Source: an uncultured Alphaproteobacteria bacterium
Lineage (GTDB): Bacteria; Pseudomonadota; Alphaproteobacteria; Rhodobacterales; Rhodobacteraceae
Length of the DNA stretch: 64,000 nucleotides
Direction of reading: 5' to 3'
Assembly: GCA_913031285.1 (NCBI GenBank)
Contig: CAJWEI010000005.1
Location: forward strand, 1-64,000
Made by a program: the position numbers and the translations under genes. Shown piece after piece: positions 1 through 64,000 of this stretch. Each line of letters begins with the position of its first letter. The first letter of the stretch is position 1. Under the pieces are notes generated by a model. That model was not told the DNA's origin. It did no database searches and saw only the letters and a program-made list of their open reading frames with translations.

Positions 1-78
1 TGCAATGCTTAAACTGAACGCCAAGTTCCTAGTTTAAATTTGGATCATATGCCCTTATCAACTATTGACGCAGGCTGT

Positions 79-495
79 TCAATTCACAGCTACAACTTGG
101 TGAACTTCTATTACATTTCCATCAGGATCATAGAAAAATATCTGATGCCAGCCTTTTACGGCATTACTACCCCAATCTGAATAGGGAACGCCTAGCGCAT
201 CCAAATGCGCCATGAATGCACTGATATCATCTGTGCGGTAGGCGATATGCCCCCGTTCAAGGGGATTTACTACTTGACCTGAGCGAAAAGAATTTAAAAT
301 GTCGCGTGGCGTCAAGTGCATTTGAATAATGCCATCGGTCACAAAGGAAACATCTCCAACCAGCCCTTTTTCGTGGTTCAGTGGAGGTAATTCTGCTGGA
401 TCTTCGTCCTCGAGGGTAAGAACCTCACGATAAAAACGGTCCATTCCACGCACATTGGTCGAGCATAGATTTATATGGTGCAATTTAAGCTTCAT
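79..495 (-). CDS. VOC-family (glyoxalase/bleomycin-resistance fold) protein
   Basis: This 138-residue protein has the paired beta-alpha-beta-beta-beta layout of the vicinal-oxygen-chelate superfamily. It opens with a metal-site-like His (LHHINL, H6/H7) and has further candidate ligands at H60, H83 (RGHIAYR) and E130 (DPDGNVIEVHQ). The DPDGN-x-IE ending is the usual last strand of the fold. It is a complete single-domain protein of normal length. The family includes glyoxalases, extradiol dioxygenases and fosfomycin-resistance enzymes, and nothing here fixes the substrate. It stands alone, with a 6-bp-arm inverted repeat just upstream of its start. Family assignment is firm and function is open. 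Confidence 0.85.
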   Translation of the reverse strand: MKLKLHHINLCSTNVRGMDRFYREVLTLEDEDPAELPPLNHEKGLVGDVSFVTDGIIQMHLTPRDILNSFRSGQVVNPLERGHIAYRTDDISAFMAHLDALGVPYSDWGSNAVKGWHQIFFYDPDGNVIEVHQVVAVN

Positions 496-498
496 AAA

Positions 499-519
499 GT
501 TAGGCTGGCCTATCCTAAC
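499..519. repeat. inverted repeat upstream of the VOC gene
   Basis: GTTAGG and CCTAAC form a perfect 6-bp inverted repeat around a 9-base centre, directly upstream of the minus-strand VOC start. It could be a small operator or 5'-leader hairpin. The rest of the gap to position 781 shows no convincing gene. Confidence 0.3.
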
Positions 520-781
520 AGTGCGCGCAAGCGAATTTTCATACTGCCCTGTTTCGTCTAGGAACCTTTATGCAGGTTTGTTTAGTCAGTCATGGCATTT
601 ACGTGAGTGGTGCTTTGGTCACATTGTGAGATCTGCGGGAACTACCTTGAGACAAGATAGATTGGCCTAGTGTTGAAAACGCTTCTATTTATAGTGTTCC
701 TTGTTTTCTTAGTTTGATTACTCAGAAGACCTAAGCATCCCCCAAACTGCCCTTACCAGTCAGTATTTTAAGCCCGGCGTA

Positions 782-1273
782 TTAGAGAAGTGGCTGCAGG
801 CGGGATGTTATGAGCCCTGTATTTATACCGTATTTACCTAGCTCGCCTGAAAGCCGCTGATGCTCCATTTTTGGGCACAGATTTTGGATTACTTCCAGGC
901 CATGATTTTGGGCCATTTTGGCTGCATCAGCGTGTATAACACCAATTTGCATCCAAATTGTTTTCAAATTAGGCAAATATTTAATCGCATCCTGGACAAT
1001 CTCTGGAACAGCTTCAGATTTTCTAAAAATCTGAACCATATCTATATCTTGTGTAATATCGCTTAGTTGACTGTAAGCACGGTTGCCCCAAACAATTTGC
1101 CCAGCGTATGCAGGATTAACAGGAATAATAGTAAAGCCGCGATGCGATAAGTAGCGAGAAACGAAATAGCTTGGTCTGATTGAGTTTAGACTAACCCCAA
1201 CAGACGCAATTGTCTTATTTTCGTTAAGAATCTTATTTAGATATTGGTCAGAATAAATTTCTTCTTGGCCCAC
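782..1273 (-). CDS. CoA-binding (YccU-like) protein
   Basis: This 163-residue single-domain protein has a Rossmann-type nucleotide-binding start (TIASVGVSLNSIRPSYFVSR, about residues 21-40) followed by FTIIPVNPAY. That is the pattern of stand-alone CoA-binding proteins (YccU/Pfam CoA_binding), which match the N-terminal half of succinyl-CoA synthetase alpha. The later segments KTIWMQIG and the Cys-Pro-Lys (NLCPKMEH) are also typical of the family. It lacks the ligase domain. These proteins have no settled reaction; CoA binding is a family property and is not shown here. Confidence 0.8.
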   Translation of the reverse strand: MGQEEIYSDQYLNKILNENKTIASVGVSLNSIRPSYFVSRYLSHRGFTIIPVNPAYAGQIVWGNRAYSQLSDITQDIDMVQIFRKSEAVPEIVQDAIKYLPNLKTIWMQIGVIHADAAKMAQNHGLEVIQNLCPKMEHQRLSGELGKYGINTGLITSRLQPLL

Positions 1274-1909
1274 ATCTTATTCCTTTGAATATATCTTTAC
1301 AGATTGCCTTCATACACTTTACCGGGCTGTCATGCCACCTTGAATTTTCCCGCCGAACATTGCTACCTCTATGATTTTTAAAGTGAGCCCCGTTTTTAAC
1401 TTTTGGCTAAATTAATTTGAGGACAAAGCTGTAATGTAGGCCTTTTACTAAACTGCGCTTACGATGAGTGATCTTAAAATACACCTTTTTTATCTATCTG
1501 CATCAATCAGCACTTTGGAATATGGCGCAATAGCAGTTGCGGGTCTATCTAATGCGCATACGAAAATTGTATTAAATCTTAGGTTCTTCAACTTTGGAGA
1601 AGGTATAGTTTTAATACAGTTTCAAACGGGTTTTTTAATGATTTAAAAGATGTAATTGCGGAAGGTTTTTACTCTGCGGCTAGAGAAAGCCGAAAAATGT
1701 AAAGTGATAAAGTATGATATCCTTTATTTAAAATAACTATTTTGCAAATTTTGAATTGGCTAACCACTGCTGTTTCACAAGCAATTGGAACTATTCAAAG
1801 TCAACGTTGAGTCAAGTAGGTTTCCGCTTGCTGTATCAAAGTCTATAGGAATAAGAGTGAATAACAGCGTTACAGTGAAAATGCTTTTTTAGGATGGTGG
1901 AACATTAAT
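1274..1909. other. 636-base gap with protein-like fragments
   Basis: The gap separates the divergent CoA-binding and aldo/keto reductase genes and has no convincing complete gene. A 60-codon plus-strand frame at 1464-1646 has no recognisable domain. At 1613-1702 a different plus frame ends in a protein-like stretch (FNDLKDVIAEGFYSAARESR, then KM and a stop). This faintly recalls the C-terminus of Gfo/Idh/MocA oxidoreductases. It may be the tail of a decayed gene. A plausible ribosome site (GGATGGTGG) precedes the aldo/keto reductase start. Confidence 0.35.
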
Positions 1910-2899
1910 ATGAAACATAGAAAACTTCTTTTAGATGGCACAATGGTCTCGGAAATTGGCCTAGGATGCATGAGTTTATCTGGATTTTATGGGGTCACAA
2001 CTGAAAAAGAAGCACATGAGACATTAGCTTTCTGCCTGGATCAAGGGGTTAATTTTTTAGATACAGCGAATATTTATGGAGACGGTATATCTGAAGCAAT
2101 CATTGGAAATTATCTTAAACAAACTGCAGTAGAATTTGTCATCGCTACTAAAGGTGGGATTTCGCGCAATAGCAAAGATGGACGGCGCTTTGATAATAGG
2201 CCTGAATATTTGCGTACTGAACTTGAGGCGTCTTTGAAGCGGTTGAATTTAGAAACTGTCGATCTCTTTTATATTCACAGACGAGACTTGGAGGTTGAAA
2301 TAGAAGATGTAATGGAGTCACTTCTGGCATTCAAAACTGAAGGTAAAATTCGAGGAATAGGATTTTCTGAAATATCTCCAACAAGTTTAAGACGTGCTGC
2401 TGCAATAGGTCCAGTTGATGCTGTGCAAAGTGAATATTCGTTGTGGACAAGATCGCCGGAACTTGGGCTTATCCAAGCCTGTAATGAGCTGGGCGCTTCT
2501 TTCGTTCCATTCTCACCTGTTGGGCGCGGTATTCTGACCGACAAAGTGCCAAATATTGAATCCTTTACAGATCAAGATCTCCGAAAAACAAATCCAAGGT
2601 TTCAACAACCAAACTTTGCAAATAATGTGACAAGGGTTGCTGCATTTAAAGAACTTGCCGCCGATCTTAATTTGTCAACCGCGACACTGGCGCTGGCGTG
2701 GGTTCTTGACCAGGCGGAACATTTAATACCCATACCTGGTACTAGGAGTGCCACGCATGCTGCTCAGTTTATCAAAGCTTCAGGCTTTAAGATGACGTCA
2801 GAAATTCGTAATAATATAGATGGCGTCCTTCCGGTTGGTTGGGCGTATGGAGATCGATATTCGGAAAATCAGTGGATTGGCGTGGAACGGTACGCATAA
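1910..2899 (+). CDS. aldo/keto reductase
   Basis: This 329-residue protein is an NADPH-dependent aldo/keto reductase of the YhdN/general-stress-protein-69 type. The catalytic tetrad is visible: D51 and Y56 (FLDTANIYGDG), K81 (IATKGG) and H123 (FYIHRRD). The C-terminal cofactor segment is PIPGTRSATHA. Length and domain extent are normal. Family members reduce aldehydes and ketones of many kinds, so the substrate is unknown. It stands alone, with the small zinc-ribbon gene about 125 bases downstream in the same direction. Confidence 0.9.
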   Translation: MKHRKLLLDGTMVSEIGLGCMSLSGFYGVTTEKEAHETLAFCLDQGVNFLDTANIYGDGISEAIIGNYLKQTAVEFVIATKGGISRNSKDGRRFDNRPEYLRTELEASLKRLNLETVDLFYIHRRDLEVEIEDVMESLLAFKTEGKIRGIGFSEISPTSLRRAAAIGPVDAVQSEYSLWTRSPELGLIQACNELGASFVPFSPVGRGILTDKVPNIESFTDQDLRKTNPRFQQPNFANNVTRVAAFKELAADLNLSTATLALAWVLDQAEHLIPIPGTRSATHAAQFIKASGFKMTSEIRNNIDGVLPVGWAYGDRYSENQWIGVERYA

Positions 2900-2950
2900 A
2901 GCTAGGATTTCAAAAGCAGGTTACATATAAACACTTTTGCAAACTGATAA

Positions 2951-2975
2951 AAAATACAGCTCCCTTCCGTATTTT
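2951..2975 (+). terminator. weak AT-rich hairpin after the aldo/keto reductase
   Basis: AAAATAC (2951-2957) and GTATTTT (2969-2975) form a 7-bp stem with an 11-base loop about 50 bases after the reductase stop. A pyrimidine-rich but not pure T tract follows. It is a possible weak terminator. Confidence 0.25.
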
Positions 2976-3025
2976 GCTTTCTTTATTGAGGCATAAAAAG
3001 GCTAAAATAAAACGAGGTCTAGATC

Positions 3026-3178
3026 ATGAAGCTAAGTAAAGAAACTATATGGCATTTTACCTGTGATTTCTGTAAATTATGGTGGTCATTCGCATCAAAT
3101 GATAATTACCTTCCCAAAAATAAGATTTATTGCCCACATTGTGGGAAGCTAAATGAAGTAATTCTTCCAGATAACTAG
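3026..3178 (+). CDS. 50-residue zinc-ribbon protein
   Basis: This short frame runs from ATG at 3026 to TAG at 3178. It encodes a 50-residue protein with two Cys pairs, TCDFCKLWW near residue 13 and YCPHCGK near residue 37. That is a classic four-Cys zinc ribbon with about 20 residues between knuckles. The start MKLSKETIWHFTC and the Trp-Trp after the first knuckle look like purposeful sequence, not chance. From memory, similar tiny WHFTC...CPHCG proteins occur in marine alphaproteobacteria, but I cannot check this here. A purine-rich stretch (ACGAGG) lies 10 bases upstream as a possible ribosome site. Function unknown; single-stranded nucleic acid or protein binding would suit the fold. Confidence 0.7.
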   Translation: MKLSKETIWHFTCDFCKLWWSFASNDNYLPKNKIYCPHCGKLNEVILPDN

Positions 3179-3501
3179 CCATAATTAAAATTATAAAAGC
3201 TCTAGACGGATATTAAATTAATCCGGATAGCAACTAACATACTAAAGTTCTGGTAAAATGGAATACAGACATTACGACAATGTGTACAAAAAGAGAAAGA
3301 CAGAAGCTTGGCAGTGTTATCTCTTTTGTTCATTCAAAGACGAGTAAATCCATCGCCTAGAAATTGAAATCGGCTACGGTTCTGCCAAAGTGAAAAAGGT
3401 GATCAAGATAGATAATTTACTTTGGATCTGATAATTCTCGAAAGTGGGTTTGATCTTGAATTTATGGTGACTTAGGTGGTTCGCATGATTGGTAATGAAC
3501 G
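3179..3501. other. 323-base gap without a recognisable gene
   Basis: I see no complete gene here. A short inverted repeat (CGGAT/ATCCG) lies near 3208-3226. One plus frame around 3358-3410 reads LEIEIGYGSAKVKKV, superficially like methyltransferase motif I, but stops flank it closely. Confidence 0.3.
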
Positions 3502-4140
3502 ATGATTGACTTTTATACATGGACTACACCAAATGGGCGTAAGGTGTCTATTCTTTTAGAGGAATTGGGCGTGCCCTACACGGTTCATGCTATCAATATT
3601 TCAAAGGGTGAGCAATTTGTAACTGATTTTCTGAAAATTTCTCCGAACAACCGAATTCCGGCTATATTTGATCGGGACGCCGATCTCGCAATGATGGAAT
3701 CTGGAGCTATCATGCTTTATCTGGGTCAGAAATATGGTAGGTTTATATGTGAGGGGAGTGAGTATTGGGCAATGATGGAGTGGTTAATGTGGCAAATGGC
3801 CGGTATTGGGCCGATGCTGGGCCAAGTACATCACTTCGTTAAATATAATAAAGGTAAATCGGAATATGCCGAGGCGCGTTATTCGAACGAGGCGCACCGG
3901 CTTTATGGTATCCTTAATGCACGTCTTAAATTGCGAGATTTTATTACTGGGTCGGGGTCGGGGGAATACTCAATTGCCGATATGGCGATCTGGCCGTGGA
4001 TTTCGCGTTTTGAGTGGCAGGAAATAGATATAAATGAATATCCTTATGTGCGCGACTGGTATATGCGCCTTGCTGATCGTACAGCTGTTCAAAAAGGATA
4101 TAATGTTCCAAAATATGTCAGTGATATACCCACACCATAA
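3502..4140 (+). CDS. glutathione S-transferase (YfcG/Ure2p-like)
   Basis: This 212-residue protein starts directly with the thioredoxin-like half. TTPNGRKVSILLEELG (residues 8-23) is the first strand-helix unit, RIPAI carries the cis-proline P53, and ESGAI (E66, S67) is the glutathione gamma-glutamyl contact. The helical C-terminal half carries SIADMAIWPW, the normal GST N-capping box region. The TTPNGRK start matches the YfcG/Ure2p-like disulfide-bond oxidoreductase group better than classical detoxifying GSTs. It is monocistronic by spacing. The physiological substrate is unknown. Confidence 0.88.
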   Translation: MIDFYTWTTPNGRKVSILLEELGVPYTVHAINISKGEQFVTDFLKISPNNRIPAIFDRDADLAMMESGAIMLYLGQKYGRFICEGSEYWAMMEWLMWQMAGIGPMLGQVHHFVKYNKGKSEYAEARYSNEAHRLYGILNARLKLRDFITGSGSGEYSIADMAIWPWISRFEWQEIDINEYPYVRDWYMRLADRTAVQKGYNVPKYVSDIPTP

Positions 4141-4229
4141 GGGTTCTTTGTTGATAGCGCCGTGCATAATCGTCTAAACTATAGGGTATGCCTGTTTGAT
4201 TACAAAGTCGAAACGAAGTAAAGCTTTGA

Positions 4230-4865
4230 ATGGAAAAAATTTATAATGAAATTTTAAGTCAGGTCTACGGCGCTCGTTTCAAGGAGTATGGAGCTACTGC
4301 CAAAGGAAGTTTTTGGCTGAATCGCCAAAGACAAGAAGCGCGGTTTCGCATTATTGCTCAAGAACTTTCTAGGCTTGCAAATGGTACCGCTGTCAATATT
4401 GCGGATATTGGATGTGGGTACGGTGCATTTGCCAATTACTTATTGGAAACTAGAGATCTGGAAGTCTTTGAATACACGGGTTATGATATATGTCCCCAGC
4501 TCATTGAAAAATGCCGTCATCATTCGCCAAGCAAAGCGTTCAATTTTGAGGTCGCAAGTGCGCCACTTTTACCCACTATGTTTACCGTGATGTCGGGTAC
4601 CTATAATTTAAGCGTTACCTTGGATATCAAGAATTGGGAGGATTACGTTCTTACCTGCTTGGAGACCTGTTGGAAGCAAACGACTTTTGCGATGATTTTT
4701 AATTTGCAGGTTGAGGAGAGATCTATGATTACAAAAAACAATATCTACTATGCCAATAAGGTTGCGACATTAGAAGCGTGTAATACGCGGTTTGGTCCTA
4801 CCAAAGTGATTACTAACAATGAGATTCCTAAAGATGCCACATTTGTAGCTTTACGTGCAGGGTAA
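4230..4865 (+). CDS. class I SAM-dependent methyltransferase
   Basis: This 211-residue protein has motif I as IADIGCGYGAF (about residues 58-67), an acidic second-strand end in YTGYDICPQLIEKC, and a later strand near SVTLDIKNWEDY. This is a class I Rossmann methyltransferase without an added domain. The N-terminal 50 residues (YNEILSQVYGARFKEYGATAKG) resemble the lead-in of small-molecule methyltransferases. No neighbour suggests a substrate. It follows the GST by about 90 bases on the same strand but shows no sign of coupling. Confidence 0.8.
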   Translation: MEKIYNEILSQVYGARFKEYGATAKGSFWLNRQRQEARFRIIAQELSRLANGTAVNIADIGCGYGAFANYLLETRDLEVFEYTGYDICPQLIEKCRHHSPSKAFNFEVASAPLLPTMFTVMSGTYNLSVTLDIKNWEDYVLTCLETCWKQTTFAMIFNLQVEERSMITKNNIYYANKVATLEACNTRFGPTKVITNNEIPKDATFVALRAG

Positions 4866-4949
4866 TAGCGAAGTATTACCAAATTATTATTCTGATACTA
4901 TGTTTTCATAATTACGGCAAAGCCTTCAAAAGTGATACTTTAAATAGCG
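4866..4949. other. spacer between methyltransferase and nqrF relic
   Basis: This stretch shows no gene. With the relic that follows and the AT-rich leader at about 5366-5613, it makes up a 748-base region with no intact gene. Confidence 0.4.
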
Positions 4950-5365
4950 CGTAAAGTCTTGGTCGCAAACATCCCAATATTCATCCCCACAGTCCCCCAG
5001 CATTTTTATAAAGTTTTGTTCATGATGGGCGGAGCGCACTTTTAGCATCTAAAGTCATCAGTCGCAGGCTGAGTTTTAAGATATTTCTCCAATAGGATGT
5101 TATGGATCAAATTAGTGTAACCTGTCCAAGTATCCTCTGGCGTCGCGCCTGAAAGAGAAAAATGCTAAGTAAAATTTGCATTCTCCTTATCAAGCTTGTT
5201 AAGGTCCTAGACATGAAACATTCCCTGTTTCGATCTGACCCTTTACCAGAGTGTAATTTTGCGCTTCTTGATTAATCGACCTAAGTGATCAAAAATATGG
5301 CTATGCATGTGCGCCATTCCTACACCACCGTCTAAAAAAATCATAGAGCAAGCGTGACAAGCCTT
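4950..5365 (-). pseudogene. nqrF: decayed nqrF relic (C-terminal third of Na+-NADH:quinone reductase subunit F)
   Basis: Translated on the minus strand, one frame follows the C-terminal NADH-binding half of NqrF without any indel over more than 100 residues. In order it reads [19 protein letters not shown] (family FIGGGAGMAPMRSHIFD), KRKITLW-stop-RVRSKQGMF (KRKISFWYGARSKREMF), GATPEDTWTGYTNLIHN (PEDNWTGYTGFIHN), EKYLKTQPATDD, and KCAPPIMN (MCGPPMMN). Five in-frame stops replace sense codons, and the 2Fe-2S half is not detectable. A looser match may continue to about 5440 with an insertion. Family sequences are recalled from memory, but the collinearity leaves little doubt. No other nqr gene is in the window. 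Confidence 0.85.
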
Positions 5366-5613
5366 ATTAATCGGTTACCGAAGAAAATCGATGCAAAATT
5401 GGCAGTAAATGAGAATAATGGAGCATTTAAAATCAGATGGTTTTTTAACATTTATCGACATGTGCATAATTGGACTGGCTTGGCCTTAGCCCTACAGACT
5501 TGACCAGAAAAACTTCTTAAAAAGAACCTTTTGAGAATATAATTAATATAAAACCTTTTTATTTTTTGGGTTTGGTACATTAAGTATAGCTAATCGATAA
5601 AGGACACTAAATA

Positions 5614-6441
5614 ATGACTAGTGATGCAGCTCAAAAATATGTTGGACACCACCAAAAACACACAGGAAGCATTAGTCAGCAAAGGTTCGAGGAAATTAAT
5701 TCCACATTTGGCTGGGCGGTTGATGCTAGCGCTGGTCAGCCTTTAGCACAGCTGTCACATTGGTGTGCATTTTCGCCCATGGTACCAACGGAGGATCTTG
5801 GCACAGATGGACACCCGCACAAAGGAGGTTTCTTGCCTGATCTGGGCCTTGAGCGGCGCATGTGGGCTAGCGGAAGCCTTGAATTCTTACAGCCCTTGCA
5901 CGTCAATGAAATTTTGACACGTTCTGCAACTATTGAAAAAATTGATGAAAAAGGCGGTCGTATGGCATTTGTCACAGTTTCACATGAAATACATGGTGAA
6001 AATGGGCTCGCAATTCGAGAATCTCAAAATATTGTCTATCTGGCGATGCCGAAAAAATTCGATCCCCCGGTGAAACGTCCAATGCCAGAAAAATGGGTTT
6101 TCCAAAATCGTTTAGCAATGCCAAGTACCCGTTTATTTCGCTTCTCATCCATCACGTTTAATGCGCACAGAATTCACTATGACTTGCCCTATGCCAAAGA
6201 TATTGAAAAATATCCAGGCCTTGTAGTGCATGGTCCCCTTCAGGCTATGTTTCTGGCAAAAGCTGCGGGTGAATATGCCAAAGCTGAGTTAAGAAGCTTT
6301 CAATTTCGTGGTATCCATCCTGCGTTCCATTTTGATGATTTGGTGGTTTGCGCAGAAGAACAAACATTTAACAATACCTTGTCATTATATGCAGGTGTGC
6401 CTGGCGGACATCAAACAATGCAAGCAAAAGCTACATGGTAG
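5614..6441 (+). CDS. MaoC/FAS1-like hydratase, mesaconyl-C4-CoA hydratase-like
   Basis: This 275-residue protein has the double hot-dog layout of MaoC-like acyl-CoA hydratases. The N-terminal half (to about residue 150) includes LSHWCAFSPMVPTEDLGTDG. The C-terminal half has the hydratase-type segment FNAHRIHYD (H185, H188) and VVHGPLQAM. The DGHP-x-GGFLP stretch is typical of the mesaconyl-C4-CoA hydratase (Meh)/itaconyl-CoA hydratase group. A CoA-transferase gene follows by 13 bases, as expected if the pair interconverts C5 dicarboxyl-CoA esters. Exact substrate inferred; MaoC family firm. Confidence 0.75.
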   Translation: MTSDAAQKYVGHHQKHTGSISQQRFEEINSTFGWAVDASAGQPLAQLSHWCAFSPMVPTEDLGTDGHPHKGGFLPDLGLERRMWASGSLEFLQPLHVNEILTRSATIEKIDEKGGRMAFVTVSHEIHGENGLAIRESQNIVYLAMPKKFDPPVKRPMPEKWVFQNRLAMPSTRLFRFSSITFNAHRIHYDLPYAKDIEKYPGLVVHGPLQAMFLAKAAGEYAKAELRSFQFRGIHPAFHFDDLVVCAEEQTFNNTLSLYAGVPGGHQTMQAKATW

Positions 6442-6454
6442 AGAGGATACGGCA

Positions 6455-7675
6455 ATGAGTACTATTTTGAATGGAATGCGCGTCGTGGAAAGCTCTGCTT
6501 TTGTCGCAGTGCCGTTGGCAGGAATGACGCTGGCTCAAATGGGGGCAGATGTAATTCGGTTTGATCGGCTCGAAGGAGGATTAGATTCTAATCGATGGCC
6601 CATCTCAGAGACTGGACAGAGCCATTTTTGGGAGGGCATGAATAAAGGGAAACGTTCTATCGCAATTAACATGCGCAGTGACGAAGGGCGCGAATTGATA
6701 ACCCGCATCATTACGGCGCCAGGAGAGGATGGTGGCTTGTTTATCTCAAACTTGCGCGTGCGCGGGTGGATGGACCACAATACCCTTGCTAAGTTTCGTA
6801 AAGATATGATCATGGTAACTCTGACGGGAGATCGTTCGGGTCGTCCACAAGTTGATTATACTGTTAACCCTGCAATTGGCATTCCCAATATCACTGGACC
6901 CAAAAATCACAAAGAACCTGTTGCCAATGCATTACCAGCATGGGATTGCATAGCGGGAAATATGGTTGTCTCTGCTCTCTTAGCAGCTGAACGACGCAGA
7001 TTGAAAACTGGCTTAGGCGATGATGTTGAGCTGGCTTTAAAAGATGTCGCAGCGGCCACTATTGGCCATTTGGGTATGATCGGCGAAGCGGCAACCTCTA
7101 AGACACAACGGACAAAATCAGGAAATGACCTATATGGTGCTTACGGACATGATTTTGTCTGTGCCGATGGTCAACGTATCATGGTTATTGGGTTAACGGA
7201 CCGCCAGTGGAAACTAATAATACAGGCAACGGAAACAGAAGCCGCTATGAAAGCCCTAGAACTTGAAGCTGATGTGTCATTGAAACTGGAATCTAATCGA
7301 TGGCATTTAAGAAATAGCATCACTGCAATTCTAGAGCCGTGGTTTTCTGCACGGAGCGTGTCTGATATTGGACCGCAATTTGATAAAATGGGCCTTACTT
7401 GGTCTTTGTTTCGATCTTTAGAAGAGGCACTGGAGCATGACCCAGATATGGGGTTGGATAATCCGATGTTCCAAATGATGGATTTACCTGGACTTGGCGA
7501 ATATCCTGTTCCATCCTCGCCTATTAAGTTTGAACACAGCAGGACTAACTCTGCAAAACGTGCGCCTTTACTTGGTGAGCATACGGAAGAGATACTCAGC
7601 AGCGTCGTTGGTATCACGGATACAGAAATTGCCCAGTTGTTTGATCGTGGAATTGTTGCAGGATCAGATACGTAA
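6455..7675 (+). CDS. family III CoA-transferase, mesaconyl-CoA C1-C4 transferase-like
   Basis: I place the start at the ATG at 6455 (MSTILNGMRVVE), with GAGAGGA just upstream. The frame is open further upstream to 6308, but that part overlaps the hydratase gene. The 406-residue product is a CaiB/BaiF (family III) CoA-transferase: the N-terminal Rossmann part has GMTLAQMGADVIRFDRLEGG, and the probable catalytic Asp is D134 (QVDYTVNPAIGIP). The LRVRGWMDHNTL region and the pairing with a Meh-like hydratase favour a mesaconyl-CoA C1-C4 transferase (Mct), which moves CoA within one molecule. Other 2-methylfumaryl or C5-dicarboxyl substrates are possible. Confidence 0.75.
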   Translation: MSTILNGMRVVESSAFVAVPLAGMTLAQMGADVIRFDRLEGGLDSNRWPISETGQSHFWEGMNKGKRSIAINMRSDEGRELITRIITAPGEDGGLFISNLRVRGWMDHNTLAKFRKDMIMVTLTGDRSGRPQVDYTVNPAIGIPNITGPKNHKEPVANALPAWDCIAGNMVVSALLAAERRRLKTGLGDDVELALKDVAAATIGHLGMIGEAATSKTQRTKSGNDLYGAYGHDFVCADGQRIMVIGLTDRQWKLIIQATETEAAMKALELEADVSLKLESNRWHLRNSITAILEPWFSARSVSDIGPQFDKMGLTWSLFRSLEEALEHDPDMGLDNPMFQMMDLPGLGEYPVPSSPIKFEHSRTNSAKRAPLLGEHTEEILSSVVGITDTEIAQLFDRGIVAGSDT

Positions 7676-8291
7676 GCAAAAGTAGTCATTGACGTTTATT
7701 TCGATTGAAAGACTAGAGTCTGATTTTGTAACTGGCCAAGAATATTAATAATTAGGGCTTCTCCCAAAAATGTAATATGAGCTGCCAATACGCTGATTTT
7801 GTGTTCTTTTATTTGGCAATGGCTAGATTTAATAATTTAACTTAAGAATAATTGCCAGGTCAACTTGAGATCAAGACACCCAAGGTTAGAGTAAGGTTTT
7901 TCTAGGGGCAAACCTTATTGGCAAGACATGCGACCCTGCAAAATCGATCGTGAATTAGACAAAAGTTTGACCAGTAGTGATCAGCTCACCAATTAAGGGC
8001 CCCAAAAAGCTTACAAGATAATTGGGTTTTTGCTTCTTAAATTGACAGGCTCAGACGATGTTTACGGTGTGCTAAATAGTTAGATAAGGTGCATGCAATT
8101 ATGTTCGTCTGGATCTTCGGCGGACAGGTGCTGGTCGTTTGCTGTTTCTACACTCCCTTATGGCGTCAAAGGCTGCCACGCAGCGCTTTGTTGATGTGGA
8201 TATCTCCCAGGGCAACTTTAATTACCAGCCATATTATTAGGCAATAGGTTTTACTTATTACAGAGAACGGGGGATGCTGCGAACCAGAGCA
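7676..8291. other. 616-base gap between convergent mct-like and regA genes
   Basis: I find no supported gene here. A 48-codon plus frame starts at ATG 8101, with AAGGTG 10 bases upstream, and ends at 8247. Its product is short, hydrophobic at the start and unrecognised. An overlapping plus frame across the same bases also reads protein-like (RLLFLHSLMASKAATQRFVD). One of them may be a remnant. No terminator-like hairpin stands out. Confidence 0.3.
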
Positions 8292-8849
8292 TTATCGCGG
8301 CGAGCGTTTTGCCAAAATCCTTTGCAAAGTTCTGCGGTGCATATTTAGACGCCTCGCTGTCTCGCTTACATTACGATCGCATAGCTCATAGACTCTCTGG
8401 ATATGCTCCCATCGCACGCGGTCGGCGCTCATCGGGTTTTCTGGAGGTGGTGGTAAATCATCATCTTTTGCCAGAAGTGCATTCATAACATCCGTGGCAT
8501 CAGCGGGTTTACTAAGATAATCTGTAGCCCCAATCTTAACGGCTGCGACTGCTGTCGCAATTGCTCCGTAACCGGTTAGAACAACTATGCGACAATTTGG
8601 TCTCCGCTCACGCAGAACTTCGACAACATCTAAACCGTTACCGTCCTCCAATCGCAAATCAACTACAGCATATGCAGGCGGACGTGCTGTGGAAATTGCT
8701 CGACCTGCGGCAACTGAGCCTGCTGTTTCAACTTCAAACCCTCTTTTTTCCATCGCTTTTGCAAGGCGACGCAAAAATGGTTCGTCATCATCAACTAACA
8801 GGAGTGTTTTATCAGACCCGATTTCATGCAGTTTTCGTTCAATTAGCAA
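8292..8849 (-). CDS. regA: redox response regulator RegA/ActR
   Basis: This 185-residue regulator has a receiver domain with LLVDDDEPFL (acidic pocket D20-D22), phospho-acceptor D64 (VVDLRLEDGNG), T92 (VLTGYG) and K114 (LSKPAD). A proline-rich linker (PPPPENP) follows, then a Fis-type helix-turn-helix (SETARRLNMHRRTLQRIL). This is the near-invariant form of RegA/PrrA/ActR, which controls respiration, CO2 and nitrogen fixation and photosynthesis genes in alphaproteobacteria. It is transcribed after senC and divergently from its kinase regB, the classic order. Identification is very secure. Confidence 0.96.
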   Translation of the reverse strand: MLIERKLHEIGSDKTLLLVDDDEPFLRRLAKAMEKRGFEVETAGSVAAGRAISTARPPAYAVVDLRLEDGNGLDVVEVLRERRPNCRIVVLTGYGAIATAVAAVKIGATDYLSKPADATDVMNALLAKDDDLPPPPENPMSADRVRWEHIQRVYELCDRNVSETARRLNMHRRTLQRILAKRSPR

Positions 8850-8919
8850 AGAAAATCTCCGATTTTATGCCTTCTTCAAGTACACAGTTAGTGTTTCGAC
8901 TAGCAATGGTCAAATGCTG

Positions 8920-9558
8920 CTATGAATTTTTGATGAAACAAGCGGCTTTTTCAGCAACTATTTTGGCACTTTGATCTCTCTTGAAGAATTCGACAAAGCC
9001 ATGTTCGGGCAATACGAGATAACTCATGGTTGAATGATCAACGAGATAAAATTCCTCGTCTTTGTTTGCATGGGATTTGTAATAAGTTCGATAGGCTTTG
9101 CTTACAGCTTTAATTTGTTCGATCGATCCTGTTAATCCAATCATTTTGGGATGAATGAGTTCGGCATATTCAGCCATGACCTTCGGCGTATCTCTCTGCG
9201 GATCTATGGTGATGAAAATTGGTGTTGCCGATGCTCCGGCCTGCGCAAGCAGGTCGACGACTTCACCGTTTCGAACGGTATCCAGAGGACAAACATCTGG
9301 ACAAAATGTATAACCAAAATAAATCAAAGTTGGTTCTGTTATTACGTCTTGATCTGTCACCGCCGCACCTCTTTCATCGATCAAGGTGAATGGACCGCCG
9401 ATGGATCCTGCACCTCCGGCGATGCGACTGCTTCGACACTTTGCAAATTGGTCGTTGCCTTTTGGTAGAAACGGCCAGTATGCAGAACTAATAAGCCACG
9501 TTCCAGTAACTAGTAAAACTAATCCAGATACAGCGTAAGTCAGAGTTGTTTTGGACAA
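8920..9558 (-). CDS. senC: SCO1/SenC copper chaperone
   Basis: This SCO-family protein delivers copper to the CuA or CuB site of cytochrome oxidase. It has one N-terminal membrane anchor, a thioredoxin fold with CPDVC (C86, C90 from my start) and the conserved copper ligand H175 (VDHSTMSY). The frame is open up to an ATG at 9654, but that would overlap the divergent regB start and leave no promoter room. I prefer a TTG start at 9558, preceded by AGGA at 7 bases, giving 212 residues (MSKTTLTYAVSG). The senC-regA versus regB arrangement is standard. Family is certain; the start is a judgement. Confidence 0.88.
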   Translation of the reverse strand: MSKTTLTYAVSGLVLLVTGTWLISSAYWPFLPKGNDQFAKCRSSRIAGGAGSIGGPFTLIDERGAAVTDQDVITEPTLIYFGYTFCPDVCPLDTVRNGEVVDLLAQAGASATPIFITIDPQRDTPKVMAEYAELIHPKMIGLTGSIEQIKAVSKAYRTYYKSHANKDEEFYLVDHSTMSYLVLPEHGFVEFFKRDQSAKIVAEKAACFIKNS

Positions 9559-9652
9559 ACATGATTTCCTATATGGTAAGGTAACACAACAAACTAGTAC
9601 CATTAAGGTAAATAAGGACAAGTGAAATTTACTTGACAAAGATGGAAAAGAC

Positions 9653-11038
9653 ATGAGCGACTTAATTCTAAGCCCTTTTTCCGCTCAGCGGCGCAGTAAC
9701 TGGGTTCGTCTTCGCACGATGATTTTGCTGAGATGGATGGCCATTGTTGGGCAACTGAGTGCGATCTTAATTGCAATCACTTTTTATAGGTTGCAGTTAG
9801 AATTAGCCTTGTGTCTGGTCGCAATCAGTATTTCAGTTTTTGGAAATCTATCTGCGATGCTAATTTTTCCAAAAAATAAAAGATTATCTGAATTTGAAAA
9901 CATGATGATGATCCTGTTTGATATTCTTCAACTGAGTTTTCTGTTGTACTTGACGGGCGGGCTGCAGAACCCATTCAGCATACTCTTGCTTGGTCCCGTA
10001 GCAGTTTCAGCCTCAGTTCTTACATTACGTTCCTCTCTTTTCCTGGGCGGCACAGCGATTGTGCTAGCGACTGTTCTTGCGGTTTATCATCTTCCTTTAA
10101 AAACCGAGCAAGGATTAATTTTTAGCATTCCTGACGTATTTGTTTTTGGAAATTGGATTGCTGTCATTATTGCGCTTCTTTTTCTGAGTGTGAACTCACG
10201 ATGGGTCACAAGTGAAATGAACGCTATGGGAGATGCTCTATTGGCAACCCAAATGGCGCTGAGCCGCGAGCAGCAGTTAACTGACCTGAATGGAGTGGTG
10301 GCTGCTGCAGCACATGAACTTGGTACGCCATTGGCGACTATTAAGCTGGCGAGTTCAGAACTGATGGAGGAGTTGCGGGCTAGACCTGAACTTTTTGAAG
10401 ATGCATCTTTAATCCGCGAACAAGCCGATAGGTGTCGCGACATCCTGAGGTCGATGGGCCGAAGTGGCAAAGCTGACCTTCATTTACGTGGTGCGCCAAT
10501 TAGCGATATTGTCAGGGAGGCAGCTGAGCCGCATCAAGGCAGAGGCGTCCTTATTCAAACCACTTTTGAGTGCGAGGAGGGAATGGAAACTCCACAACCA
10601 GTCATCCAGCGGCGTCCCGAGATTATACACGGACTTCGCAATATGGTTCAGAATGCAGTAGATTTTGGCACATCTAAGGTGCTGATAGAAGCCACTTGGG
10701 ACAACGAGCGATTGCACATTAGCATTCTGGATGATGGCCCTGGTTTTCCCTTGGCTATTCTCGATCGCATAGGCGATCCATTTATGGGGACGCGCAAGCC
10801 TGAAAATGATGGCACATTGCGGCCTGAGTATGAGGGAATGGGGCTTGGTCTCTTTATAGCAAAAACTCTTTTAGAGCGGACTGGGGCAGAACTGGACTTT
10901 TCAAATGGCGATCCGAAGAATGCAATATTGGCAAAAAAAGATTATTCTCAAGGTGCTCTCGTAGCAATCAGTTGGTCATTGCGCCTTGTTGAACAAAAAA
11001 CTGGGGCTCTTGGAGAAAATGAAGCATTAGTTTTCTAA
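9653..11038 (+). CDS. regB: redox sensor histidine kinase RegB/PrrB/ActS
   Basis: This 461-residue membrane kinase has about six transmembrane segments in residues 25-185. Between them lies the quinone-site motif GGLQNPF (102-108). The H-box is AAHELGTPLATIK with phospho-accepting H221, and the redox-active cysteine is C261 (DRCRDILRSMGR). ATP-binding boxes follow: RNMVQNAVDFG, LDDGPGFP and GMGLGLFIAK. All hallmark RegB residues are present, so redox sensing should be intact. It is divergent from senC-regA. The C-terminal tail after the last glycine box is slightly long (GALGENEALVF). Confidence 0.96.
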   Translation: MSDLILSPFSAQRRSNWVRLRTMILLRWMAIVGQLSAILIAITFYRLQLELALCLVAISISVFGNLSAMLIFPKNKRLSEFENMMMILFDILQLSFLLYLTGGLQNPFSILLLGPVAVSASVLTLRSSLFLGGTAIVLATVLAVYHLPLKTEQGLIFSIPDVFVFGNWIAVIIALLFLSVNSRWVTSEMNAMGDALLATQMALSREQQLTDLNGVVAAAAHELGTPLATIKLASSELMEELRARPELFEDASLIREQADRCRDILRSMGRSGKADLHLRGAPISDIVREAAEPHQGRGVLIQTTFECEEGMETPQPVIQRRPEIIHGLRNMVQNAVDFGTSKVLIEATWDNERLHISILDDGPGFPLAILDRIGDPFMGTRKPENDGTLRPEYEGMGLGLFIAKTLLERTGAELDFSNGDPKNAILAKKDYSQGALVAISWSLRLVEQKTGALGENEALVF

Positions 11039-11686
11039 AAGTAGCTTTCAAAACTTAAATAAAAACTCACTTATAACCCATAGATTTTCCACTAATGGTA
11101 AAGGCCAAATATGACTTTATTTACAGTAAAAAATCATTATTGGTATTTTCCTAATAGTAAAAGTGTTTCTGGTGATTTGGAGTCATCGATACGAAAAAGT
11201 AAAAACAATGTGCTAGATTTTACTGACGGCTTGCCAGAAATCACTACTGATCTCGACAGATGATAATGTTACAAATGTAAGGCACGAAGAAATTGAGTAT
11301 TCTGAAGAATTTATTGATAGTATTATCTTAATCAAAACTCAAGCTTTATTAACCTTTCGCTTTTAGGAGTGTCTAGCCCAATATAAAATTTATACGCCAA
11401 TGTCCTGAAAGGCTCTGGATCGCCTGATTGGGCCCATCTTACCTTAGTTGCATCTTACCGTATCTACGAGATAAAATATCATAGATACGGTAACTGATTT
11501 GACTTAGCAGCACTCCGGTCAGCAATTTAATTTTTTTTAATGCAAAACATTTCTAGCTCATTATAAAGGGCGAAACGGACCAATGTGGCAATCTTGGAGT
11601 ATATTGACGAAAAGCTCAGCACAAAACGGTGGCAAATTTCGCACAACCGTCTTGTGAAGGCTATTTCAGGCTGTCATCATAGGTTT
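11039..11686. other. gap between regB and tsaE with small frames and remnants
   Basis: There is no confident gene here. A 50-codon plus frame (ATG 11111 to TGA 11263, with AAAGG upstream) starts MTLFTVKNHYWYFPNSKSVS and is unrecognised. On the minus strand, 11332-11454 is open and reads KVRWAQSGDPEPF then ERLIKLEF. This faintly resembles the C-terminal end of SRPBCC-family proteins and may be a relic. A 12-bp perfect inverted repeat lies at 11455-11493. The tsaE frame is open back to a GTG at 11585, but I start it at 11687. Confidence 0.35.
11455..11493. repeat. 12-bp perfect inverted repeat before tsaE
   Basis: TTACCGTATCTA (11455-11466) and TAGATACGGTAA (11482-11493) are perfect reverse complements separated by 15 bases. 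No T-run follows on either side, so a simple terminator is unlikely. An operator or leader hairpin upstream of the tsaE-addA operon is possible. Confidence 0.55.
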
Positions 11687-12163
11687 ATGGTAGGATACCA
11701 CCAGAAAATAAGTCTTTTTAGTGAAGCAGATACTCAGCGTTTAGCAAAACGTATAGGTCAGTTGCTAATGCCTGGCGATGTGATTTTGCTGAGGGGTGAA
11801 ATTGGGTCAGGCAAGAGTTTTTTTGTCCGTGCATTGATCCAGTCTTTGCAGGATATGCCGGAAGATGTACCCTCACCAACTTTCACGCTGATTCAAACAT
11901 ATATCACAAAAATTGGTGAAATCTGGCATGCGGATCTTTATCGATTGACAGCCCCTTGTGAGATTGATGAACTTGGGCTGTTAGACGCTTTCGAAACAGC
12001 GATCACATTGGTAGAATGGCCAGAAATCTTATCACTAGTTGCCCCTTCATCGTCGCTATATTTAGATTTTAAGGTTCACCAAGATGGTTTGATAAGAGAC
12101 CTTAGTTTATCTTCAAAGTCTTCGAATTGGTCCAATCGCTTGGGGCAACAGAATGACATTTAA
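11687..12163 (+). CDS. tsaE: tRNA threonylcarbamoyladenosine ATPase TsaE
   Basis: TsaE is the P-loop ATPase that works with TsaB/TsaD to make t6A37 in tRNA. The protein has the Walker A GEIGSGKS (residues 37-44 from my start), the PSPTFTLIQTY segment, the HADLYRL strand and the LVEWPE Trp-Pro motif. All are diagnostic for TsaE. The frame extends upstream to a GTG at 11585, but those 34 residues do not resemble TsaE, and starting at ATG 11687 gives a normal length of 158 residues. It overlaps the next gene by 11 bases and heads the operon tsaE-amgK-murU-addB-addA. Confidence 0.93.
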   Translation: MVGYHQKISLFSEADTQRLAKRIGQLLMPGDVILLRGEIGSGKSFFVRALIQSLQDMPEDVPSPTFTLIQTYITKIGEIWHADLYRLTAPCEIDELGLLDAFETAITLVEWPEILSLVAPSSSLYLDFKVHQDGLIRDLSLSSKSSNWSNRLGQQNDI

Positions 12164-13151
12164 GGGAGATGCCCAGGTACAGTCCTTTCTAGAGGCTCAT
12201 GGGTGGGCTAATTGTGATATCAAAGTCCTGGTCGCAGATGCCTCTATGCGGCAGTACTTTCGACTTAAGCTAGGTGCTAAATCTGCGATTCTTATGGATG
12301 CGCGAAGGTCAAGCCAGCAAGAGACACAAAGATTTTGTCAAATTTCTAGTTGGTTGAAAAACCATGGGCTTAAACCACCGGGCATAATGGCACAAAACGT
12401 CAGTGTGGGATTATTGTTGTTAGAGGATTTTGGCGACGATCTCTTTGCTCACATCATGGAGCATGATTCTTTACAAATAAGACCGCTTTATAAGATTGGG
12501 CTTGAGATGCTGATACACTTAAGGAGCATGCCATTGCCGACCTCGCTCGGCCAACCGAGCTCAAACGACCTTGTAGAAATGGTATCTCCGTTTTGGGATA
12601 ATTATGATGGTGCTGCTGAATTGAAAATGGCTGTCCGTCGATCGATAAATCGGACTTTACAGAAAATTCTGAAATGTTTGGATAATGGACCAAAGGTTTT
12701 AGCTCTGCGTGATTGCCATGCTGAAAACCTTATTATAATCGCTGGAAAATCTGGACTTGACGCTGTCGGATTGCTTGATTTTCAAGACGCTTTTATCTGT
12801 CATCCTGCCTATGATCTTGTCTCACTTTTACAAGATGCCAGGAGAGATGTTCCCCCTGATTTAGAGCGTGAGATGCTGAACTATTACCTACTCTTATCCC
12901 AAGACGACCCAGCCTGTTTCATAAAAGCATATCGTATTTTGGGAGTACAAAGGAATTTGCGCATTCTTGGAGTATTCAGCGCCCTTGCTGCACAAGGGGG
13001 TAAAAGAAGGTATCTGCATCTACAGCCCCGTGTTTGTGCTTATGTGCGTCGAAATCTTGTCCATCCAGTATTTGATGACCTGCGTGATGATTTGGGGCCT
13101 TTATTAAAAGGATCAATGGGTCAACCCTTACAAAGAGGTTCACATGGTTGA
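12153..13151 (+). CDS. amgK: aminoglycoside-phosphotransferase-fold sugar kinase (AmgK-like)
   Basis: This 332-residue kinase has the APH fold. The N lobe ends around LLLLEDFGDDLF, and the catalytic loop is LRDCHAENL, with metal-binding LLDFQDA and HPAYDLVSLLQDARRD after it. It overlaps tsaE by 11 bases and murU by 8 bases. That position, between tsaE and a MurU-type nucleotidyltransferase, matches AmgK, the anomeric kinase that phosphorylates MurNAc/GlcNAc in the peptidoglycan-recycling shortcut to UDP-MurNAc. AmgK is known from Pseudomonas and Caulobacter. The assignment rests on family plus context. Confidence 0.82.
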   Translation: MTFKGDAQVQSFLEAHGWANCDIKVLVADASMRQYFRLKLGAKSAILMDARRSSQQETQRFCQISSWLKNHGLKPPGIMAQNVSVGLLLLEDFGDDLFAHIMEHDSLQIRPLYKIGLEMLIHLRSMPLPTSLGQPSSNDLVEMVSPFWDNYDGAAELKMAVRRSINRTLQKILKCLDNGPKVLALRDCHAENLIIIAGKSGLDAVGLLDFQDAFICHPAYDLVSLLQDARRDVPPDLEREMLNYYLLLSQDDPACFIKAYRILGVQRNLRILGVFSALAAQGGKRRYLHLQPRVCAYVRRNLVHPVFDDLRDDLGPLLKGSMGQPLQRGSHG

Positions 13152-13839
13152 AATGTCGGTTATGGTTTTCGCCGCGGGTTTTGGAAAGAGAATGGGCGCT
13201 TTGACGAAGGATCGGCCAAAACCTTTGCTTAAGGTTTGTGGCCTCCCTCTTATTGATCATGCGCTGGCGCTGACAGATGGGATAGATAAACGGTCCGTTG
13301 TCGTGAATACCCACTACAAGCATGAAATGCTTAAAGCTCATCTCTTCAAGGCGCCAATAAAAATAAATTCAGAGTTTCCTGATATTCTTGAGACAGGCGG
13401 TGGGCTAAAAGCCGCCTTGCCTATGTTACAAACCAATCCCGTGGTCACATTGAATTCCGATGCGGTTTGGGCTGGAAAAAACCCTTTGCAAGAACTTATC
13501 AGTCATTGGGATAGTTCACGAATGGATGCGCTTCTTTTGTGCATTCCTCCCGCGCGAAGATATGGGTATAAAGGTTCAGGTGATTTCTTAATAAATGCTC
13601 AAGGCGTACTATGCCGAGAAGGAGATTTGGTTTATTCTGGCGCTCAGATTATAAAAACAGGTCTTCTGGGCCAAATAGATGATAAGGCATTTTCGCTAAA
13701 CCGCCTATGGGACTTTATGCTAAAAAAGAAGACGCTATTTGGAATGATCTATTCTGGTCTTTGGTGTGATGTTGGGACACCTGAGGGCATTATAGAAGCG
13801 GAACATATGTTCTTGAAAAAGACATTAAACGATCAGTGA
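13144..13839 (+). CDS. murU: MurNAc-1-phosphate uridylyltransferase-like nucleotidyltransferase
   Basis: This 231-residue nucleotidyltransferase opens with the signature VFAAGFGKRMGALTKDRPKPLLKV, split here across the nucleotide-binding loop and the catalytic Lys. It continues with TLNSDAVW (metal-binding Asp) and ends with LWCDVGTPEGI. The size and sequence fit MurU, which joins UTP and MurNAc-1-phosphate made by AmgK. The gene overlaps amgK by 8 bases and addB by 4. Plain sugar-nucleotidyltransferase activity on other sugars cannot be excluded, but the AmgK partner makes MurU the best call. Confidence 0.83.
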   Translation: MVEMSVMVFAAGFGKRMGALTKDRPKPLLKVCGLPLIDHALALTDGIDKRSVVVNTHYKHEMLKAHLFKAPIKINSEFPDILETGGGLKAALPMLQTNPVVTLNSDAVWAGKNPLQELISHWDSSRMDALLLCIPPARRYGYKGSGDFLINAQGVLCREGDLVYSGAQIIKTGLLGQIDDKAFSLNRLWDFMLKKKTLFGMIYSGLWCDVGTPEGIIEAEHMFLKKTLNDQ

Positions 13840-16781
13840 TGGTGAATTTTAAAACTCATAAAATTTTTGGTCTGCCTCCAGGTGCTGACTTCCCGAAGGC
13901 ATTGGTGGATGGAGTTTGCGCTCATTTCAAAGATATTCCGCCCCACCGCATGGCTCAGGCGCATATCATTTTAAATACTGAACGTATGTTGAGACGTGTC
14001 AAAAAACTATTTTCGGAAAAGCCAAATATTTTCCATCCAAAGTTACACCTCCTCACCAACCTTGCAGCTTTTTCAGACATTCAAGACTTTCAAAAACCTG
14101 TCTCACCCTTGGTTGCCCGCTTTGAATTAATTGAGCTAATTGATCATCTGATTACAGCAGAGCCAAACTTGGCGGCGAGGGCCTCTCTGTTTAGCTTGTC
14201 AGACAGTCTTGCCAGCCTGATTGATGAAATGCAGGGCGAAGGTGTGTTACCAGAATCGATTACTCAACTTGATGTTACCGATCACTCTGGTCACTGGGAG
14301 CGAGCAAAAAACTTTTTCTCAATTGCTCACGAATATCTAAAAGTCCGTGAACTAACTCCGGATAAAGAACGTCTGCAAAGATTAACGGTAGAACGTATCT
14401 GCGATCGTTGGCAGTATAAACCGCTTAGTCAGATTGTTATTCTTGCTGGTTCGACGGGCTCTCGTGGAACAACTTTGAAGTTGATGAAGTCAGTTTTGCA
14501 GTTGCCAAAGGGTGTGCTTTTATTACCTGGGTTTGACTTTGATCTACCAGCAAGTGCCTGGCGGCAGTTTGAAAACCCGCTGACAAGCGAAGATCATCCA
14601 CAGGCTCGATTTGCAAAAATTCTTTTGGATACCAAAACTAATCCCAATAGTGTTCAGCTTTGGAATGCGCAAACGGCTCCTTGCCCCGAGCGCAATGCTT
14701 TGGTTTCTCTGGCGCTAAGGCCTGCGCCAGTGACGGATACGTGGCTGGCCGAGGGGCCGGCTTTGGTATCTTTAGAAAAAGCCACAAAAAGTGTCACTCT
14801 GCTGGAAGCAACCTCGCCGCGTCACGAAGCGCTTGCTATTTCGATCAGGCTGCGTGAAGCAGTGCAAGAGGGAAAAACCGCTGCTCTGATTTCGCCAGAC
14901 CGTCAGCTTACACGACAAGTCACCTCAGCTCTTGAACGCTGGGAAATTATTCCTGATGACAGTGCCGGTATTCCCCTAAACTTAACGGCACCAGGGCGGT
15001 TTTTGCGTCATATTTGTGCTTTGATGGTCAAAGAACTAACGACACCCCAATTATTGGGCATTTTGAAACATCCCCTGACCCACAGTAGTAGTGGGCGTAA
15101 TGTCCATTTGCTTTTAACGCGCGAATTGGAGCTTTTTCTGCGCAAGAAGCGGCTTCCGTTTCCGCTGGAAAAAACACTTAAGACTTGGTCGAAAGATCAA
15201 AAAAAACCGGAGGCGGCCGCATGGGTTAAATGGCTTGTCAAAAATTTCTTGAACAAACCAGTTCTCACCTCAGAAAGCTTTCGCAGTCTATTTGATAAAC
15301 ACTCTAGATTGGCAACAGAAATTGCTGCTGGCTATGATCCTGATCCTGAAAAACCAACGGGACTGTTATGGGTGGAAAAAGCTGGTAAAGAAGCGGCAAA
15401 GGTATTTGAAACTATAGCGGCTGCAGCTGATCATGGTGGGATTATAGCTGCGCGTGACTACGCAGATATTGTTGGCTCTATTCTTTCTGACAGCGAAGAG
15501 CGTGATCCTGTTAAAGCCCACCCTCAGATTCTAATTTGGGGAACGCTCGAGGCTCGAGTGCAGGGGGCTGATCTTGTGATACTGGGGGGGTTAAACGAAG
15601 GAAGTTGGCCTAAATCACCCAATCCAGATCCATGGCTGAACCGATCCATGCGTCAAAGCGCTGGGCTCTTACTGCCAGAGCGCCAGATAGGCTTGTCAGC
15701 GCATGATTTTCAACAGGCTATTGCTGTAGGTACTGTTTGGTTAACGCGTGCGAAAAGAGATGATGATGCCGAGACAGTTCCCTCTAGGTGGTTGAACCGT
15801 ATTATTAATCTTTTGGCTGGTCTGGATCATAATAAAGGGCCTGAGAGATTATTGGAGATGCAGCGGCGCGGAGAAAGGTATCTGAAAATTGTACAAAACA
15901 TGGAAGAGACAAGTACCAGTGAGGCGGCTAAGCGGCCGTCCCCGCGTCCCCCAGTTTCGGTAAGGCCGACCCGCCTTTCTGTGACTGAGATCAAAACACT
16001 TATTCGTGATCCATATGCGATTTATGCCAAGCATATTTTGGGTCTTTGCCGCCTGGAAAACCTTGAAACTGTCCCTGACCCTAGGCTTCGCGGCGAAATC
16101 ACGCATAACGCATTTGAGAAATTTGTAAGAATTTGGGGGGATATTGCTCCGCAGGATCGCAGAGATAAACTAATAGAAATTTTCTTGGACGAACTATTTC
16201 AAAATGCGCCTTGGGCCGTGACTCGTCTTTTTTGGCGCTCGCGTGTCGAAGCTTTGGTTGATTGGTTTTTACAGATGGAGGAATTGAGGCAAGGTCATTT
16301 TGCCGAGGGTTTTTTTGAGGAGACAGGGAAGATTTTTCTGGCCGAACAAAACCTGACACTGGTTTCACGTGCGGACCGCATACATCGACATAAGGATGGA
16401 ACAATTGGTCTTTATGATTATAAGGCTGGCGCTGTGCCAACCAAAAAGCAGCAACAGACTTTTGATAAACAGCTTTATTTAATGGCGGCCATTGCCGAAA
16501 ATGGTGGGTTTGAAAAACTAGGTAGTGCTTCTGTCTCAAAAGCTGCTTTTATCGGTCTGGGGTCATCGCAAAAGGAAGAAAATGCACCGTTTGATGAAGA
16601 GCCCCTTTCTGAGGCGTGGGGTAAGTTCAAAAGTCTCATTTCTACTTATCGAAATCCAGATCAGGGCTATACACCAAGGCGGGCACTTTTTAGCACGAGT
16701 GATATTTCTGACTATGACCAGCTGTCGCGCTATGGAGAATGGGAAATTGCTGATAGTGCAGTTGCGGAGGATTTGATATGA
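13836..16781 (+). CDS. addB: double-strand-break repair protein AddB
   Basis: This 981-residue protein is the AddB subunit of the alphaproteobacterial AddAB helicase-nuclease, which resects DNA ends for RecA. It shows the AddB-specific ILAGSTGSRGTTLKLMK region in the N half and GLNEGSWP in the middle. The C-terminal PD-(D/E)XK nuclease core reads LVSRADRIHRHKDG then GLYDYKAGAVP, with D and K in place. Length is normal for alphaproteobacteria. It overlaps murU by 4 bases and addA by 4, so translation is coupled and the two subunits are made together. Confidence 0.95.
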   Translation: MMVNFKTHKIFGLPPGADFPKALVDGVCAHFKDIPPHRMAQAHIILNTERMLRRVKKLFSEKPNIFHPKLHLLTNLAAFSDIQDFQKPVSPLVARFELIELIDHLITAEPNLAARASLFSLSDSLASLIDEMQGEGVLPESITQLDVTDHSGHWERAKNFFSIAHEYLKVRELTPDKERLQRLTVERICDRWQYKPLSQIVILAGSTGSRGTTLKLMKSVLQLPKGVLLLPGFDFDLPASAWRQFENPLTSEDHPQARFAKILLDTKTNPNSVQLWNAQTAPCPERNALVSLALRPAPVTDTWLAEGPALVSLEKATKSVTLLEATSPRHEALAISIRLREAVQEGKTAALISPDRQLTRQVTSALERWEIIPDDSAGIPLNLTAPGRFLRHICALMVKELTTPQLLGILKHPLTHSSSGRNVHLLLTRELELFLRKKRLPFPLEKTLKTWSKDQKKPEAAAWVKWLVKNFLNKPVLTSESFRSLFDKHSRLATEIAAGYDPDPEKPTGLLWVEKAGKEAAKVFETIAAAADHGGIIAARDYADIVGSILSDSEERDPVKAHPQILIWGTLEARVQGADLVILGGLNEGSWPKSPNPDPWLNRSMRQSAGLLLPERQIGLSAHDFQQAIAVGTVWLTRAKRDDDAETVPSRWLNRIINLLAGLDHNKGPERLLEMQRRGERYLKIVQNMEETSTSEAAKRPSPRPPVSVRPTRLSVTEIKTLIRDPYAIYAKHILGLCRLENLETVPDPRLRGEITHNAFEKFVRIWGDIAPQDRRDKLIEIFLDELFQNAPWAVTRLFWRSRVEALVDWFLQMEELRQGHFAEGFFEETGKIFLAEQNLTLVSRADRIHRHKDGTIGLYDYKAGAVPTKKQQQTFDKQLYLMAAIAENGGFEKLGSASVSKAAFIGLGSSQKEENAPFDEEPLSEAWGKFKSLISTYRNPDQGYTPRRALFSTSDISDYDQLSRYGEWEIADSAVAEDLI

Positions 16782-19700
16782 CGCTCCGAGATCTTGCGAC
16801 CGAAAGTCAAGTGCGCGCAGCGGACCCCCTCGCCTCAACATGGCTATCGGCAAATGCGGGTTCAGGCAAAACAAAAGTGCTTACAGATCGCGTGGCGCTC
16901 TTGCTTTTAAATGGGGTTGCTCCAGAGAATATTCTCTGTCTGACCTATACCAAAGCTGCTGCCACAGAAATGCAGAATCGACTTTTTCGATTGCTGGGTG
17001 ACTGGGCGATGAAAGACGATGATGCACTACATAAAAACCTCTTGAAAATTGGTTTCAATGGCCATCAGGACCGGGGAAAGCTTCGCCGTGCCCGAACCTT
17101 ATTTGCGCGCGCTATCGAAGCACCTGGTGGGCTCAAAATTCAAACAATTCATTCGTTTTGCGCATCTCTATTGCGTCGGTTTCCACTTGAAGCTGGTGTA
17201 AGCCCGCAATTTAGCGAAATTGAAGAACGCACAATTTTACAGTTGTGTCAGGATATTTTAGAGGACTTGGCCAATTCAGAACATGCTGATCTTGTTTGGG
17301 CCTTGGCACAATATACCAACGATAATTCAATAGCGAAGCTCTTGACTTCGATGCTGCGAATACGACAAAAAGGAGTGTTCTCTGGCTCAAAATCAGATAT
17401 CTGGACGAGTTTCGGCCTGCCTGCGGAGTTTTGCGAAGATGACCTCGTTACCGATTATATAGCTCCACAGGATATCGATTTGGTCAAAACCATGGCAGCT
17501 GAAATGGCGCATGGGTCGGTAACGGATCGAAAAGGTGCAGCAATATTGGAGGGGGCACAAGATTTAACAGTCAAGAGCCTATCTCTTATGCAGCAAGCTT
17601 TTCTTAGTAAGTCAGCACCGTACACTGCCAAGATTGGTAAATTACCAACCAGAGCACTGTCTAATGGGGCATTGGCAACCTCCATGGGCCTGATCAACGA
17701 TCTGATCGGCCGAGTCTATGATGCAAAACAGGCATCCTTATCACTTTGTGCAGCTCAAAAATCCTTTGCATTGCATAAGTTTGTTGCAGTGTTCTTACCT
17801 GAGTATGAGCGTCAAAAACAGTTACGAGGTTGGCTTGATTTTGATGATTTAATTTTGAAGTCAAGAGATCTTTTGTCCAAGACAACGGTAGCCGATTGGG
17901 TTCTTTATCGTCTCGATGGTGGCATAAGTCACATTTTGGTTGATGAAGCACAAGATACTAGCCCACTGCAGTGGGATGTAGTCGAAAGACTCGCCCAAGA
18001 AATTACCAGTGGGATGGGCGCCGATACCGAGTCAAATAGAACACTCTTTATTGTTGGTGATAAAAAACAGTCGATCTATTCATTTCAGGGGGCGGATGCA
18101 GGTCAATTCGATTGTATGAAAAAATCGTTTTCTGATCAGCTTGCACTGACCCATACCCCTCTTAATGATCGCATATTGGAATATTCTTTCCGCTCTTCGG
18201 TGGCGATTTTGCGCATAGTCGATGCGACTTTTCAAGATAAAGTGGAATCAGGGTTTCCGGTAGATCAAAAACACATAGCGTTCAAGTCAGATATGCCTGG
18301 TCGTGTAGACCTTTGGCCGCTGGTTCCAACCGTTGCATCCAGTAGTGATATTGAATGGCAAAACCCAGTAGATTTGCCAAGCCGAAGCAATCATTTTGTT
18401 GTGCTCGCACGTCAGATTGCTGAAACGATCAAAAATATGATTGACTCAAAAGAGTTGCTTCCAAACGAATTTGTAAGCAATGGCAACTACAGTGGACGGA
18501 TTGTTCAGCCGGGTGATTTTCTTATTCTTGTCCAAAAACGCTCAGAACTTTTCAGCGAGATTATTAGGGCTTGTAAATCGCATAATCTTCCTATTGCTGG
18601 GGCCGATCGTCTCAAGGTTGGTGCAGAGATAGCTGTTAAAGATCTGGTGGCCTTACTCTCTTTTCTGGCAACTTCAGAAGATGATCTATCGCTTGCCATT
18701 GTGCTGAAATCACCACTCTTTGGATGGAGTGAACAAAAGTTATATGCACTTGCTCAGGGTCGGCAGGGTCAATACCTTTGGCAAAGACTGCGAGGTAATG
18801 CAGAGACCTATAAAGCAGAGCTCAATATTTTACAGGACTTGCGTGATAAAACAGATTTTCTGCGCCCCTATGATATTTTGGAGCGTATTTTGAGCAAACA
18901 TGATGGGCGCAAAAAGTTATTGGCGCGTTTGGGCAACGAAGCGGAAGACGGTATAAATGCCCTTTTGTCTCAAGCGCTGAACTATGAGCGTTCTGAAATT
19001 CCGAGCTTAACAGGCTTTCTCGTTTGGGTGGAGACGGATGACCTTGAAATCAGGCGTCAGATCGAGAGTGATGGAAATCGGATTCGTGTAATGACAGTAC
19101 ATGGTGCAAAAGGTTTAGAGTCGCCAATCGTTATTTTGCCGGATACCGCCAAGCGCATATTTGTTGATAAAAACGAAATCTTATTTGACAATGCCAAAAC
19201 CTTCTGGAAGACACGCTCGGGTTCTATGCCCCAACTTTTAAGTGATATGGCTGCGCAAAAACGCGCCCGTGAGTTGCAGGAAAGAGATCGACTTTTGTAT
19301 GTAGCAATGACACGGGCTGAAAAATGGCTTATTGTGGCTGCTGCTGGGGAGCTAGGGGGGGATCCTCCATGTTGGTATGATCAAGTAAAAGCAGGATTGG
19401 ACCGATCTGGTGCAGTTGAACATAACTTCGACTTTGGGAAGGGGCAACGGTTTTCACATGGTTACTGGTCGGAGCTTGAGGAAGCCAAAAAGGCAGGAGA
19501 TTCTATCGAAAGAGTGGAAGCCCCGGATTGGCTTATGGAATTTCCGGCAGAGCCTGCTACTCCTGCTTCGGCCTTAAATCCCTCAAATCTAGGCGGCGCG
19601 AAAGCCCTTTCTGGCGATATAGAGTGGGATGAAGACGCTGCTAAGAGGCGGGGAAATCAAATTCATCTATTGTTAGAAAAGCTGCCAAACATCGAGGCCC

Positions 19701-20155
19701 ACCTATGGTATGAACTGGCAGGGCCTATTTTGGAGGATAAAAGTTTAGCGCATGATGGCGAAAATCTTGACGACATAATTGATGAGGCAGTAAAAGTTCT
19801 GCAAAATCCAGATCTAAGCTTTCTTTTTGGTCCAGACACTTTTGCCGAAGTTTCAATTTCAGCCCTTTTACCGGAACGCAATAATCGCTTAATGAACGGC
19901 GTAATTGATCGATTAGTTATTACCAAAGATGAGATTATCATAGTCGATTATAAAACTAACAGGCATGTGCCATATCACGAAGACGAGGTTCCCGAAGGAC
20001 TAATGCGCCAAATGGGTGCATATGCATCAGCGGTTACCCAAATGTACCCATCTCAACGCGTGCGGCCAACTATTTTATGGACATCGACAGGTGAACTTTT
20101 GTCTTTGACATATCTTAAGGTTATCAATTGCCTCAAGTCGTCGTCAGATGCTTGA
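16778..20155 (+). CDS. addA: double-strand-break repair helicase AddA
   Basis: This 1125-residue UvrD-type helicase-nuclease has Walker A in WLSANAGSGKTKVLTDRV, CLTYTKAAATEM (motif Ia), HILVDEAQDTSPLQW (Walker B), FIVGDKKQSIYSFQGAD (motif III) and MTVHGAKGLESPIV (motif V). YVAMTRAEKWL is motif VI. The C-terminal nuclease reads NGVIDRLVI then IIVDYKTNR. All motifs are intact, and the gene overlaps addB by 4 bases. Together they form the RecBCD-equivalent end-processing machine. Confidence 0.96.
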   Translation: MTLRDLATESQVRAADPLASTWLSANAGSGKTKVLTDRVALLLLNGVAPENILCLTYTKAAATEMQNRLFRLLGDWAMKDDDALHKNLLKIGFNGHQDRGKLRRARTLFARAIEAPGGLKIQTIHSFCASLLRRFPLEAGVSPQFSEIEERTILQLCQDILEDLANSEHADLVWALAQYTNDNSIAKLLTSMLRIRQKGVFSGSKSDIWTSFGLPAEFCEDDLVTDYIAPQDIDLVKTMAAEMAHGSVTDRKGAAILEGAQDLTVKSLSLMQQAFLSKSAPYTAKIGKLPTRALSNGALATSMGLINDLIGRVYDAKQASLSLCAAQKSFALHKFVAVFLPEYERQKQLRGWLDFDDLILKSRDLLSKTTVADWVLYRLDGGISHILVDEAQDTSPLQWDVVERLAQEITSGMGADTESNRTLFIVGDKKQSIYSFQGADAGQFDCMKKSFSDQLALTHTPLNDRILEYSFRSSVAILRIVDATFQDKVESGFPVDQKHIAFKSDMPGRVDLWPLVPTVASSSDIEWQNPVDLPSRSNHFVVLARQIAETIKNMIDSKELLPNEFVSNGNYSGRIVQPGDFLILVQKRSELFSEIIRACKSHNLPIAGADRLKVGAEIAVKDLVALLSFLATSEDDLSLAIVLKSPLFGWSEQKLYALAQGRQGQYLWQRLRGNAETYKAELNILQDLRDKTDFLRPYDILERILSKHDGRKKLLARLGNEAEDGINALLSQALNYERSEIPSLTGFLVWVETDDLEIRRQIESDGNRIRVMTVHGAKGLESPIVILPDTAKRIFVDKNEILFDNAKTFWKTRSGSMPQLLSDMAAQKRARELQERDRLLYVAMTRAEKWLIVAAAGELGGDPPCWYDQVKAGLDRSGAVEHNFDFGKGQRFSHGYWSELEEAKKAGDSIERVEAPDWLMEFPAEPATPASALNPSNLGGAKALSGDIEWDEDAAKRRGNQIHLLLEKLPNIEAHLWYELAGPILEDKSLAHDGENLDDIIDEAVKVLQNPDLSFLFGPDTFAEVSISALLPERNNRLMNGVIDRLVITKDEIIIVDYKTNRHVPYHEDEVPEGLMRQMGAYASAVTQMYPSQRVRPTILWTSTGELLSLTYLKVINCLKSSSDA

Positions 20156-20214
20156 CCTTTGTAGTCACGCTGCATAGTTTAGCACTCTAAAGCGATCATG
20201 CTAAGGAGAAAGAC

Positions 20215-20535
20215 ATGTCCACAGTTGCTGTAACCGACGAAACTTTTGATGCTGAAGTTAAAAACTCTGAAGTGCCTGTAGTGGTGGACTTCTGGGCAGA
20301 ATGGTGTGGACCTTGCAAGCAGATTGGCCCGGCACTCGAAGAACTATCGTCTGAAATGGCGGGCAAAATAAAAGTTGCTAAAATTGACGTCGATACAAAC
20401 CCTAACACCGCTGCGTCAATGGGCGTTCGTGGTATTCCGGCATTGTTTATTTTCAAAGATGGCGAAGTAATCTCGAACCGTGCCGGAGCTGCACCGAAAG
20501 CGGCTCTTCAAAGCTGGATTGAAGATTCGATTTAA
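20215..20535 (+). CDS. trxA: thioredoxin
   Basis: This is a 106-residue thioredoxin with the active site WAEWCGPCK and the cis-proline segment GIPALFIF. It begins 59 bases after addA behind an AAGGAG ribosome site, which is the usual neighbour order in Rhodobacterales. It is a cytoplasmic protein-disulfide reductant with no added domain. Confidence 0.97.
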
Positions 20536-20633
20536 CATAAATAGATGATCATTTTAGGGTGGCATTCCAGCACCTCCGAAATTTTGATTATATTTTATTT
20601 AAAAATACTTTATAACATTCACAGGACCTAGAT

Positions 20634-21191
20634 ATGAGCCAAGGCGATTTTTCTGGTTGGCACGGAACAACCATCATAGGTATAAAAAAGAATGGAAAAG
20701 TCGTGATTGCTGGTGATGGCCAAGTGTCGCTTGGACAGACAGTCATCAAGGGTACAGCTCGTAAAGTGCGTCGATTGTCGCCAGGAGGTTTTGACGTTGT
20801 CGTGGGCTTTGCTGGATCAACTGCTGATGCCTTTACTCTGCTGGAAAGGCTAGAGGCCAAGTTAGAGGCTACCCCAGGTCAACTTCCCCGTGCTGCAGTT
20901 GAGTTGGCAAAGGACTGGAGGACCGACAAATATCTGCAAAAACTTGAGGCGATGTTGATCGTAACAGATGGGACGCATCTTATGGTCATTACTGGCGCGG
21001 GCGATGTGCTAGAGCCTGAACATGGTGTTGCAGCGATTGGTTCGGGTGGAAATTACGCCTTAGCTGCCGCCCGTGGCATGATGGATACAAAAAAAGGTGC
21101 TGATTCAATTGCCCGAGATGCAATGGCGATTGCCGCAGATATTTGTGTTTATACAAATGGGAATCTGACAGTTGAGGAAATTGCTGAGTGA
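20634..21191 (+). CDS. hslV: ATP-dependent protease subunit HslV (ClpQ)
   Basis: This is the 185-residue peptidase subunit of the HslUV proteasome-like complex. The catalytic threonine is T12 in GWHGTTIIG. An 11-residue N-terminal stretch precedes it and should be removed for activity. The remaining body has [17 protein letters not shown] and [14 protein letters not shown] as in the family. The AAIGSGG-x-YALAAARG loop is present. It lies 100 bases before hslU on the same strand, with which it assembles. Confidence 0.96.
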
Positions 21192-21291
21192 GTGATGGCA
21201 GCAATAATACCAGAGGCTTCGACTCAAAATGCTGTTTGAGTGAGTTTCTTTAAAAACAATAAACCATACTTTTACCCTTAAAGAGGTTCTA

Positions 21292-22599
21292 ATGACTGAC
21301 CTGACACCGCGCGAGATAGTTTCAGAACTTGATCGTTACATTATCGGACAAAATGACGCTAAAAGGGCGGTTGCTGTAGCACTTAGATCACGCTGGCGCC
21401 GCAAACAGCTTGCTGAGGATCTGCGCGACGAGGTTTACCCTAAGAATATTCTAATGATTGGACCTACGGGTGTCGGTAAAACTGAGATAAGCCGGCGTCT
21501 TGCGAAACTGGCTAAGGCTCCTTTTATCAAAGTCGAAGCCACCAAGTTTACCGAAGTTGGTTACGTAGGCAGAGATGTCGAACAGATCATCCGCGATCTT
21601 GTGGATAGTGCCATTGCGATGATACGTGTGCAAATGCGCGAAGATGTTAACGCAAAAGCTATAAAAGCGGCCGAAGAGCGCGTAATTGAGGCAATAGCCG
21701 GTGCCGATGCCCGTGAAGCAACCCGAGAAATGTTCCGTAGAAAGCTTCGCTCGGGTGAGCTTGATGATCACGAGATCGAATTAGATATTTCAGATAGCAG
21801 TAATCCGATGCCAATGTTTGATCTGCCGGGACAACCTGGAAGCCAGATGGGGATGATGAACATTAGTGATATCTTTGGTAAAGCTATGGGGCAACGCACC
21901 GTCAAGCGAAAGATGACGGTTGTGGAAAGCCATGCAGTTTTAATTGGTGAAGAAGCTGATAAGCTTTTGGACGACGAGGCTGTGACGCGCGCTGCGCTAA
22001 GCGCCGTTCAAGACAATGGCATTGTATTTCTGGACGAGATCGACAAAGTTTGTGCTCGTTCGGATGCCCGTGGTGCTGAAGTAAGCCGGGAAGGGGTGCA
22101 AAGGGATCTTTTGCCCTTGATCGAAGGCACCACTGTAAGCACGAAGCACGGACCGGTAAATACTGATCATATTCTGTTTATAGCATCTGGAGCATTTCAC
22201 GTTGCAAAACCGTCTGATCTCTTGCCCGAATTGCAAGGCCGATTACCAATACGAGTCGAGCTGCGTCCTCTGACCGAAGCTGATTTTATTCGTATTCTGA
22301 CGGAAACAGACAATGCACTTACGCTGCAATATACGGCTCTTATGGAAACTGAAGGGGTTAAAGTGGCCTTTACCGAAAATGGTATAGCAGCTATTGCCAA
22401 GATTGCGGCAGAAGTGAACCTTTCTGTTGAGAATATCGGTGCACGGCGGCTTTACACTGTGATTGAGCGTGTATTTGAACAACTCTCCTTTGTTGCACCG
22501 GACAAATCTGGTGAGGATATAGAAGTGGATGCCGCCTATGTTGAAAAACATCTTGGTGATTTAACCCGAGACACAGATCTAAGTCGTTACGTTCTTTAA
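21292..22599 (+). CDS. hslU: ATP-dependent protease ATPase subunit HslU (ClpY)
   Basis: This is the 435-residue AAA+ unfoldase of HslUV. It starts with [17 protein letters not shown], has Walker [10 protein letters not shown], the pore motif GYVGRDVE, Walker [11 protein letters not shown], and ends with the docking tail DTDLSRYVL. The insertion I-domain around residues 110-240 is present. An AGAGG site precedes the start. With hslV it degrades misfolded and regulatory proteins under heat stress. Confidence 0.97.
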
Positions 22600-22681
22600 T
22601 AGATAGAAAATAAGTTTAGTAAACCACCTCTGGATTAATTGTCTTTGATCAAAACGGACTGTTCCTCATTTAAGTAAAGTA

Positions 22682-23746
22682 CTAAGTGCTGTTTAGCATA
22701 CCCATCACGCGGTGCAGGTGAAAATCTGTGTCTCCGAGTTGATGGTCAATCATAATCAGCCGTTTGGCATAATGCGAAACTGCATATTCCCAAGTCATGG
22801 CAATGCCCCCATGCATTTGGATTGCCTCTTCGGCAACCAGTCGGGCTGAACGCCCTATCATGTTTTTTGCCATAGATGCATATCGGCTGGCATTTGGGCC
22901 TCCCAATTCAGACGCCGCTTTGATGGTGATTGATCGGGATTGCTCAATTTCGGTTAGCATATCAACAGCGCGATGCTGAAGGACTTGAAAACTGCCAATC
23001 GGGCGACCAAACTGTTTCCGCTGTTTTAGATAATCGATGGTAATTTGATATGTCACGTCCATCATTCCCACGGCTTCGCTACATAAGGCAACGGTCCCTG
23101 CATCAAGCGCATCTTTTAGGGATGATTGCGCATTTTCGATCAGTAATTTGGCCTTAGTGTTGTCAAATAAAACTTCGGCCGCACCGCCACCATCGATAAG
23201 ACCGTATGGGACTACTTCTGCGTCCGTGGCGTGCACTTGGTAAAGGTTCAAATGATCTCCTGCTCTAGCAGCCACAAGGAAATAATCTGCTATATTTCCA
23301 CCATAAACGGATGTTTTGCGCCCACTCAAACAATGATCATCACTAGCTATAGCTGTAATATCACTAAGGTCATATGGTGCGTCGGGCTCTGCGATTGCAA
23401 CCGCATAATGTGCTGTCCCTTCAAGCAAAGCTGCCTGATTTTGTCTTGCCGCATTTAGCAAACGAGTAGCCATCAGAAGTGGCAGAGCAGGCTCGCAGCT
23501 GAGTGCATGGCCCAAAGCCTCAAAGACTACTGCAATATCTGCACCTGCACCACCAAACCCGCCATCTGCCTCATTTACCAGAGCAGAAAATATTCCAAGT
23601 TTGGCCATTTCCTTCCATTTGGAGGGATCGTGAAAAGGCGCTTTATATGCTATGGAGTTTCGATGTTCAATCTGGTATCGCTCCGCCAGGTATCGGGTCA
23701 AAGTATTGGAGAGCATTTGGCGGTCTTCGGTCAGGTTAAAATCCAC
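22682..23746 (-). CDS. acyl-CoA dehydrogenase, small subunit (PimD-like)
   Basis: This 354-residue acyl-CoA dehydrogenase lacks some of the residues of single-gene enzymes and is shorter than most. It has ADIAVVFEALG, the FAD segment KQFGRPIGSFQVLQHRAVDM, and MHGGIAMTWEYAVSHYAKRL near the end. It follows the 395-residue dehydrogenase by 3 bases on the same strand. Such adjacent unequal pairs form heteromers, as in PimC/PimD of pimelate degradation or the steroid dehydrogenases. The substrate is probably a medium- or long-chain or dicarboxylic acyl-CoA. It is the last gene of a three-gene operon. Confidence 0.88.
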   Translation of the reverse strand: MDFNLTEDRQMLSNTLTRYLAERYQIEHRNSIAYKAPFHDPSKWKEMAKLGIFSALVNEADGGFGGAGADIAVVFEALGHALSCEPALPLLMATRLLNAARQNQAALLEGTAHYAVAIAEPDAPYDLSDITAIASDDHCLSGRKTSVYGGNIADYFLVAARAGDHLNLYQVHATDAEVVPYGLIDGGGAAEVLFDNTKAKLLIENAQSSLKDALDAGTVALCSEAVGMMDVTYQITIDYLKQRKQFGRPIGSFQVLQHRAVDMLTEIEQSRSITIKAASELGGPNASRYASMAKNMIGRSARLVAEEAIQMHGGIAMTWEYAVSHYAKRLIMIDHQLGDTDFHLHRVMGMLNST

Positions 23747-23749
23747 TTC

Positions 23750-24937
23750 TCAAAGCTCCAGCATAGTTTTTGTTAAAATATTGCGCTGAATTTCATTTGA
23801 TCCGCCAAAGATTGATGCTTTGCGATTGTTGAAATATCGCGCAGCATTGAAAGCCGTGTCGGGTGGCCCAAATAGAATGTTGCTCTCTCCAAAGTGACCG
23901 GGAAAAGGAGCAGCAAGGGGGCCGAGCGCTCTGCGGGCCAGATCCCGCAGTTCTTGATTGATGACAGTCCCCTTGATCTTCAAGATTGATGTCTCTGGGC
24001 CCGGTGAACCCTGCTCTTGGGCTCGAAAGAGCATGCGCAGATTGGTTATTTTCATTGCTTCAAGGTCGATCTCTACCTCTGCTAATCTGGCAGCAAACAA
24101 CGGATCGTCAATTAATCGTTTTGAACCACGCTTGATTGTTGCGGCGATAGTCTTCACCTCTGCCAGAGCCTGCATTGAAAACCCAACACCGGCTATCCCA
24201 GTGCGTTCGTGGCTGAGCAGATATTTGGCGATGGTCCAGCCTTTGTTTTCTTCGCCGACAAGGTTTGCAATTGGAACGCGTACGTCGGTAAAGAAGACTT
24301 CATTTACTTCATGCCCGCCTTCAATAAGGCGAATGGGCCGCATCTCGATACCAGGCGTATCTAGGTCAACAAGGATAAAACTGATGCCTTGCTGTAGCTT
24401 TCCCTCTTTACTCGTGCGAACAAGACAAAATATTTTATTCGCGTATTGGCCCAGTGTCGTCCATGTTTTCTGCCCATTAATAATGTAGTATTCACCCGAG
24501 CGCTCGGCTTGCGTTTTCAGTGAGGCAAGATCAGAGCCTGCACCGGGCTCGGAATAACCCTGACACCACCAATCCTCGCCTGATAGAATTCGGGGAAGAA
24601 TTGTATCCTGTTGTTCTTTGGTCCCAAATTTATGCAGTACTGGCCCAAGCATATTAACGCCAAATGGGACGACACGGGGCGCATAGGCTTGGCAATATTC
24701 TTCTTCAAAAATATGTTTTTGAACGGGTGTCCATCCCGGGCCACCAAATTTTTTGGGCCAAGTTGCGGCCAGCCAGCCCTTTTTCTTCAAAATACTATGC
24801 CATTCATCCATCATATCTTTGGTTAAACCGTCCCCGGCGCGTACGACTGATACAATGTGATTTGGCAGATTATCTGCCAAAAATTCCTGAACTTCTGATT
24901 GAAAGGCAAGCTCGGTTGTAGAGTAATTCAAGTCCAT
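23750..24937 (-). CDS. acyl-CoA dehydrogenase, large subunit (PimC-like)
   Basis: This 395-residue protein is an FAD acyl-CoA dehydrogenase. The substrate-FAD region reads WWCQGYSEPGAGSDLASLKT, INGQKTWTT follows, and EGGHEVNEVFFTDVRVP lies mid-protein. FGGSNEIQRNILTKTML is the C-terminal signature. From memory its wording is closest to the pimeloyl-CoA dehydrogenase large subunit (PimC). It starts inside the end of the FadJ-like gene, overlapping by 10 bases. The FadJ-large-small order mirrors pimF-pimC-pimD, but a CoA ligase and a thiolase are absent here. Confidence 0.9.
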   Translation of the reverse strand: MDLNYSTTELAFQSEVQEFLADNLPNHIVSVVRAGDGLTKDMMDEWHSILKKKGWLAATWPKKFGGPGWTPVQKHIFEEEYCQAYAPRVVPFGVNMLGPVLHKFGTKEQQDTILPRILSGEDWWCQGYSEPGAGSDLASLKTQAERSGEYYIINGQKTWTTLGQYANKIFCLVRTSKEGKLQQGISFILVDLDTPGIEMRPIRLIEGGHEVNEVFFTDVRVPIANLVGEENKGWTIAKYLLSHERTGIAGVGFSMQALAEVKTIAATIKRGSKRLIDDPLFAARLAEVEIDLEAMKITNLRMLFRAQEQGSPGPETSILKIKGTVINQELRDLARRALGPLAAPFPGHFGESNILFGPPDTAFNAARYFNNRKASIFGGSNEIQRNILTKTMLEL

Positions 24938-27030
24938 ACCGCCACCTTTTCGTTAAAATCTGAAAATTTGGTTCCGTCCGAAGCCATTTGTCTAAGCATA
25001 TCGGGAACCCTCCAATAATGGCTGTCTTCTTTGGCATATGTCTCGATTCGATTGATAAGCTCTTGTGGACCAAGCGTATCGGCATAATGAAGAGGGCCGC
25101 CCCGATGGCGGGGAAATCCATAGCCAAATACCAATACCATATCCACATCTAAAGGTCGCGCTGCAATTTGTTCTTCTAAGACCCGTACCGCTTCTGAAAT
25201 CATGGCTGTCATGTAGCGCTTAACAATCTCTTTATTATTAAACTTTTGAACATTTATCCCTGCTTTTTTGCGTTCTGCGTTGATTATGACGTCGATATCT
25301 GGATTGGTATGAACATCACGCCCTTCATAAAGATAGTATCCTTGGCCAGTTTTTCGGCCAAACCAACCGTTTTCACAAATACGGTCAGCGATTTCGCCCG
25401 AGTATCTTTCTTCTTTTGGGCGAGTTGGGGCCTTTCGCTTTCGATTCATCCAGTCTATGTCAAGCCCAGCGAGATCAGTCACTTTATGTGGCCCCATCGC
25501 AAAGCCAAAATCTTCAAGGGCTTGGTCAACTTGCTGGGGCTGCGCACCATCCAATACCAAATAAGCTGCCGTCTTGCGATAATGTGCCAAAAGTCGGTTG
25601 CCGATAAATCCGTCGCAGACTCCAGCTTTGACGCCAACTTTACGAAGTTTTTTCGCTAGAGTGAAGCCTGTAGCTGTAACGGTTGGATCAGTTTTCCTGC
25701 CAACAACAATTTCTAATAAGCGCATCACATGGGCAGGTGAGAAAAAATGCAAGCCAATAACATCCTGCGGACGTGACGTGACGGCTGCAATCTCATTAAT
25801 ATCTAAATAGGAAGTATTGCTTGCCAGAATAGCGCCGGGTTTGCAAACGCTATCGAGTTCTTTAAAAATCTCTTTTTTGACGTTCATGTCCTCAAAAGCC
25901 GCCTCGACAACCAGATCAACTTGGTCAAGAGCTTCTATGCCCAAAGCCGGTTGTAAAAGTGACTGTGTTCTTGGCAATTTTTCAGCATGCAGTTTTCCCC
26001 GCTTCACAGAGCCATTTAAATTCTGCTCAATCTTTGCTCTGCCTTTGTTGAGACTCTCTTGCACATTTTCGATGAGTGTGACGCGAAGACCTGCAAGCAA
26101 ACAGGCGGTTGCTATCCCGGACCCCATTGTGCCAGCACCAATAATGCCTATGTGCGCAACTGGCCGTGGGGCTATTTTGGATTCTGGAATTCTACTGACA
26201 GAACGCTCACCAAAAAATACATGGATCAAAGCTGCTCTTTGCGGCGTCTGCATACACTCTTCAAACGCCTGTCTTTCGACGTGCAACCCTTCTGCAATAG
26301 GAAGTAAGCAGGCGCGTACGGCTTGGACGCATTTGTGAGGTGAAAAAAGGTGTGAGTGGGTTTTTATGAGCTTGGCTTCTACCTTATCTATGTGAGCGTG
26401 ATGAGATTTTGCGAAAATCTGATCTGTTCGGCGGGTTTCAAGTTGTCCTATCAGAACTTCCTGAGCTGCTTGCAGTGCGACATCTCTGGGTTGGCCGTCA
26501 TAAAGCTTATCAATCAAACCCATCTCAAGCGCGTCTTCGGCATGAATGTGTTTACCCGATAGGATCATATCCAGCGCCGCAGGAATGCCGCAGAGCCGAG
26601 GTGCGCGCTGCGTTCCACCCGCTCCGGGCAACAAACCAAGATGAATTTCAGGCAAACCAACTTTCAGCCCTATGATTCCGACGCGGGCATGCGTGCCCAA
26701 TGCAATCTCTAAACCACCGCCAAGCGCTGTGCCGTGCAAGACGGAAATCAAAGGGATTTCAATCTTTTCAATTTCATTTACAAGATCTGGCAGAAACGGT
26801 GCCAAAGGCGGTTTGCCGAATTCCTTTATATCTGCGCCGGCAACAAAAGTGCATCCAGCGCCATAAATAACAATCACGCCAATGCCATTTTGCGAACTTG
26901 CCCAAATAAGAGCTTTTTGAAGTCCATTTCTAAGACTTTGTGACGCGGCATTCACGGGAGGGTTATCAAGACAAATTAACGCAATTTTCTGGTTAATCTC
27001 GACCGAAACAGTTTCATTGATATTTAGCAT
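24928..27030 (-). CDS. bifunctional enoyl-CoA hydratase/3-hydroxyacyl-CoA dehydrogenase (FadJ/PimF-like)
   Basis: This 700-residue fusion has an N-terminal crotonase domain (about 1-190): FVAGADIKEF is the oxyanion-hole part and GLPEIHLGLLPGAGGTQR carries the catalytic Glu. The central NAD-binding domain is IGIIGAGTMGSGIATACLLA with catalytic His in IGLHFFSPAHVM. The C-terminal dimer domain ends in GYGFPRHRGGPLHYAD. It hydrates enoyl-CoA and oxidises the 3-hydroxy product in beta-oxidation. It is the first gene of the minus-strand operon and overlaps the next dehydrogenase by 10 bases. The 385-base upstream gap is the probable promoter region. Confidence 0.93.
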   Translation of the reverse strand: MLNINETVSVEINQKIALICLDNPPVNAASQSLRNGLQKALIWASSQNGIGVIVIYGAGCTFVAGADIKEFGKPPLAPFLPDLVNEIEKIEIPLISVLHGTALGGGLEIALGTHARVGIIGLKVGLPEIHLGLLPGAGGTQRAPRLCGIPAALDMILSGKHIHAEDALEMGLIDKLYDGQPRDVALQAAQEVLIGQLETRRTDQIFAKSHHAHIDKVEAKLIKTHSHLFSPHKCVQAVRACLLPIAEGLHVERQAFEECMQTPQRAALIHVFFGERSVSRIPESKIAPRPVAHIGIIGAGTMGSGIATACLLAGLRVTLIENVQESLNKGRAKIEQNLNGSVKRGKLHAEKLPRTQSLLQPALGIEALDQVDLVVEAAFEDMNVKKEIFKELDSVCKPGAILASNTSYLDINEIAAVTSRPQDVIGLHFFSPAHVMRLLEIVVGRKTDPTVTATGFTLAKKLRKVGVKAGVCDGFIGNRLLAHYRKTAAYLVLDGAQPQQVDQALEDFGFAMGPHKVTDLAGLDIDWMNRKRKAPTRPKEERYSGEIADRICENGWFGRKTGQGYYLYEGRDVHTNPDIDVIINAERKKAGINVQKFNNKEIVKRYMTAMISEAVRVLEEQIAARPLDVDMVLVFGYGFPRHRGGPLHYADTLGPQELINRIETYAKEDSHYWRVPDMLRQMASDGTKFSDFNEKVAVWT

Positions 27031-27415
27031 TCTCGTCCCAGTTCTTCAAAGTTATGAGCCCACACTGCAACCTATGTGAGTAAAGAATTACCGTCAATTA
27101 TAGCGACAGATTCATGTTGCTAAAGAACTTTATGAAAGATGCGGTTTGTTTTGGCCGATCGGCAACTGGTGTGATATCAACATCATATACTAGGGTTTTG
27201 ACTCTCTGAACGCCAACTCAAGGCTTCTATAGAGCACATTAATTGTCAGTAATCTCCATTGTGATCACAGGAAAACAAGAAATTTACGAATTGTTTTGTT
27301 TTGGGCTTGTCAATTGACGCCTCTCGTATGAGGATTTAACAAAAATTGCGCAACACACGCCGTCTGCTTCTGTCGCCTAGATTATTATTTATCTCTGTAA
27401 AGAGGAATAGGATAA
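27031..27415. promoter_or_regulatory. divergent control region between the fadJ-like operon and the KPR-like gene
   Basis: This 385-base gap lies between divergent starts and holds no gene. Nearest to the plus-strand gene, TTGACG at 27314-27319 stands 17 bases from a weak TAACAA. A CCTC/GAGG mini-repeat lies between. Promoters for both directions must be here, but I cannot place them firmly. Confidence 0.4.
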
Positions 27416-28351
27416 ATGAAAATAGCTGTTGTTGGCGTGGGTGCTATGGGGTCAGTTTATGCCGCAAAATTTGCGACATCAGGGCATCAGGTAATGGCCG
27501 TCGATCCATGGCGAGACCATGTTGAAGCAATAAATAGCGTGGGTCTGAAAATCCAAGGTCCGAAGGGTGAGGCTACTGTTCTTGGCATTAAAGCCACCAC
27601 AGATTTTAAAGACTGTGGACAATGTGATCTCTTTGTGATTGCGACTAAAGCATCAGCAGTTGGCGTGGCAGCCCGTGCAATAAAACCACATATTGATGCA
27701 AATAGTGTCATTTTAACGATACAAAATGGATTGGGGGCAGGTGATCGGATCGCGACGCATCTTGCAACAGATAACGTTTTGTTGGGTGTTGCTGATGGAT
27801 TTGGAGCCTCAATGAAGGGACCGGGTCATGTGCATCATAATGCGATGAAGTTGATCCGCCTTGGTGAAATGTCTGGTGGTCGAAGCGAACGGCTCGAGGA
27901 GTTAGAAGGCATCTGGCGGGACGCAGGTTTCAATGCTCGCTCGTTTGAGGATATCCACCAACTGATATGGGAAAAATTGCTCTGCAATGTAACGCTTTCG
28001 GCTCCTTGCAGCGTCTTTGATTGCAACGTTGGAGAGCTGCGCAAATGTGACGAGCATTGGCAGATTGCCCTTGGCTGCATGCGAGAAGCCTATAGATGTG
28101 GATTAGCCGAAGGTATAGCATTTTCGTTTGATGATCCCCAAAGGTATGTCACAGCTTTTGCTGATATGATGCCAGCAGCCAATCCCTCCATGCGACTTGA
28201 TCATTTTGCAAAACGCCAATCTGAGATTGATTTTATAAATGGTGCCATCCCGGCTCTTGGCCAACGCCATAATATTGCGACACCATATAACCAAACGCTC
28301 TCAGCCATCGTGCGCAATATTGAAAATCAATTTGAAAGAGCCAAGACGTGA
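27416..28351 (+). CDS. 2-dehydropantoate 2-reductase family (ApbA/PanE-like) protein
   Basis: This 311-residue protein opens with the Rossmann motif VVGVGAMGSVYAAKFATSG. The catalytic-region helix is IWEKLLCNVTLSAPCSVF (Trp-x-Lys-x-x-x-Asn), and the Ser-Met-Arg-Leu-Asp-His block (NPSMRLDHF) is typical of the KPR C-terminal domain. It overlaps the next FAH-family gene by 4 bases. True pantothenate PanE genes usually sit elsewhere, so this may be a catabolic homologue acting on another 2-oxo acid. Cofactor probably NADPH. Confidence 0.85.
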   Translation: MKIAVVGVGAMGSVYAAKFATSGHQVMAVDPWRDHVEAINSVGLKIQGPKGEATVLGIKATTDFKDCGQCDLFVIATKASAVGVAARAIKPHIDANSVILTIQNGLGAGDRIATHLATDNVLLGVADGFGASMKGPGHVHHNAMKLIRLGEMSGGRSERLEELEGIWRDAGFNARSFEDIHQLIWEKLLCNVTLSAPCSVFDCNVGELRKCDEHWQIALGCMREAYRCGLAEGIAFSFDDPQRYVTAFADMMPAANPSMRLDHFAKRQSEIDFINGAIPALGQRHNIATPYNQTLSAIVRNIENQFERAKT

Positions 28352-29199
28352 GGGTGGCAAGCTTTATATTTAAGGGACAGCCAATCTATGGGATGATTAA
28401 GGATGCTGGAATTTACCCAGTACTGTCTAGTTTTGCGTCACGCTTTCCGAGTTTACGCGATGTGCTTGAGGCGGATGCGATGGCCGATTTGAGCCAAAGT
28501 TGTGTCAATGATCCCGTAGAACTGCCCGACATCGTCAACCTGCCGCCTATTCCCAACCCTCGCAAAATTATTTGTGTCGGTTTGAATTATAAAAAACCCT
28601 ATCCAGTCCCAGGAGAAGAGCTGAAGTCGGATAATATTGTGTTGTTTGGGCGCAATGTTGATACGTTTGTGGGGCATGAAAGAACGCTTGAAATACCGCG
28701 TGGCCTGGCGGGGGACAGCTATGATTTTGAAGGAGAGATTGCGGCTGTTATTGGAACACACTGCCGCAATATTGCAGCTGATCAAGCCTTGGCGCATGTT
28801 GCTGGCTATGCCTGTATGAACGAAGGGTCGGTGCGCGCGTGGCAAAAGCATAGCATATATGCCGGTAAGAATTTTGTAGCCACAGGTGGGTGGGGGCCTT
28901 GGTTAGTGACAGCAGATGAATCTGGCTCTGTATCGCATATGAAACTTGTAACGCGGGTTAATGGAAAAGAGATGCAATCCAGTACTGGTGCGCAGATGAT
29001 CCATTCTTTAGATAACGTAATTTCTTACATATCTGAGATCATGCCCCTTGATCCGGGTGACGTGATTGCAACCGGCTCGCCAGATGGAACCGGAGGCAGT
29101 CGTAGCCCAAACGCCTACCTAGTGCCCGGAGACCAAGTTGAGGTCGAAATTTCGGGCATTGGAACCCTCAGAAATACGGTTGGGCTTAGCCGATCATGA
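28348..29199 (+). CDS. fumarylacetoacetate hydrolase (FAH) family protein
   Basis: This 283-residue protein has the FAH/HpcE catalytic fold: ICVGLNYKKPYP, the metal ligands in SYDFEGEIAAVIG (two Glu), and the terminal GDVIATGSPDGTGG with EVEISGIGTLRNTV. It starts with GTG within the stop region of the reductase, overlapping by 4 bases, which implies coupled translation. Members split carbon-carbon bonds or isomerise and decarboxylate 2-oxo acids. The combination with a KPR-like reductase suggests handling of a 2-oxo acid such as 2-keto-3-deoxy sugar acids or aromatic ring-cleavage products. The substrate is unresolved. Confidence 0.88.
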   Translation: MRVASFIFKGQPIYGMIKDAGIYPVLSSFASRFPSLRDVLEADAMADLSQSCVNDPVELPDIVNLPPIPNPRKIICVGLNYKKPYPVPGEELKSDNIVLFGRNVDTFVGHERTLEIPRGLAGDSYDFEGEIAAVIGTHCRNIAADQALAHVAGYACMNEGSVRAWQKHSIYAGKNFVATGGWGPWLVTADESGSVSHMKLVTRVNGKEMQSSTGAQMIHSLDNVISYISEIMPLDPGDVIATGSPDGTGGSRSPNAYLVPGDQVEVEISGIGTLRNTVGLSRS

Positions 29200-31284
29200 T
29201 TAAAGGGCTTTTTTGACAGTCATCAGCGCAAAGGCCTGAATTAGAGCCACTTCCTTGAGGTAATCAAACCTTCCAGAGGCGCCTGCATGTCCAGCCCTCA
29301 TGTTTGTCTTAAGTAGTAACTGATTGTCATTAGTCTTCATGGCGCGGAGTTTCGCAACCCATTTTGCCGGTTCCCAATAAGTCACCCGTGGATCAGTTAG
29401 CCCTGCAAGAGCGAATATGGAAGGGTAGGCTTGAGCTGAGACATTGTCGTATGGTGAATAGCTTGAGATTAGGTCATAAGCTGCTTTGTCTTTGATAGGA
29501 TTTCCCCATTCGGCCCATTCCGGTGGGGTCAAGGGAAGCGTCTCATCAAGGATAGTTGCTAAAACATCCACAAAGGGGACCTGTGCAATGATACCTGCAA
29601 ATTTCTCAGGCGCTATATTGGCAATCGCGCCCATTAGCATGCCACCCGCAGATCCGCCCTGTGCTATAATGTTGTCGTATCGGGTAAAATCCTGCACTAC
29701 CAAATGATCAGCAGCGGCGATAAAGTCTTTAAATGTATTCATCTTAAGCTCTCGCCGCCCCCCTTTATACCAGTGAAAGCCTTTTTCTTTTCCACCTCGC
29801 ACATGGGCAATTGCGTAGACAAATCCACGATTTACCAGCGAGAGCGCATTGGAATTAAATCTAGATGGAATCGACATACCGTAAGAACCGTAGCCATACA
29901 GAAGACAGGGTGCGGATCCATCCAATACCGTATCTTTATGATGGACGAGTGAAATAGGGATTGTTTCACCATCATGAGCGGCGGCAAATATTCTCCTTGT
30001 TACATAATCCCTTGCATTATGGCCTGATGGGATTTCCTGCTCTTTGCGTAATTTGCGCTGACGAGAGCTTATGTCGTAATCAAACACCTGACTGGGAGTT
30101 GTCATGGATGAGTAGGAAAACCTTATAAGCGATGTATTAAATTCGTAACCGGCACTAAAGCCAAGGGAGTAGGCCTCCTCGTCAAAACAAACCGCATGTT
30201 CGCTACCCTCTGATAGGTTACGTATAACGATACTCGGCAGCCCGTCTTCGCATTCCAGTCTGATTATATGGTTTTTTAGAACCAATATACCCTGGATAAG
30301 ACGACCTGTTTTATGGGGAACGAGCTCTTTCCAATTTTCCTTGCTGGGTGCGATTTTAGGGGTGGTTACAATCGAAAAATCTTCGCTACCCTGCGCGTTG
30401 GTGAGAATATAAAATTTATCTTCATGTTCTTCGACGAAATACTCGATCTCATTTTCGCGCTTTGCGATGATGGTAGGGTTAAGAAGTGGCTCATCTGCAG
30501 CCATCATCCAAACTTCGGATGTCTGATGCGAGCCGGTGGTAATCAAGATTGTTCGTCCAGAAAGGGTTTTGCCTACCGATACAAAAAATCCTGGATCGTT
30601 TTCCTCAAAAATCAAAACATCTTCGCTTGGATCGGTGTCAATTTTATGTCGGAAGATTTTTGAAGGCCTGTGGCTGTCATCCAGCCTGACATAAAAGCCA
30701 TATTGGCCATCCGCGCTGAAGGTAAAACCGCCACTTGTATTGTATATCTTATAATCGCGGTCCTTGCGCGTTTTGCTATCGCGCAGGGTAATTGCATAGT
30801 ATTCTGAGCCATTATCATCACTGGACCAGTAGAAAAGCCTGTGATTCGGCGAATGTCCTGCTCCCCCGATGCTGAAGTACGGTTTTCCTTTCGCCTCTTT
30901 ATCTCCATTTAGTAACGTGACCTCATCCCCACCCGAGTGGGACTGGCGGATAAAATGTGGATATTGACCATCGATTATAAACTTGGTTCCATATAGATAA
31001 GGACCATCCGGAAGTGGCACCGAATTATCATCTTCCTTTATGCGCCCCCGCATTTCAGAGTATAGCTTTTTCTGAAGTGGTTTTGTTTGGCACATAACGC
31101 TGTCTTGATAGGCATTTTCTGCGTCCAGATATGCCCGAATATCGGGTTCTAGAGCGTCAGGATTTTGAAGCACCTCTTGCCATTTAGCTGAACGCAGCCA
31201 TGAATAATTATCTATGCGCTTGATGCTATGTTCTTGAAAAACGTCTGGCTTACTATTAGCTCGAGGAGTAAAAATTTGTGCCAT
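29200..31284 (-). CDS. ptrB: oligopeptidase B (prolyl-oligopeptidase family, S9A)
   Basis: This 694-residue serine peptidase has an N-terminal seven-blade propeller (about 70-400) and a C-terminal alpha/beta hydrolase. The nucleophile lies in AQGGSAGGMLMG and the catalytic His in MRAGHAGASGRFD. The Asp precedes it in LAGLTDPRV. The wording RVTYWEPAKWVAKLR is characteristic of oligopeptidase B, which cuts short peptides after Arg or Lys. The start at 31284 gives MAQIFTPRANSKPDVF. It abuts the convergent FAH-family gene without a gap. No signal peptide, so cytoplasmic. Confidence 0.92.
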   Translation of the reverse strand: MAQIFTPRANSKPDVFQEHSIKRIDNYSWLRSAKWQEVLQNPDALEPDIRAYLDAENAYQDSVMCQTKPLQKKLYSEMRGRIKEDDNSVPLPDGPYLYGTKFIIDGQYPHFIRQSHSGGDEVTLLNGDKEAKGKPYFSIGGAGHSPNHRLFYWSSDDNGSEYYAITLRDSKTRKDRDYKIYNTSGGFTFSADGQYGFYVRLDDSHRPSKIFRHKIDTDPSEDVLIFEENDPGFFVSVGKTLSGRTILITTGSHQTSEVWMMAADEPLLNPTIIAKRENEIEYFVEEHEDKFYILTNAQGSEDFSIVTTPKIAPSKENWKELVPHKTGRLIQGILVLKNHIIRLECEDGLPSIVIRNLSEGSEHAVCFDEEAYSLGFSAGYEFNTSLIRFSYSSMTTPSQVFDYDISSRQRKLRKEQEIPSGHNARDYVTRRIFAAAHDGETIPISLVHHKDTVLDGSAPCLLYGYGSYGMSIPSRFNSNALSLVNRGFVYAIAHVRGGKEKGFHWYKGGRRELKMNTFKDFIAAADHLVVQDFTRYDNIIAQGGSAGGMLMGAIANIAPEKFAGIIAQVPFVDVLATILDETLPLTPPEWAEWGNPIKDKAAYDLISSYSPYDNVSAQAYPSIFALAGLTDPRVTYWEPAKWVAKLRAMKTNDNQLLLKTNMRAGHAGASGRFDYLKEVALIQAFALMTVKKAL

Positions 31285-31492
31285 TTCTAAATATAACTTT
31301 CTTGAAAGGGTATAGGGTAATGTTTTTTGCTAAATTCCACTGCGTTTTATTTGACGAGAGATCATAATCAAGCAATTGTTGTAAAGTTAAATATCACAAT
31401 ATGACTTGTGGTGGATAGAAGTTTTGGACGATGTCAGCCAATAAATATCGCTGCTTGGTGTAAAAACGTACCTTTCAAAACAGGAGGTCTCT

Positions 31493-32284
31493 TTGATATC
31501 TGAATATGATCCATCCTGGCAATTCACTCGTGCCATTACCCGTAGACCTGCATCATCTGTTACGGCTGGTTTGCGTGCCGTAGATACTGGAAATCCTGAT
31601 TTTGGTTTGATGCTGCAACATCACGCTGAGTATGTGGAGGCGCTGCATGAGGCTGGTGCTCAGGTTATTGAACTTGATCCGTTAGACGATTTCCCAGATG
31701 GACTGTTTGTCGAAGACACAGCGCTCTGTTTGCCTGAAAGTGTTGTTTTGATGCGCCCAGGCGCTCCGACTCGACTTGGTGAGGTCGCTCAGATTGAGCC
31801 AGTTTTACAGGAATTGTTTGATAATGTCGCCCGTATTGACGGTCCTGGCACGATCGAAGGCGGTGATATTTTGAAAACTTCGCGCGAGGTTCTTGTGGGT
31901 CAATCCCTGCGTACTAATTCTGAAGGAATAGCAGAGCTGGCAATTATTTTAAGCGACTGGGGCCATGTTGTGCGTGAAGTGAGTGTCCCAGATGGTGTGC
32001 TACATTTTAAAACAGATTGTTCGTTGCTCGATAGTACGACAATCCTTTCAACCAAACGTCTGGCCGAAAGCGGCATATTTTCTGACTATAACGTAATATT
32101 TACCTCAGAGGGCGAGGAGGCAGCAGCTAACGCTATTCGCTATAATGATTTTGTTTTGATGTCTGTGGGGTTTCCCAAGACAGCAGAACGGCTAATGGAG
32201 GCAGGGTATCAGATCAAAGAAATTGGCAACTCGGAATGTAGTAAGCTAGATGGAGGCATGTCGTGCCTCTCTCTTAGGTTTTAA
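31493..32284 (+). CDS. ddaH: dimethylarginine dimethylaminohydrolase (DDAH)
   Basis: This 263-residue protein has the guanidino-modifying fold. It reads TRRPASSVTAGLRAVD near the start, FPDGLFVEDTALCLPE carries the substrate-binding Asp/Glu, and GPGTIEGGDILK follows. VLHFKTDCSLLD has the catalytic His, and the catalytic cysteine is C258 in KLDGGMSCLSLR. It hydrolyses N-methylated arginines to citrulline and methylamines. The start is a TTG at 31493 with an excellent AGGAGGT five bases upstream, so the non-ATG start is well supported. It is monocistronic. The methylamine product could link to the one-carbon metabolism further along. Confidence 0.9.
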   Translation: MISEYDPSWQFTRAITRRPASSVTAGLRAVDTGNPDFGLMLQHHAEYVEALHEAGAQVIELDPLDDFPDGLFVEDTALCLPESVVLMRPGAPTRLGEVAQIEPVLQELFDNVARIDGPGTIEGGDILKTSREVLVGQSLRTNSEGIAELAIILSDWGHVVREVSVPDGVLHFKTDCSLLDSTTILSTKRLAESGIFSDYNVIFTSEGEEAAANAIRYNDFVLMSVGFPKTAERLMEAGYQIKEIGNSECSKLDGGMSCLSLRF

Positions 32285-32304
32285 GTATTTCTGAAAGGGC
32301 TCAG

Positions 32305-33726
32305 CTATTGACTTTCAACGACTCCATCTTCTTCTGAGGAGATTAATGCGCCATTTTGCCAACTGCCTGCAGCCTCGTCGCCACTAGCAAATTTAATGGA
32401 GCCTTCGCCTTGACGTTTCCCCTTGAAAAAGCTGCCCTCATAAACGTCACCGTTCGCATATGTTGCTTTGCCTTGTCCAGTGATTTCTCCATTTGACCAA
32501 GCCCCCTGATAGCGAAATCCTTCAGGAAGTGTTAGTGTACCAATTCCATGGCGCTCGCTTTCTTTGTATTCGCCTACATAGACCATCCCATCTGCAAATG
32601 TCGCTTTGCCTCTACCGTGGCGCATACCGTCTTTCCAATCCCCTTCATAGACGTAACCGTCGCTATATTTCATAATGCCAGAACCATGATTCCGAGCATT
32701 CTTAAATCCGCCTTCATAACTTATACCATTGGGATAAAGTGCAATCCCATTGCCTTCAATAACGCCTTTTAACCAATCCCCTTCATAGCTTGACCCGTCA
32801 GGATAAGTAATTTTTCCTTTGCCATCGGCTACACCATTGGTGAAGTTTCCTGCATATATCGAACCGTCGGGATAGGTCACTTCACCTTTACCTTGAATTT
32901 GGCCCTTTTCCCAATTGCCTACATATTTATAGCCATCTTGGCCGGTAAAAACACCTTGTCCTTGTCTCTGGTCACTGTCGAAGATGCCTGCGTAAATGTC
33001 TCCGTTGGCATAGGTGACCCGTCCTCTACCTTGTCTGCGACCATTAACAAGCATACCTTCATACGTATCTCCGTTTGGTTGAATGAGCGTACCTTGACCG
33101 TTTATCTGGCCATTTACCCACATACCTTCGAAAACAACACCGTCTGGCATTTTAAGATCTCCCATCCCTTGTCGACTGCCTTTTTCGATATGCCCTGTGT
33201 AAACTGCTCCGTCTGGATATGTAACGGTCGCATTGCCTTGCTTAACGCCATTTTCCCAATCACCATCATACACATAACCGTCCGAGTTCGTCATCAGACC
33301 GTGTCCATGATGCAGCGCCTGACGAAATCCACCTTCATAGCGTGCACCGTTTGCATAAAGTGCAACACCCTGTCCGGTGATTTCACCGTCACTCCAACTG
33401 CCTTCAAAGGTACCACCATCCGTAAAAGTTATCTTGCCTAGACCTTCTGGTTTTCCTTTTGCAAAGCTGCCTTCGTAAATAGAACCGTTGGGAAAGATCG
33501 CTACACCCTGTCCTTTGATCTCTCCATCTTCCCAGTTTCCTGAATACTCATACCCATTTGGAAGACGATAGGTTCCCTCGCCATGCTGTAGGCCATCGCG
33601 AAAGGTACCCTCGTAGACCCCGCCGTCATCGTATTGCTTTGTGACGATACCCACACTTTGTCCGGAAACTGGGGTCGTGATAATCGACTGAATAGCCAGC
33701 ACAGAAAAGATCAGCAGTTTTTTCAT
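32305..33726 (-). CDS. secreted MORN-repeat protein
   Basis: I start at 33726, where GAGGAA precedes an ATG and a signal peptide follows (MKKLLIFSVLAIQSIITTPV, likely cut near VSGQS). The frame continues to 33795 upstream but that part lacks sense as an export signal. The 473-residue product is almost wholly 18 complete plus one partial 23-residue MORN repeats (DG-x-x-YEG-x-W-x-x-G-x-x-x-GQG-x-x-x-YP). A higher order is visible: repeat n resembles repeat n+9 throughout. MORN arrays form long beta structures that bind lipids or scaffold complexes. Location should be periplasmic or extracellular. Function is unknown. Confidence 0.88.
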   Translation of the reverse strand: MKKLLIFSVLAIQSIITTPVSGQSVGIVTKQYDDGGVYEGTFRDGLQHGEGTYRLPNGYEYSGNWEDGEIKGQGVAIFPNGSIYEGSFAKGKPEGLGKITFTDGGTFEGSWSDGEITGQGVALYANGARYEGGFRQALHHGHGLMTNSDGYVYDGDWENGVKQGNATVTYPDGAVYTGHIEKGSRQGMGDLKMPDGVVFEGMWVNGQINGQGTLIQPNGDTYEGMLVNGRRQGRGRVTYANGDIYAGIFDSDQRQGQGVFTGQDGYKYVGNWEKGQIQGKGEVTYPDGSIYAGNFTNGVADGKGKITYPDGSSYEGDWLKGVIEGNGIALYPNGISYEGGFKNARNHGSGIMKYSDGYVYEGDWKDGMRHGRGKATFADGMVYVGEYKESERHGIGTLTLPEGFRYQGAWSNGEITGQGKATYANGDVYEGSFFKGKRQGEGSIKFASGDEAAGSWQNGALISSEEDGVVESQ

Positions 33727-34003
33727 TAACTTTGTTCCTCGGGTCCTTTGTGGACAATCGAAAGTTAAATCAGCGGAAGGCATCTTACAATTCAAAAAAG
33801 TAGGAAATTTGCCTGTAATTACCGTTAAACGCCAATTATCGTTTCAAGATTATTTAGGAAATTGTTTGTTTTTCTATAATTAGGCTAATTGGACAATCTT
33901 ATCTGGCACACACTATGCAATGATAGCTGATTAAAGCGAATTGTTTTTATACCCTTTACTTTCCTTACTCTTCACCAGAATAAGAATGTGAAATGGATTA
34001 ATT

Positions 34004-34885
34004 ATGTTTGTTTACGAAAAAAAACCGCTGAGAGGGATTGTTTTTGTATTAGCCAGCGTTTTTTTAGGGTTAATGGCTGGCTTGCTTATAAAAAAAACGG
34101 CTGTAGAGACAAATTTGGTTACCACTTTACTCTACCGGTTTGTTTTTTCAGTGCCACTGCTTTTGTTATTTGCCGTTCTTGTAAGGAAAAAAGAAGTATT
34201 TAAAATATCCCAGAAGAAAACAATGTTGATGAGAATAGTTTTTGGATTTTTGGGAATGGTTTTTTGGATTTTGGCAATACGCAATTTACCGCTTGGGCTG
34301 GCAGCTGCGTTGTTTCAAAGTTCTGCTATCTTCGTCACAATGTTATCGCCAATTTTTCTACAGGAAAAGGTTGGCATTTACCGTTCGGCGTCTGTTATTT
34401 TAGGTCTCGTAGGTATCTTTTTACTAACGGATCCGTTCTCTTCTTCAATTTCCTTTGAGATAATATACGGGTTTTTGGCAGCAATATCTGGTGCTTTTTT
34501 GTCAATTTCTTTGAGGCGCTTGGGGAAAGCTGATCATTCTTTGAGTGTTGCACTAATATATAACGCTTCAGCGGCATTAGTTATTCTATTATTCGTAATA
34601 ATAAACCCTGCGTCATATTTTGTTGCGAATAGAATTGTTTTAATGGATCTTATTTATTTAGGATTAGTAACTTCTTTCTCACAAATATTTTTTACTGGAG
34701 CTTATCACTATGTAGATGCAATTATTGTAACGTCACTGCGCTATCTTCAGGTTCCCTTGGCTGGCTTGTTGGCGTTTGTTTTTTTTGAAGAGCTTATGAC
34801 CTTCTACGAAATTTTGGGTGCTTCTATAGTGATCGGTAGTTGCCTAATAATTGGGTGGAGAGAGGTCTATTTCAAAGTAAATTAA
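34004..34885 (+). CDS. EamA/DMT-superfamily transporter
   Basis: This 293-residue membrane protein has about ten predicted helices in two EamA halves. The first half ends near GIFLLTDPF, and the second starts FEIIYGFLAAISGAFLSISLRR. The usual closing EamA helix is PLAGLLAFVFFEELMTFYEILGASIVIG. Members export or exchange amino acids, nucleotides or metabolites. It is divergent from the MORN gene across 277 bases that hold no gene. A hairpin cluster follows about 55 bases downstream. The substrate is unknown. Confidence 0.9.
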   Translation: MFVYEKKPLRGIVFVLASVFLGLMAGLLIKKTAVETNLVTTLLYRFVFSVPLLLLFAVLVRKKEVFKISQKKTMLMRIVFGFLGMVFWILAIRNLPLGLAAALFQSSAIFVTMLSPIFLQEKVGIYRSASVILGLVGIFLLTDPFSSSISFEIIYGFLAAISGAFLSISLRRLGKADHSLSVALIYNASAALVILLFVIINPASYFVANRIVLMDLIYLGLVTSFSQIFFTGAYHYVDAIIVTSLRYLQVPLAGLLAFVFFEELMTFYEILGASIVIGSCLIIGWREVYFKVN

Positions 34886-35255
34886 ATTGGTATGAAAGTT
34901 TTTGAGAATTGTTTATCTTTTAAAGTCATTTTCTAGCGAGGGGCAAAAGAATAATTTATTCTTCTGGAATGTTTTTGCCTTAAGCAAAAAGCCCAATGAA
35001 AATTAAGTTTTGATTAGTTATTAAAACTGAAAATTTGGAAATCTACATCTTTAGTTTTCGGGTTGGGGTTAGTGTTTTCAATAGGTACTAAATGGGTCAG
35101 ATGTTTTTTAATTTTTAGAGTATTTCTGAAATAAGTGGTGAAGTTTTAGTTTAGATTGGCAGCTTTTATTATATGCAGTTTTTTAAAAAGTGTTAATAGT
35201 GTGCTCATGAATGAGTTTAACCTTACTTTTCCGATTGAGCAGCAAAGAAATTTAT
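34886..35255. other. 370-base leader between the EamA gene and soxB
   Basis: There is no gene here. It contains the competing hairpins listed at 34942-34990, and beyond them a strongly T-rich, AT-rich leader up to the soxB start at 35256. No known riboswitch core is recognisable. Confidence 0.4.
34942..34990 (+). promoter_or_regulatory. two mutually exclusive hairpins downstream of the EamA gene
   Basis: GGCAAAA (34942-34948) can pair with TTTTGCC (34973-34979), enclosing a perfect AAGAATAA/TTATTCTT hairpin. Alternatively TTTTTGC (34972-34978) pairs with GCAAAAA (34984-34990). The shared T-rich arm makes the two folds exclusive. This could be a terminator pair for the EamA gene or a leader switch for soxB. 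Confidence 0.35.
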
Positions 35256-36506
35256 ATGCAAAAATATTCACTTTTTTCATTAGCGAGGAATGCGCTGACA
35301 GGACATAAAAACTGGCAGAAGGCTTGGCGTAGCCCACCCTTGAGAGACGAGTATGAAATTATAATAATTGGTGCTGGAGGGCATGGTCTAGCCACAGCAT
35401 ACTACTTAGCTAAAGAATTTGGAATTACGAATGTAGCTGTTTTGGAGCGCGGTTGGCTAGGGGGAGGCAATGTCGCGCGCAACACGGTTACAGTGCGGTC
35501 AAATTATCTTCGAGATCAGTCGATTCCATTTTATGTCAAATCTGTAAATCTTTATGAAGGTTTAACTAAAGATTTAAACTTTAATATGATGCATTCAAAA
35601 CGCACAATGGTTGATGTTGTTCTTAATTACCCAAAAATGCGCGATCTGAGGCGTCGCCAATTAACTATGGATATCTATGGTTCAACTTATAAGCAAATCA
35701 CTGTTGATCAGGTCCGTAAAATTATCCCTGCGTTGACTGGGGGTGGGCCGGAGTCAAGATTGCCAATAATTGGTGGAATGGTTCATAAAGATGCTGGTGT
35801 TAATAGGCATGACGCTGTGGCTTGGGGATATGCAAGAGCTGCAGATGCTTTGGGCGTAGAAATGCATCAACAAACGGCTGTTACTTCTTTGTTGAGAGCC
35901 AATAACGGTGGTATTAAAGGTGTCGAAACGGTTAAAGGCACCGTCAAGGCAAAAAAGGTAATAGTGGCGGTATCTGGGCATACTACATCACTTACTGAAA
36001 CCGTAGGTTTAAGACTGCCGTTACGCACTATGAATTTGACAGCCTTTGTATCTGAGCCAATCAAACCAATTGTCGATGTGATAGTAAATTGCTCTGATTT
36101 GGGTTTTTACTTTAGTCAATCAGATAAAGGTGAATTGGTGATTGGCGGCGCGCCAGACTCTGGGCAAAGTTTCAGAAGGGATATTAAACAACATATATTT
36201 GAGGATACTGTTGGAGCGATGCTAGAGCTTTTTCCGGCATTTAAGAAGTTAAAACTTTTAAGGCAGTGGGGTGGACATTTAGATATTGCTCCAGATGCCT
36301 CACCGATAATGGATGAAACCAGTGTATCTGGATTATATGTTACAGCTGGCTGGTGGGGGGGGTACAAGGCTATACCCGCTGGTGGATTGACCATGGCTCA
36401 CCATGTAGCCACTAATTCGCCTCATTCATTAATGCAGGCATTTTCATATAATCGCTTTAAAAACTTAGATTACATTCTAGAGACTGGAACCACTACTGCT
36501 CGATAA
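35256..36506 (+). CDS. soxB: sarcosine oxidase subunit beta
   Basis: This is the catalytic subunit of heterotetrameric sarcosine oxidase. I start at 35256, because MQKYSLFSLARNALTGHKNW is the standard SoxB N-terminus; the frame opens 45 bases earlier. The FAD-binding motif is IIIIGAGGHGLATAYYLAKE, and GGMVHKDAGVNRHDAVAWGYAR is the flavin region. The 416-residue length is typical. It oxidises sarcosine to glycine with H2O2, and passes the one-carbon unit to tetrahydrofolate through subunit alpha. It is first of soxB-D-A-G, with 11 bases to soxD. Confidence 0.95.
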   Translation: MQKYSLFSLARNALTGHKNWQKAWRSPPLRDEYEIIIIGAGGHGLATAYYLAKEFGITNVAVLERGWLGGGNVARNTVTVRSNYLRDQSIPFYVKSVNLYEGLTKDLNFNMMHSKRTMVDVVLNYPKMRDLRRRQLTMDIYGSTYKQITVDQVRKIIPALTGGGPESRLPIIGGMVHKDAGVNRHDAVAWGYARAADALGVEMHQQTAVTSLLRANNGGIKGVETVKGTVKAKKVIVAVSGHTTSLTETVGLRLPLRTMNLTAFVSEPIKPIVDVIVNCSDLGFYFSQSDKGELVIGGAPDSGQSFRRDIKQHIFEDTVGAMLELFPAFKKLKLLRQWGGHLDIAPDASPIMDETSVSGLYVTAGWWGGYKAIPAGGLTMAHHVATNSPHSLMQAFSYNRFKNLDYILETGTTTAR

Positions 36507-36517
36507 AAGGTCGTATT

Positions 36518-36775
36518 ATGCTATTGATAAAATGTCCATTTTGTAAAAATCGGAATGAAACTGAATTCGTTTATGGGGGCCCTGTTGGGGCAAATAGGCC
36601 AGATCCAACGCGTGCTTCTGATGAAGAGTGGGTTGATTTTTTAACAATGGTGCCAAACCCTACTGGCCCTGTTCATGAAAGATGGTGGCATGCTCGAGGA
36701 TGCGGTGAGTGGTTTATAATTTGTCGCGATACGGTTACTCATGAAATTTTGGAGACACCTATTGAAAAGTCATAA
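36518..36775 (+). CDS. soxD: sarcosine oxidase subunit delta
   Basis: This 85-residue subunit has the SoxD zinc site: LIKCPFCKNRNETEF supplies C6 and C9, and WWHARGCGEWF supplies His and Cys. The GGPVG-x-NRPDP and PTGPVHERWWH segments are family-diagnostic. It lies 11 bases after soxB and overlaps the start of soxA, so the operon is compact. Its role is structural, with zinc, in the alpha-beta-gamma-delta complex. Confidence 0.95.
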   Translation: MLLIKCPFCKNRNETEFVYGGPVGANRPDPTRASDEEWVDFLTMVPNPTGPVHERWWHARGCGEWFIICRDTVTHEILETPIEKS

Positions 36776-39698
36776 TCGTTTGAAAGCGGGTGGTAGAATT
36801 GACCGCTCAAAAAGATTGAGTTTTAATTTTAATGGAAAAATTTATTACGGATTTGAGGGTGATACATTAGCTTCAGCCATGCTTGCAAATGGTTTGAATG
36901 TAATTTCTCGAAGTTTCAAGTATCATAGACCCAGGGGTATTATTGGATCTGGAGTAGAGGACCCCGCTTCATTAGTAGAGCTGCTGGACGAGGAAGCATC
37001 GGGTAACAATTTAAGTACTAACGTAAAATTAAAAGAAGGCTTAAGTGCTAAATCAATTAATTGCTGGCCAAGTGTAGATTTTGATTTTGGAGCAATTACA
37101 CAGTACTTTGAAAAATTTATTCCTGCAGGGTTTTATTACAAAACTTTCAAGTGGCCCACTTGGCATCTTTTTGAGCCTTTAATTAGAGTAGCTGCTGGGC
37201 TAGCTAACGCGCCAAAAATGCCGCCTAAGAGTGGACATTTTGAGTCAAGAAATGCGCATACGGACTATTTAATAATAGGTGCTGGTCCAGCTGGCTTGTT
37301 GGCAACATTGATTGCAGCTCGGTCAGGGGCAAATGTATTTTTAGTTGACCAAAATACCGAGGCGGGAGGTAGTTTATTAAGTTTAAATTTAAGTATCAAC
37401 AAAAGACCCGCGATGGACTGGGTTGATGGCGTGATTAAAGAAATTTCAGCCATGTCAAATGTAACCCATTTACAGGACAGCACAGCATGGGCTTATAGAG
37501 AGCATAATCTTGTTGTTGTTAATGAGCGGGAAGTTGAGAATGCCTCCATTATTGAGAGAAGTTGGAGAATTCGCGCAAAAAAAGTTATTATTGCTACCGG
37601 TGCGATTGAGAGATCTCTTGTCTTTCCCAATAATGACCGGCCTGGCGTTATGTTGGCATCAGCAGTGCAAACCTTCGTGAGTCGCTATGCGGTCAAGCCA
37701 GGCGAGAATTTGGTCATTTTTACAAATAATGACAGCGTTTATAGTTACATTAAGGACTTCAAACGGGCTGGTATTAATATCTTAGCAATCGTGGACTCGC
37801 GAAAAACTATTGAAAGCGATGTTCTTGATTACGCGGCTGATGAAAGAGTTATTCCTTACTCAATCATAAAAAATGTAAATGGATACAAAAAAGTTAACTC
37901 AGTTGTAGTCGAGTCATTCGGTGACAATGGTTTAGAAATTATTTCATGTGATTTACTAGCCCACTCAGGAGGATGGAATCCTGCGGTCCACTTACACTCA
38001 CAATCGCGAGGAACAGTTAGCTTTGATGAAAAAATTGCTGCATTCATACCGGACCAATATGTTCAAAGCGCAATAAATATTGGGGCGTGCAACGGAAATT
38101 TTAATTTGCGAGAAATTTTTGATGAAACTAAGTTGTTTATGCTGGGTCAGCTTAGTGCTTCGAAACAAATGGTATATGAAGAAAAATTAGAATGTAATAA
38201 GCAGATGTACTCTATTGAAGCACTTTGGAGCACGGACCTGTTAAATGAAAAAAACAAAGCCTTTTTTGATATCCAAAATGATGTAACACATCATGATATT
38301 CAACTCGCATTGAGAGAGGGTTTTTCCAATATTGAGCATGTAAAGCGCTACACCACCGGTGGAATGGGCTTTGACCAAGGAAAGACAGGTAATGTGAATA
38401 TAATTGGGGCAATCGCGGACCTAGAGGGTATAGGATTAAATGATGTTGGCACGACAACCTTTAGATCACCTTTTACACCTATATCATTTGGATCAATAAG
38501 TGGTGTTAGAGAGGGGGCGGTTGTCTTACCTTTTAGGCATACTCCAGTAACAAAGTGGAATCTTGAGAAAGGTGCCTTCATGTATGAGGCTGGAGCACGT
38601 TGGCGTAGACCAGGTTATTTTCCAAGAGATGGAGAAAGTTTTCAAGAGGCGGTAAATCGTGAGTGTCACGCCGTAAGAACTGGTGTTGGTGTCTATGATG
38701 GTTCTCCTCTGGGTAAGTTTGAATTAAAAGGTGAAAATGTCGGAGAATTTTTAGATTTAATTTATACAAATATGATGTCTTCCCTTTTACCAGGCAATGG
38801 AAGATATGGACTGATGTTGACAGACGATGGATTAATTTTCGATGATGGAGTGGCTTTTAGGATAGATCAACATCGTTGGTTTATCTCTACTTCTTCCGGT
38901 CATTCAGACTCTGTAAATCAGCACATGCAGAAAATTTTAGCTTTTGATCGTCCAGATTTGGATGTCAAAATCACCAATATTACTAATCAGTGGAATAATG
39001 CTACTGTCTGCGGTCCACTTGCCAGAAAACTGTTACAAAAATTGGGAACAAATATTGATTTAGGAAATAGTTCTTTTCCGTTTATGACATTTCGTGAAGG
39101 AAAGATTGCGAACATTCCTGCGAGAGTTATAAGAGTCAGCTTTACTGGTGAGTTGTCTTTTGAAATAAATGTGTCTCCTAGGAATATGCTCACGTTATGG
39201 GAGAAAATAATTAAAGCAGGTGCAGAATTTGATATTTTACCAGTAGGTTCTGAGGCTAGTCACGTATTAAGAGTTGAAAAAGGCTTCTTGTCGCTTGGTC
39301 ATGAGGTAGATGGAACGGTGGATCCGTATGATCTCGGTATGAATTGGGTAATGTCTAAGAAAAAAATAGATTTTATTGGTAAAAGATCTGTACACCTAAG
39401 ACGTAGTTCAGGAATAGTCAGGAGAGAATTAGTTGGACTGTTACCAACAAATCCTGATGAAGCAATTCCTGAAGGTGCGCCACTTACACCAAAGGGGAAA
39501 AAAGTTGCTACTGAAGGGTTTACTACCGCTTGTGTTTGGAGCGTGGTGAATAACCGCTGGGTAGGATTAGCTCTGCTTGAGAATGGTCATTCTCGGCATG
39601 GTGAAGAGGCTTATGTGAGATTGAAAAACAAGATTATTAAGGCTGAGATAACTAGACCAGTGTTCCACGACCCGGATGGAAAATTATTGAGATCTTAA
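36762..39698 (+). CDS. soxA: sarcosine oxidase subunit alpha
   Basis: This large subunit (978 residues from my start) has an N-terminal 2Fe-2S-ferredoxin-like region (GDTLASAMLANGLNVISRSF), a Rossmann NAD/FAD region (IIGAGPAGLLATLIAARSGA), and a C-terminal aminomethyltransferase (GcvT) half binding tetrahydrofolate (RPGYFPRDG, LRVEKGFLSLGHEVDG). I prefer the TTG at 36762, which has GGAGA 7 bases upstream and yields MKSHNRLKAGGRID, the usual SoxA start. An ATG at 36741 in the same frame has no ribosome site. Both starts overlap soxD. Confidence 0.93.
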   Translation: MKSHNRLKAGGRIDRSKRLSFNFNGKIYYGFEGDTLASAMLANGLNVISRSFKYHRPRGIIGSGVEDPASLVELLDEEASGNNLSTNVKLKEGLSAKSINCWPSVDFDFGAITQYFEKFIPAGFYYKTFKWPTWHLFEPLIRVAAGLANAPKMPPKSGHFESRNAHTDYLIIGAGPAGLLATLIAARSGANVFLVDQNTEAGGSLLSLNLSINKRPAMDWVDGVIKEISAMSNVTHLQDSTAWAYREHNLVVVNEREVENASIIERSWRIRAKKVIIATGAIERSLVFPNNDRPGVMLASAVQTFVSRYAVKPGENLVIFTNNDSVYSYIKDFKRAGINILAIVDSRKTIESDVLDYAADERVIPYSIIKNVNGYKKVNSVVVESFGDNGLEIISCDLLAHSGGWNPAVHLHSQSRGTVSFDEKIAAFIPDQYVQSAINIGACNGNFNLREIFDETKLFMLGQLSASKQMVYEEKLECNKQMYSIEALWSTDLLNEKNKAFFDIQNDVTHHDIQLALREGFSNIEHVKRYTTGGMGFDQGKTGNVNIIGAIADLEGIGLNDVGTTTFRSPFTPISFGSISGVREGAVVLPFRHTPVTKWNLEKGAFMYEAGARWRRPGYFPRDGESFQEAVNRECHAVRTGVGVYDGSPLGKFELKGENVGEFLDLIYTNMMSSLLPGNGRYGLMLTDDGLIFDDGVAFRIDQHRWFISTSSGHSDSVNQHMQKILAFDRPDLDVKITNITNQWNNATVCGPLARKLLQKLGTNIDLGNSSFPFMTFREGKIANIPARVIRVSFTGELSFEINVSPRNMLTLWEKIIKAGAEFDILPVGSEASHVLRVEKGFLSLGHEVDGTVDPYDLGMNWVMSKKKIDFIGKRSVHLRRSSGIVRRELVGLLPTNPDEAIPEGAPLTPKGKKVATEGFTTACVWSVVNNRWVGLALLENGHSRHGEEAYVRLKNKIIKAEITRPVFHDPDGKLLRS

Positions 39699-39699
39699 A

Positions 39700-40200
39700 A
39701 TGGCGTATAATGTAAAAATCTATCCCAGGATACTAAACACAATCTTTGACATTAAAGGGTCCATAAGTGACGTCAGAGCTCATTTGAAAGACCACATATA
39801 CTCTTTTCCAACTAAGCCTAACTCTTATATTTCGCAAGGTGACTGGAAAGTTTTTTATGTGGGATTAAATCATTGGATTTTAATGGCCCCAATTGACGAT
39901 GAGCAGGAATTAACTGTTAGTCTTAAGCCTGAAGATGCACCTGCTTCGGTTAGTATTGTTCTAATTTCTGACACACTCACGTTTTTTCATCTCGATGGGC
40001 CAGATGCATTTTCTATCATGTCGATAGCATGCCCTCTAAATTTGAATAATGATGCATTTACGGAAGAAAGCGTAACTTTTAGCGAGATTTTTGGGCTGAA
40101 AGGGTTAATATTTCGTGATGGTCATGGATTTAAGTTTGCTGTTGATCAAAGTTTCGGCGAAATGGTTTCCCAATACCTTAATCTAACCCTTGCAGATTAA
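39700..40200 (+). CDS. soxG: sarcosine oxidase subunit gamma
   Basis: This 166-residue protein matches the SoxG family, a GcvT-like fragment. It sits one base after soxA, with the segment TFFHLDGPDAFSIMSIACPLNL and later GLKGLIFRDGHGFKFAVDQSFGEM split over the fold. SoxG is the least conserved subunit, so the position gives as much support as the sequence. It completes the four-subunit enzyme. Confidence 0.9.
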   Translation: MAYNVKIYPRILNTIFDIKGSISDVRAHLKDHIYSFPTKPNSYISQGDWKVFYVGLNHWILMAPIDDEQELTVSLKPEDAPASVSIVLISDTLTFFHLDGPDAFSIMSIACPLNLNNDAFTEESVTFSEIFGLKGLIFRDGHGFKFAVDQSFGEMVSQYLNLTLAD

Positions 40201-40229
40201 TAGACTAATTCTGCTCATTATTATCGAGA

Positions 40230-41243
40230 TCAATTAGAAGTAACCATTTTTTCAGCAACTAGCGTTAACATTTCTCCTTTTCTTACCATCCCCCGGTTAG
40301 AATGCGCTAAAATGACCCCACTTCTTTTAAATTCGAGCCTTGTCGATGGCCTGTTTGGCTCCGTTATATAGTGAAACCAACCTGCTATTTGCCCTGTGTA
40401 AACCTTATCCCCGGCTTTGACATTTCTGTCAAATATTCCAAGCGTTGGTGCATATAGTGATGCGCTTACATCACTTAACTCAACTTGGTCAAACTTTTTA
40501 GGTGCTTCATTTACTGTACTTTTGTATATATTCAGATAATTTAAAATTTTTAAAATTCCCATTTCAGCCAAATCGGTTATCTCTGGATCGACACCACCGC
40601 CGCCACCTAGCTCTGCTGCAATCATTGGAACGCCTGCTCGGTCAGCCGCTGAATTTAGTGATCTATTATCATTATTTTCACCTAAGACCCAAATAGTGGG
40701 GATACCAAAAGATTTCGCTAAGTTTAAATTTTGTCTAAATAGGTCATTACTTTTCGATTTTTGGACTAATGCGCACGGCATAAAAAATGATGCTTTTCCT
40801 CCAGAATGAAGGTCGATTACAGCGTCAAAACCATGAATAAGATCATTTTCTAAATAATCGGCTAGCATTTCTGTTGGTGATCCGTTGGGGTGGCCAGGAA
40901 ATGCTCTATTCATGTTTCTATTGTCCAGAGGATTGGTTCTGCTAGATTGTGTTACTGCAGCAAAACTTAATGCTGGTATAAACAATATTTGGCCATTTAC
41001 CTCATTTAAAGAGATCTTTTGGGATACCCTCATTATTGCGGAGGGGCCCTCGAATTCGTCGCCATGATTTCCACCAACTATGAGAATATTTTTTCCATGA
41101 CTATTTTTTATATTTATAATTGGGATTGGATGGTACCCTAAAGGAACGGCATTATCGGACCAAGGTATCATTAACTCACCAAACTGATGGCCCTTTTTTT
41201 CTAAATCAATGTTCGAATGTATTCTAGAATTGGCTCTTTTCAT
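40230..41243 (-). CDS. succinylglutamate desuccinylase/aspartoacylase family deacylase (DoeB-like)
   Basis: This 337-residue M14-family zinc deacylase has metal ligands H60 and E63 (GGNHGDEFEGP) and H146 (IDLHSGGKAS). It also has the substrate Arg region RNMNRAFPG and the general base E211 (AAELGGGGGVD). A C-terminal beta domain follows (GKLIFDRNVK-like stretch GIFDRNVKAGDKV). From memory it is closest to N-acetyl-diaminobutyrate deacetylase DoeB/EutE of ectoine degradation, but the other ectoine genes are absent here. It is convergent with soxG and divergent from the TauD gene. The likely substrate is an N-acylated amino acid. Confidence 0.85.
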   Translation of the reverse strand: MKRANSRIHSNIDLEKKGHQFGELMIPWSDNAVPLGYHPIPIINIKNSHGKNILIVGGNHGDEFEGPSAIMRVSQKISLNEVNGQILFIPALSFAAVTQSSRTNPLDNRNMNRAFPGHPNGSPTEMLADYLENDLIHGFDAVIDLHSGGKASFFMPCALVQKSKSNDLFRQNLNLAKSFGIPTIWVLGENNDNRSLNSAADRAGVPMIAAELGGGGGVDPEITDLAEMGILKILNYLNIYKSTVNEAPKKFDQVELSDVSASLYAPTLGIFDRNVKAGDKVYTGQIAGWFHYITEPNRPSTRLEFKRSGVILAHSNRGMVRKGEMLTLVAEKMVTSN

Positions 41244-41423
41244 AAATCATACCTTCAAATAAAAGAAAAACCTAAATTACTATTTAGTATTTGCAAAACA
41301 AAGGAAAAATTGGATATTGGCGCGTTTATCTAAAGACATGTCGTTATTTATACCCTTAATTAGATAAAACCTTCGCCTATCCTGCATTGGAAACATAAAT
41401 TGTTATGATATGGGATATAAAAA

Positions 41424-42302
41424 ATGAAATCTTTTAATACATTCAAAGTGAACCCGATTTCAGGAGCGATGGGTGCAGAGATCTTTGATATAGATTTATC
41501 TGGTGAAATTAGTGCTGAAGCCTGGGATGAGATACAAGATGCGTTTCATCATTATTTGGTTCTTATATTCCGAGATCAAAAATTAACGGACCAAGAACAG
41601 TTTAATTTCTCGCAAAGGTTTGGAAAAATAATTCCTCACCCATATGTAAAGGGTTTACCAGATATCCCAGAAATCTTCCAAATAATCAGAGAGCCTGGGG
41701 AGTCGTTTAGCTGGGATGGTTTTTATCACTCTGATTTAATGTTTCTAAAAAAACCCCCCTTGGGCGCCACTCTTTATGCTAAAGAATGCCCTCCATTTGG
41801 TGCTGATACAGCATTTACCAATATGTATCTAGCCTATGACACATTGTCAGATGGAATGAAGTTGCTTTTGGCCAGTTTGGAAGCGGAGAATGAATCCGGC
41901 AATCCAGAAAAATACAGTAATAGATACCAGTCGATGGAAGAGTTGGGTAAAAAGGGCGCTATGGGCGCAGTGCATCCAATGGTTCGAGTGCATCCAGTTA
42001 CAGGTCGAAATGCTTTATTTAGCACTCTTGCTTTCACAAAAAGAATAAAGGGAATGACTGACGCGGAAAGTGCGCCAATACTGAATTATCTTTATCAACA
42101 TTCAATCCAAGCACATTTAGGTTGTCGATTAGAATGGAAGAAAGGTTCACTAGCTCTCTGGGACAATAGGGTGTGTCTTCATCACGCAGTTGCTGATTAT
42201 TTTGGTGAAGTTGCAAAACATCGACGGATTATGCAAAGGGCTACAATTGAGGGAGAGGAGCCGATATCTATAAAATCCTTTAATAAAATGACTGCGCAAT
42301 AG
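41424..42302 (+). CDS. TauD/TfdA-family Fe(II)/2-oxoglutarate dioxygenase
   Basis: This 292-residue dioxygenase has the iron triad H102, D104 (FYHSDLMF) and H253 (LWDNRVCLHHAV). The 2-oxoglutarate-binding Arg lies in KHRRIMQRATI. The fold and length fit the TauD/TfdA group, which hydroxylates taurine, sulfonates, 2,4-D or quaternary amines next to heteroatoms. It is first of a same-strand run leading to the ABC transporter, 180 bases downstream. The substrate may therefore be what the transporter imports. That is inference from position only. Confidence 0.9.
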   Translation: MKSFNTFKVNPISGAMGAEIFDIDLSGEISAEAWDEIQDAFHHYLVLIFRDQKLTDQEQFNFSQRFGKIIPHPYVKGLPDIPEIFQIIREPGESFSWDGFYHSDLMFLKKPPLGATLYAKECPPFGADTAFTNMYLAYDTLSDGMKLLLASLEAENESGNPEKYSNRYQSMEELGKKGAMGAVHPMVRVHPVTGRNALFSTLAFTKRIKGMTDAESAPILNYLYQHSIQAHLGCRLEWKKGSLALWDNRVCLHHAVADYFGEVAKHRRIMQRATIEGEEPISIKSFNKMTAQ

Positions 42303-42364
42303 TTTCAATATTTTAAAAACGACTTCTTGCTGTACCTAGTACTGATTTCTGCCACTACTATACT

Positions 42365-42396
42365 TGCCAATTGACGGGAAGGTCAAATGGTTGGCA
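42365..42396. promoter_or_regulatory. imperfect inverted repeat before the ABC transporter
   Basis: TGCCAATTGAC (42365-42375) faces GTCAA (42382-42386) and TTGGCA (42391-42396). The two arm pieces TTGAC/GTCAA and TGCCAA/TTGGCA are perfect, with a four-base offset on the right. It is a plausible operator for the transporter operon, about 90 bases before its ATPase start. Confidence 0.35.
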
Positions 42397-42482
42397 TATA
42401 ACTGCTTGTTGAGTTTTTAAATTTTATTGAAATAATTTACTATCTGATATTTATTGGTTGAAATAACTAGGATCTGCAGTGC

Positions 42483-43229
42483 ATGTCTATTGAAAGCCCA
42501 ATAATAAAATTTCAGAACGTTGATAAATTTTACGGAGAATTTCAAGCGCTTAAAGATATAAGTATTGAAGTTCAACCAAGTGAACGGATGGTCATATGCG
42601 GTCCTTCTGGCTCGGGTAAATCTACGTTAATTAGGTGCATCAATGGCCTTGAAAATCATAATTATGGTCAGATAATTGTGAATGGAATTGAACTATTCGA
42701 AGGGTCCAAAGAATTAATTAGGCTTCGACAGGAAATAGGCATGGTTTTCCAACAGTTTAATTTGTTTCCGCATTTAACAGTTTTAGAGAACTTAACAATC
42801 GGCCCTATTAAAGTTCGTAAGATTTCAAAAGTTCAAGCTGAGATAGTAGCTCGTAAATACCTCGACCGTGTGCATATTCCGGAGCAAGCTGAAAAATATC
42901 CATCAGAATTATCAGGTGGCCAACAACAACGCGTAGCAATAGCCAGATCTTTATGTATGGAAAGCAAAATTTTACTTTTTGATGAACCTACTTCTGCCCT
43001 AGATCCTGAAATGATAAATGAAGTTTTGGACGTCATGGTGGAATTAGCTGATACTGGTATGACAATGGTTTGCGTGACGCACGAAATGGGGTTTGCCAGA
43101 AAAGTTGCTGATACGATGGTGTTTATGGATGAAGGTCGGATTATAGAGGTGGCCCCACCAGATAAATTTTTCTCTAAACCGGATAGTGTAAGGTGTAGAG
43201 AGTTTTTAGATCAAATATTGGAGCACTGA
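42483..43229 (+). CDS. polar amino acid ABC transporter ATP-binding protein
   Basis: This 248-residue ATPase has Walker A GPSGSGKST, the Q-loop FQQFNLFPHLTVLENLTIGP (typical of GlnQ/HisP-type proteins), the signature LSGGQQQRVAIAR and Walker B ILLFDEPTSALDPE. It closes with the D-loop His switch VTHEMGFARKVAD. Only the polar amino acid family has this exact wording. A permease follows by 5 bases, then binding protein and second permease. This is a complete importer. Confidence 0.94.
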   Translation: MSIESPIIKFQNVDKFYGEFQALKDISIEVQPSERMVICGPSGSGKSTLIRCINGLENHNYGQIIVNGIELFEGSKELIRLRQEIGMVFQQFNLFPHLTVLENLTIGPIKVRKISKVQAEIVARKYLDRVHIPEQAEKYPSELSGGQQQRVAIARSLCMESKILLFDEPTSALDPEMINEVLDVMVELADTGMTMVCVTHEMGFARKVADTMVFMDEGRIIEVAPPDKFFSKPDSVRCREFLDQILEH

Positions 43230-43234
43230 TTATA

Positions 43235-44077
43235 ATGAAGGGTGACGCTGCGCCATCTTTGAAAATTTTACCTTTGCGGCGTACTTCCGCTATTAATCAT
43301 TTTTTATCGTCTACCCCGGTTTCTGTTTTTATTTATTGTTTGATAGTGAGCTGTATTCTCTACTCTTCTTTCAGAGGGGCTCAATCCATGGGGTATAACT
43401 GGCAATGGTATCAAATCCCAAAATATATTTATAGTTACACTGACGAGGGCTTTCAATTTGGGGAACTTATGCTGGGCCTGTGGACTACGATCACACTGTC
43501 TTTTACAGCATTTTTTCTTGCTTTAATCATTGGTTTTTGGGTCGCTCTTTTACGCCTTTCCGGCCTATTTATAGGCACAAAAATTGCGATATGTTTCTTA
43601 GAGTTTGTCCGCAATGTACCTTTACTGGTCCTAGTTTACCTTTTTTATTATGTTTTGGGTCCAGTTTTTAAGTATGACCGATATACTGCCAGTATCCTTT
43701 GCCTAGCGGTTTATCATTCAGCTTTAATATCCGAAATCCTAAGGGCCGGAATAAATGCTGTTGTCCAAGGTCAATGGGAAGCGGCAAAATCAATTGGAAT
43801 GAGTAAGATGCAAACTTACATATATATAATATTACCTCAATCTGTTAGGTTCCTTTTACCGCCCATGACGGGAGAGGTAGTCCACATGGTTAAAAGTTCT
43901 GCAATTGTAAGTGTTATAGCCGTTGCTGAACTAACTACTTTGGGTCAAAATATAATTTCTGATACTTACATGGCTTTTGAAATTTGGTTCACGATAGCGA
44001 TCATATATATGATCGTTATTATGATCCTCTCCATCGGTGCGTCGCAAGTAGAAAAGCGATATACCGTTACTAACTAA
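43235..44077 (+). CDS. polar amino acid ABC transporter permease
   Basis: This 280-residue inner-membrane permease carries the HisMQ-type pattern LWTTITLSFTAFFLALIIGF, the segment EFVRNVPLLVLVYLFYYVLG, and the ATPase-docking EAA loop QWEAAKSIGMSKMQTYIYIILPQ. About five or six helices follow an N-terminal extension (FIYCLIVSCILYSSF). It is one of two related permeases flanking the binding protein, as needed for a heterodimeric channel. Confidence 0.92.
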   Translation: MKGDAAPSLKILPLRRTSAINHFLSSTPVSVFIYCLIVSCILYSSFRGAQSMGYNWQWYQIPKYIYSYTDEGFQFGELMLGLWTTITLSFTAFFLALIIGFWVALLRLSGLFIGTKIAICFLEFVRNVPLLVLVYLFYYVLGPVFKYDRYTASILCLAVYHSALISEILRAGINAVVQGQWEAAKSIGMSKMQTYIYIILPQSVRFLLPPMTGEVVHMVKSSAIVSVIAVAELTTLGQNIISDTYMAFEIWFTIAIIYMIVIMILSIGASQVEKRYTVTN

Positions 44078-44123
44078 GTAACCGATCTGGTTATATAAAC
44101 ACTTAAGAGAAAGGGAGTAAAAA

Positions 44124-44954
44124 ATGAATATCACGAGACGTCTACTAGGAGTGGTGTCTGTCGCTGCTTTAACTATTCTGAGTTTTTCTCATGCCACCTT
44201 TGCAGGTGCTTCGCAACAACTTGGTGCAGACAGTGTGATCGAGACTATAAAAAAACGTGGTGTAATAAAGATTGGGTTAGATTTATTTGTTCCTTGGTCA
44301 ATGAGAGATAAAAATGGAGATCTAGTTGGTTTTGAGCCAGACGTAGGACGAAAATTGGCTGCGGATATGGGTGTCGAAGTAGAATTTGTACCAACAAAAT
44401 GGGCCGGAATAATCCCCGCTTTGGTTGCGGGTAAGTTCGATGTAATCATAAGTGGTATGACTGTTACACCGGCTAGAAATCTGACAGTGAACTTTTCAGA
44501 GCCCTATGCTTTCTCTGGACTAACAATTCTAGCTAATACCGCAATGACTGAAGGAATGGCTTTAGAAGACTATAACAGCGAAGATATTACTTTTTCCTGT
44601 CGTAGAGGAGCAACGCCTTGTGTGTTCATCCAAAATAAGTTCCCTAAAGCAAAATTACTCATGTTTGATGAAGATGGTGCTGCTACGCAAGAAGTCTTGA
44701 ATGGTAACGCGCACGCGACCATGGCTACAGAGCCTGGGCCATCACAAGATGCTAGACGTAACCCAGAAACTTTGAGTGTTCCATTCAATCAAGCGTTTGA
44801 TGCTGGCGGAGAAGGTTTCGCAATGCGAAAATCAGACCCAGATGCTTTAGCATATTTTAATAGCTGGATCAGAAGACACCATCATACTGGTTGGCTGAAA
44901 ACTACCCATGATTACTGGTTTCGAGGTGATGAGTGGCATGACCAGGTTGAATAA
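44124..44954 (+). CDS. polar amino acid ABC transporter substrate-binding protein
   Basis: This 276-residue periplasmic binding protein has a signal peptide (MNITRRLLGVVSVAALTILS, cleavage probably after HATFA). The SBP_bac_3 domain starts RGVIKIGLDLFVPWSMRDKN, with GFEPDVGRKLAADMGV and the ligand-loop region ISGMTVTPARN-x-x-VNFSEPY. The ligand acid-amine contacts cannot be read reliably. Cys pair CRRGATPC suggests a disulfide. It lies 46 bases after the permease, and a hairpin follows its stop. Confidence 0.92.
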   Translation: MNITRRLLGVVSVAALTILSFSHATFAGASQQLGADSVIETIKKRGVIKIGLDLFVPWSMRDKNGDLVGFEPDVGRKLAADMGVEVEFVPTKWAGIIPALVAGKFDVIISGMTVTPARNLTVNFSEPYAFSGLTILANTAMTEGMALEDYNSEDITFSCRRGATPCVFIQNKFPKAKLLMFDEDGAATQEVLNGNAHATMATEPGPSQDARRNPETLSVPFNQAFDAGGEGFAMRKSDPDALAYFNSWIRRHHHTGWLKTTHDYWFRGDEWHDQVE

Positions 44955-44974
44955 TTAGTTTTGACTTTGAACTG

Positions 44975-44999
44975 ATAGAGGGCTTGCAAAGCCCTCTAT
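44975..44999 (+). terminator. hairpin after the substrate-binding protein gene
   Basis: ATAGAGGGCTT (44975-44985) and AAGCCCTCTAT (44989-44999) form a perfect 11-bp stem with a three-base loop, 20 bases after the binding-protein stop. A modest T-rich run follows (TGTTATATTT). It would act as a partial terminator or mRNA-end stabiliser, giving more binding protein than the downstream permease. Confidence 0.75.
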
Positions 45000-45018
45000 T
45001 GTTATATTTGGAAATAGT

Positions 45019-45891
45019 GTGCTGAAGATATTAAAAAAACTGCACTGGATGGATGCTTTGGTCTTGGGATGCGTAATTGCATTCTTTTGGTACGTGCTTG
45101 TGCAGATGGGCAGTAATCTGAACTATAACTGGCGATGGGACAAAATTCCAAATTACATTTTCAAGTACCACACGGGTAGGGAAGAATGGTTTGCAAATGT
45201 TCTTCTCCAAGGCTTAATTATTACAATAAGAGTAAGCATTTATGCTAGCATTTTGGCACTTATTTTAGGAGTAATATTAGGGATCGCGCGCTGTTCTCAA
45301 ATTCTCGTAGTACGAATGTTGGCAAGAACTTATCTGGAGTTTCTGAGGAATATTCCCCCTCTAGTAGTGATTTTCATTTTTTACTTCTTTTTGGCTGAGC
45401 AACTAATACAGGCAATTAGTATTGAAGATTGGGCATACAGTGTAGCGAAAATGGAAGATAATCAACTTTGGGAATTCTTTTGCGGGGATATGCGTAGATT
45501 TCCCTCCCTAGTTTCGGGCGTTATCGTTTTAGCCCTATTTGAGAGTGCTTTTGTGGGTGAGATAGTTCGGGCGGGAATCCAATCTATAGATCGTGGCCAA
45601 CGAGAAGCTGCTAGATCTATAGGGATGAATAAATTTCAAGAGATGCGATATATTGTTTTACCTCAAGCCATGAGAAAGATCATGCCTCCTATGGCAAACC
45701 AATTCATAACTTTAATAAAAGACAGCTCAATAATATCCCTTATTTCTGTACAAGAACTGACCTATAAAACTGCCGAATTGGTTTCATCGACACATATGAT
45801 ATTTGAGGCTTGGTTAACAACAGCAGCTTTTTACTTTATTATATGTTTTAGCCTGTCTTCATTGTTCAGCAAACTTGAACGACACAAGTGA
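45019..45891 (+). CDS. polar amino acid ABC transporter permease, second subunit
   Basis: This 290-residue permease of the HisMQ type starts with GTG at 45019. The docking loop QREAARSIGMNKFQEMRYIVLPQ is intact, and YLEFLRNIPPLVVIFIFYFF is the characteristic membrane stretch. An insertion around residues 135-160 (AISIEDWAYSVAKMEDNQLW) lengthens the periplasmic loop. It follows the binding protein across the hairpin at 44975-44999. With the other permease and ATPase it completes the importer. Confidence 0.92.
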   Translation: MLKILKKLHWMDALVLGCVIAFFWYVLVQMGSNLNYNWRWDKIPNYIFKYHTGREEWFANVLLQGLIITIRVSIYASILALILGVILGIARCSQILVVRMLARTYLEFLRNIPPLVVIFIFYFFLAEQLIQAISIEDWAYSVAKMEDNQLWEFFCGDMRRFPSLVSGVIVLALFESAFVGEIVRAGIQSIDRGQREAARSIGMNKFQEMRYIVLPQAMRKIMPPMANQFITLIKDSSIISLISVQELTYKTAELVSSTHMIFEAWLTTAAFYFIICFSLSSLFSKLERHK

Positions 45892-45933
45892 TAAAGATGA
45901 AATTGTCAAGCAAAAATTTAAGGTATAGCTGAG

Positions 45934-46962
45934 ATGTTTTTAAGAAACTGTTGGTATGTTGCAGGTTGGAGCAAAGATTACGGTAGGACCCTTAAACCTG
46001 AAAAGTATCTTGGCGAAAATATTGTTATCTATAGAAAGCAAGATGGGACTCCCGCTGCTTTAGAAAATGCCTGTCCTCATCGAAAAGTACCCCTTTCAAA
46101 CGGAACTCTGACTGAAGATAATATAATTTGTGCTTATCATGGTTTGACATTTAATGATAAAGGGCAATGCATCGACTCTCCAACCCAGAGAGGTATGACA
46201 CCAAGAAGGGCGGTTGTTAAATCTTATCCGATTGTCGATAAGTATAGACTACTTTGGATATGGATGGGCGACCCTGAAGTAGCTGACCCAGATAAAATAT
46301 TTCCAATTGATAATTTTGAAAATCCAATGTGGGGAACTACAGATGGGGGAGTCCTCGATATTAAATGTAATTACCTATGGGTTTGTGATAATTTGTTAGA
46401 TCCAAGCCATGTTGCTTGGGTTCACGTTACTTCTTTTGCAGGTGGTGGTACTGATGATCAGCCTTTGGACATAGAGAAGACAGATAGAGGTGTGGTTGTG
46501 TCTCGCTGGATAAATGGAAACCTACCATCCCCATATTATGCAGATCTCGTCAAATTTGATGGAAATTGTGACCGCTTACAGCATTATGAAATGTGTCTTC
46601 CCGCTATTGCTTTAAACAAGTCTATATATACACCAGAAGGTACTGGAGGACGTGGAAAAGCTCATGTTGATAAGACCTACATTAATATCTCATATAATTT
46701 TATGACGCCAATAGATAAAGATAATACGCGGTATTTTTGGTTTCAACACCGTAATACAGATCCTCATGATAAAGACATTTCTGAGAAAATGAACGCTGGA
46801 GCTGTAATGGCTTTTGAAGAGGATAGGGCAGTTTTGGAAGATGTACATCTTGGGATGGAGAACCCTGCTACGCCAAATATTGATTTAGGGTTGGATGCTG
46901 GGGCTAAGCAATTCAGAATGATGTTAGGTCGTAAAATCCAAGAAGAGCAAAGCAACCTGTGA
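45934..46962 (+). CDS. VanA-like Rieske non-haem iron oxygenase, alpha subunit
   Basis: This 342-residue oxygenase has the Rieske ligands C47, H49 (CPHRKVPL) and C66, H69 (CAYHGLTF). The mononuclear iron site is CDNLLDPSHVAWVH, with D156, H159 and H164 as candidates. The size and N-terminal FLRNCWYVAGW match the VanA/aromatic O-demethylase and N-demethylase group. No reductase like VanB is nearby; the ferredoxin at 48341 could supply electrons. It follows the second permease by 42 bases, so a role in demethylating the imported substrate is plausible. The substrate is unknown. Confidence 0.88.
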   Translation: MFLRNCWYVAGWSKDYGRTLKPEKYLGENIVIYRKQDGTPAALENACPHRKVPLSNGTLTEDNIICAYHGLTFNDKGQCIDSPTQRGMTPRRAVVKSYPIVDKYRLLWIWMGDPEVADPDKIFPIDNFENPMWGTTDGGVLDIKCNYLWVCDNLLDPSHVAWVHVTSFAGGGTDDQPLDIEKTDRGVVVSRWINGNLPSPYYADLVKFDGNCDRLQHYEMCLPAIALNKSIYTPEGTGGRGKAHVDKTYINISYNFMTPIDKDNTRYFWFQHRNTDPHDKDISEKMNAGAVMAFEEDRAVLEDVHLGMENPATPNIDLGLDAGAKQFRMMLGRKIQEEQSNL

Positions 46963-46971
46963 GAAAATAAT

Positions 46972-48337
46972 ATGGCCAGAATAGATGTTACAGATTTAAC
47001 ATCGGGTCCTATTGTAAAACACCTGTGTAATTTAGCTATACCAGCGGCAGTGGGCATGCTTTTCCATACTTTATACAATATAGTCGATGTATATTTTGCT
47101 AGTATACTTTCGACCAACTCTCAGGCTGGGTTATCCCTCGGGTACCTTGTCTATTTTTTTTATTGCAGCTTTTGGGTTTGGCTTGAACGCCGCAATGGCT
47201 GGCTTGCTGGGACATGCAATTGGAAAAAGAGATGAAAATACCTCATCCTTGGCTTTAAATGGAATAGTATTTTCAATATTCCTATTGGCTGTTTTGATGA
47301 TATTCGGTTGGCTATTTGGTTTTCGAATGCTGAATTTAATTTCTGCATCAGGAATTTATAGAGATTTAGGGTTACAGTATTATTTTTGGTTATTAACATC
47401 TCTTCCGGCCTTTTTAATTTCATATACCTGCAATGGTATCTTACAAGCGCAAGGAAATACTGTTGCGATGCAAAGAGCGTTAATAGCGGCATTTTTTCTC
47501 AACCTATTATTAAACCCGCTGCTTATATTTGGGGTCCCTGGCTTTTGTGAGGGTATTGGATTTGATGGTATAGCACTGTCAACAGTAATAAGTAATTATT
47601 TCGTCATGTTTTTGATGCTTTTAAGTGTTTCAAAAAGTAAAGTTGTGCCTTCATTTTATAATTGGATTTTTAACATCAATATTTTTGCGGAGCTAATCAA
47701 ACAAATGGTTCCCCCCACGATGTCTTTTCAAATGATCATTCTTGGTACCCTTATAATGCAGTTTGCCTTGAAGGATTTTGGTCCAGAAGCAATTGCCGAG
47801 TATAGTATTGCCGTTAGAATTGAGCAATTAGTGCTTCTACCAATTCTTGGTGTCACTCATGCATTGTTGTCAATTTTTGCCCAAAGTTTCGGTGCAAAAG
47901 AGTATCACAGAGTACGTGAATCTTTATATTGGTGAATAAAAATTGGAATTTTGACAATGGTAGCAGCTTATCCAATTATTTGGTGTTTGAGCTCATATGC
48001 TATGATGTTTTTCACAAAAAGCCAGGCCGTTATTGAGGTAGGAGTAAGCTATTTAAGGGTAGATGGATTAGTATTGCCTGTCTATGCATTTCTATTTTCA
48101 ATTAATTCTTTATTACAAGGATTGAAACGCCCTGCTGGGATATTTTGGATTGGATTTGCAAGACAGGGTATTGGAACTGCATTTTTCATATGGGTTTTTA
48201 TCAGCGTATTAAGATTTGATTATTGGGGAGCTTGGTGTGGCGCTGCAGTGAGTGTAATCTTGGGTAGTTTGCTGTCCCTAGCTGTGGCTTGTAAAGTCTC
48301 AAAATCAGAAATTGACGGTCTTAAAATCATCAATTGA
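46972..48337 (+). pseudogene. broken MATE-family efflux transporter
   Basis: The gene starts 10 bases after the Rieske oxygenase (MARIDVTDLTSGPIVKHLCN) and has two lesions. The first is a T8 run at 47154-47161: dropping one T joins LSLGYLVYFF to IAAFGFGLNAAMAGLLG, the expected MATE sequence, so one extra T shifts the frame. The second is an in-frame TGA at 47933-47935, after ESLYW and before IKIGIL. Downstream reading continues in the same frame as MTMVAAYPIIW to 48337. All other MATE parts are collinear, about 450 residues if restored. Two independent lesions favour recent loss over a sequencing error. Confidence 0.85.
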
Positions 48338-48340
48338 GCA

Positions 48341-48655
48341 TCATATGCAAATTTGGACCATCGATTTGTTCACTCGAGACTTGATCATCCTGAGGCGCAC
48401 TCGTGCGGGAACTGCTTTTGCTTCACCTGTTCTTACATCAAATAATCCTTGGTGGAGCGGGCACTCGATATAAGTACCGTCAAAATACCCATCGCATAAA
48501 TTGGCTGCCCCATGAGTACAGCGAGACAGGCTAACGAAGATACCATCTTTTGCATCGTATACAGCTAAATCCTTTGTTCTAAACTTGACGTTAGTGACAT
48601 CGCCTTGTTCTAAATCATCAAGTGCGATGATATTATGCCATTTTGAAAGATCCAT
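48341..48655 (-). CDS. Rieske-type 2Fe-2S ferredoxin
   Basis: This 104-residue protein is a small soluble Rieske ferredoxin with ligands C46, H48 (CTHGAANLCDG) and C65, H68 (CPLHQGLFD). Length and layout match the electron-carrier components of multi-subunit oxygenases. It follows the desaturase-family gene by 5 bases on the same strand and is therefore its likely electron donor. It could also serve the VanA-like oxygenase. No ferredoxin reductase is present in the window. Confidence 0.92.
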   Translation of the reverse strand: MDLSKWHNIIALDDLEQGDVTNVKFRTKDLAVYDAKDGIFVSLSRCTHGAANLCDGYFDGTYIECPLHQGLFDVRTGEAKAVPARVRLRMIKSRVNKSMVQICI

Positions 48656-48660
48656 TGTTT

Positions 48661-49614
48661 TTAAAAACTGTCGCTTCTTGGCGCACGGCCAACTAATTGA
48701 GAAATTATATCAATATGTGCACCTAAATATCCGCGCTCTTCAACATAGACATAGCCTTTCAGCTTGTCATGTAATTTTGGTAGTGCATGGAACGGTATTG
48801 AAGCAGCATAATGATGTTCTGCATGATAATTCATATTCCAACATAGAAATTTCATGGGAAATGATATCAAGCTGCTTCTGGTATTTTCTTTTAAATCGTT
48901 CGTATTTGGGCGTCCGACATGCTCTGTTAATCTTATTGCTCGCATCACTGGTTCGCCTATCATAACTGGCAGCCACCAGTACCACAGTAAAGCCCAATTA
49001 TCGAAATAATAGGATCCTGTTAGCAGTAGACAGTACAAAAAAACCATTATCCGTGCTTCTTTGAATACTGTTTTTTGCTCTAATCTTGGAATGAATTTTC
49101 TTTCACCGGCGCTTAATTTACCAAAAACATGTCTCAAAATCTCAGTGAATTTATTTTTCCAATAGGGCAGAGAGGATAAGTACCAAATATATTTATAAAT
49201 TGATATTGGCAATTCGATTAACTCTGGGTCTTGGCCTGTGATTTGGGTATAAGTGTGATGATCACAGTGCTCGTAACGAAAATGTTGGTTAGGCACCATG
49301 ATCGAAAAGCCACAAATGTGACCAAATATATCGTTTAATTTCCTTGTTTTAAATGCAGTGTAATGGCAGCATTCGTGTTGCAAAGAAAAGTGATGAACAA
49401 TGATCACTCCCTGCAAAAACATTGCTGGTATCAATAACCAACTGTTTGAGCAGGCGTAAATCAACAAACTAGTTATTACTAAAAGGGTTATCCAAAAAAA
49501 CAACCTAATTAAAGCTGGTTTATCAGATCGAGCCATTAATAATTTAAGCTCTCGGCGTGTGATTACACCTTCGTTCATAGCCTGGGTAATTGGAGTTTTA
49601 ACTTTGTAGGACAT
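48661..49614 (-). CDS. fatty-acid-desaturase-family membrane di-iron oxygenase
   Basis: This 317-residue protein has all three histidine boxes of membrane di-iron enzymes: HECCH (H80-H84), HCDHH (H116-H120) and HAEHH (H264-H268), plus H232 in TEHVG. About four hydrophobic segments are present (such as LFFWITLLVITSLLIYA). Its partner is the adjacent Rieske ferredoxin, unusual for acyl-lipid desaturases and closer to hydroxylases of small substrates. The GlxA-type regulator lies 79 bases upstream on the same strand. Family certain; substrate (acyl, alkyl or N-methyl compound) is open. Confidence 0.9.
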   Translation of the reverse strand: MSYKVKTPITQAMNEGVITRRELKLLMARSDKPALIRLFFWITLLVITSLLIYACSNSWLLIPAMFLQGVIIVHHFSLQHECCHYTAFKTRKLNDIFGHICGFSIMVPNQHFRYEHCDHHTYTQITGQDPELIELPISIYKYIWYLSSLPYWKNKFTEILRHVFGKLSAGERKFIPRLEQKTVFKEARIMVFLYCLLLTGSYYFDNWALLWYWWLPVMIGEPVMRAIRLTEHVGRPNTNDLKENTRSSLISFPMKFLCWNMNYHAEHHYAASIPFHALPKLHDKLKGYVYVEERGYLGAHIDIISQLVGRAPRSDSF

Positions 49615-49693
49615 GAGTAAACCAAGAAAATAACTTAATTGAAGGGATCACAGTATTACGCAAAACTCAAGTTCAATTGTTGCAATTTATAAT

Positions 49694-50656
49694 TCATCTG
49701 GCGCGTCGCGTGTCTAGGGGTGAATAACCAAATTCCTTTTTATAATATTTTGAGAAGATCTGCCTACTTGTAAAACCACTGACAATTGATATCTCCAAAA
49801 TTGAGAGTGAGGTATGTTCGATTAATTGTCGTGCATGAAGTAATCTCCTTACTATGTAATACTGCTTTGGGGATTTGTTGAAATGTATGGAAAATAACCT
49901 TTCTATTTGCCGCAAAGATAAACCGACCGTCTCTGAAATTGATTTTAGGGTAATTGGATTTTCTAAATGTCCTTCCATTAACGAGAGCACTTTCTTTAGG
50001 CTTCTTGGAACGTCTCGTAATCTTTGCGCATTACTTTTTGGTTGTTCTAGATCTCCATTTCTGGTGAACGTTATCATTAAATGGTCGCAAACCTGATCAG
50101 CACAGTCTTGCGAATATTCCTTTTGTATAAAACTTATAGTCATATCTAATGCTGCAGCTTCGCCTGGACTGCTCGTTATATGATCAGATGAAACGAACAA
50201 TGCATCTCTGGCCAAAATGTCTTGGTTCATTTCCTTAAAAGCCGCTAGGGTTGTCCAATGAACAGTACCTTCGCCTCCAGAAAGTATTCCTGAACCTGCC
50301 ATCTTCCAACCTGCAGCTCCAACGCCAAATGTTGGAATTCTGTGCTGGTTGCATATGCGTAAAATTCTTTTTAACAAACTTTGGACGGTAAAAGGTGTTT
50401 TTAAACCACAACATAAAAATACTACTGAAGTTTGCGTTTTTCTGCGGATGTCTTTTATAGCTTCCTGCAGTTGTGTTTGGCAATTTATACTTACTCCCGA
50501 CTCAGAAAAAATCGGTTCTCCAGAGATTGAGATTAATTCGTATTGAATAAATAAATCAGGACTTAATTTTTTAAGTGTATGGAGTGGCTCTAAGATTGCA
50601 CCCAATGATAAATAGGAGAACCCCGGAACCAATACAATTTTGATGTTTTGTCTCAT
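49694..50656 (-). CDS. GlxA-family AraC transcriptional regulator
   Basis: This 320-residue regulator has an N-terminal DJ-1/PfpI-like sensor domain (about 1-190; VFLCCGLKTPF, FGVGAAGWKMAGSG) and a C-terminal AraC double helix-turn-helix (KSISETVGLSLRQIERLF, then SILEISIVSGFTSRQIFSKYYKKEFG). Family members such as GbdR, ArgR and CdhR respond to glycine betaine, arginine or carnitine. It is transcribed towards the desaturase-ferredoxin pair and divergently from the P450. That makes it the likely controller of one or both. Ligand is inferred only by family. Confidence 0.9.
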   Translation of the reverse strand: MRQNIKIVLVPGFSYLSLGAILEPLHTLKKLSPDLFIQYELISISGEPIFSESGVSINCQTQLQEAIKDIRRKTQTSVVFLCCGLKTPFTVQSLLKRILRICNQHRIPTFGVGAAGWKMAGSGILSGGEGTVHWTTLAAFKEMNQDILARDALFVSSDHITSSPGEAAALDMTISFIQKEYSQDCADQVCDHLMITFTRNGDLEQPKSNAQRLRDVPRSLKKVLSLMEGHLENPITLKSISETVGLSLRQIERLFSIHFNKSPKQYYIVRRLLHARQLIEHTSLSILEISIVSGFTSRQIFSKYYKKEFGYSPLDTRRAR

Positions 50657-50846
50657 TTTAATCCCTAACTATTAACTGGGAGCCTCCACTGGCAAACATT
50701 AGTATTCTTTTGGGTAAATCATAACTTTATATCTTAAAAAGAAATAAGGTTTGAAAATAAAAATTTGGATATTTTTTGGTTTTTATTTGTTGGGGTAGCT
50801 TTTTTATTGCAAGCATGAAATCTTATAACATTAATGAGAAAAATTA

Positions 50847-52055
50847 ATGGGGTTCATCAAAATGCTGAGTATGTCCAACTTACCAATAATTGATTTCCAT
50901 TCAAATGAGTATTTAACTAAACCTTTAGAAACCCTTGCTAGCCTGTCAAAACAGTTAAAAGTTGGAAAGAGCAAAAGGGGTGTTGAAATTCTCGATTATA
51001 ATCTTTGTCGTGACTCAATATTGGATAGAAGACTTGGAACAGGTCATCCAAAGTTGATGAAGGTTTTAGGGCTAGAAGAGGGGCCAGCTCTAAACTACAA
51101 AAAGAATTCTATCTCTTTTCATGATCGTGGCGAGACACGCAGAAGGCTCCGTATACCAATTACTAAGTTAATGGGTCCTCAAGGATCCGAACGGTTCAGA
51201 CATGACATAAGGCATGTTGTTAAAAGTACCTTCAGTGAATTACCAAAAAACAGAGAAATTGATATGATCAAATTGCTTTGTGATAAAATACCATCAAGGG
51301 TTTATTGTTATTGGATTAATGCCCCTCAAGAGGATGCAGACTTTGTCTCAATAACATCACATATTGTTCAGCAAGTTCATACACGTGATCCCAAAACGTC
51401 TAAAGAAGTTTCTAAGGGTTTTGAAAATTTGCTTAAGTATATCGATGAGCGTATCAAAATTTGCAGACAAGCTCTGGGTGATGATCTATTGTCTGACCTG
51501 ATTAGAGCTACAGATAATGGTGATCTCAGTGAGGATGAATTACGTAATTGGGTAGTCAAGATGGCGGAAGCAAATACGGATAATTCTTCCCATCAAATTG
51601 CAATAGCAATTATTGAACTAGCGTCGCGGCCTAAAATTTGGAAATTACTAGGACAAAACTCTAATTTAGTACCACAGGCGTTAAGAGAAGTGATGCGTTA
51701 CCATCCTAGGTCTCTATCAACTTCAAGGGAAACTTTAGAAGATATTGAGCTTGCGGGATTTTTTATTCCAAAAGGTGAGGCCGTCTTCCCAAATATTGGT
51801 GCCGCTCATTGGAATTCAAACTATTTCCCGAAGCCAGAAGTTTTTGATATAAACCGCCCAGAAAAACCGATTCATTTGAACTTTGGTGGCGGAATTTTTT
51901 CTTGCATAGGAAGGTTCGCAGTTACAATCGAAATAGAAGAAGTAATTGCTTACATGACCAAAATGTTTCCGAATTTCAAATTAATAAAATCATCTTTCAG
52001 TCACTCTCCAATGTTTACTTCAGTTGAGCAGCTGTTGGGGTGTTTGGTTGAATAA
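50847..52055 (+). CDS. cytochrome P450
   Basis: This 402-residue bacterial P450 has the haem-Cys loop FGGGIFSCIGRFAV (C353) and the ExxR pair E281/R284 (LREVMRYHP). The I-helix reads AEANTDNSSHQ, so the usual AG-x-D/E-T-T has Asn246 at the conserved Thr position. The C-helix haem contact region (HDRGETRRRLRIP) is also unlike the common PPEHTRLR. It is divergent from the GlxA regulator, and a GST follows by 35 bases. No redox partner is present. Start is uncertain between ATG 50847, 50862 and 50871. Confidence 0.92.
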   Translation: MGFIKMLSMSNLPIIDFHSNEYLTKPLETLASLSKQLKVGKSKRGVEILDYNLCRDSILDRRLGTGHPKLMKVLGLEEGPALNYKKNSISFHDRGETRRRLRIPITKLMGPQGSERFRHDIRHVVKSTFSELPKNREIDMIKLLCDKIPSRVYCYWINAPQEDADFVSITSHIVQQVHTRDPKTSKEVSKGFENLLKYIDERIKICRQALGDDLLSDLIRATDNGDLSEDELRNWVVKMAEANTDNSSHQIAIAIIELASRPKIWKLLGQNSNLVPQALREVMRYHPRSLSTSRETLEDIELAGFFIPKGEAVFPNIGAAHWNSNYFPKPEVFDINRPEKPIHLNFGGGIFSCIGRFAVTIEIEEVIAYMTKMFPNFKLIKSSFSHSPMFTSVEQLLGCLVE

Positions 52056-52090
52056 TCGGCTTCAAACACGAGTATTTACTTTCTTGGAAA

Positions 52091-52792
52091 ATGGATAACG
52101 TTATGGCTGACACGACTTTGGTTATTGCTGATAAAAATTATAGTTTATGGCCACTAGCACCATGGCTTTGTATGAAAAAAGTAAAAATGCCTTTTAAAGA
52201 AAAGCTTATAAGGTTTGGACAACTCAATACCCGTGAACAAATGCTTGAGTATGCTCCAACAGGTCGCGTACCCGTTCTTTTACACAATGACGTGAAAGTA
52301 TGGGATTCTTTGGCCATCTGTGAATTTATCAATGAATTGTTTCCATCTAAGCAGCTTTGGCCGGAAGATCTGTATAAGAGAGCACAAGCAAGAATATTTG
52401 CATCGGAAATGCACGCAACCGGTGGAGCATTTCCTGGTGCGCCAAGGCATATTATTTATTCTTTAGACACCAATGTTAGAAGGCGCGTGAAAAGAACCAG
52501 ACTAAATGATAATGCTTCAGAAAGTATAAAATATCTGATAGATCGTTGGCAAAATCTAATTGATATGTTTGGTGGGAAAGGCGGTTTTTTATTCGATAAT
52601 TTTACCATTGCTGATGCTATGTCGGCTCACATGGTCAATAGATTTATCACTTATGACATAAAGTTACCAAATGATATAATTAATTATTGCAATAATATGC
52701 GTAATTTTCCCCCGTTGGCTCAGTGGGTACGAGAGGCAGAAGCAGAAGATTGGACTTTTGCTCCAGCTGAAATAGACGTATCAAAAATATGA
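52091..52792 (+). CDS. glutathione S-transferase family protein
   Basis: This 233-residue GST has the thioredoxin-like half with SLWPLAPWLCMKK, the cis-Pro segment GRVPVLL and DSLAICEFI. The all-helix half follows, with FTIADAMSAHMV. The SLWPLAPWL pattern is typical of a GST group often seen in alphaproteobacteria whose role is unknown. It follows the P450 by 35 bases. Coupling with an oxidation product of the P450 is possible. A second in-frame ATG at 52103 could be the start. Confidence 0.87.
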   Translation: MDNVMADTTLVIADKNYSLWPLAPWLCMKKVKMPFKEKLIRFGQLNTREQMLEYAPTGRVPVLLHNDVKVWDSLAICEFINELFPSKQLWPEDLYKRAQARIFASEMHATGGAFPGAPRHIIYSLDTNVRRRVKRTRLNDNASESIKYLIDRWQNLIDMFGGKGGFLFDNFTIADAMSAHMVNRFITYDIKLPNDIINYCNNMRNFPPLAQWVREAEAEDWTFAPAEIDVSKI

Positions 52793-52890
52793 AAGATCTG
52801 GTAGGCTGATAATTTTATTTCTGACAGAGATTTAATATAAGCTTATGCAAAGTATGCAGCAATTTTTAATATTGACTGTCAGGAAGGATC

Positions 52891-54561
52891 GTGCAGGAAG
52901 ACATGGGTTATATCTTTGATACAGGAACATATAGCTATAAAATATCAACGTCCTCACAAGACGCTCAACTTTGGTTTGATAGAGGCCTAATCTGGTCGTA
53001 CGGTTTCCATTGGGGAGAAGCCGTGTATTGTTTCAAAGAATCCGTCAAAGCAGATCCAAATTGTGCAATGAGCTGGTGGGGCGTTGCTTATGCAGCAGGC
53101 CCTGAATACAACAGAATGTGGCATCAGCTAGATGAAATAGAATTACCAAATATTTTAGTTGAATGTTTTCAAGCTTCGCAAAAGTCTTTGTTGCTATGTG
53201 AAAACGTAACTTCTCTCGAACAAGATCTTGTCCATGCGCTTTCAAGACGGCACCCATCTGATGAGGCACCAGATGATTTCAGAATTTGGACTGATAACTA
53301 CGCAGCAGCGATGAGAGAAATATATAAGAATTACCCTGACAATCCGGATGTTTGTGCCTTATTTGCAGAGGCTATAATGTCTCGGACTCCTTGGCAACTT
53401 TGGGATTTAGATACAGGACTACCAATGCCAGGTGCCTCAACTATCGAGGCTCAAGAGGTGCTTGAAAAAGCCATTAAGACCGTTGCATTCAATGGTACTC
53501 ATCCACATGCGGGAATTTTGCATTATTATATTCATGTTATGGAAATGTCCCCGACTCCAGAAGCGGCTCTTAAGGCTGGAGACCTAATGCGAACTTTAGT
53601 CCCTGATTGTGGACATCTTCTTCACATGCCAACACACATTGATTTTCAATGTGGTAATTACAATGATGTTGTTTCTCGAAATTCTGAGGCAATTGAGGCT
53701 GATAAAAAAGTAATAAAGCGGGATGGAATTCTAAATCTGTTCGCGAGCTCTCTTATACACAACATACATTTTAAATTGTATGGCGCGATGTTCTTAGGAC
53801 AGTATCACGCAGCAATTGAGGCTGTGGAAGAATTTGATGAACTCGTTCCAGAATCGTTGATCCGGATTAAGAGCCCTCCCATGGCAGATTTGTTCGAGGG
53901 GTATTATGGACTGAAATATCATGCGTTTATTCGATTTGGAAAATGGCAAAAGATTATTGATTTACCGGCCCCAATTGATCCAGATTTATATCTAGTAACA
54001 ACAGCTATATATCGTTATGCTAGAGCGATGGCCTTTGCAGCGTTGGGCTATGTTTCAGATGCAATTATTGAGCAGGAACTGTTTAAATCAGCAGTTCAAA
54101 AAGTTCCAAAAACTCGGATGATGTTTAACAATAAATGTACTGATATACTTAAAATTGCAGATTCTATGTTGATTGGTGAGATTGAATATAGACGAAATAA
54201 TTTCGAAGACGCTTTTCAACACCTCCGTAAAGCGATTGAGAATGAGGATTCTCTCCCTTATGACGAACCTTGGGGATGGATGCAGCCTGCTCGCCATGCG
54301 CTAGGAGCACTCCTTTTAGAACAAGGTGAAGTACAGCGCGCAGAGGCTGTTTATAGAGCAGACCTCGGATTTGACAGCTCTGTTGTAAGGGCCAGACGCC
54401 ACCCAAACAATGTTTGGAGCTTACACGGGCTAGTAGAATGTTTAAAAAAGCAGAATAAGCAATCAGAACTAAGTCTGATTTCACAGAATTTAGAACTAGC
54501 ATTGGGTAGAGCTGATGTAGCGATCAAGGCTTCATGTTTTTGCAGATTAGAACATGGTTAA
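52891..54561 (+). CDS. TPR-repeat protein with conserved His/Glu cluster
   Basis: This 556-residue protein has TPR-like helices throughout, for example EAVYCFKESVKADPNCAMSW near the start and FEDAFQHLRKAI near residue 440. In the middle are two metal-site-like stretches: HPHAGILHYYIHVMEMS (H204, H206, H211, H215, E218) and CGHLLHMPTHI (H242, H245, H249). From memory both are conserved in a large family of uncharacterised bacterial TPR proteins. There is no signal peptide. Start is either GTG 52891 (AGGAAGG 3 bases before) or ATG 52903. It follows the GST by about 100 bases. Confidence 0.85.
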   Translation: MQEDMGYIFDTGTYSYKISTSSQDAQLWFDRGLIWSYGFHWGEAVYCFKESVKADPNCAMSWWGVAYAAGPEYNRMWHQLDEIELPNILVECFQASQKSLLLCENVTSLEQDLVHALSRRHPSDEAPDDFRIWTDNYAAAMREIYKNYPDNPDVCALFAEAIMSRTPWQLWDLDTGLPMPGASTIEAQEVLEKAIKTVAFNGTHPHAGILHYYIHVMEMSPTPEAALKAGDLMRTLVPDCGHLLHMPTHIDFQCGNYNDVVSRNSEAIEADKKVIKRDGILNLFASSLIHNIHFKLYGAMFLGQYHAAIEAVEEFDELVPESLIRIKSPPMADLFEGYYGLKYHAFIRFGKWQKIIDLPAPIDPDLYLVTTAIYRYARAMAFAALGYVSDAIIEQELFKSAVQKVPKTRMMFNNKCTDILKIADSMLIGEIEYRRNNFEDAFQHLRKAIENEDSLPYDEPWGWMQPARHALGALLLEQGEVQRAEAVYRADLGFDSSVVRARRHPNNVWSLHGLVECLKKQNKQSELSLISQNLELALGRADVAIKASCFCRLEHG

Positions 54562-55071
54562 AAATTTATAGTCATGGATTTACTGAGAGTTGCTGACTAT
54601 TATAGTCTAATATAACTGCTTAATTGCGAAAACTATAATCTAAACGGGTAAAAACCATTAGGTAGCTTCCTTCAGCGGTGAAAAAATTGAGCGGTAATTT
54701 TCAAAAGTAAGCCTCTGTAAATAATTTAAAAAGAAGTTAACGTAAGCTTAAAATTTTTATTTAATTTAAGTTCCAGCTGTTAAGATCGACACAATGTCCC
54801 CAGTTTGTATTCTAACATTTGATAAGTAGATCGATTTTGATTTTTGGACTCAAAAATCGTCGTGGCTTTCTTTAAATGTAGCCTTTGCAAACCTTTCGCC
54901 TAGAAATGTTTCCTCTAATGCATTAGCGAAATTGTATCTTATGCACAGCGCAGTTTTCTTGATTGAATTTGAAACAAATACTCAGTTTGCAAAAAAGCAT
55001 GCCACAAATTTTTTGATAATCAATTTGCTTTTAGAATAGGTCAATGCAACCTTTGGAAAGAAAGGAACTTC
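54562..55071. other. 510-base gap with one protein-like remnant
   Basis: No complete gene was found. On the minus strand, 54850-54981 stays open for 43 codons, reading RYNFANALEETFLGERFAK and ending in a stop, without a start codon. It may be the tail of a lost gene. The dioxygenase downstream is preceded by a GGAAAGAAAGG ribosome site. Confidence 0.35.
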
Positions 55072-55863
55072 ATGACTGGATATATATTAGAAAAAGATGT
55101 CAGAAACTTGCGACAAGAATACAGTCAAAATGGCGTAGTCGTTATTAGAAATGCAGTGAGTCCGTATTGGATAGAAATTTTGCGAGACGCCATAGAAACT
55201 CAATTAAAGAAGAATAAACGATATTTTGATAATCGAAATATGCGGATGCAAACGGGAAGTTTTAATGATTTTTGTCATAATTCTGAAATTGGCAGAATAG
55301 TTGCTGACTTGGTAAACTCAAAGACTAGTCGACTAGTCTTTGATCAAATGTTTGTTAAGGAAGTGGGAACTAAAACTCGAACAGGTTGGCATACTGATCA
55401 GCCATACTGGCCAATAATAGGTCCTGTCATTACAACCTGGATAGCGCTTGATTGTGTCGATGAAAGAAATGGTGCCCTTGAGTTTATTACAGGTTCACAT
55501 CGTTGGGGAAAAAAATACCATCCTTTTTTAACTGATCAGCTTGGGGCTTTTGTCGAGTATATCAAGCCAGATGATTTGCAATATGACGAAATGCCCGATT
55601 TTGAGGCAGAGCGTGATAAACATGAGATTAAATCTTGGTCATTGCAGCCAGGCGATATGCTAGCTTTTGACGGATTTATTGTGCATTCTGCAAAGGGAAA
55701 TGAAACTTCTACGCGCCGCAGGCGTGGTTATGCGGTGCGCTTTGCTACCGATGGCGCCACCTATGACCCAACTCAGGGAGTAGCAAAATGGCTGGAAGAT
55801 GAAAATTTAAAATCTGGCGATGCATTTGAAAGTACAAAATTCCCACTCATATTTAGTAGGTAG
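55072..55863 (+). CDS. phytanoyl-CoA dioxygenase (PhyH)-family oxygenase
   Basis: This 263-residue Fe(II)/2-oxoglutarate oxygenase has the iron ligands H107 and D109 (TGWHTDQPYWP) and H205 (FIVHSAKGN). The Arg cluster TRRRRGYAVRF binds 2-oxoglutarate. The ITGSHRWG and LQPGDMLAFDG segments are PhyH-family hallmarks. Members hydroxylate acyl-CoAs or small metabolites such as ectoine and phosphonates. It stands alone on the plus strand before the convergent hutC. The substrate is unknown. Confidence 0.9.
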   Translation: MTGYILEKDVRNLRQEYSQNGVVVIRNAVSPYWIEILRDAIETQLKKNKRYFDNRNMRMQTGSFNDFCHNSEIGRIVADLVNSKTSRLVFDQMFVKEVGTKTRTGWHTDQPYWPIIGPVITTWIALDCVDERNGALEFITGSHRWGKKYHPFLTDQLGAFVEYIKPDDLQYDEMPDFEAERDKHEIKSWSLQPGDMLAFDGFIVHSAKGNETSTRRRRGYAVRFATDGATYDPTQGVAKWLEDENLKSGDAFESTKFPLIFSR

Positions 55864-55945
55864 TACTTTCCTGTCTGAGGCTGTCTGTGTCGAAAACATA
55901 TATGAAATTGAGTTTGCAGGTGGGATCATGGAAATTGGATTGAAA

Positions 55946-56647
55946 TCAAAGTCGTGATGTCATCTGATAACCAGCATGAAAGTAGAGCTTCGTATATGTT
56001 ATAGGTGCGTTGGTAAACCAAGTAATGCGTTCCAGAGTTACCAATGCAGTACCAACTGTGACATTCAAAAGGTCAGCAACTTGTGTATCTGCGTTGATTG
56101 TTGAAAATGTGATCTCAGCATCGGAAAATGGCACTTGCTTAATTAGCCATTCATTTGGGCCCATCTCTTCGAAGTCCTGATCGACTGCTTTAGGGGCTGC
56201 ATTAAGATTAATCCAGCGATCTTCATATTGGAACGCTTTACTATCTGCGTAATGTAGACACATAAGGTGCAATACAGGTGTGTTTTGTGGTATGGTCATT
56301 TGTGTTCTTAGCCAGTCTGGCGGGTCCCGAAACTCTCGGTTGATCAGAGCATAGCGATACGTAGCACCTGTGAGTTCAATCTCATCACGGATGATTGGGA
56401 TGACAAACTTTGCTTTTCTGGTGGGAAAAGATTTAATCCGTGTGCCAGCTTTGCGCTTTCGATCAATGTAACCATCTTCTGCCAGCTCCCGCATTGCTCT
56501 GTTAACGGTTGCCCGAGCACAACCAAATTCTGTGGCAAGTTCAATCTCACCAGGCATAATGCTTCCTGGAGCCCACGTAAAGTTTTTGATACGTTTTAGG
56601 ACAATTTCTTTGATATCCAGATAGCTTATTTTTGGAGCAACGGTCAT
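55946..56647 (-). CDS. hutC: GntR-family histidine utilisation repressor HutC
   Basis: This 233-residue regulator has an N-terminal winged helix (ILKRIKNFTWAPGSIMPGEI, CARATVNRAMRELAEDGYI) and a C-terminal UTRA ligand domain, which in HutC binds urocanate. It lies 111 bases after hutF on the same strand. HutC represses hut genes until urocanate accumulates. The assignment rests on the HutC-type sequence and the locus. Confidence 0.92.
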   Translation of the reverse strand: MTVAPKISYLDIKEIVLKRIKNFTWAPGSIMPGEIELATEFGCARATVNRAMRELAEDGYIDRKRKAGTRIKSFPTRKAKFVIPIIRDEIELTGATYRYALINREFRDPPDWLRTQMTIPQNTPVLHLMCLHYADSKAFQYEDRWINLNAAPKAVDQDFEEMGPNEWLIKQVPFSDAEITFSTINADTQVADLLNVTVGTALVTLERITWFTNAPITYTKLYFHAGYQMTSRL

Positions 56648-56758
56648 GTTATATATTGCCTGGATCTGTTATTTTTTTGGTATGATCAGTTTCAATTAAT
56701 TCAACCTTAGATTTTTTTGAAGACAATGAATACAGAGCAGAGGGAAAATTAAGGACCA

Positions 56759-58123
56759 TTATCCTAGTCTTTTTTTCAGAGTTGTAATGGTCTTGAAATA
56801 TGATGCTTGGATGTTGTTCTCTTCGATATGTATTCCGTCCCTTACCTGATGGCGTCCGGCTGACCAGACATCTGTAATAACATTATCTTTTGCCGCAAAT
56901 ACAAGTCCGTCAATCAGCTGATCATTGCGCAAAGCACAAAGGTTCGTATGGCAAGAATCGACTGCCATGAGATCTGCGAGTTTGCCGGGAGCAATGCTTC
57001 CAGCTTTGCGGTCGAGCGCTTGGGCCCCACCACTTGCTGCTCCTAGATAAAGGGCCTCGCCAACGGATCCCTCGGTGTGGATCATAACGTTGCGCTGCTG
57101 GTCCCTTAATCGCTGAGAATATTCCAGGGTCCTTAGTTCTTCTGTAAGCGAGATATTTATGTTTGAATCGGATCCTACGCCTATTTTCCCATTTTCTTTT
57201 ATAAATGTGGGACCCTCAAATATACCGTCACCTAGGTTAGCTTCCGTGATTGGGCAGAGGCCAACCACAGCACCAGTCTTAGCTAACCCGATTGTTTCTG
57301 CTTGGGTCATATGAGTTGCATGGATCAGACACCAATTAGTATTGATGGCATGATTTTCTAAAAGCCATTCGACAGGCCGCGCGCCGAATGCTTCAGAAAC
57401 TTCTGAGACCTCTTTTGTTTGTTCTGCAATGTGCATGTGTACTTGCTTGTCTGAATAACAGCTTAGTAATTCTTTGATATCGCTTGGAGTTGTTGCACGA
57501 AGTGAATGAGGGGCAATGCCCACACGTGTGTCAGGCGGTAAAAAACTGATAGTTTTTTGCGAAATTGAGACAATATTACAAATTTCGTCAATTGAATTAC
57601 CAAAACGCAGCTGGCCACCTGCAAGAGGTTGCTTTTGTGCGCCAGCATATGTGTATAAAACAGGTAGATGTGTCAGGCCAATACCTGTCAGTTTTGCGGC
57701 CTCGATGATCCTAACGGACAATTCAGCAGGGTTATCATAGGTATTGCCGCCAGATCCATGATGGATATAATGAAACTCTCCGACGGCGGCATAGCCAGAT
57801 TTTTGCATTTCCATAAATGTTTGAGCAGCAATCGATGAGATATCTTCTGGTGTCAAATAATTTAGAAATCGATACATTAATTCGCGCCATGTCCAGAAGT
57901 TTTCACGACCTGCAGCTCTGTACTCTGTCATTCCAGCCATTGCACGCTGAAAGCTATGACTATGCAGATTTGCAAGAGCAGGGAGTAACGTATCTACTCT
58001 TATATCCTTGCTTTTTGGCTTAACCCCAATTCTGATTTTCTCGATGTGACCATCTAAGATTGTCACTCGCACATTTTCAACCCACCCATCAGTCAATCGT
58101 GCTTTCTGAGAAAAAATATCCAT
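56759..58123 (-). CDS. hutF: formimidoylglutamate deiminase HutF
   Basis: This amidohydrolase-fold enzyme turns formimidoyl-glutamate into N-formylglutamate and ammonia. Its metal motif is LANLHSHSFQRAMAG, followed by HMHIAEQTKE, LIHATHMT and GVGSDSNI. It is 454 residues from the ATG at 58123 (MDIFSQKARLTDG), preceded by AAGG at 8 bases. The frame opens earlier to 58171, but those residues do not resemble HutF. HutF plus HutG is the two-step route to glutamate. It is divergent from hutI. Confidence 0.94.
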   Translation of the reverse strand: MDIFSQKARLTDGWVENVRVTILDGHIEKIRIGVKPKSKDIRVDTLLPALANLHSHSFQRAMAGMTEYRAAGRENFWTWRELMYRFLNYLTPEDISSIAAQTFMEMQKSGYAAVGEFHYIHHGSGGNTYDNPAELSVRIIEAAKLTGIGLTHLPVLYTYAGAQKQPLAGGQLRFGNSIDEICNIVSISQKTISFLPPDTRVGIAPHSLRATTPSDIKELLSCYSDKQVHMHIAEQTKEVSEVSEAFGARPVEWLLENHAINTNWCLIHATHMTQAETIGLAKTGAVVGLCPITEANLGDGIFEGPTFIKENGKIGVGSDSNINISLTEELRTLEYSQRLRDQQRNVMIHTEGSVGEALYLGAASGGAQALDRKAGSIAPGKLADLMAVDSCHTNLCALRNDQLIDGLVFAAKDNVITDVWSAGRHQVRDGIHIEENNIQASYFKTITTLKKRLG

Positions 58124-58136
58124 TTTTTTTGCCTTA

Positions 58137-58152
58137 TTATGTATAGACATAA
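58137..58152. promoter_or_regulatory. candidate HutC operator in the hutF-hutI intergenic region
   Basis: TTATGT (58137-58142) and ACATAA (58147-58152) form a perfect 6-bp inverted repeat around ATAG, in the only 85 bases between the divergent hutF and hutI starts. Its TGTATA-x-ACA-like centre resembles GntR/HutC-type operators. One site here could control both arms. Confidence 0.5.
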
Positions 58153-58208
58153 AATCCATAAAGGCATACAAACTTTATTACAAGACAGGTTAAGAAATAG
58201 GACAGGAC

Positions 58209-59417
58209 TTGGAACGTCGGAAAATTCTGCACAACTGCCGCATTGCCACAATGCAGCATGGGCATGTGCCCTACGGACTATTAGAAGATGGTGCAGTTGT
58301 TTTGGAAAATGAGCATATCACTTGGTGTGGTGTTCTCAAAGATTTGCCTGCTGACTTTCGTAAAGCTAAAAAATTTGATCTTGAGGGTCGGTTGGTGACA
58401 CCAGCGCTTATCGATTGCCATACACATACTGTTTTTGGTGGTAATCGTGCACTTGAATTCGAAATGCGCTTGAATGGGGCAACATACGAAGAGGTGGCGC
58501 GGGCGGGCGGTGGCATTGTGTCTACTGTTGCTGCCACTCGAGGCGCGAGTGAAGCAGAGCTGGTCGCGGATGCTTTACCCCGGGTGGATGCTCTTATTGC
58601 AGAGGGCGTTTCTACTGTAGAGATAAAATCTGGCTATGGGCTTGATTGTGAAACCGAGTTAAAGCTGCTGCGTGCAGCTCGCAAGATAGCAGACGTGCGG
58701 GATGTTGAGGTTATCACAACTTTTCTGGGGGCGCACGCTGTCCCGTTGGAATATTCTGGACGGCAGGACGCATATATAGACGAAATATGTCTGCCTACGC
58801 TGCGTATTGCGGTTTCGGAAGGTCTGGTTGATTCTGTTGATGCGTTTTGCGAAGGAATAGCCTTCCAACCAGATCAAGTTGCAAAGGTCTTTGATGTTGC
58901 GACCGACCTAGATCTCCCAATTAAAATTCATGCTGAACAGCTGTCAAATCTCGGCGGAGCCAAACTTGCCGCCCAGTATAATGCGCTTTCAGCAGATCAT
59001 TTAGAATATCTTGATGATGAGGGGGCTGCGGCTATGGCTTCTGCTGGTATGGTCGCTGTCATTTTGCCTGGCGCGTTTTATACGCTCCGGGAAACTCAAA
59101 AACCGCCAATAGATATTTTGAGGCATCATTGTATTCCCATGGCAATCGCCACTGATGCCAATCCTGGATCCTCTCCAATGACCTCTTTGCTTTTGGCAAT
59201 GAATATGGCGTGCACTCTATTTCAGATGACACCTGAGGAGGCTATGATTGGAACAACACGAAATGCCGCGTGCGCCCTTGGATTAGGTGAGCGCGGGGTA
59301 GTACAGGCGGGCTATCGAGCTGATTTAGCTGTTTGGGATATTAAACACCCGTCAGAGTTTGCATATCGTATTGGATTTAATCCTCTCAAATCTCGAATTA
59401 TTGGAGGCAAGTTATGA
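58209..59417 (+). CDS. hutI: imidazolonepropionase
   Basis: This 402-residue amidohydrolase opens the imidazolone ring to formimidoyl-glutamate. It has [15 protein letters not shown] (metal His pair), [24 protein letters not shown] and [10 protein letters not shown]. It starts at a TTG (58209) with AGGAC next to it; this is the only start that keeps the conserved N-terminus ([12 protein letters not shown]). It overlaps hutH by 4 bases. It is first of hutI-H-G-U. Confidence 0.95.
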
Positions 59418-60952
59418 CATCTATCTGCATATCTCCTGGTGCGGTAACTCTTGATGACTTAGCTCATGTCTTCTCCGAAAACCTGTCTGTCACTCTAGAT
59501 CGCTCATGCCGTCTGGCAGTGGAGGTGGCTGCGCTGAGTATTGAAAAAGCCGCAAATGGAGATATTCCAGTCTATGGTGTGAACACAGGCTTTGGCAAAT
59601 TAGCTAACCTCAAAATTGCCAAAGATGAGATGGCTGCGTTGCAACGTAACTTGGTTTTGTCCCATTGTTGTGGTGTCGGAGAACCAATTTCGCGCAGTAT
59701 GTCACGCCTGATTATGGTGCTAAAACTTATATCGCTTGGCCGTGGTGCCTCGGGAGTGCGTTGGGACCTCATTGAGCTTGTTGAAAAAATGTTAGAACTT
59801 GGTGTTACACCCGTCATTCCGTCGCAGGGCTCCGTCGGTGCTTCAGGGGACCTCGCGCCTTTAGCGCATATGACGGCGGTGATCATTGGTGAAGGTGTTG
59901 CAGAGTTTGAAGGTAAAAAAATGCCAGGTGGGGACGCCCTTCTTAATGCTGGACTCGCTCCTATCGCACTCGGGCCTAAAGAGGGTCTTGCCTTTATAAA
60001 TGGTACTCAATTTTCAACAGCTTTCGCTCTTGCAGGGCTTTTTAGAGCATGGACGGCGGCCAAAACAGCGTTAACCGTATCGGCAATGTCAACAGATGCG
60101 ATCATGGGGTCGACAGCTCCTCTACAGCCAGAAATTCATTCACTGAGAGGGCATAGAGGTCAAATAGAAGCTGCCGCAGCGATGCGTTCCATACTTACTG
60201 GTTCAGAAATAAGGGAAAGCCACCGTGAGGGTGACACGCGCGTGCAGGACCCTTATTGTATCCGGTGCCAGCCGCAAGTTACCGGAGCTGCAATGGATGT
60301 CTTGCGTCAGGCAGCTAAAACCTTGCGCATTGAAGCAAACGCGGCTACGGATAATCCACTGGTCTTAAGTGACGCCGATAAGGTCGTATCTGGTGGTAAT
60401 TTTCATGCAGAACCAGTGGGTTTTGCTGCTGATATGATTGCCCTCGCAGTATCAGAAATAGGCGCAATTGCGCAGCGGCGTATTTCATTGATGGTCGACC
60501 CTACTTTGTCTTTTGACTTACCGCCTTTTCTGACACCCAATCCTGGTGTGAATTCTGGGTTTATGATTGCCGAAGTGACAACTGCAGCGTTGATGAGTGA
60601 AAATAAACACATGGCAAACCCATGCGTTACTGACAGCACACCAACCTCAGCAAATCAGGAAGATCATGTGTCCATGGCAGCGCATGGCGCATTCCGGCTC
60701 CAAAAGATGGTGAAGAATTTGAACACCATAATTGGGGTTGAGCTACTTTGTGCGGCTCAGGGCATTGAGTTTCGCGCACCTTTAAAAACCAGTGTATATT
60801 TGTCGGATTGTATCAGCTGTTTGCGTCAGGTTGTCCCCACTCTCAACTCAGATCGTTATCTAGCTCCTGACATTGAAAAAGCCGCAAAATTGATCGTTTC
60901 AGGAGCGCTTCTTGATAGAACACCTAGCTCGATCTCGGAACTCGATACATGA
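59414..60952 (+). CDS. hutH: histidine ammonia-lyase
   Basis: This 512-residue lyase converts histidine to urocanate and ammonia. The MIO cofactor forms from A143-S144-G145 in [14 protein letters not shown]. The [11 protein letters not shown] loop with its catalytic Tyr and the [13 protein letters not shown] segment are intact. It overlaps hutI and hutG by 4 bases each, so translation is coupled. Active as a tetramer in the cytoplasm. Confidence 0.96.
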
Positions 60953-61740
60953 AGGTCTTTGAGGTCTGCAAGGGTACTAGCCCTGTAGTTTTGGGGCAAC
61001 CCCATGGTGGGACCTTCGTTCCGGACAATATTTTTTCGCGCCTTAACCAAAGGGGGCAAGGTCTTGATGATACCGACTGGCATATAAATAAGCTTTACAA
61101 TGATCTTTTGATCGGGGCTAGCGTCGTAAAATCTAATGTGCATCGATATGTGATTGATGCTAACCGTGATCCAACTGGAAGGTCGCTATACCCTGGTCAA
61201 AATACAACCGAACTTTGCCCTACCTCAGATTTTGATGGTTTGGATATTTGGCAAGCGGATCAGGCCCCTTCCTCTGACGAGGTTGAGGCAAGGCGCTTGG
61301 CTTATCACATGCCATATCATGCAGCGTTGGCCGAAGAATTGGATAGAGTGCGACAAATCCATGGGATCGCAATTCTCTATGACTGTCATTCAATACGATC
61401 AAATATTGGTTTTTTGTTTCAGGGCACTCTACCGGTTTTCAATATTGGAACTAATAACAGCATAACCTGCAATACTTATGTGGAGCAAATAGTGCATTCA
61501 GCTTGTCAAGAAATGGAGCCTTCCAATACAGTTTTAAATGGTCGTTTCAAGGGAGGCTGGACAACTCGTCAATATGGTCAACCTGAGACTGGAATCCATG
61601 CTATTCAAATGGAGTTGGCACAGCGATCTTACATGTCTGAGTCTTATCCATGGTCCTTCGACATGGATCGCGCCAAGATACTTCAACCTAAACTTCGAAG
61701 AATTTTGGCGGAGCTCGCTAAATACGCCTCCGCCCAATAA
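60949..61740 (+). CDS. hutG: N-formylglutamate deformylase
   Basis: This 263-residue hydrolase has the HutG/FGase signatures [29 protein letters not shown] and [10 protein letters not shown] (metal-binding His). It yields glutamate and formate from HutF's product. This is the formylglutamate-type HutG, unrelated to the arginase-like formimidoylglutamase. It overlaps hutH by 4 bases, and hutU follows after 13. Confidence 0.94.
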
Positions 61741-61753
61741 AAAGGACATAAAG

Positions 61754-63436
61754 ATGCCTGATCGCAAAAATATCCGTGATGTTTATCCGCCAACAGGGAG
61801 CCAAATTACCGCTAAGAGCTGGTTGACAGAGGCCCCAATGCGGATGCTGATGAATAACCTGCATCCCGATGTAGCGGAAAACCCACATGAGCTTGTTGTC
61901 TATGGCGGCATAGGTCGGGCGGCGCGCAATTGGAAAGACTTTGATGCGATCGTTGCTAGCCTTAAAACTCTCGAGGAGAACGAAACGCTTCTTGTACAAT
62001 CAGGTAAGCCAGCCGGTATTTTTAAAACCCATAAAGACGCCCCTAGGGTCTTAATTGCAAACTCTAATCTCGTACCGCATTGGGCCAGTTGGGATCATTT
62101 CAACGAACTCGATAAAAAGGGCCTTGCGATGTACGGCCAGATGACTGCAGGTTCTTGGATTTATATCGGGACACAAGGAATTGTTCAGGGCACATATGAG
62201 ACTTTTGTCGAGGCTGGACGCCAGCACTATGATGGAAACCTGAGTGGGAAATGGATTTTGACCGGCGGGTTGGGCGGTATGGGAGGGGCTCAGCCCTTGG
62301 CCGCAGCCATGGCGGGAGCCTGCTGTCTTGCTGTGGAATGTAACCCGGAGAGTATCGATTTTCGTCTTCGCACTAAATACCTTGATGAACGTGCTGAAAC
62401 ATTGGATGAGGCGTTGCGCATGGTTAAAGAATGGACGTCTAAGGGAGAGGCAAAATCTGTAGGTCTTTTGGGCAATGCCGCCAATATCTTTCCTGAGCTT
62501 GTGAAAAGAGGGGTTCGGCCAGATATTGTAACAGACCAGACAAGCGCGCATGATCCACTTAATGGATACCTCCCGTTAGGCTGGTCACTGGCTGAGTGGC
62601 GCGAAAAACGCGAGAGCGCTCCTAAATTGGTTGAAAAAGCTGCGCGAGCCTCAATGAAGGCTCATGTTTCTGCCATGGTTGATTTTTGGAATATGGGTGT
62701 TCCAACGCTGGACTATGGAAATAACATTCGTCAGATTGCGCTTGAAGAGGGGCTTGAGAATGCGTTTACTTTTCCTGGATTTGTTCCGGCTTATATTCGC
62801 CCGCTTTTTTGCCGCGGCATAGGTCCATTCCGGTGGGCCGCCTTGTCAGGTGATCCAGAAGATATTTATAAGACAGATCAAAAAGTCAAAGAACTTTTGC
62901 CAGATGATACCCATCTGCATAACTGGCTTGATATGGCGCGTGCGCGGATATCATTTCAAGGCTTGCCAGCTAGGATATGCTGGGTCGGTCTCGGGGTTCG
63001 TGATAAATTGGGATTGGCCTTTAATGAAATGGTTCGAACCGGTGAATTATCTGCTCCGGTTGTCATCGGGCGAGATCATCTCGATAGTGGATCCGTAGCG
63101 TCTCCAAACCGCGAAACAGAGGCTATGAAAGATGGCTCTGACGCAGTCTCAGACTGGCCACTTTTAAACGCTTTGCTCAATACTGCGTCTGGCGCAACTT
63201 GGGTGTCAATTCATCACGGTGGAGGTGTTGGCATGGGCTTCAGTCAGCATTCAGGAATGGTTATTTGTGCTGATGGCACTGAGGATGCAGCGCGTCGCAT
63301 TGAAAGGGTTTTATGGAATGACCCGGCCACAGGCGTTATGCGTCATGCTGATGCTGGGTACGAAAGTGCAATCGCTTGTGCTGATGAGAATAAATTGAAT
63401 TTGCCTGGTATTTTGTGTAGGTCAGTGTCTCTTTAA
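61754..63436 (+). CDS. hutU: urocanate hydratase
   Basis: This 560-residue enzyme converts urocanate to imidazolonepropionate with tightly bound NAD. The start is the ATG at 61754, behind AAAGGA. The frame opens earlier to 61538, but that stretch lies inside hutG. Diagnostic segments are [31 protein letters not shown], and [18 protein letters not shown] near the end. It completes hutH-U-I-F-G, so all five histidine-degradation steps are encoded here. An AT-rich hairpin follows its stop. Confidence 0.96.
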
Positions 63437-63458
63437 GAGTATAACGCATAAAACCTTG

Positions 63459-63484
63459 TAATCTTTTAGAATTTACAAAGATTA
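63459..63484 (+). terminator. AT-rich hairpin after hutU
   Basis: TAATCTTT (63459-63466) and AAAGATTA (63477-63484) form a perfect 8-bp stem with a 10-base loop, 22 bases after hutU. A short ATTTTC run follows. It is a probable end of the hutIHGU transcript, though the stem is AT-rich. Confidence 0.45.
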
Positions 63485-63511
63485 ATTTTCTGGTTTGATA
63501 AAGTTTTTTAG

Positions 63512-63667
63512 ATGGTGAATATCAGTAGCCAGCGAAAGATGTCATGCGTGGACATTATGGATCTTTTCACGGTACAATGGAAAGAATGGACCACGGGCCT
63601 TGATTTTTTTTCACTAAGTCCAGCAGACATACGCGGTATACCAAATGAAATAAGGAGTAAAGCATGA
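63512..63667 (+). CDS. possible 51-residue protein overlapping the AhpD-like gene
   Basis: A 51-codon frame (MVNISSQRKMSCVDIMDLFT...) ends in TGA overlapping the ATG of the next gene (ATGA). Such overlaps often mean coupled translation. No ribosome site precedes the first ATG, and ATGs at 63539 and 63557 are alternatives. No domain is recognised. It may be a chance frame or relic. Confidence 0.2.
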   Translation: MVNISSQRKMSCVDIMDLFTVQWKEWTTGLDFFSLSPADIRGIPNEIRSKA

Positions 63668-64000
63668 CTGCTTGGATCAAGATGATTTCGGATAAAGATG
63701 CAGACGAAAATTTAATGAAAGCACTTGATTTTGCGCGCACTCCCCATGGCACTGTAGATAATGTGATGCGAGTACATTCTTTAAGACCTAGCACCATGAC
63801 CGGGCATGTGGTTTTGTATCGTGCTTGTCTGCACGATGATGAAAATACAATTCCAATGTGGTTCCAGGAAGTCATTAGTTCTTATGTATCAACGCTAAAT
63901 AATTGTTTATATTCTTATTCTAATCATTGGTCCAATGCACGTCATCTTATCGCGGATGAAGTTAAATCTGACAGAATTGAGGTGGCGCTGAAATTACAAT
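63664..64000 (+). CDS. AhpD/carboxymuconolactone-decarboxylase-like protein (partial)
   Basis: This gene starts at ATG 63664 behind AAGGAG and runs off the window end after 112 codons. It has the AhpD-like pattern MRVHSLRPSTMTGHVVLYRA and the catalytic segment LNNCLYSYSNHW, which carries Cys-x-x-Ser-x-x-His in place of the usual Cys-x-x-Cys. That matches the peroxidase-related CMD subgroup. The C-terminus is missing, so family but not function can be given. Confidence 0.8.
   Translation, partial: MTAWIKMISDKDADENLMKALDFARTPHGTVDNVMRVHSLRPSTMTGHVVLYRACLHDDENTIPMWFQEVISSYVSTLNNCLYSYSNHWSNARHLIADEVKSDRIEVALKLQ

Follow-up and report, generated by a model that had tools for sequence, protein, structure and literature searches.

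Among the closest described counterparts of the locus analysed here is rhizopine catabolism by mocDEF (PMC10107442). In the MocD–MocE(–MocF) system of rhizobia, an oxygenase of the FA_desaturase superfamily is followed by a Rieske ferredoxin, and the genes belong to a catabolic locus with an importer, acting on a small polar substrate. Another membrane di-iron superfamily protein, GntB, is named for a free amino acid, as the L-arginine gamma-hydroxylase of guanitoxin biosynthesis. Glycine betaine catabolism (Gbc, Dgc, SoxBDAG, GbdR) shares with our locus a Rieske oxygenase, a heterotetrameric Sox and a GbdR-like regulator. DdmC and the vanillate demethylase oxygenases represent the type to which this neighbouring Rieske oxygenase belongs, though it stands in a different gene context.

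The window, i.e. the whole stretch of DNA that was analysed, comprises the first 64,000 nucleotides of contig CAJWEI010000005.1 from an uncultured member of the Rhodobacteraceae. Three genes on its minus strand encode an AraC/GlxA-type regulator (49694–50656), a membrane di-iron oxygenase of the FA_desaturase superfamily (48661–49614) and a Rieske [2Fe-2S] ferredoxin (48341–48655), which presumably supplies the di-iron protein with electrons. All three reading frames are open; 79 bases separate regulator and oxygenase, and 5 bases separate oxygenase and ferredoxin. The original prediction had described this arrangement, including the preceding regulator and the three intact His boxes, correctly. 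The oxygenase matches the Pfam FA_desaturase model with 138.7 bits and has the His boxes HECCH, HCDHH and HAEHH, while the ferredoxin matches the Pfam Rieske model with 57.7 bits. An AlphaFold model of the oxygenase (pLDDT 86.5) has as its nearest solved folds chains of the chloroplast Ycf2/Orf2971–FtsHi complex and AlkB; a PHROGs scan of the protein gave no match.

The order of oxygenase and Rieske ferredoxin, the location in a catabolic locus with an importer and the small polar substrate that we predict all resemble MocDE. The combination had been considered to be without precedent, but MocD–MocE is an established example of such a pair. However, the oxygenase is ~33% identical to MocD, and in a tree of 68 rows its family forms one clade with 100% support, MocD and its relatives falling into a separate one (97%). 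Its partners are a SoxBDAG operon, a VanA-type oxygenase and an amino-acid-type ABC importer, not inositol-type genes. We predict that the pair works like MocDE, yet it is not MocDE. It does not belong to GntB either: the oxygenase scores 37.5 bits where the model (NF041365) demands 380, and GntB is biosynthetic, not catabolic.

In named bacterial and archaeal genomes we found 80 loci with oxygenases that are 56–79% identical. Most hosts are Rhodobacteraceae, with some Rhizobiaceae and gammaproteobacterial Granulosicoccaceae. The three-His-box pattern is intact in all 80 oxygenases, its positions being invariant in an alignment of 36 rows, and the CxH...CxxH pattern is present in each of the 78 orthologous ferredoxins. 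A ferredoxin gene lies within reach of the oxygenase gene in 78 of the 80 loci, a pairing beyond chance, and the two genes often overlap by 4 bases. In two loci (L051, L052) the oxygenase has shifted away inside the locus, with the ferredoxin still close. The GlxA-like regulator, on the other hand, is kept in only eight loci, all from close relatives, its place being taken elsewhere by XRE-cupin, LysR or HutC-like regulators. The oxygenase and ferredoxin thus form a conserved unit to which the regulator is a local addition, and the three-gene module that had been proposed holds for the ferredoxin as constant partner and fails for the regulator, which we rejected as a member. The best NCBIfam model for the regulator is GbdR (NF052371), but the protein scores 182 bits where 480 are required and is therefore a GbdR-like paralogue, not GbdR itself.

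The conserved gene set is larger than originally recognized. The counts of partners given here refer to loci picked by oxygenase similarity and cut at a flank of 10 kb or at contig ends, and are therefore lower bounds that are not phylogenetically independent. On the plus strand, an amino-acid-type ABC importer is encoded by genes for an ATPase (42483–43229; about 47/80 loci), a permease (43235–44077; 46–47/80), a family-3 substrate-binding protein (44124–44954; 49/80, with co-occurrence also at the genome level) and a second permease (45019–45891; 49–51/80). It is followed on the same strand by the Rieske oxygenase of VanA/dicamba-demethylase type (45934–46962; 42/80), which matches the Pfam models Rieske and VanA_C and has DdmC as its nearest solved structure. 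A peroxidase-related (CMD fold) protein, found in 30 of the loci, starts at 63664 on the plus strand and runs past the window end at 64000 to contig position 64242. Together with the Sox operon described below, the importer, the Rieske oxygenase and this gene belong to the set, and the importer and the sarcosine-oxidase-type operon had rightly been considered relevant.

Other neighbours are less widespread. Genes for a DoeB/aspartoacylase-like hydrolase (40230–41243, minus strand) are found in 13–16 of the 80 loci and RidA genes in 12. A cytochrome P450 gene (50847–52055, plus strand), divergent from the regulator gene, recurs in 16 loci and adjoins the importer in genome G020; at the expected position of the I-helix oxygen-binding motif it has the unusual sequence AEANTDNSS. 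A gene for a glutathione-transferase-like protein (52091–52792, plus strand) occurs in eight loci, from close relatives. One for a PhyH-type 2-oxoglutarate dioxygenase (55072–55863, plus strand) likewise has a count of eight and is also present in Ruegeria clusters. A MATE efflux gene (47087–48337, plus strand) is interrupted into two reading frames by a stop at 47933–47935, its N-terminal part being in another frame near a T-run at about 47155. Intact relatives of 459 residues are encoded beside the oxygenase–ferredoxin pair in about 20 of the 80 loci (e.g. L046, 11274–12653); the split gene is a pseudogene or an assembly error.

Gene order varies considerably. In annotated Ruegeria plasmids the set is contiguous over ~17 kb. 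Locus L032 has SoxA–SoxD–SoxB–CMD–NicX-like (the NicX-fold gene is discussed below), followed by oxygenase–ferredoxin–Rieske oxygenase, with the Rieske oxygenase gene directly behind the ferredoxin gene; the same two blocks face each other in genome G065. Since importer, Rieske oxygenase, SoxBDAG, NicX-fold and CMD genes keep reappearing in many different arrangements, the set is held together by selection and not by an inherited gene order. Among 147 related genomes, three (G000, G020 and G065) have the oxygenase. In all three, the Rieske oxygenase, SoxB and the binding protein each have a close orthologue, in G020 on three different contigs. In G085, the fourth carrier of these orthologues, the ferredoxin gene lies at the end of a contig, and the break would have removed the oxygenase gene. 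A search of the literature for the gene combination found no report.

The SoxBDAG-type operon is located at 35211–40200 on the plus strand, with the subunit order of heterotetrameric sarcosine oxidase: SoxB-like (35211–36506), SoxD-like (36518–36775; 22/80 loci), SoxA-like (36741–39698; 25/80) and SoxG-like (39700–40200; 14–21/80). A divergent operon of this type is found near the oxygenase in 21–26 of the 80 loci. In comparison with the glycine betaine route, the subunits stay just under the curated cut-offs (SoxB 495 bits versus 529; SoxA 1126.6 versus 1164), and the SoxB subunit belongs to another clade than those of the other Sox operons of the genome: it is 67–80% identical to SoxB from other clusters and 39–42% to three further SoxB-type proteins of its own genome. 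The di-iron oxygenase is a further addition to the glycine betaine scheme, as is the NicX-fold protein in other genomes. Alignment with the solved chain 1vrq_B revealed that the His which we take to be flavin-linking and the Arg and Lys at presumed carboxylate-binding positions are kept, and that a pocket loop is changed from NCGW...GGFKA to TAGW-WGGYKA. The dedicated clade, the kept residues and the altered loop suggest that the probable substrate is not sarcosine but another N-methyl amino acid. Fitting a folate-linked demethylation, purU is located beside the Sox genes in the annotated cluster of Paracoccus.

We consider it rather probable that the pair is a two-component membrane di-iron monooxygenase which hydroxylates a small carboxylated N-methyl compound after its import and probably demethylates it, further methyl groups being taken by the Rieske oxygenase and the Sox-like oxidase. 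A ferredoxin reductase encoded elsewhere would reduce the Rieske ferredoxin, which would hand single electrons to the di-iron site bound by the three His boxes. There, O2 would be activated and oxygen inserted into a C–H bond, most likely one in a methyl group or at an adjacent carbon, and a hydroxylated N-methyl group would leave as formaldehyde. The VanA-type Rieske oxygenase and the pathway-specific SoxBDAG would remove or oxidize further methyl groups, the Sox-removed methyl entering the folate pool. The substrate, brought in by the neighbouring ABC importer, would be small and polar, from among the N-methylated amino acids and betaines, with histidine-derived compounds as first candidates.

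Uptake and oxidative demethylation of such a compound are suggested by the Rieske oxygenase type, the SoxB clade, purU and the family-3 binding protein together; the last of these points to an amino-acid-like ligand. The binding protein matches the solved homologue 9e2b with 273.8 bits, for which a literature search returned only unrelated text and no ligand. Genes for the Rieske oxygenase, Sox, the NicX-like protein, CMD and the importer are also present in Paracoccus seriniphilus, but no di-iron pair lies near them and a plant-type ferredoxin is found instead. The pair is thus not obligatory and may carry out another step. The idea of the window ferredoxin as general donor of the Rieske oxygenase gains no support from this organism, while ferredoxins of the window type, where present, may serve both oxygenases. 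Against the N-demethylation reading, a simple demethylation would not obviously require the NicX-fold protein, the P450 or the MATE protein.

Histidine utilization is encoded in the window itself (cluster at 55946–63436), and the CMD gene adjoins hutU there as well as in L057 and in G020, where the Rieske oxygenase gene adjoins too. Genes for histidine utilization were found in five of the 80 loci, against 0.37 expected if placement were random. The neighbourhood of CMD and hut genes recurs in several separate lineages (the window genus, Marivita, G020 and G085); in G085 hut genes lie beside importer 2 and the CMD gene, and on a Leisingera plasmid within ~7 kb of the latter. HutC-like regulators are found beside the NicX-fold gene in L086, L092 and G004. 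This recurrent linkage hints at a histidine-derived substrate. In its specific form, which we regard as unlikely, the substrate would be an N-alpha-methylated histidine (hercynine or N-methylhistidine), losing its first methyl groups to the oxygenases and the last one to Sox before histidine enters the Hut pathway, in analogy to the Gbc, Dgc and Sox steps of glycine betaine degradation; the GbdR-like regulator of the window would suit such a scheme. However, hutH was not detected in 10 of 50 carrier genomes, including ones with a compact cluster of the G065 type, which weakens a route through histidine even though some assemblies are drafts and the absence is not firm. The linkage could also reflect a general clustering of nitrogen catabolism, and the histidine route does not account for the NicX-fold protein or the P450. 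A search for reports on hercynine degradation in Rhodobacteraceae found none. The nearest relative encodes, no more than 5 kb from hutH, a HutH paralogue (L192, 10756–12216) that scores 302 bits and stays below the cut-off for hutH; this paralogue was not found in the genome of the window, and a hercynine-lyase/ergothionase route was dropped.

The NicX-fold protein is encoded within 10 kb in 44 of the 80 loci (L111, 8777–9880, and 43 others). The family has no Pfam or NCBIfam match and contains the conserved motifs WHAGIHP and LHFHTCG. It has the fold of 2,5-dihydroxypyridine dioxygenase (7cup; Z 24.3 over 301 aligned residues, rmsd 3.5), with a Z of 16.9 against M29 peptidases. These values favour a pathway in which an N-methylated heteroaromatic compound such as trigonelline or homarine, which had been suggested originally together with stachydrine, is degraded, the oxygenases hydroxylating the ring, the NicX-fold protein cleaving it and Sox demethylating the remaining N-methyl amino acid; the RidA, hydrolase and GST-like genes would suit ring-opening products. 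On the other hand, no member of the family was found in the genome of the window, whose close relatives share P450, GST-like, TPR and PhyH genes instead, and the HFH of the family is unlike the His-x-Asp which we take to be the NicX motif. Moreover, a degradation pathway for homarine is cited in a passage of PMC13390433 as already published (Nat Microbiol 2026). We regard this explanation, too, as unlikely. As a tentative proposal, which we hold with less confidence than the two-component monooxygenase, an undescribed pathway that is widespread in marine Rhodobacterales and occurs also in Rhizobiaceae and Granulosicoccaceae may dismantle a methylated marine metabolite, either of histidine type or heteroaromatic. 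It would employ a new membrane di-iron/Rieske-ferredoxin oxygenase together with the VanA-type oxygenase and a Sox-like oxidase with a new specificity, and many carriers would add the NicX-fold protein as ring-cleaving enzyme.

That the enzyme desaturates or hydroxylates lipids and uses a Rieske ferredoxin by coincidence is highly improbable: the Pfam FA_desaturase match and a weak, partial match to the DesA model (42.8 bits of 500) are in favour of this reading, but DesA-type acyl-lipid desaturases (L147, L157 and L158) form a separate, distant clade in the tree, and the partner genes serve import and demethylation, not lipids. A lipid desaturase was thus rejected, in agreement with the original prediction. 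Least probable of all is a plain MocDE member O-demethylating an inosamine-type compound, since, despite the identical two-protein architecture and a distant sequence similarity, the oxygenase is outside the MocD clade, the ferredoxin reaches 64.9 bits against the MocE cut-off of 136.15 (TIGR02377), which a control from R. leguminosarum passes with 142.7, and the scanned flanking genes include neither a MocF-type reductase nor inositol-type (Gfo/Idh/MocA) genes, both of which L168 has.

Methylated nitrogen compounds make up a large share of marine dissolved organic nitrogen, and many of their uptake and degradation routes are unassigned. The gene set, previously unnamed and now defined by conservation across about 80 loci, is widespread in marine Rhodobacterales and probably imports and demethylates a small nitrogen compound. 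Current annotations of its genes as ‘fatty acid desaturase’ and ‘sarcosine oxidase’ would mislead metabolic models. The pair is carried by cultured Ruegeria, Marivita, Sedimentitalea and Planktotalea, the variant without it by cultured P. seriniphilus. With cultured carriers and a set defined in this many loci, ligand screens of the binding protein and knock-out mutants offer a way to the substrate.

Related arrangements were seen elsewhere. Genome G000 has, on contig C13, a second, distant oxygenase–Rieske ferredoxin pair with an HcaD/AndAa-like ferredoxin reductase downstream (L035, 9136–14811). Another related pair (L127, 8328–11303) lies directly behind a gene annotated as 5-guanidino-2-oxopentanoate decarboxylase and possibly acts on an arginine-derived substrate. 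A second recurrent module, consisting of an SBP2–ATP–permease importer with CMD, was found in genomes without the oxygenase (L184, 8456–13866; L185, L186 and L188); L184 and L185 also have a 2OG dioxygenase, and L184 GST-like and creatininase-family genes. Past the histidine-utilization cluster, contig positions 64573–78023 contain carotenoid- and chlorophyll-biosynthesis-like genes, and the organism is probably an aerobic anoxygenic phototroph.
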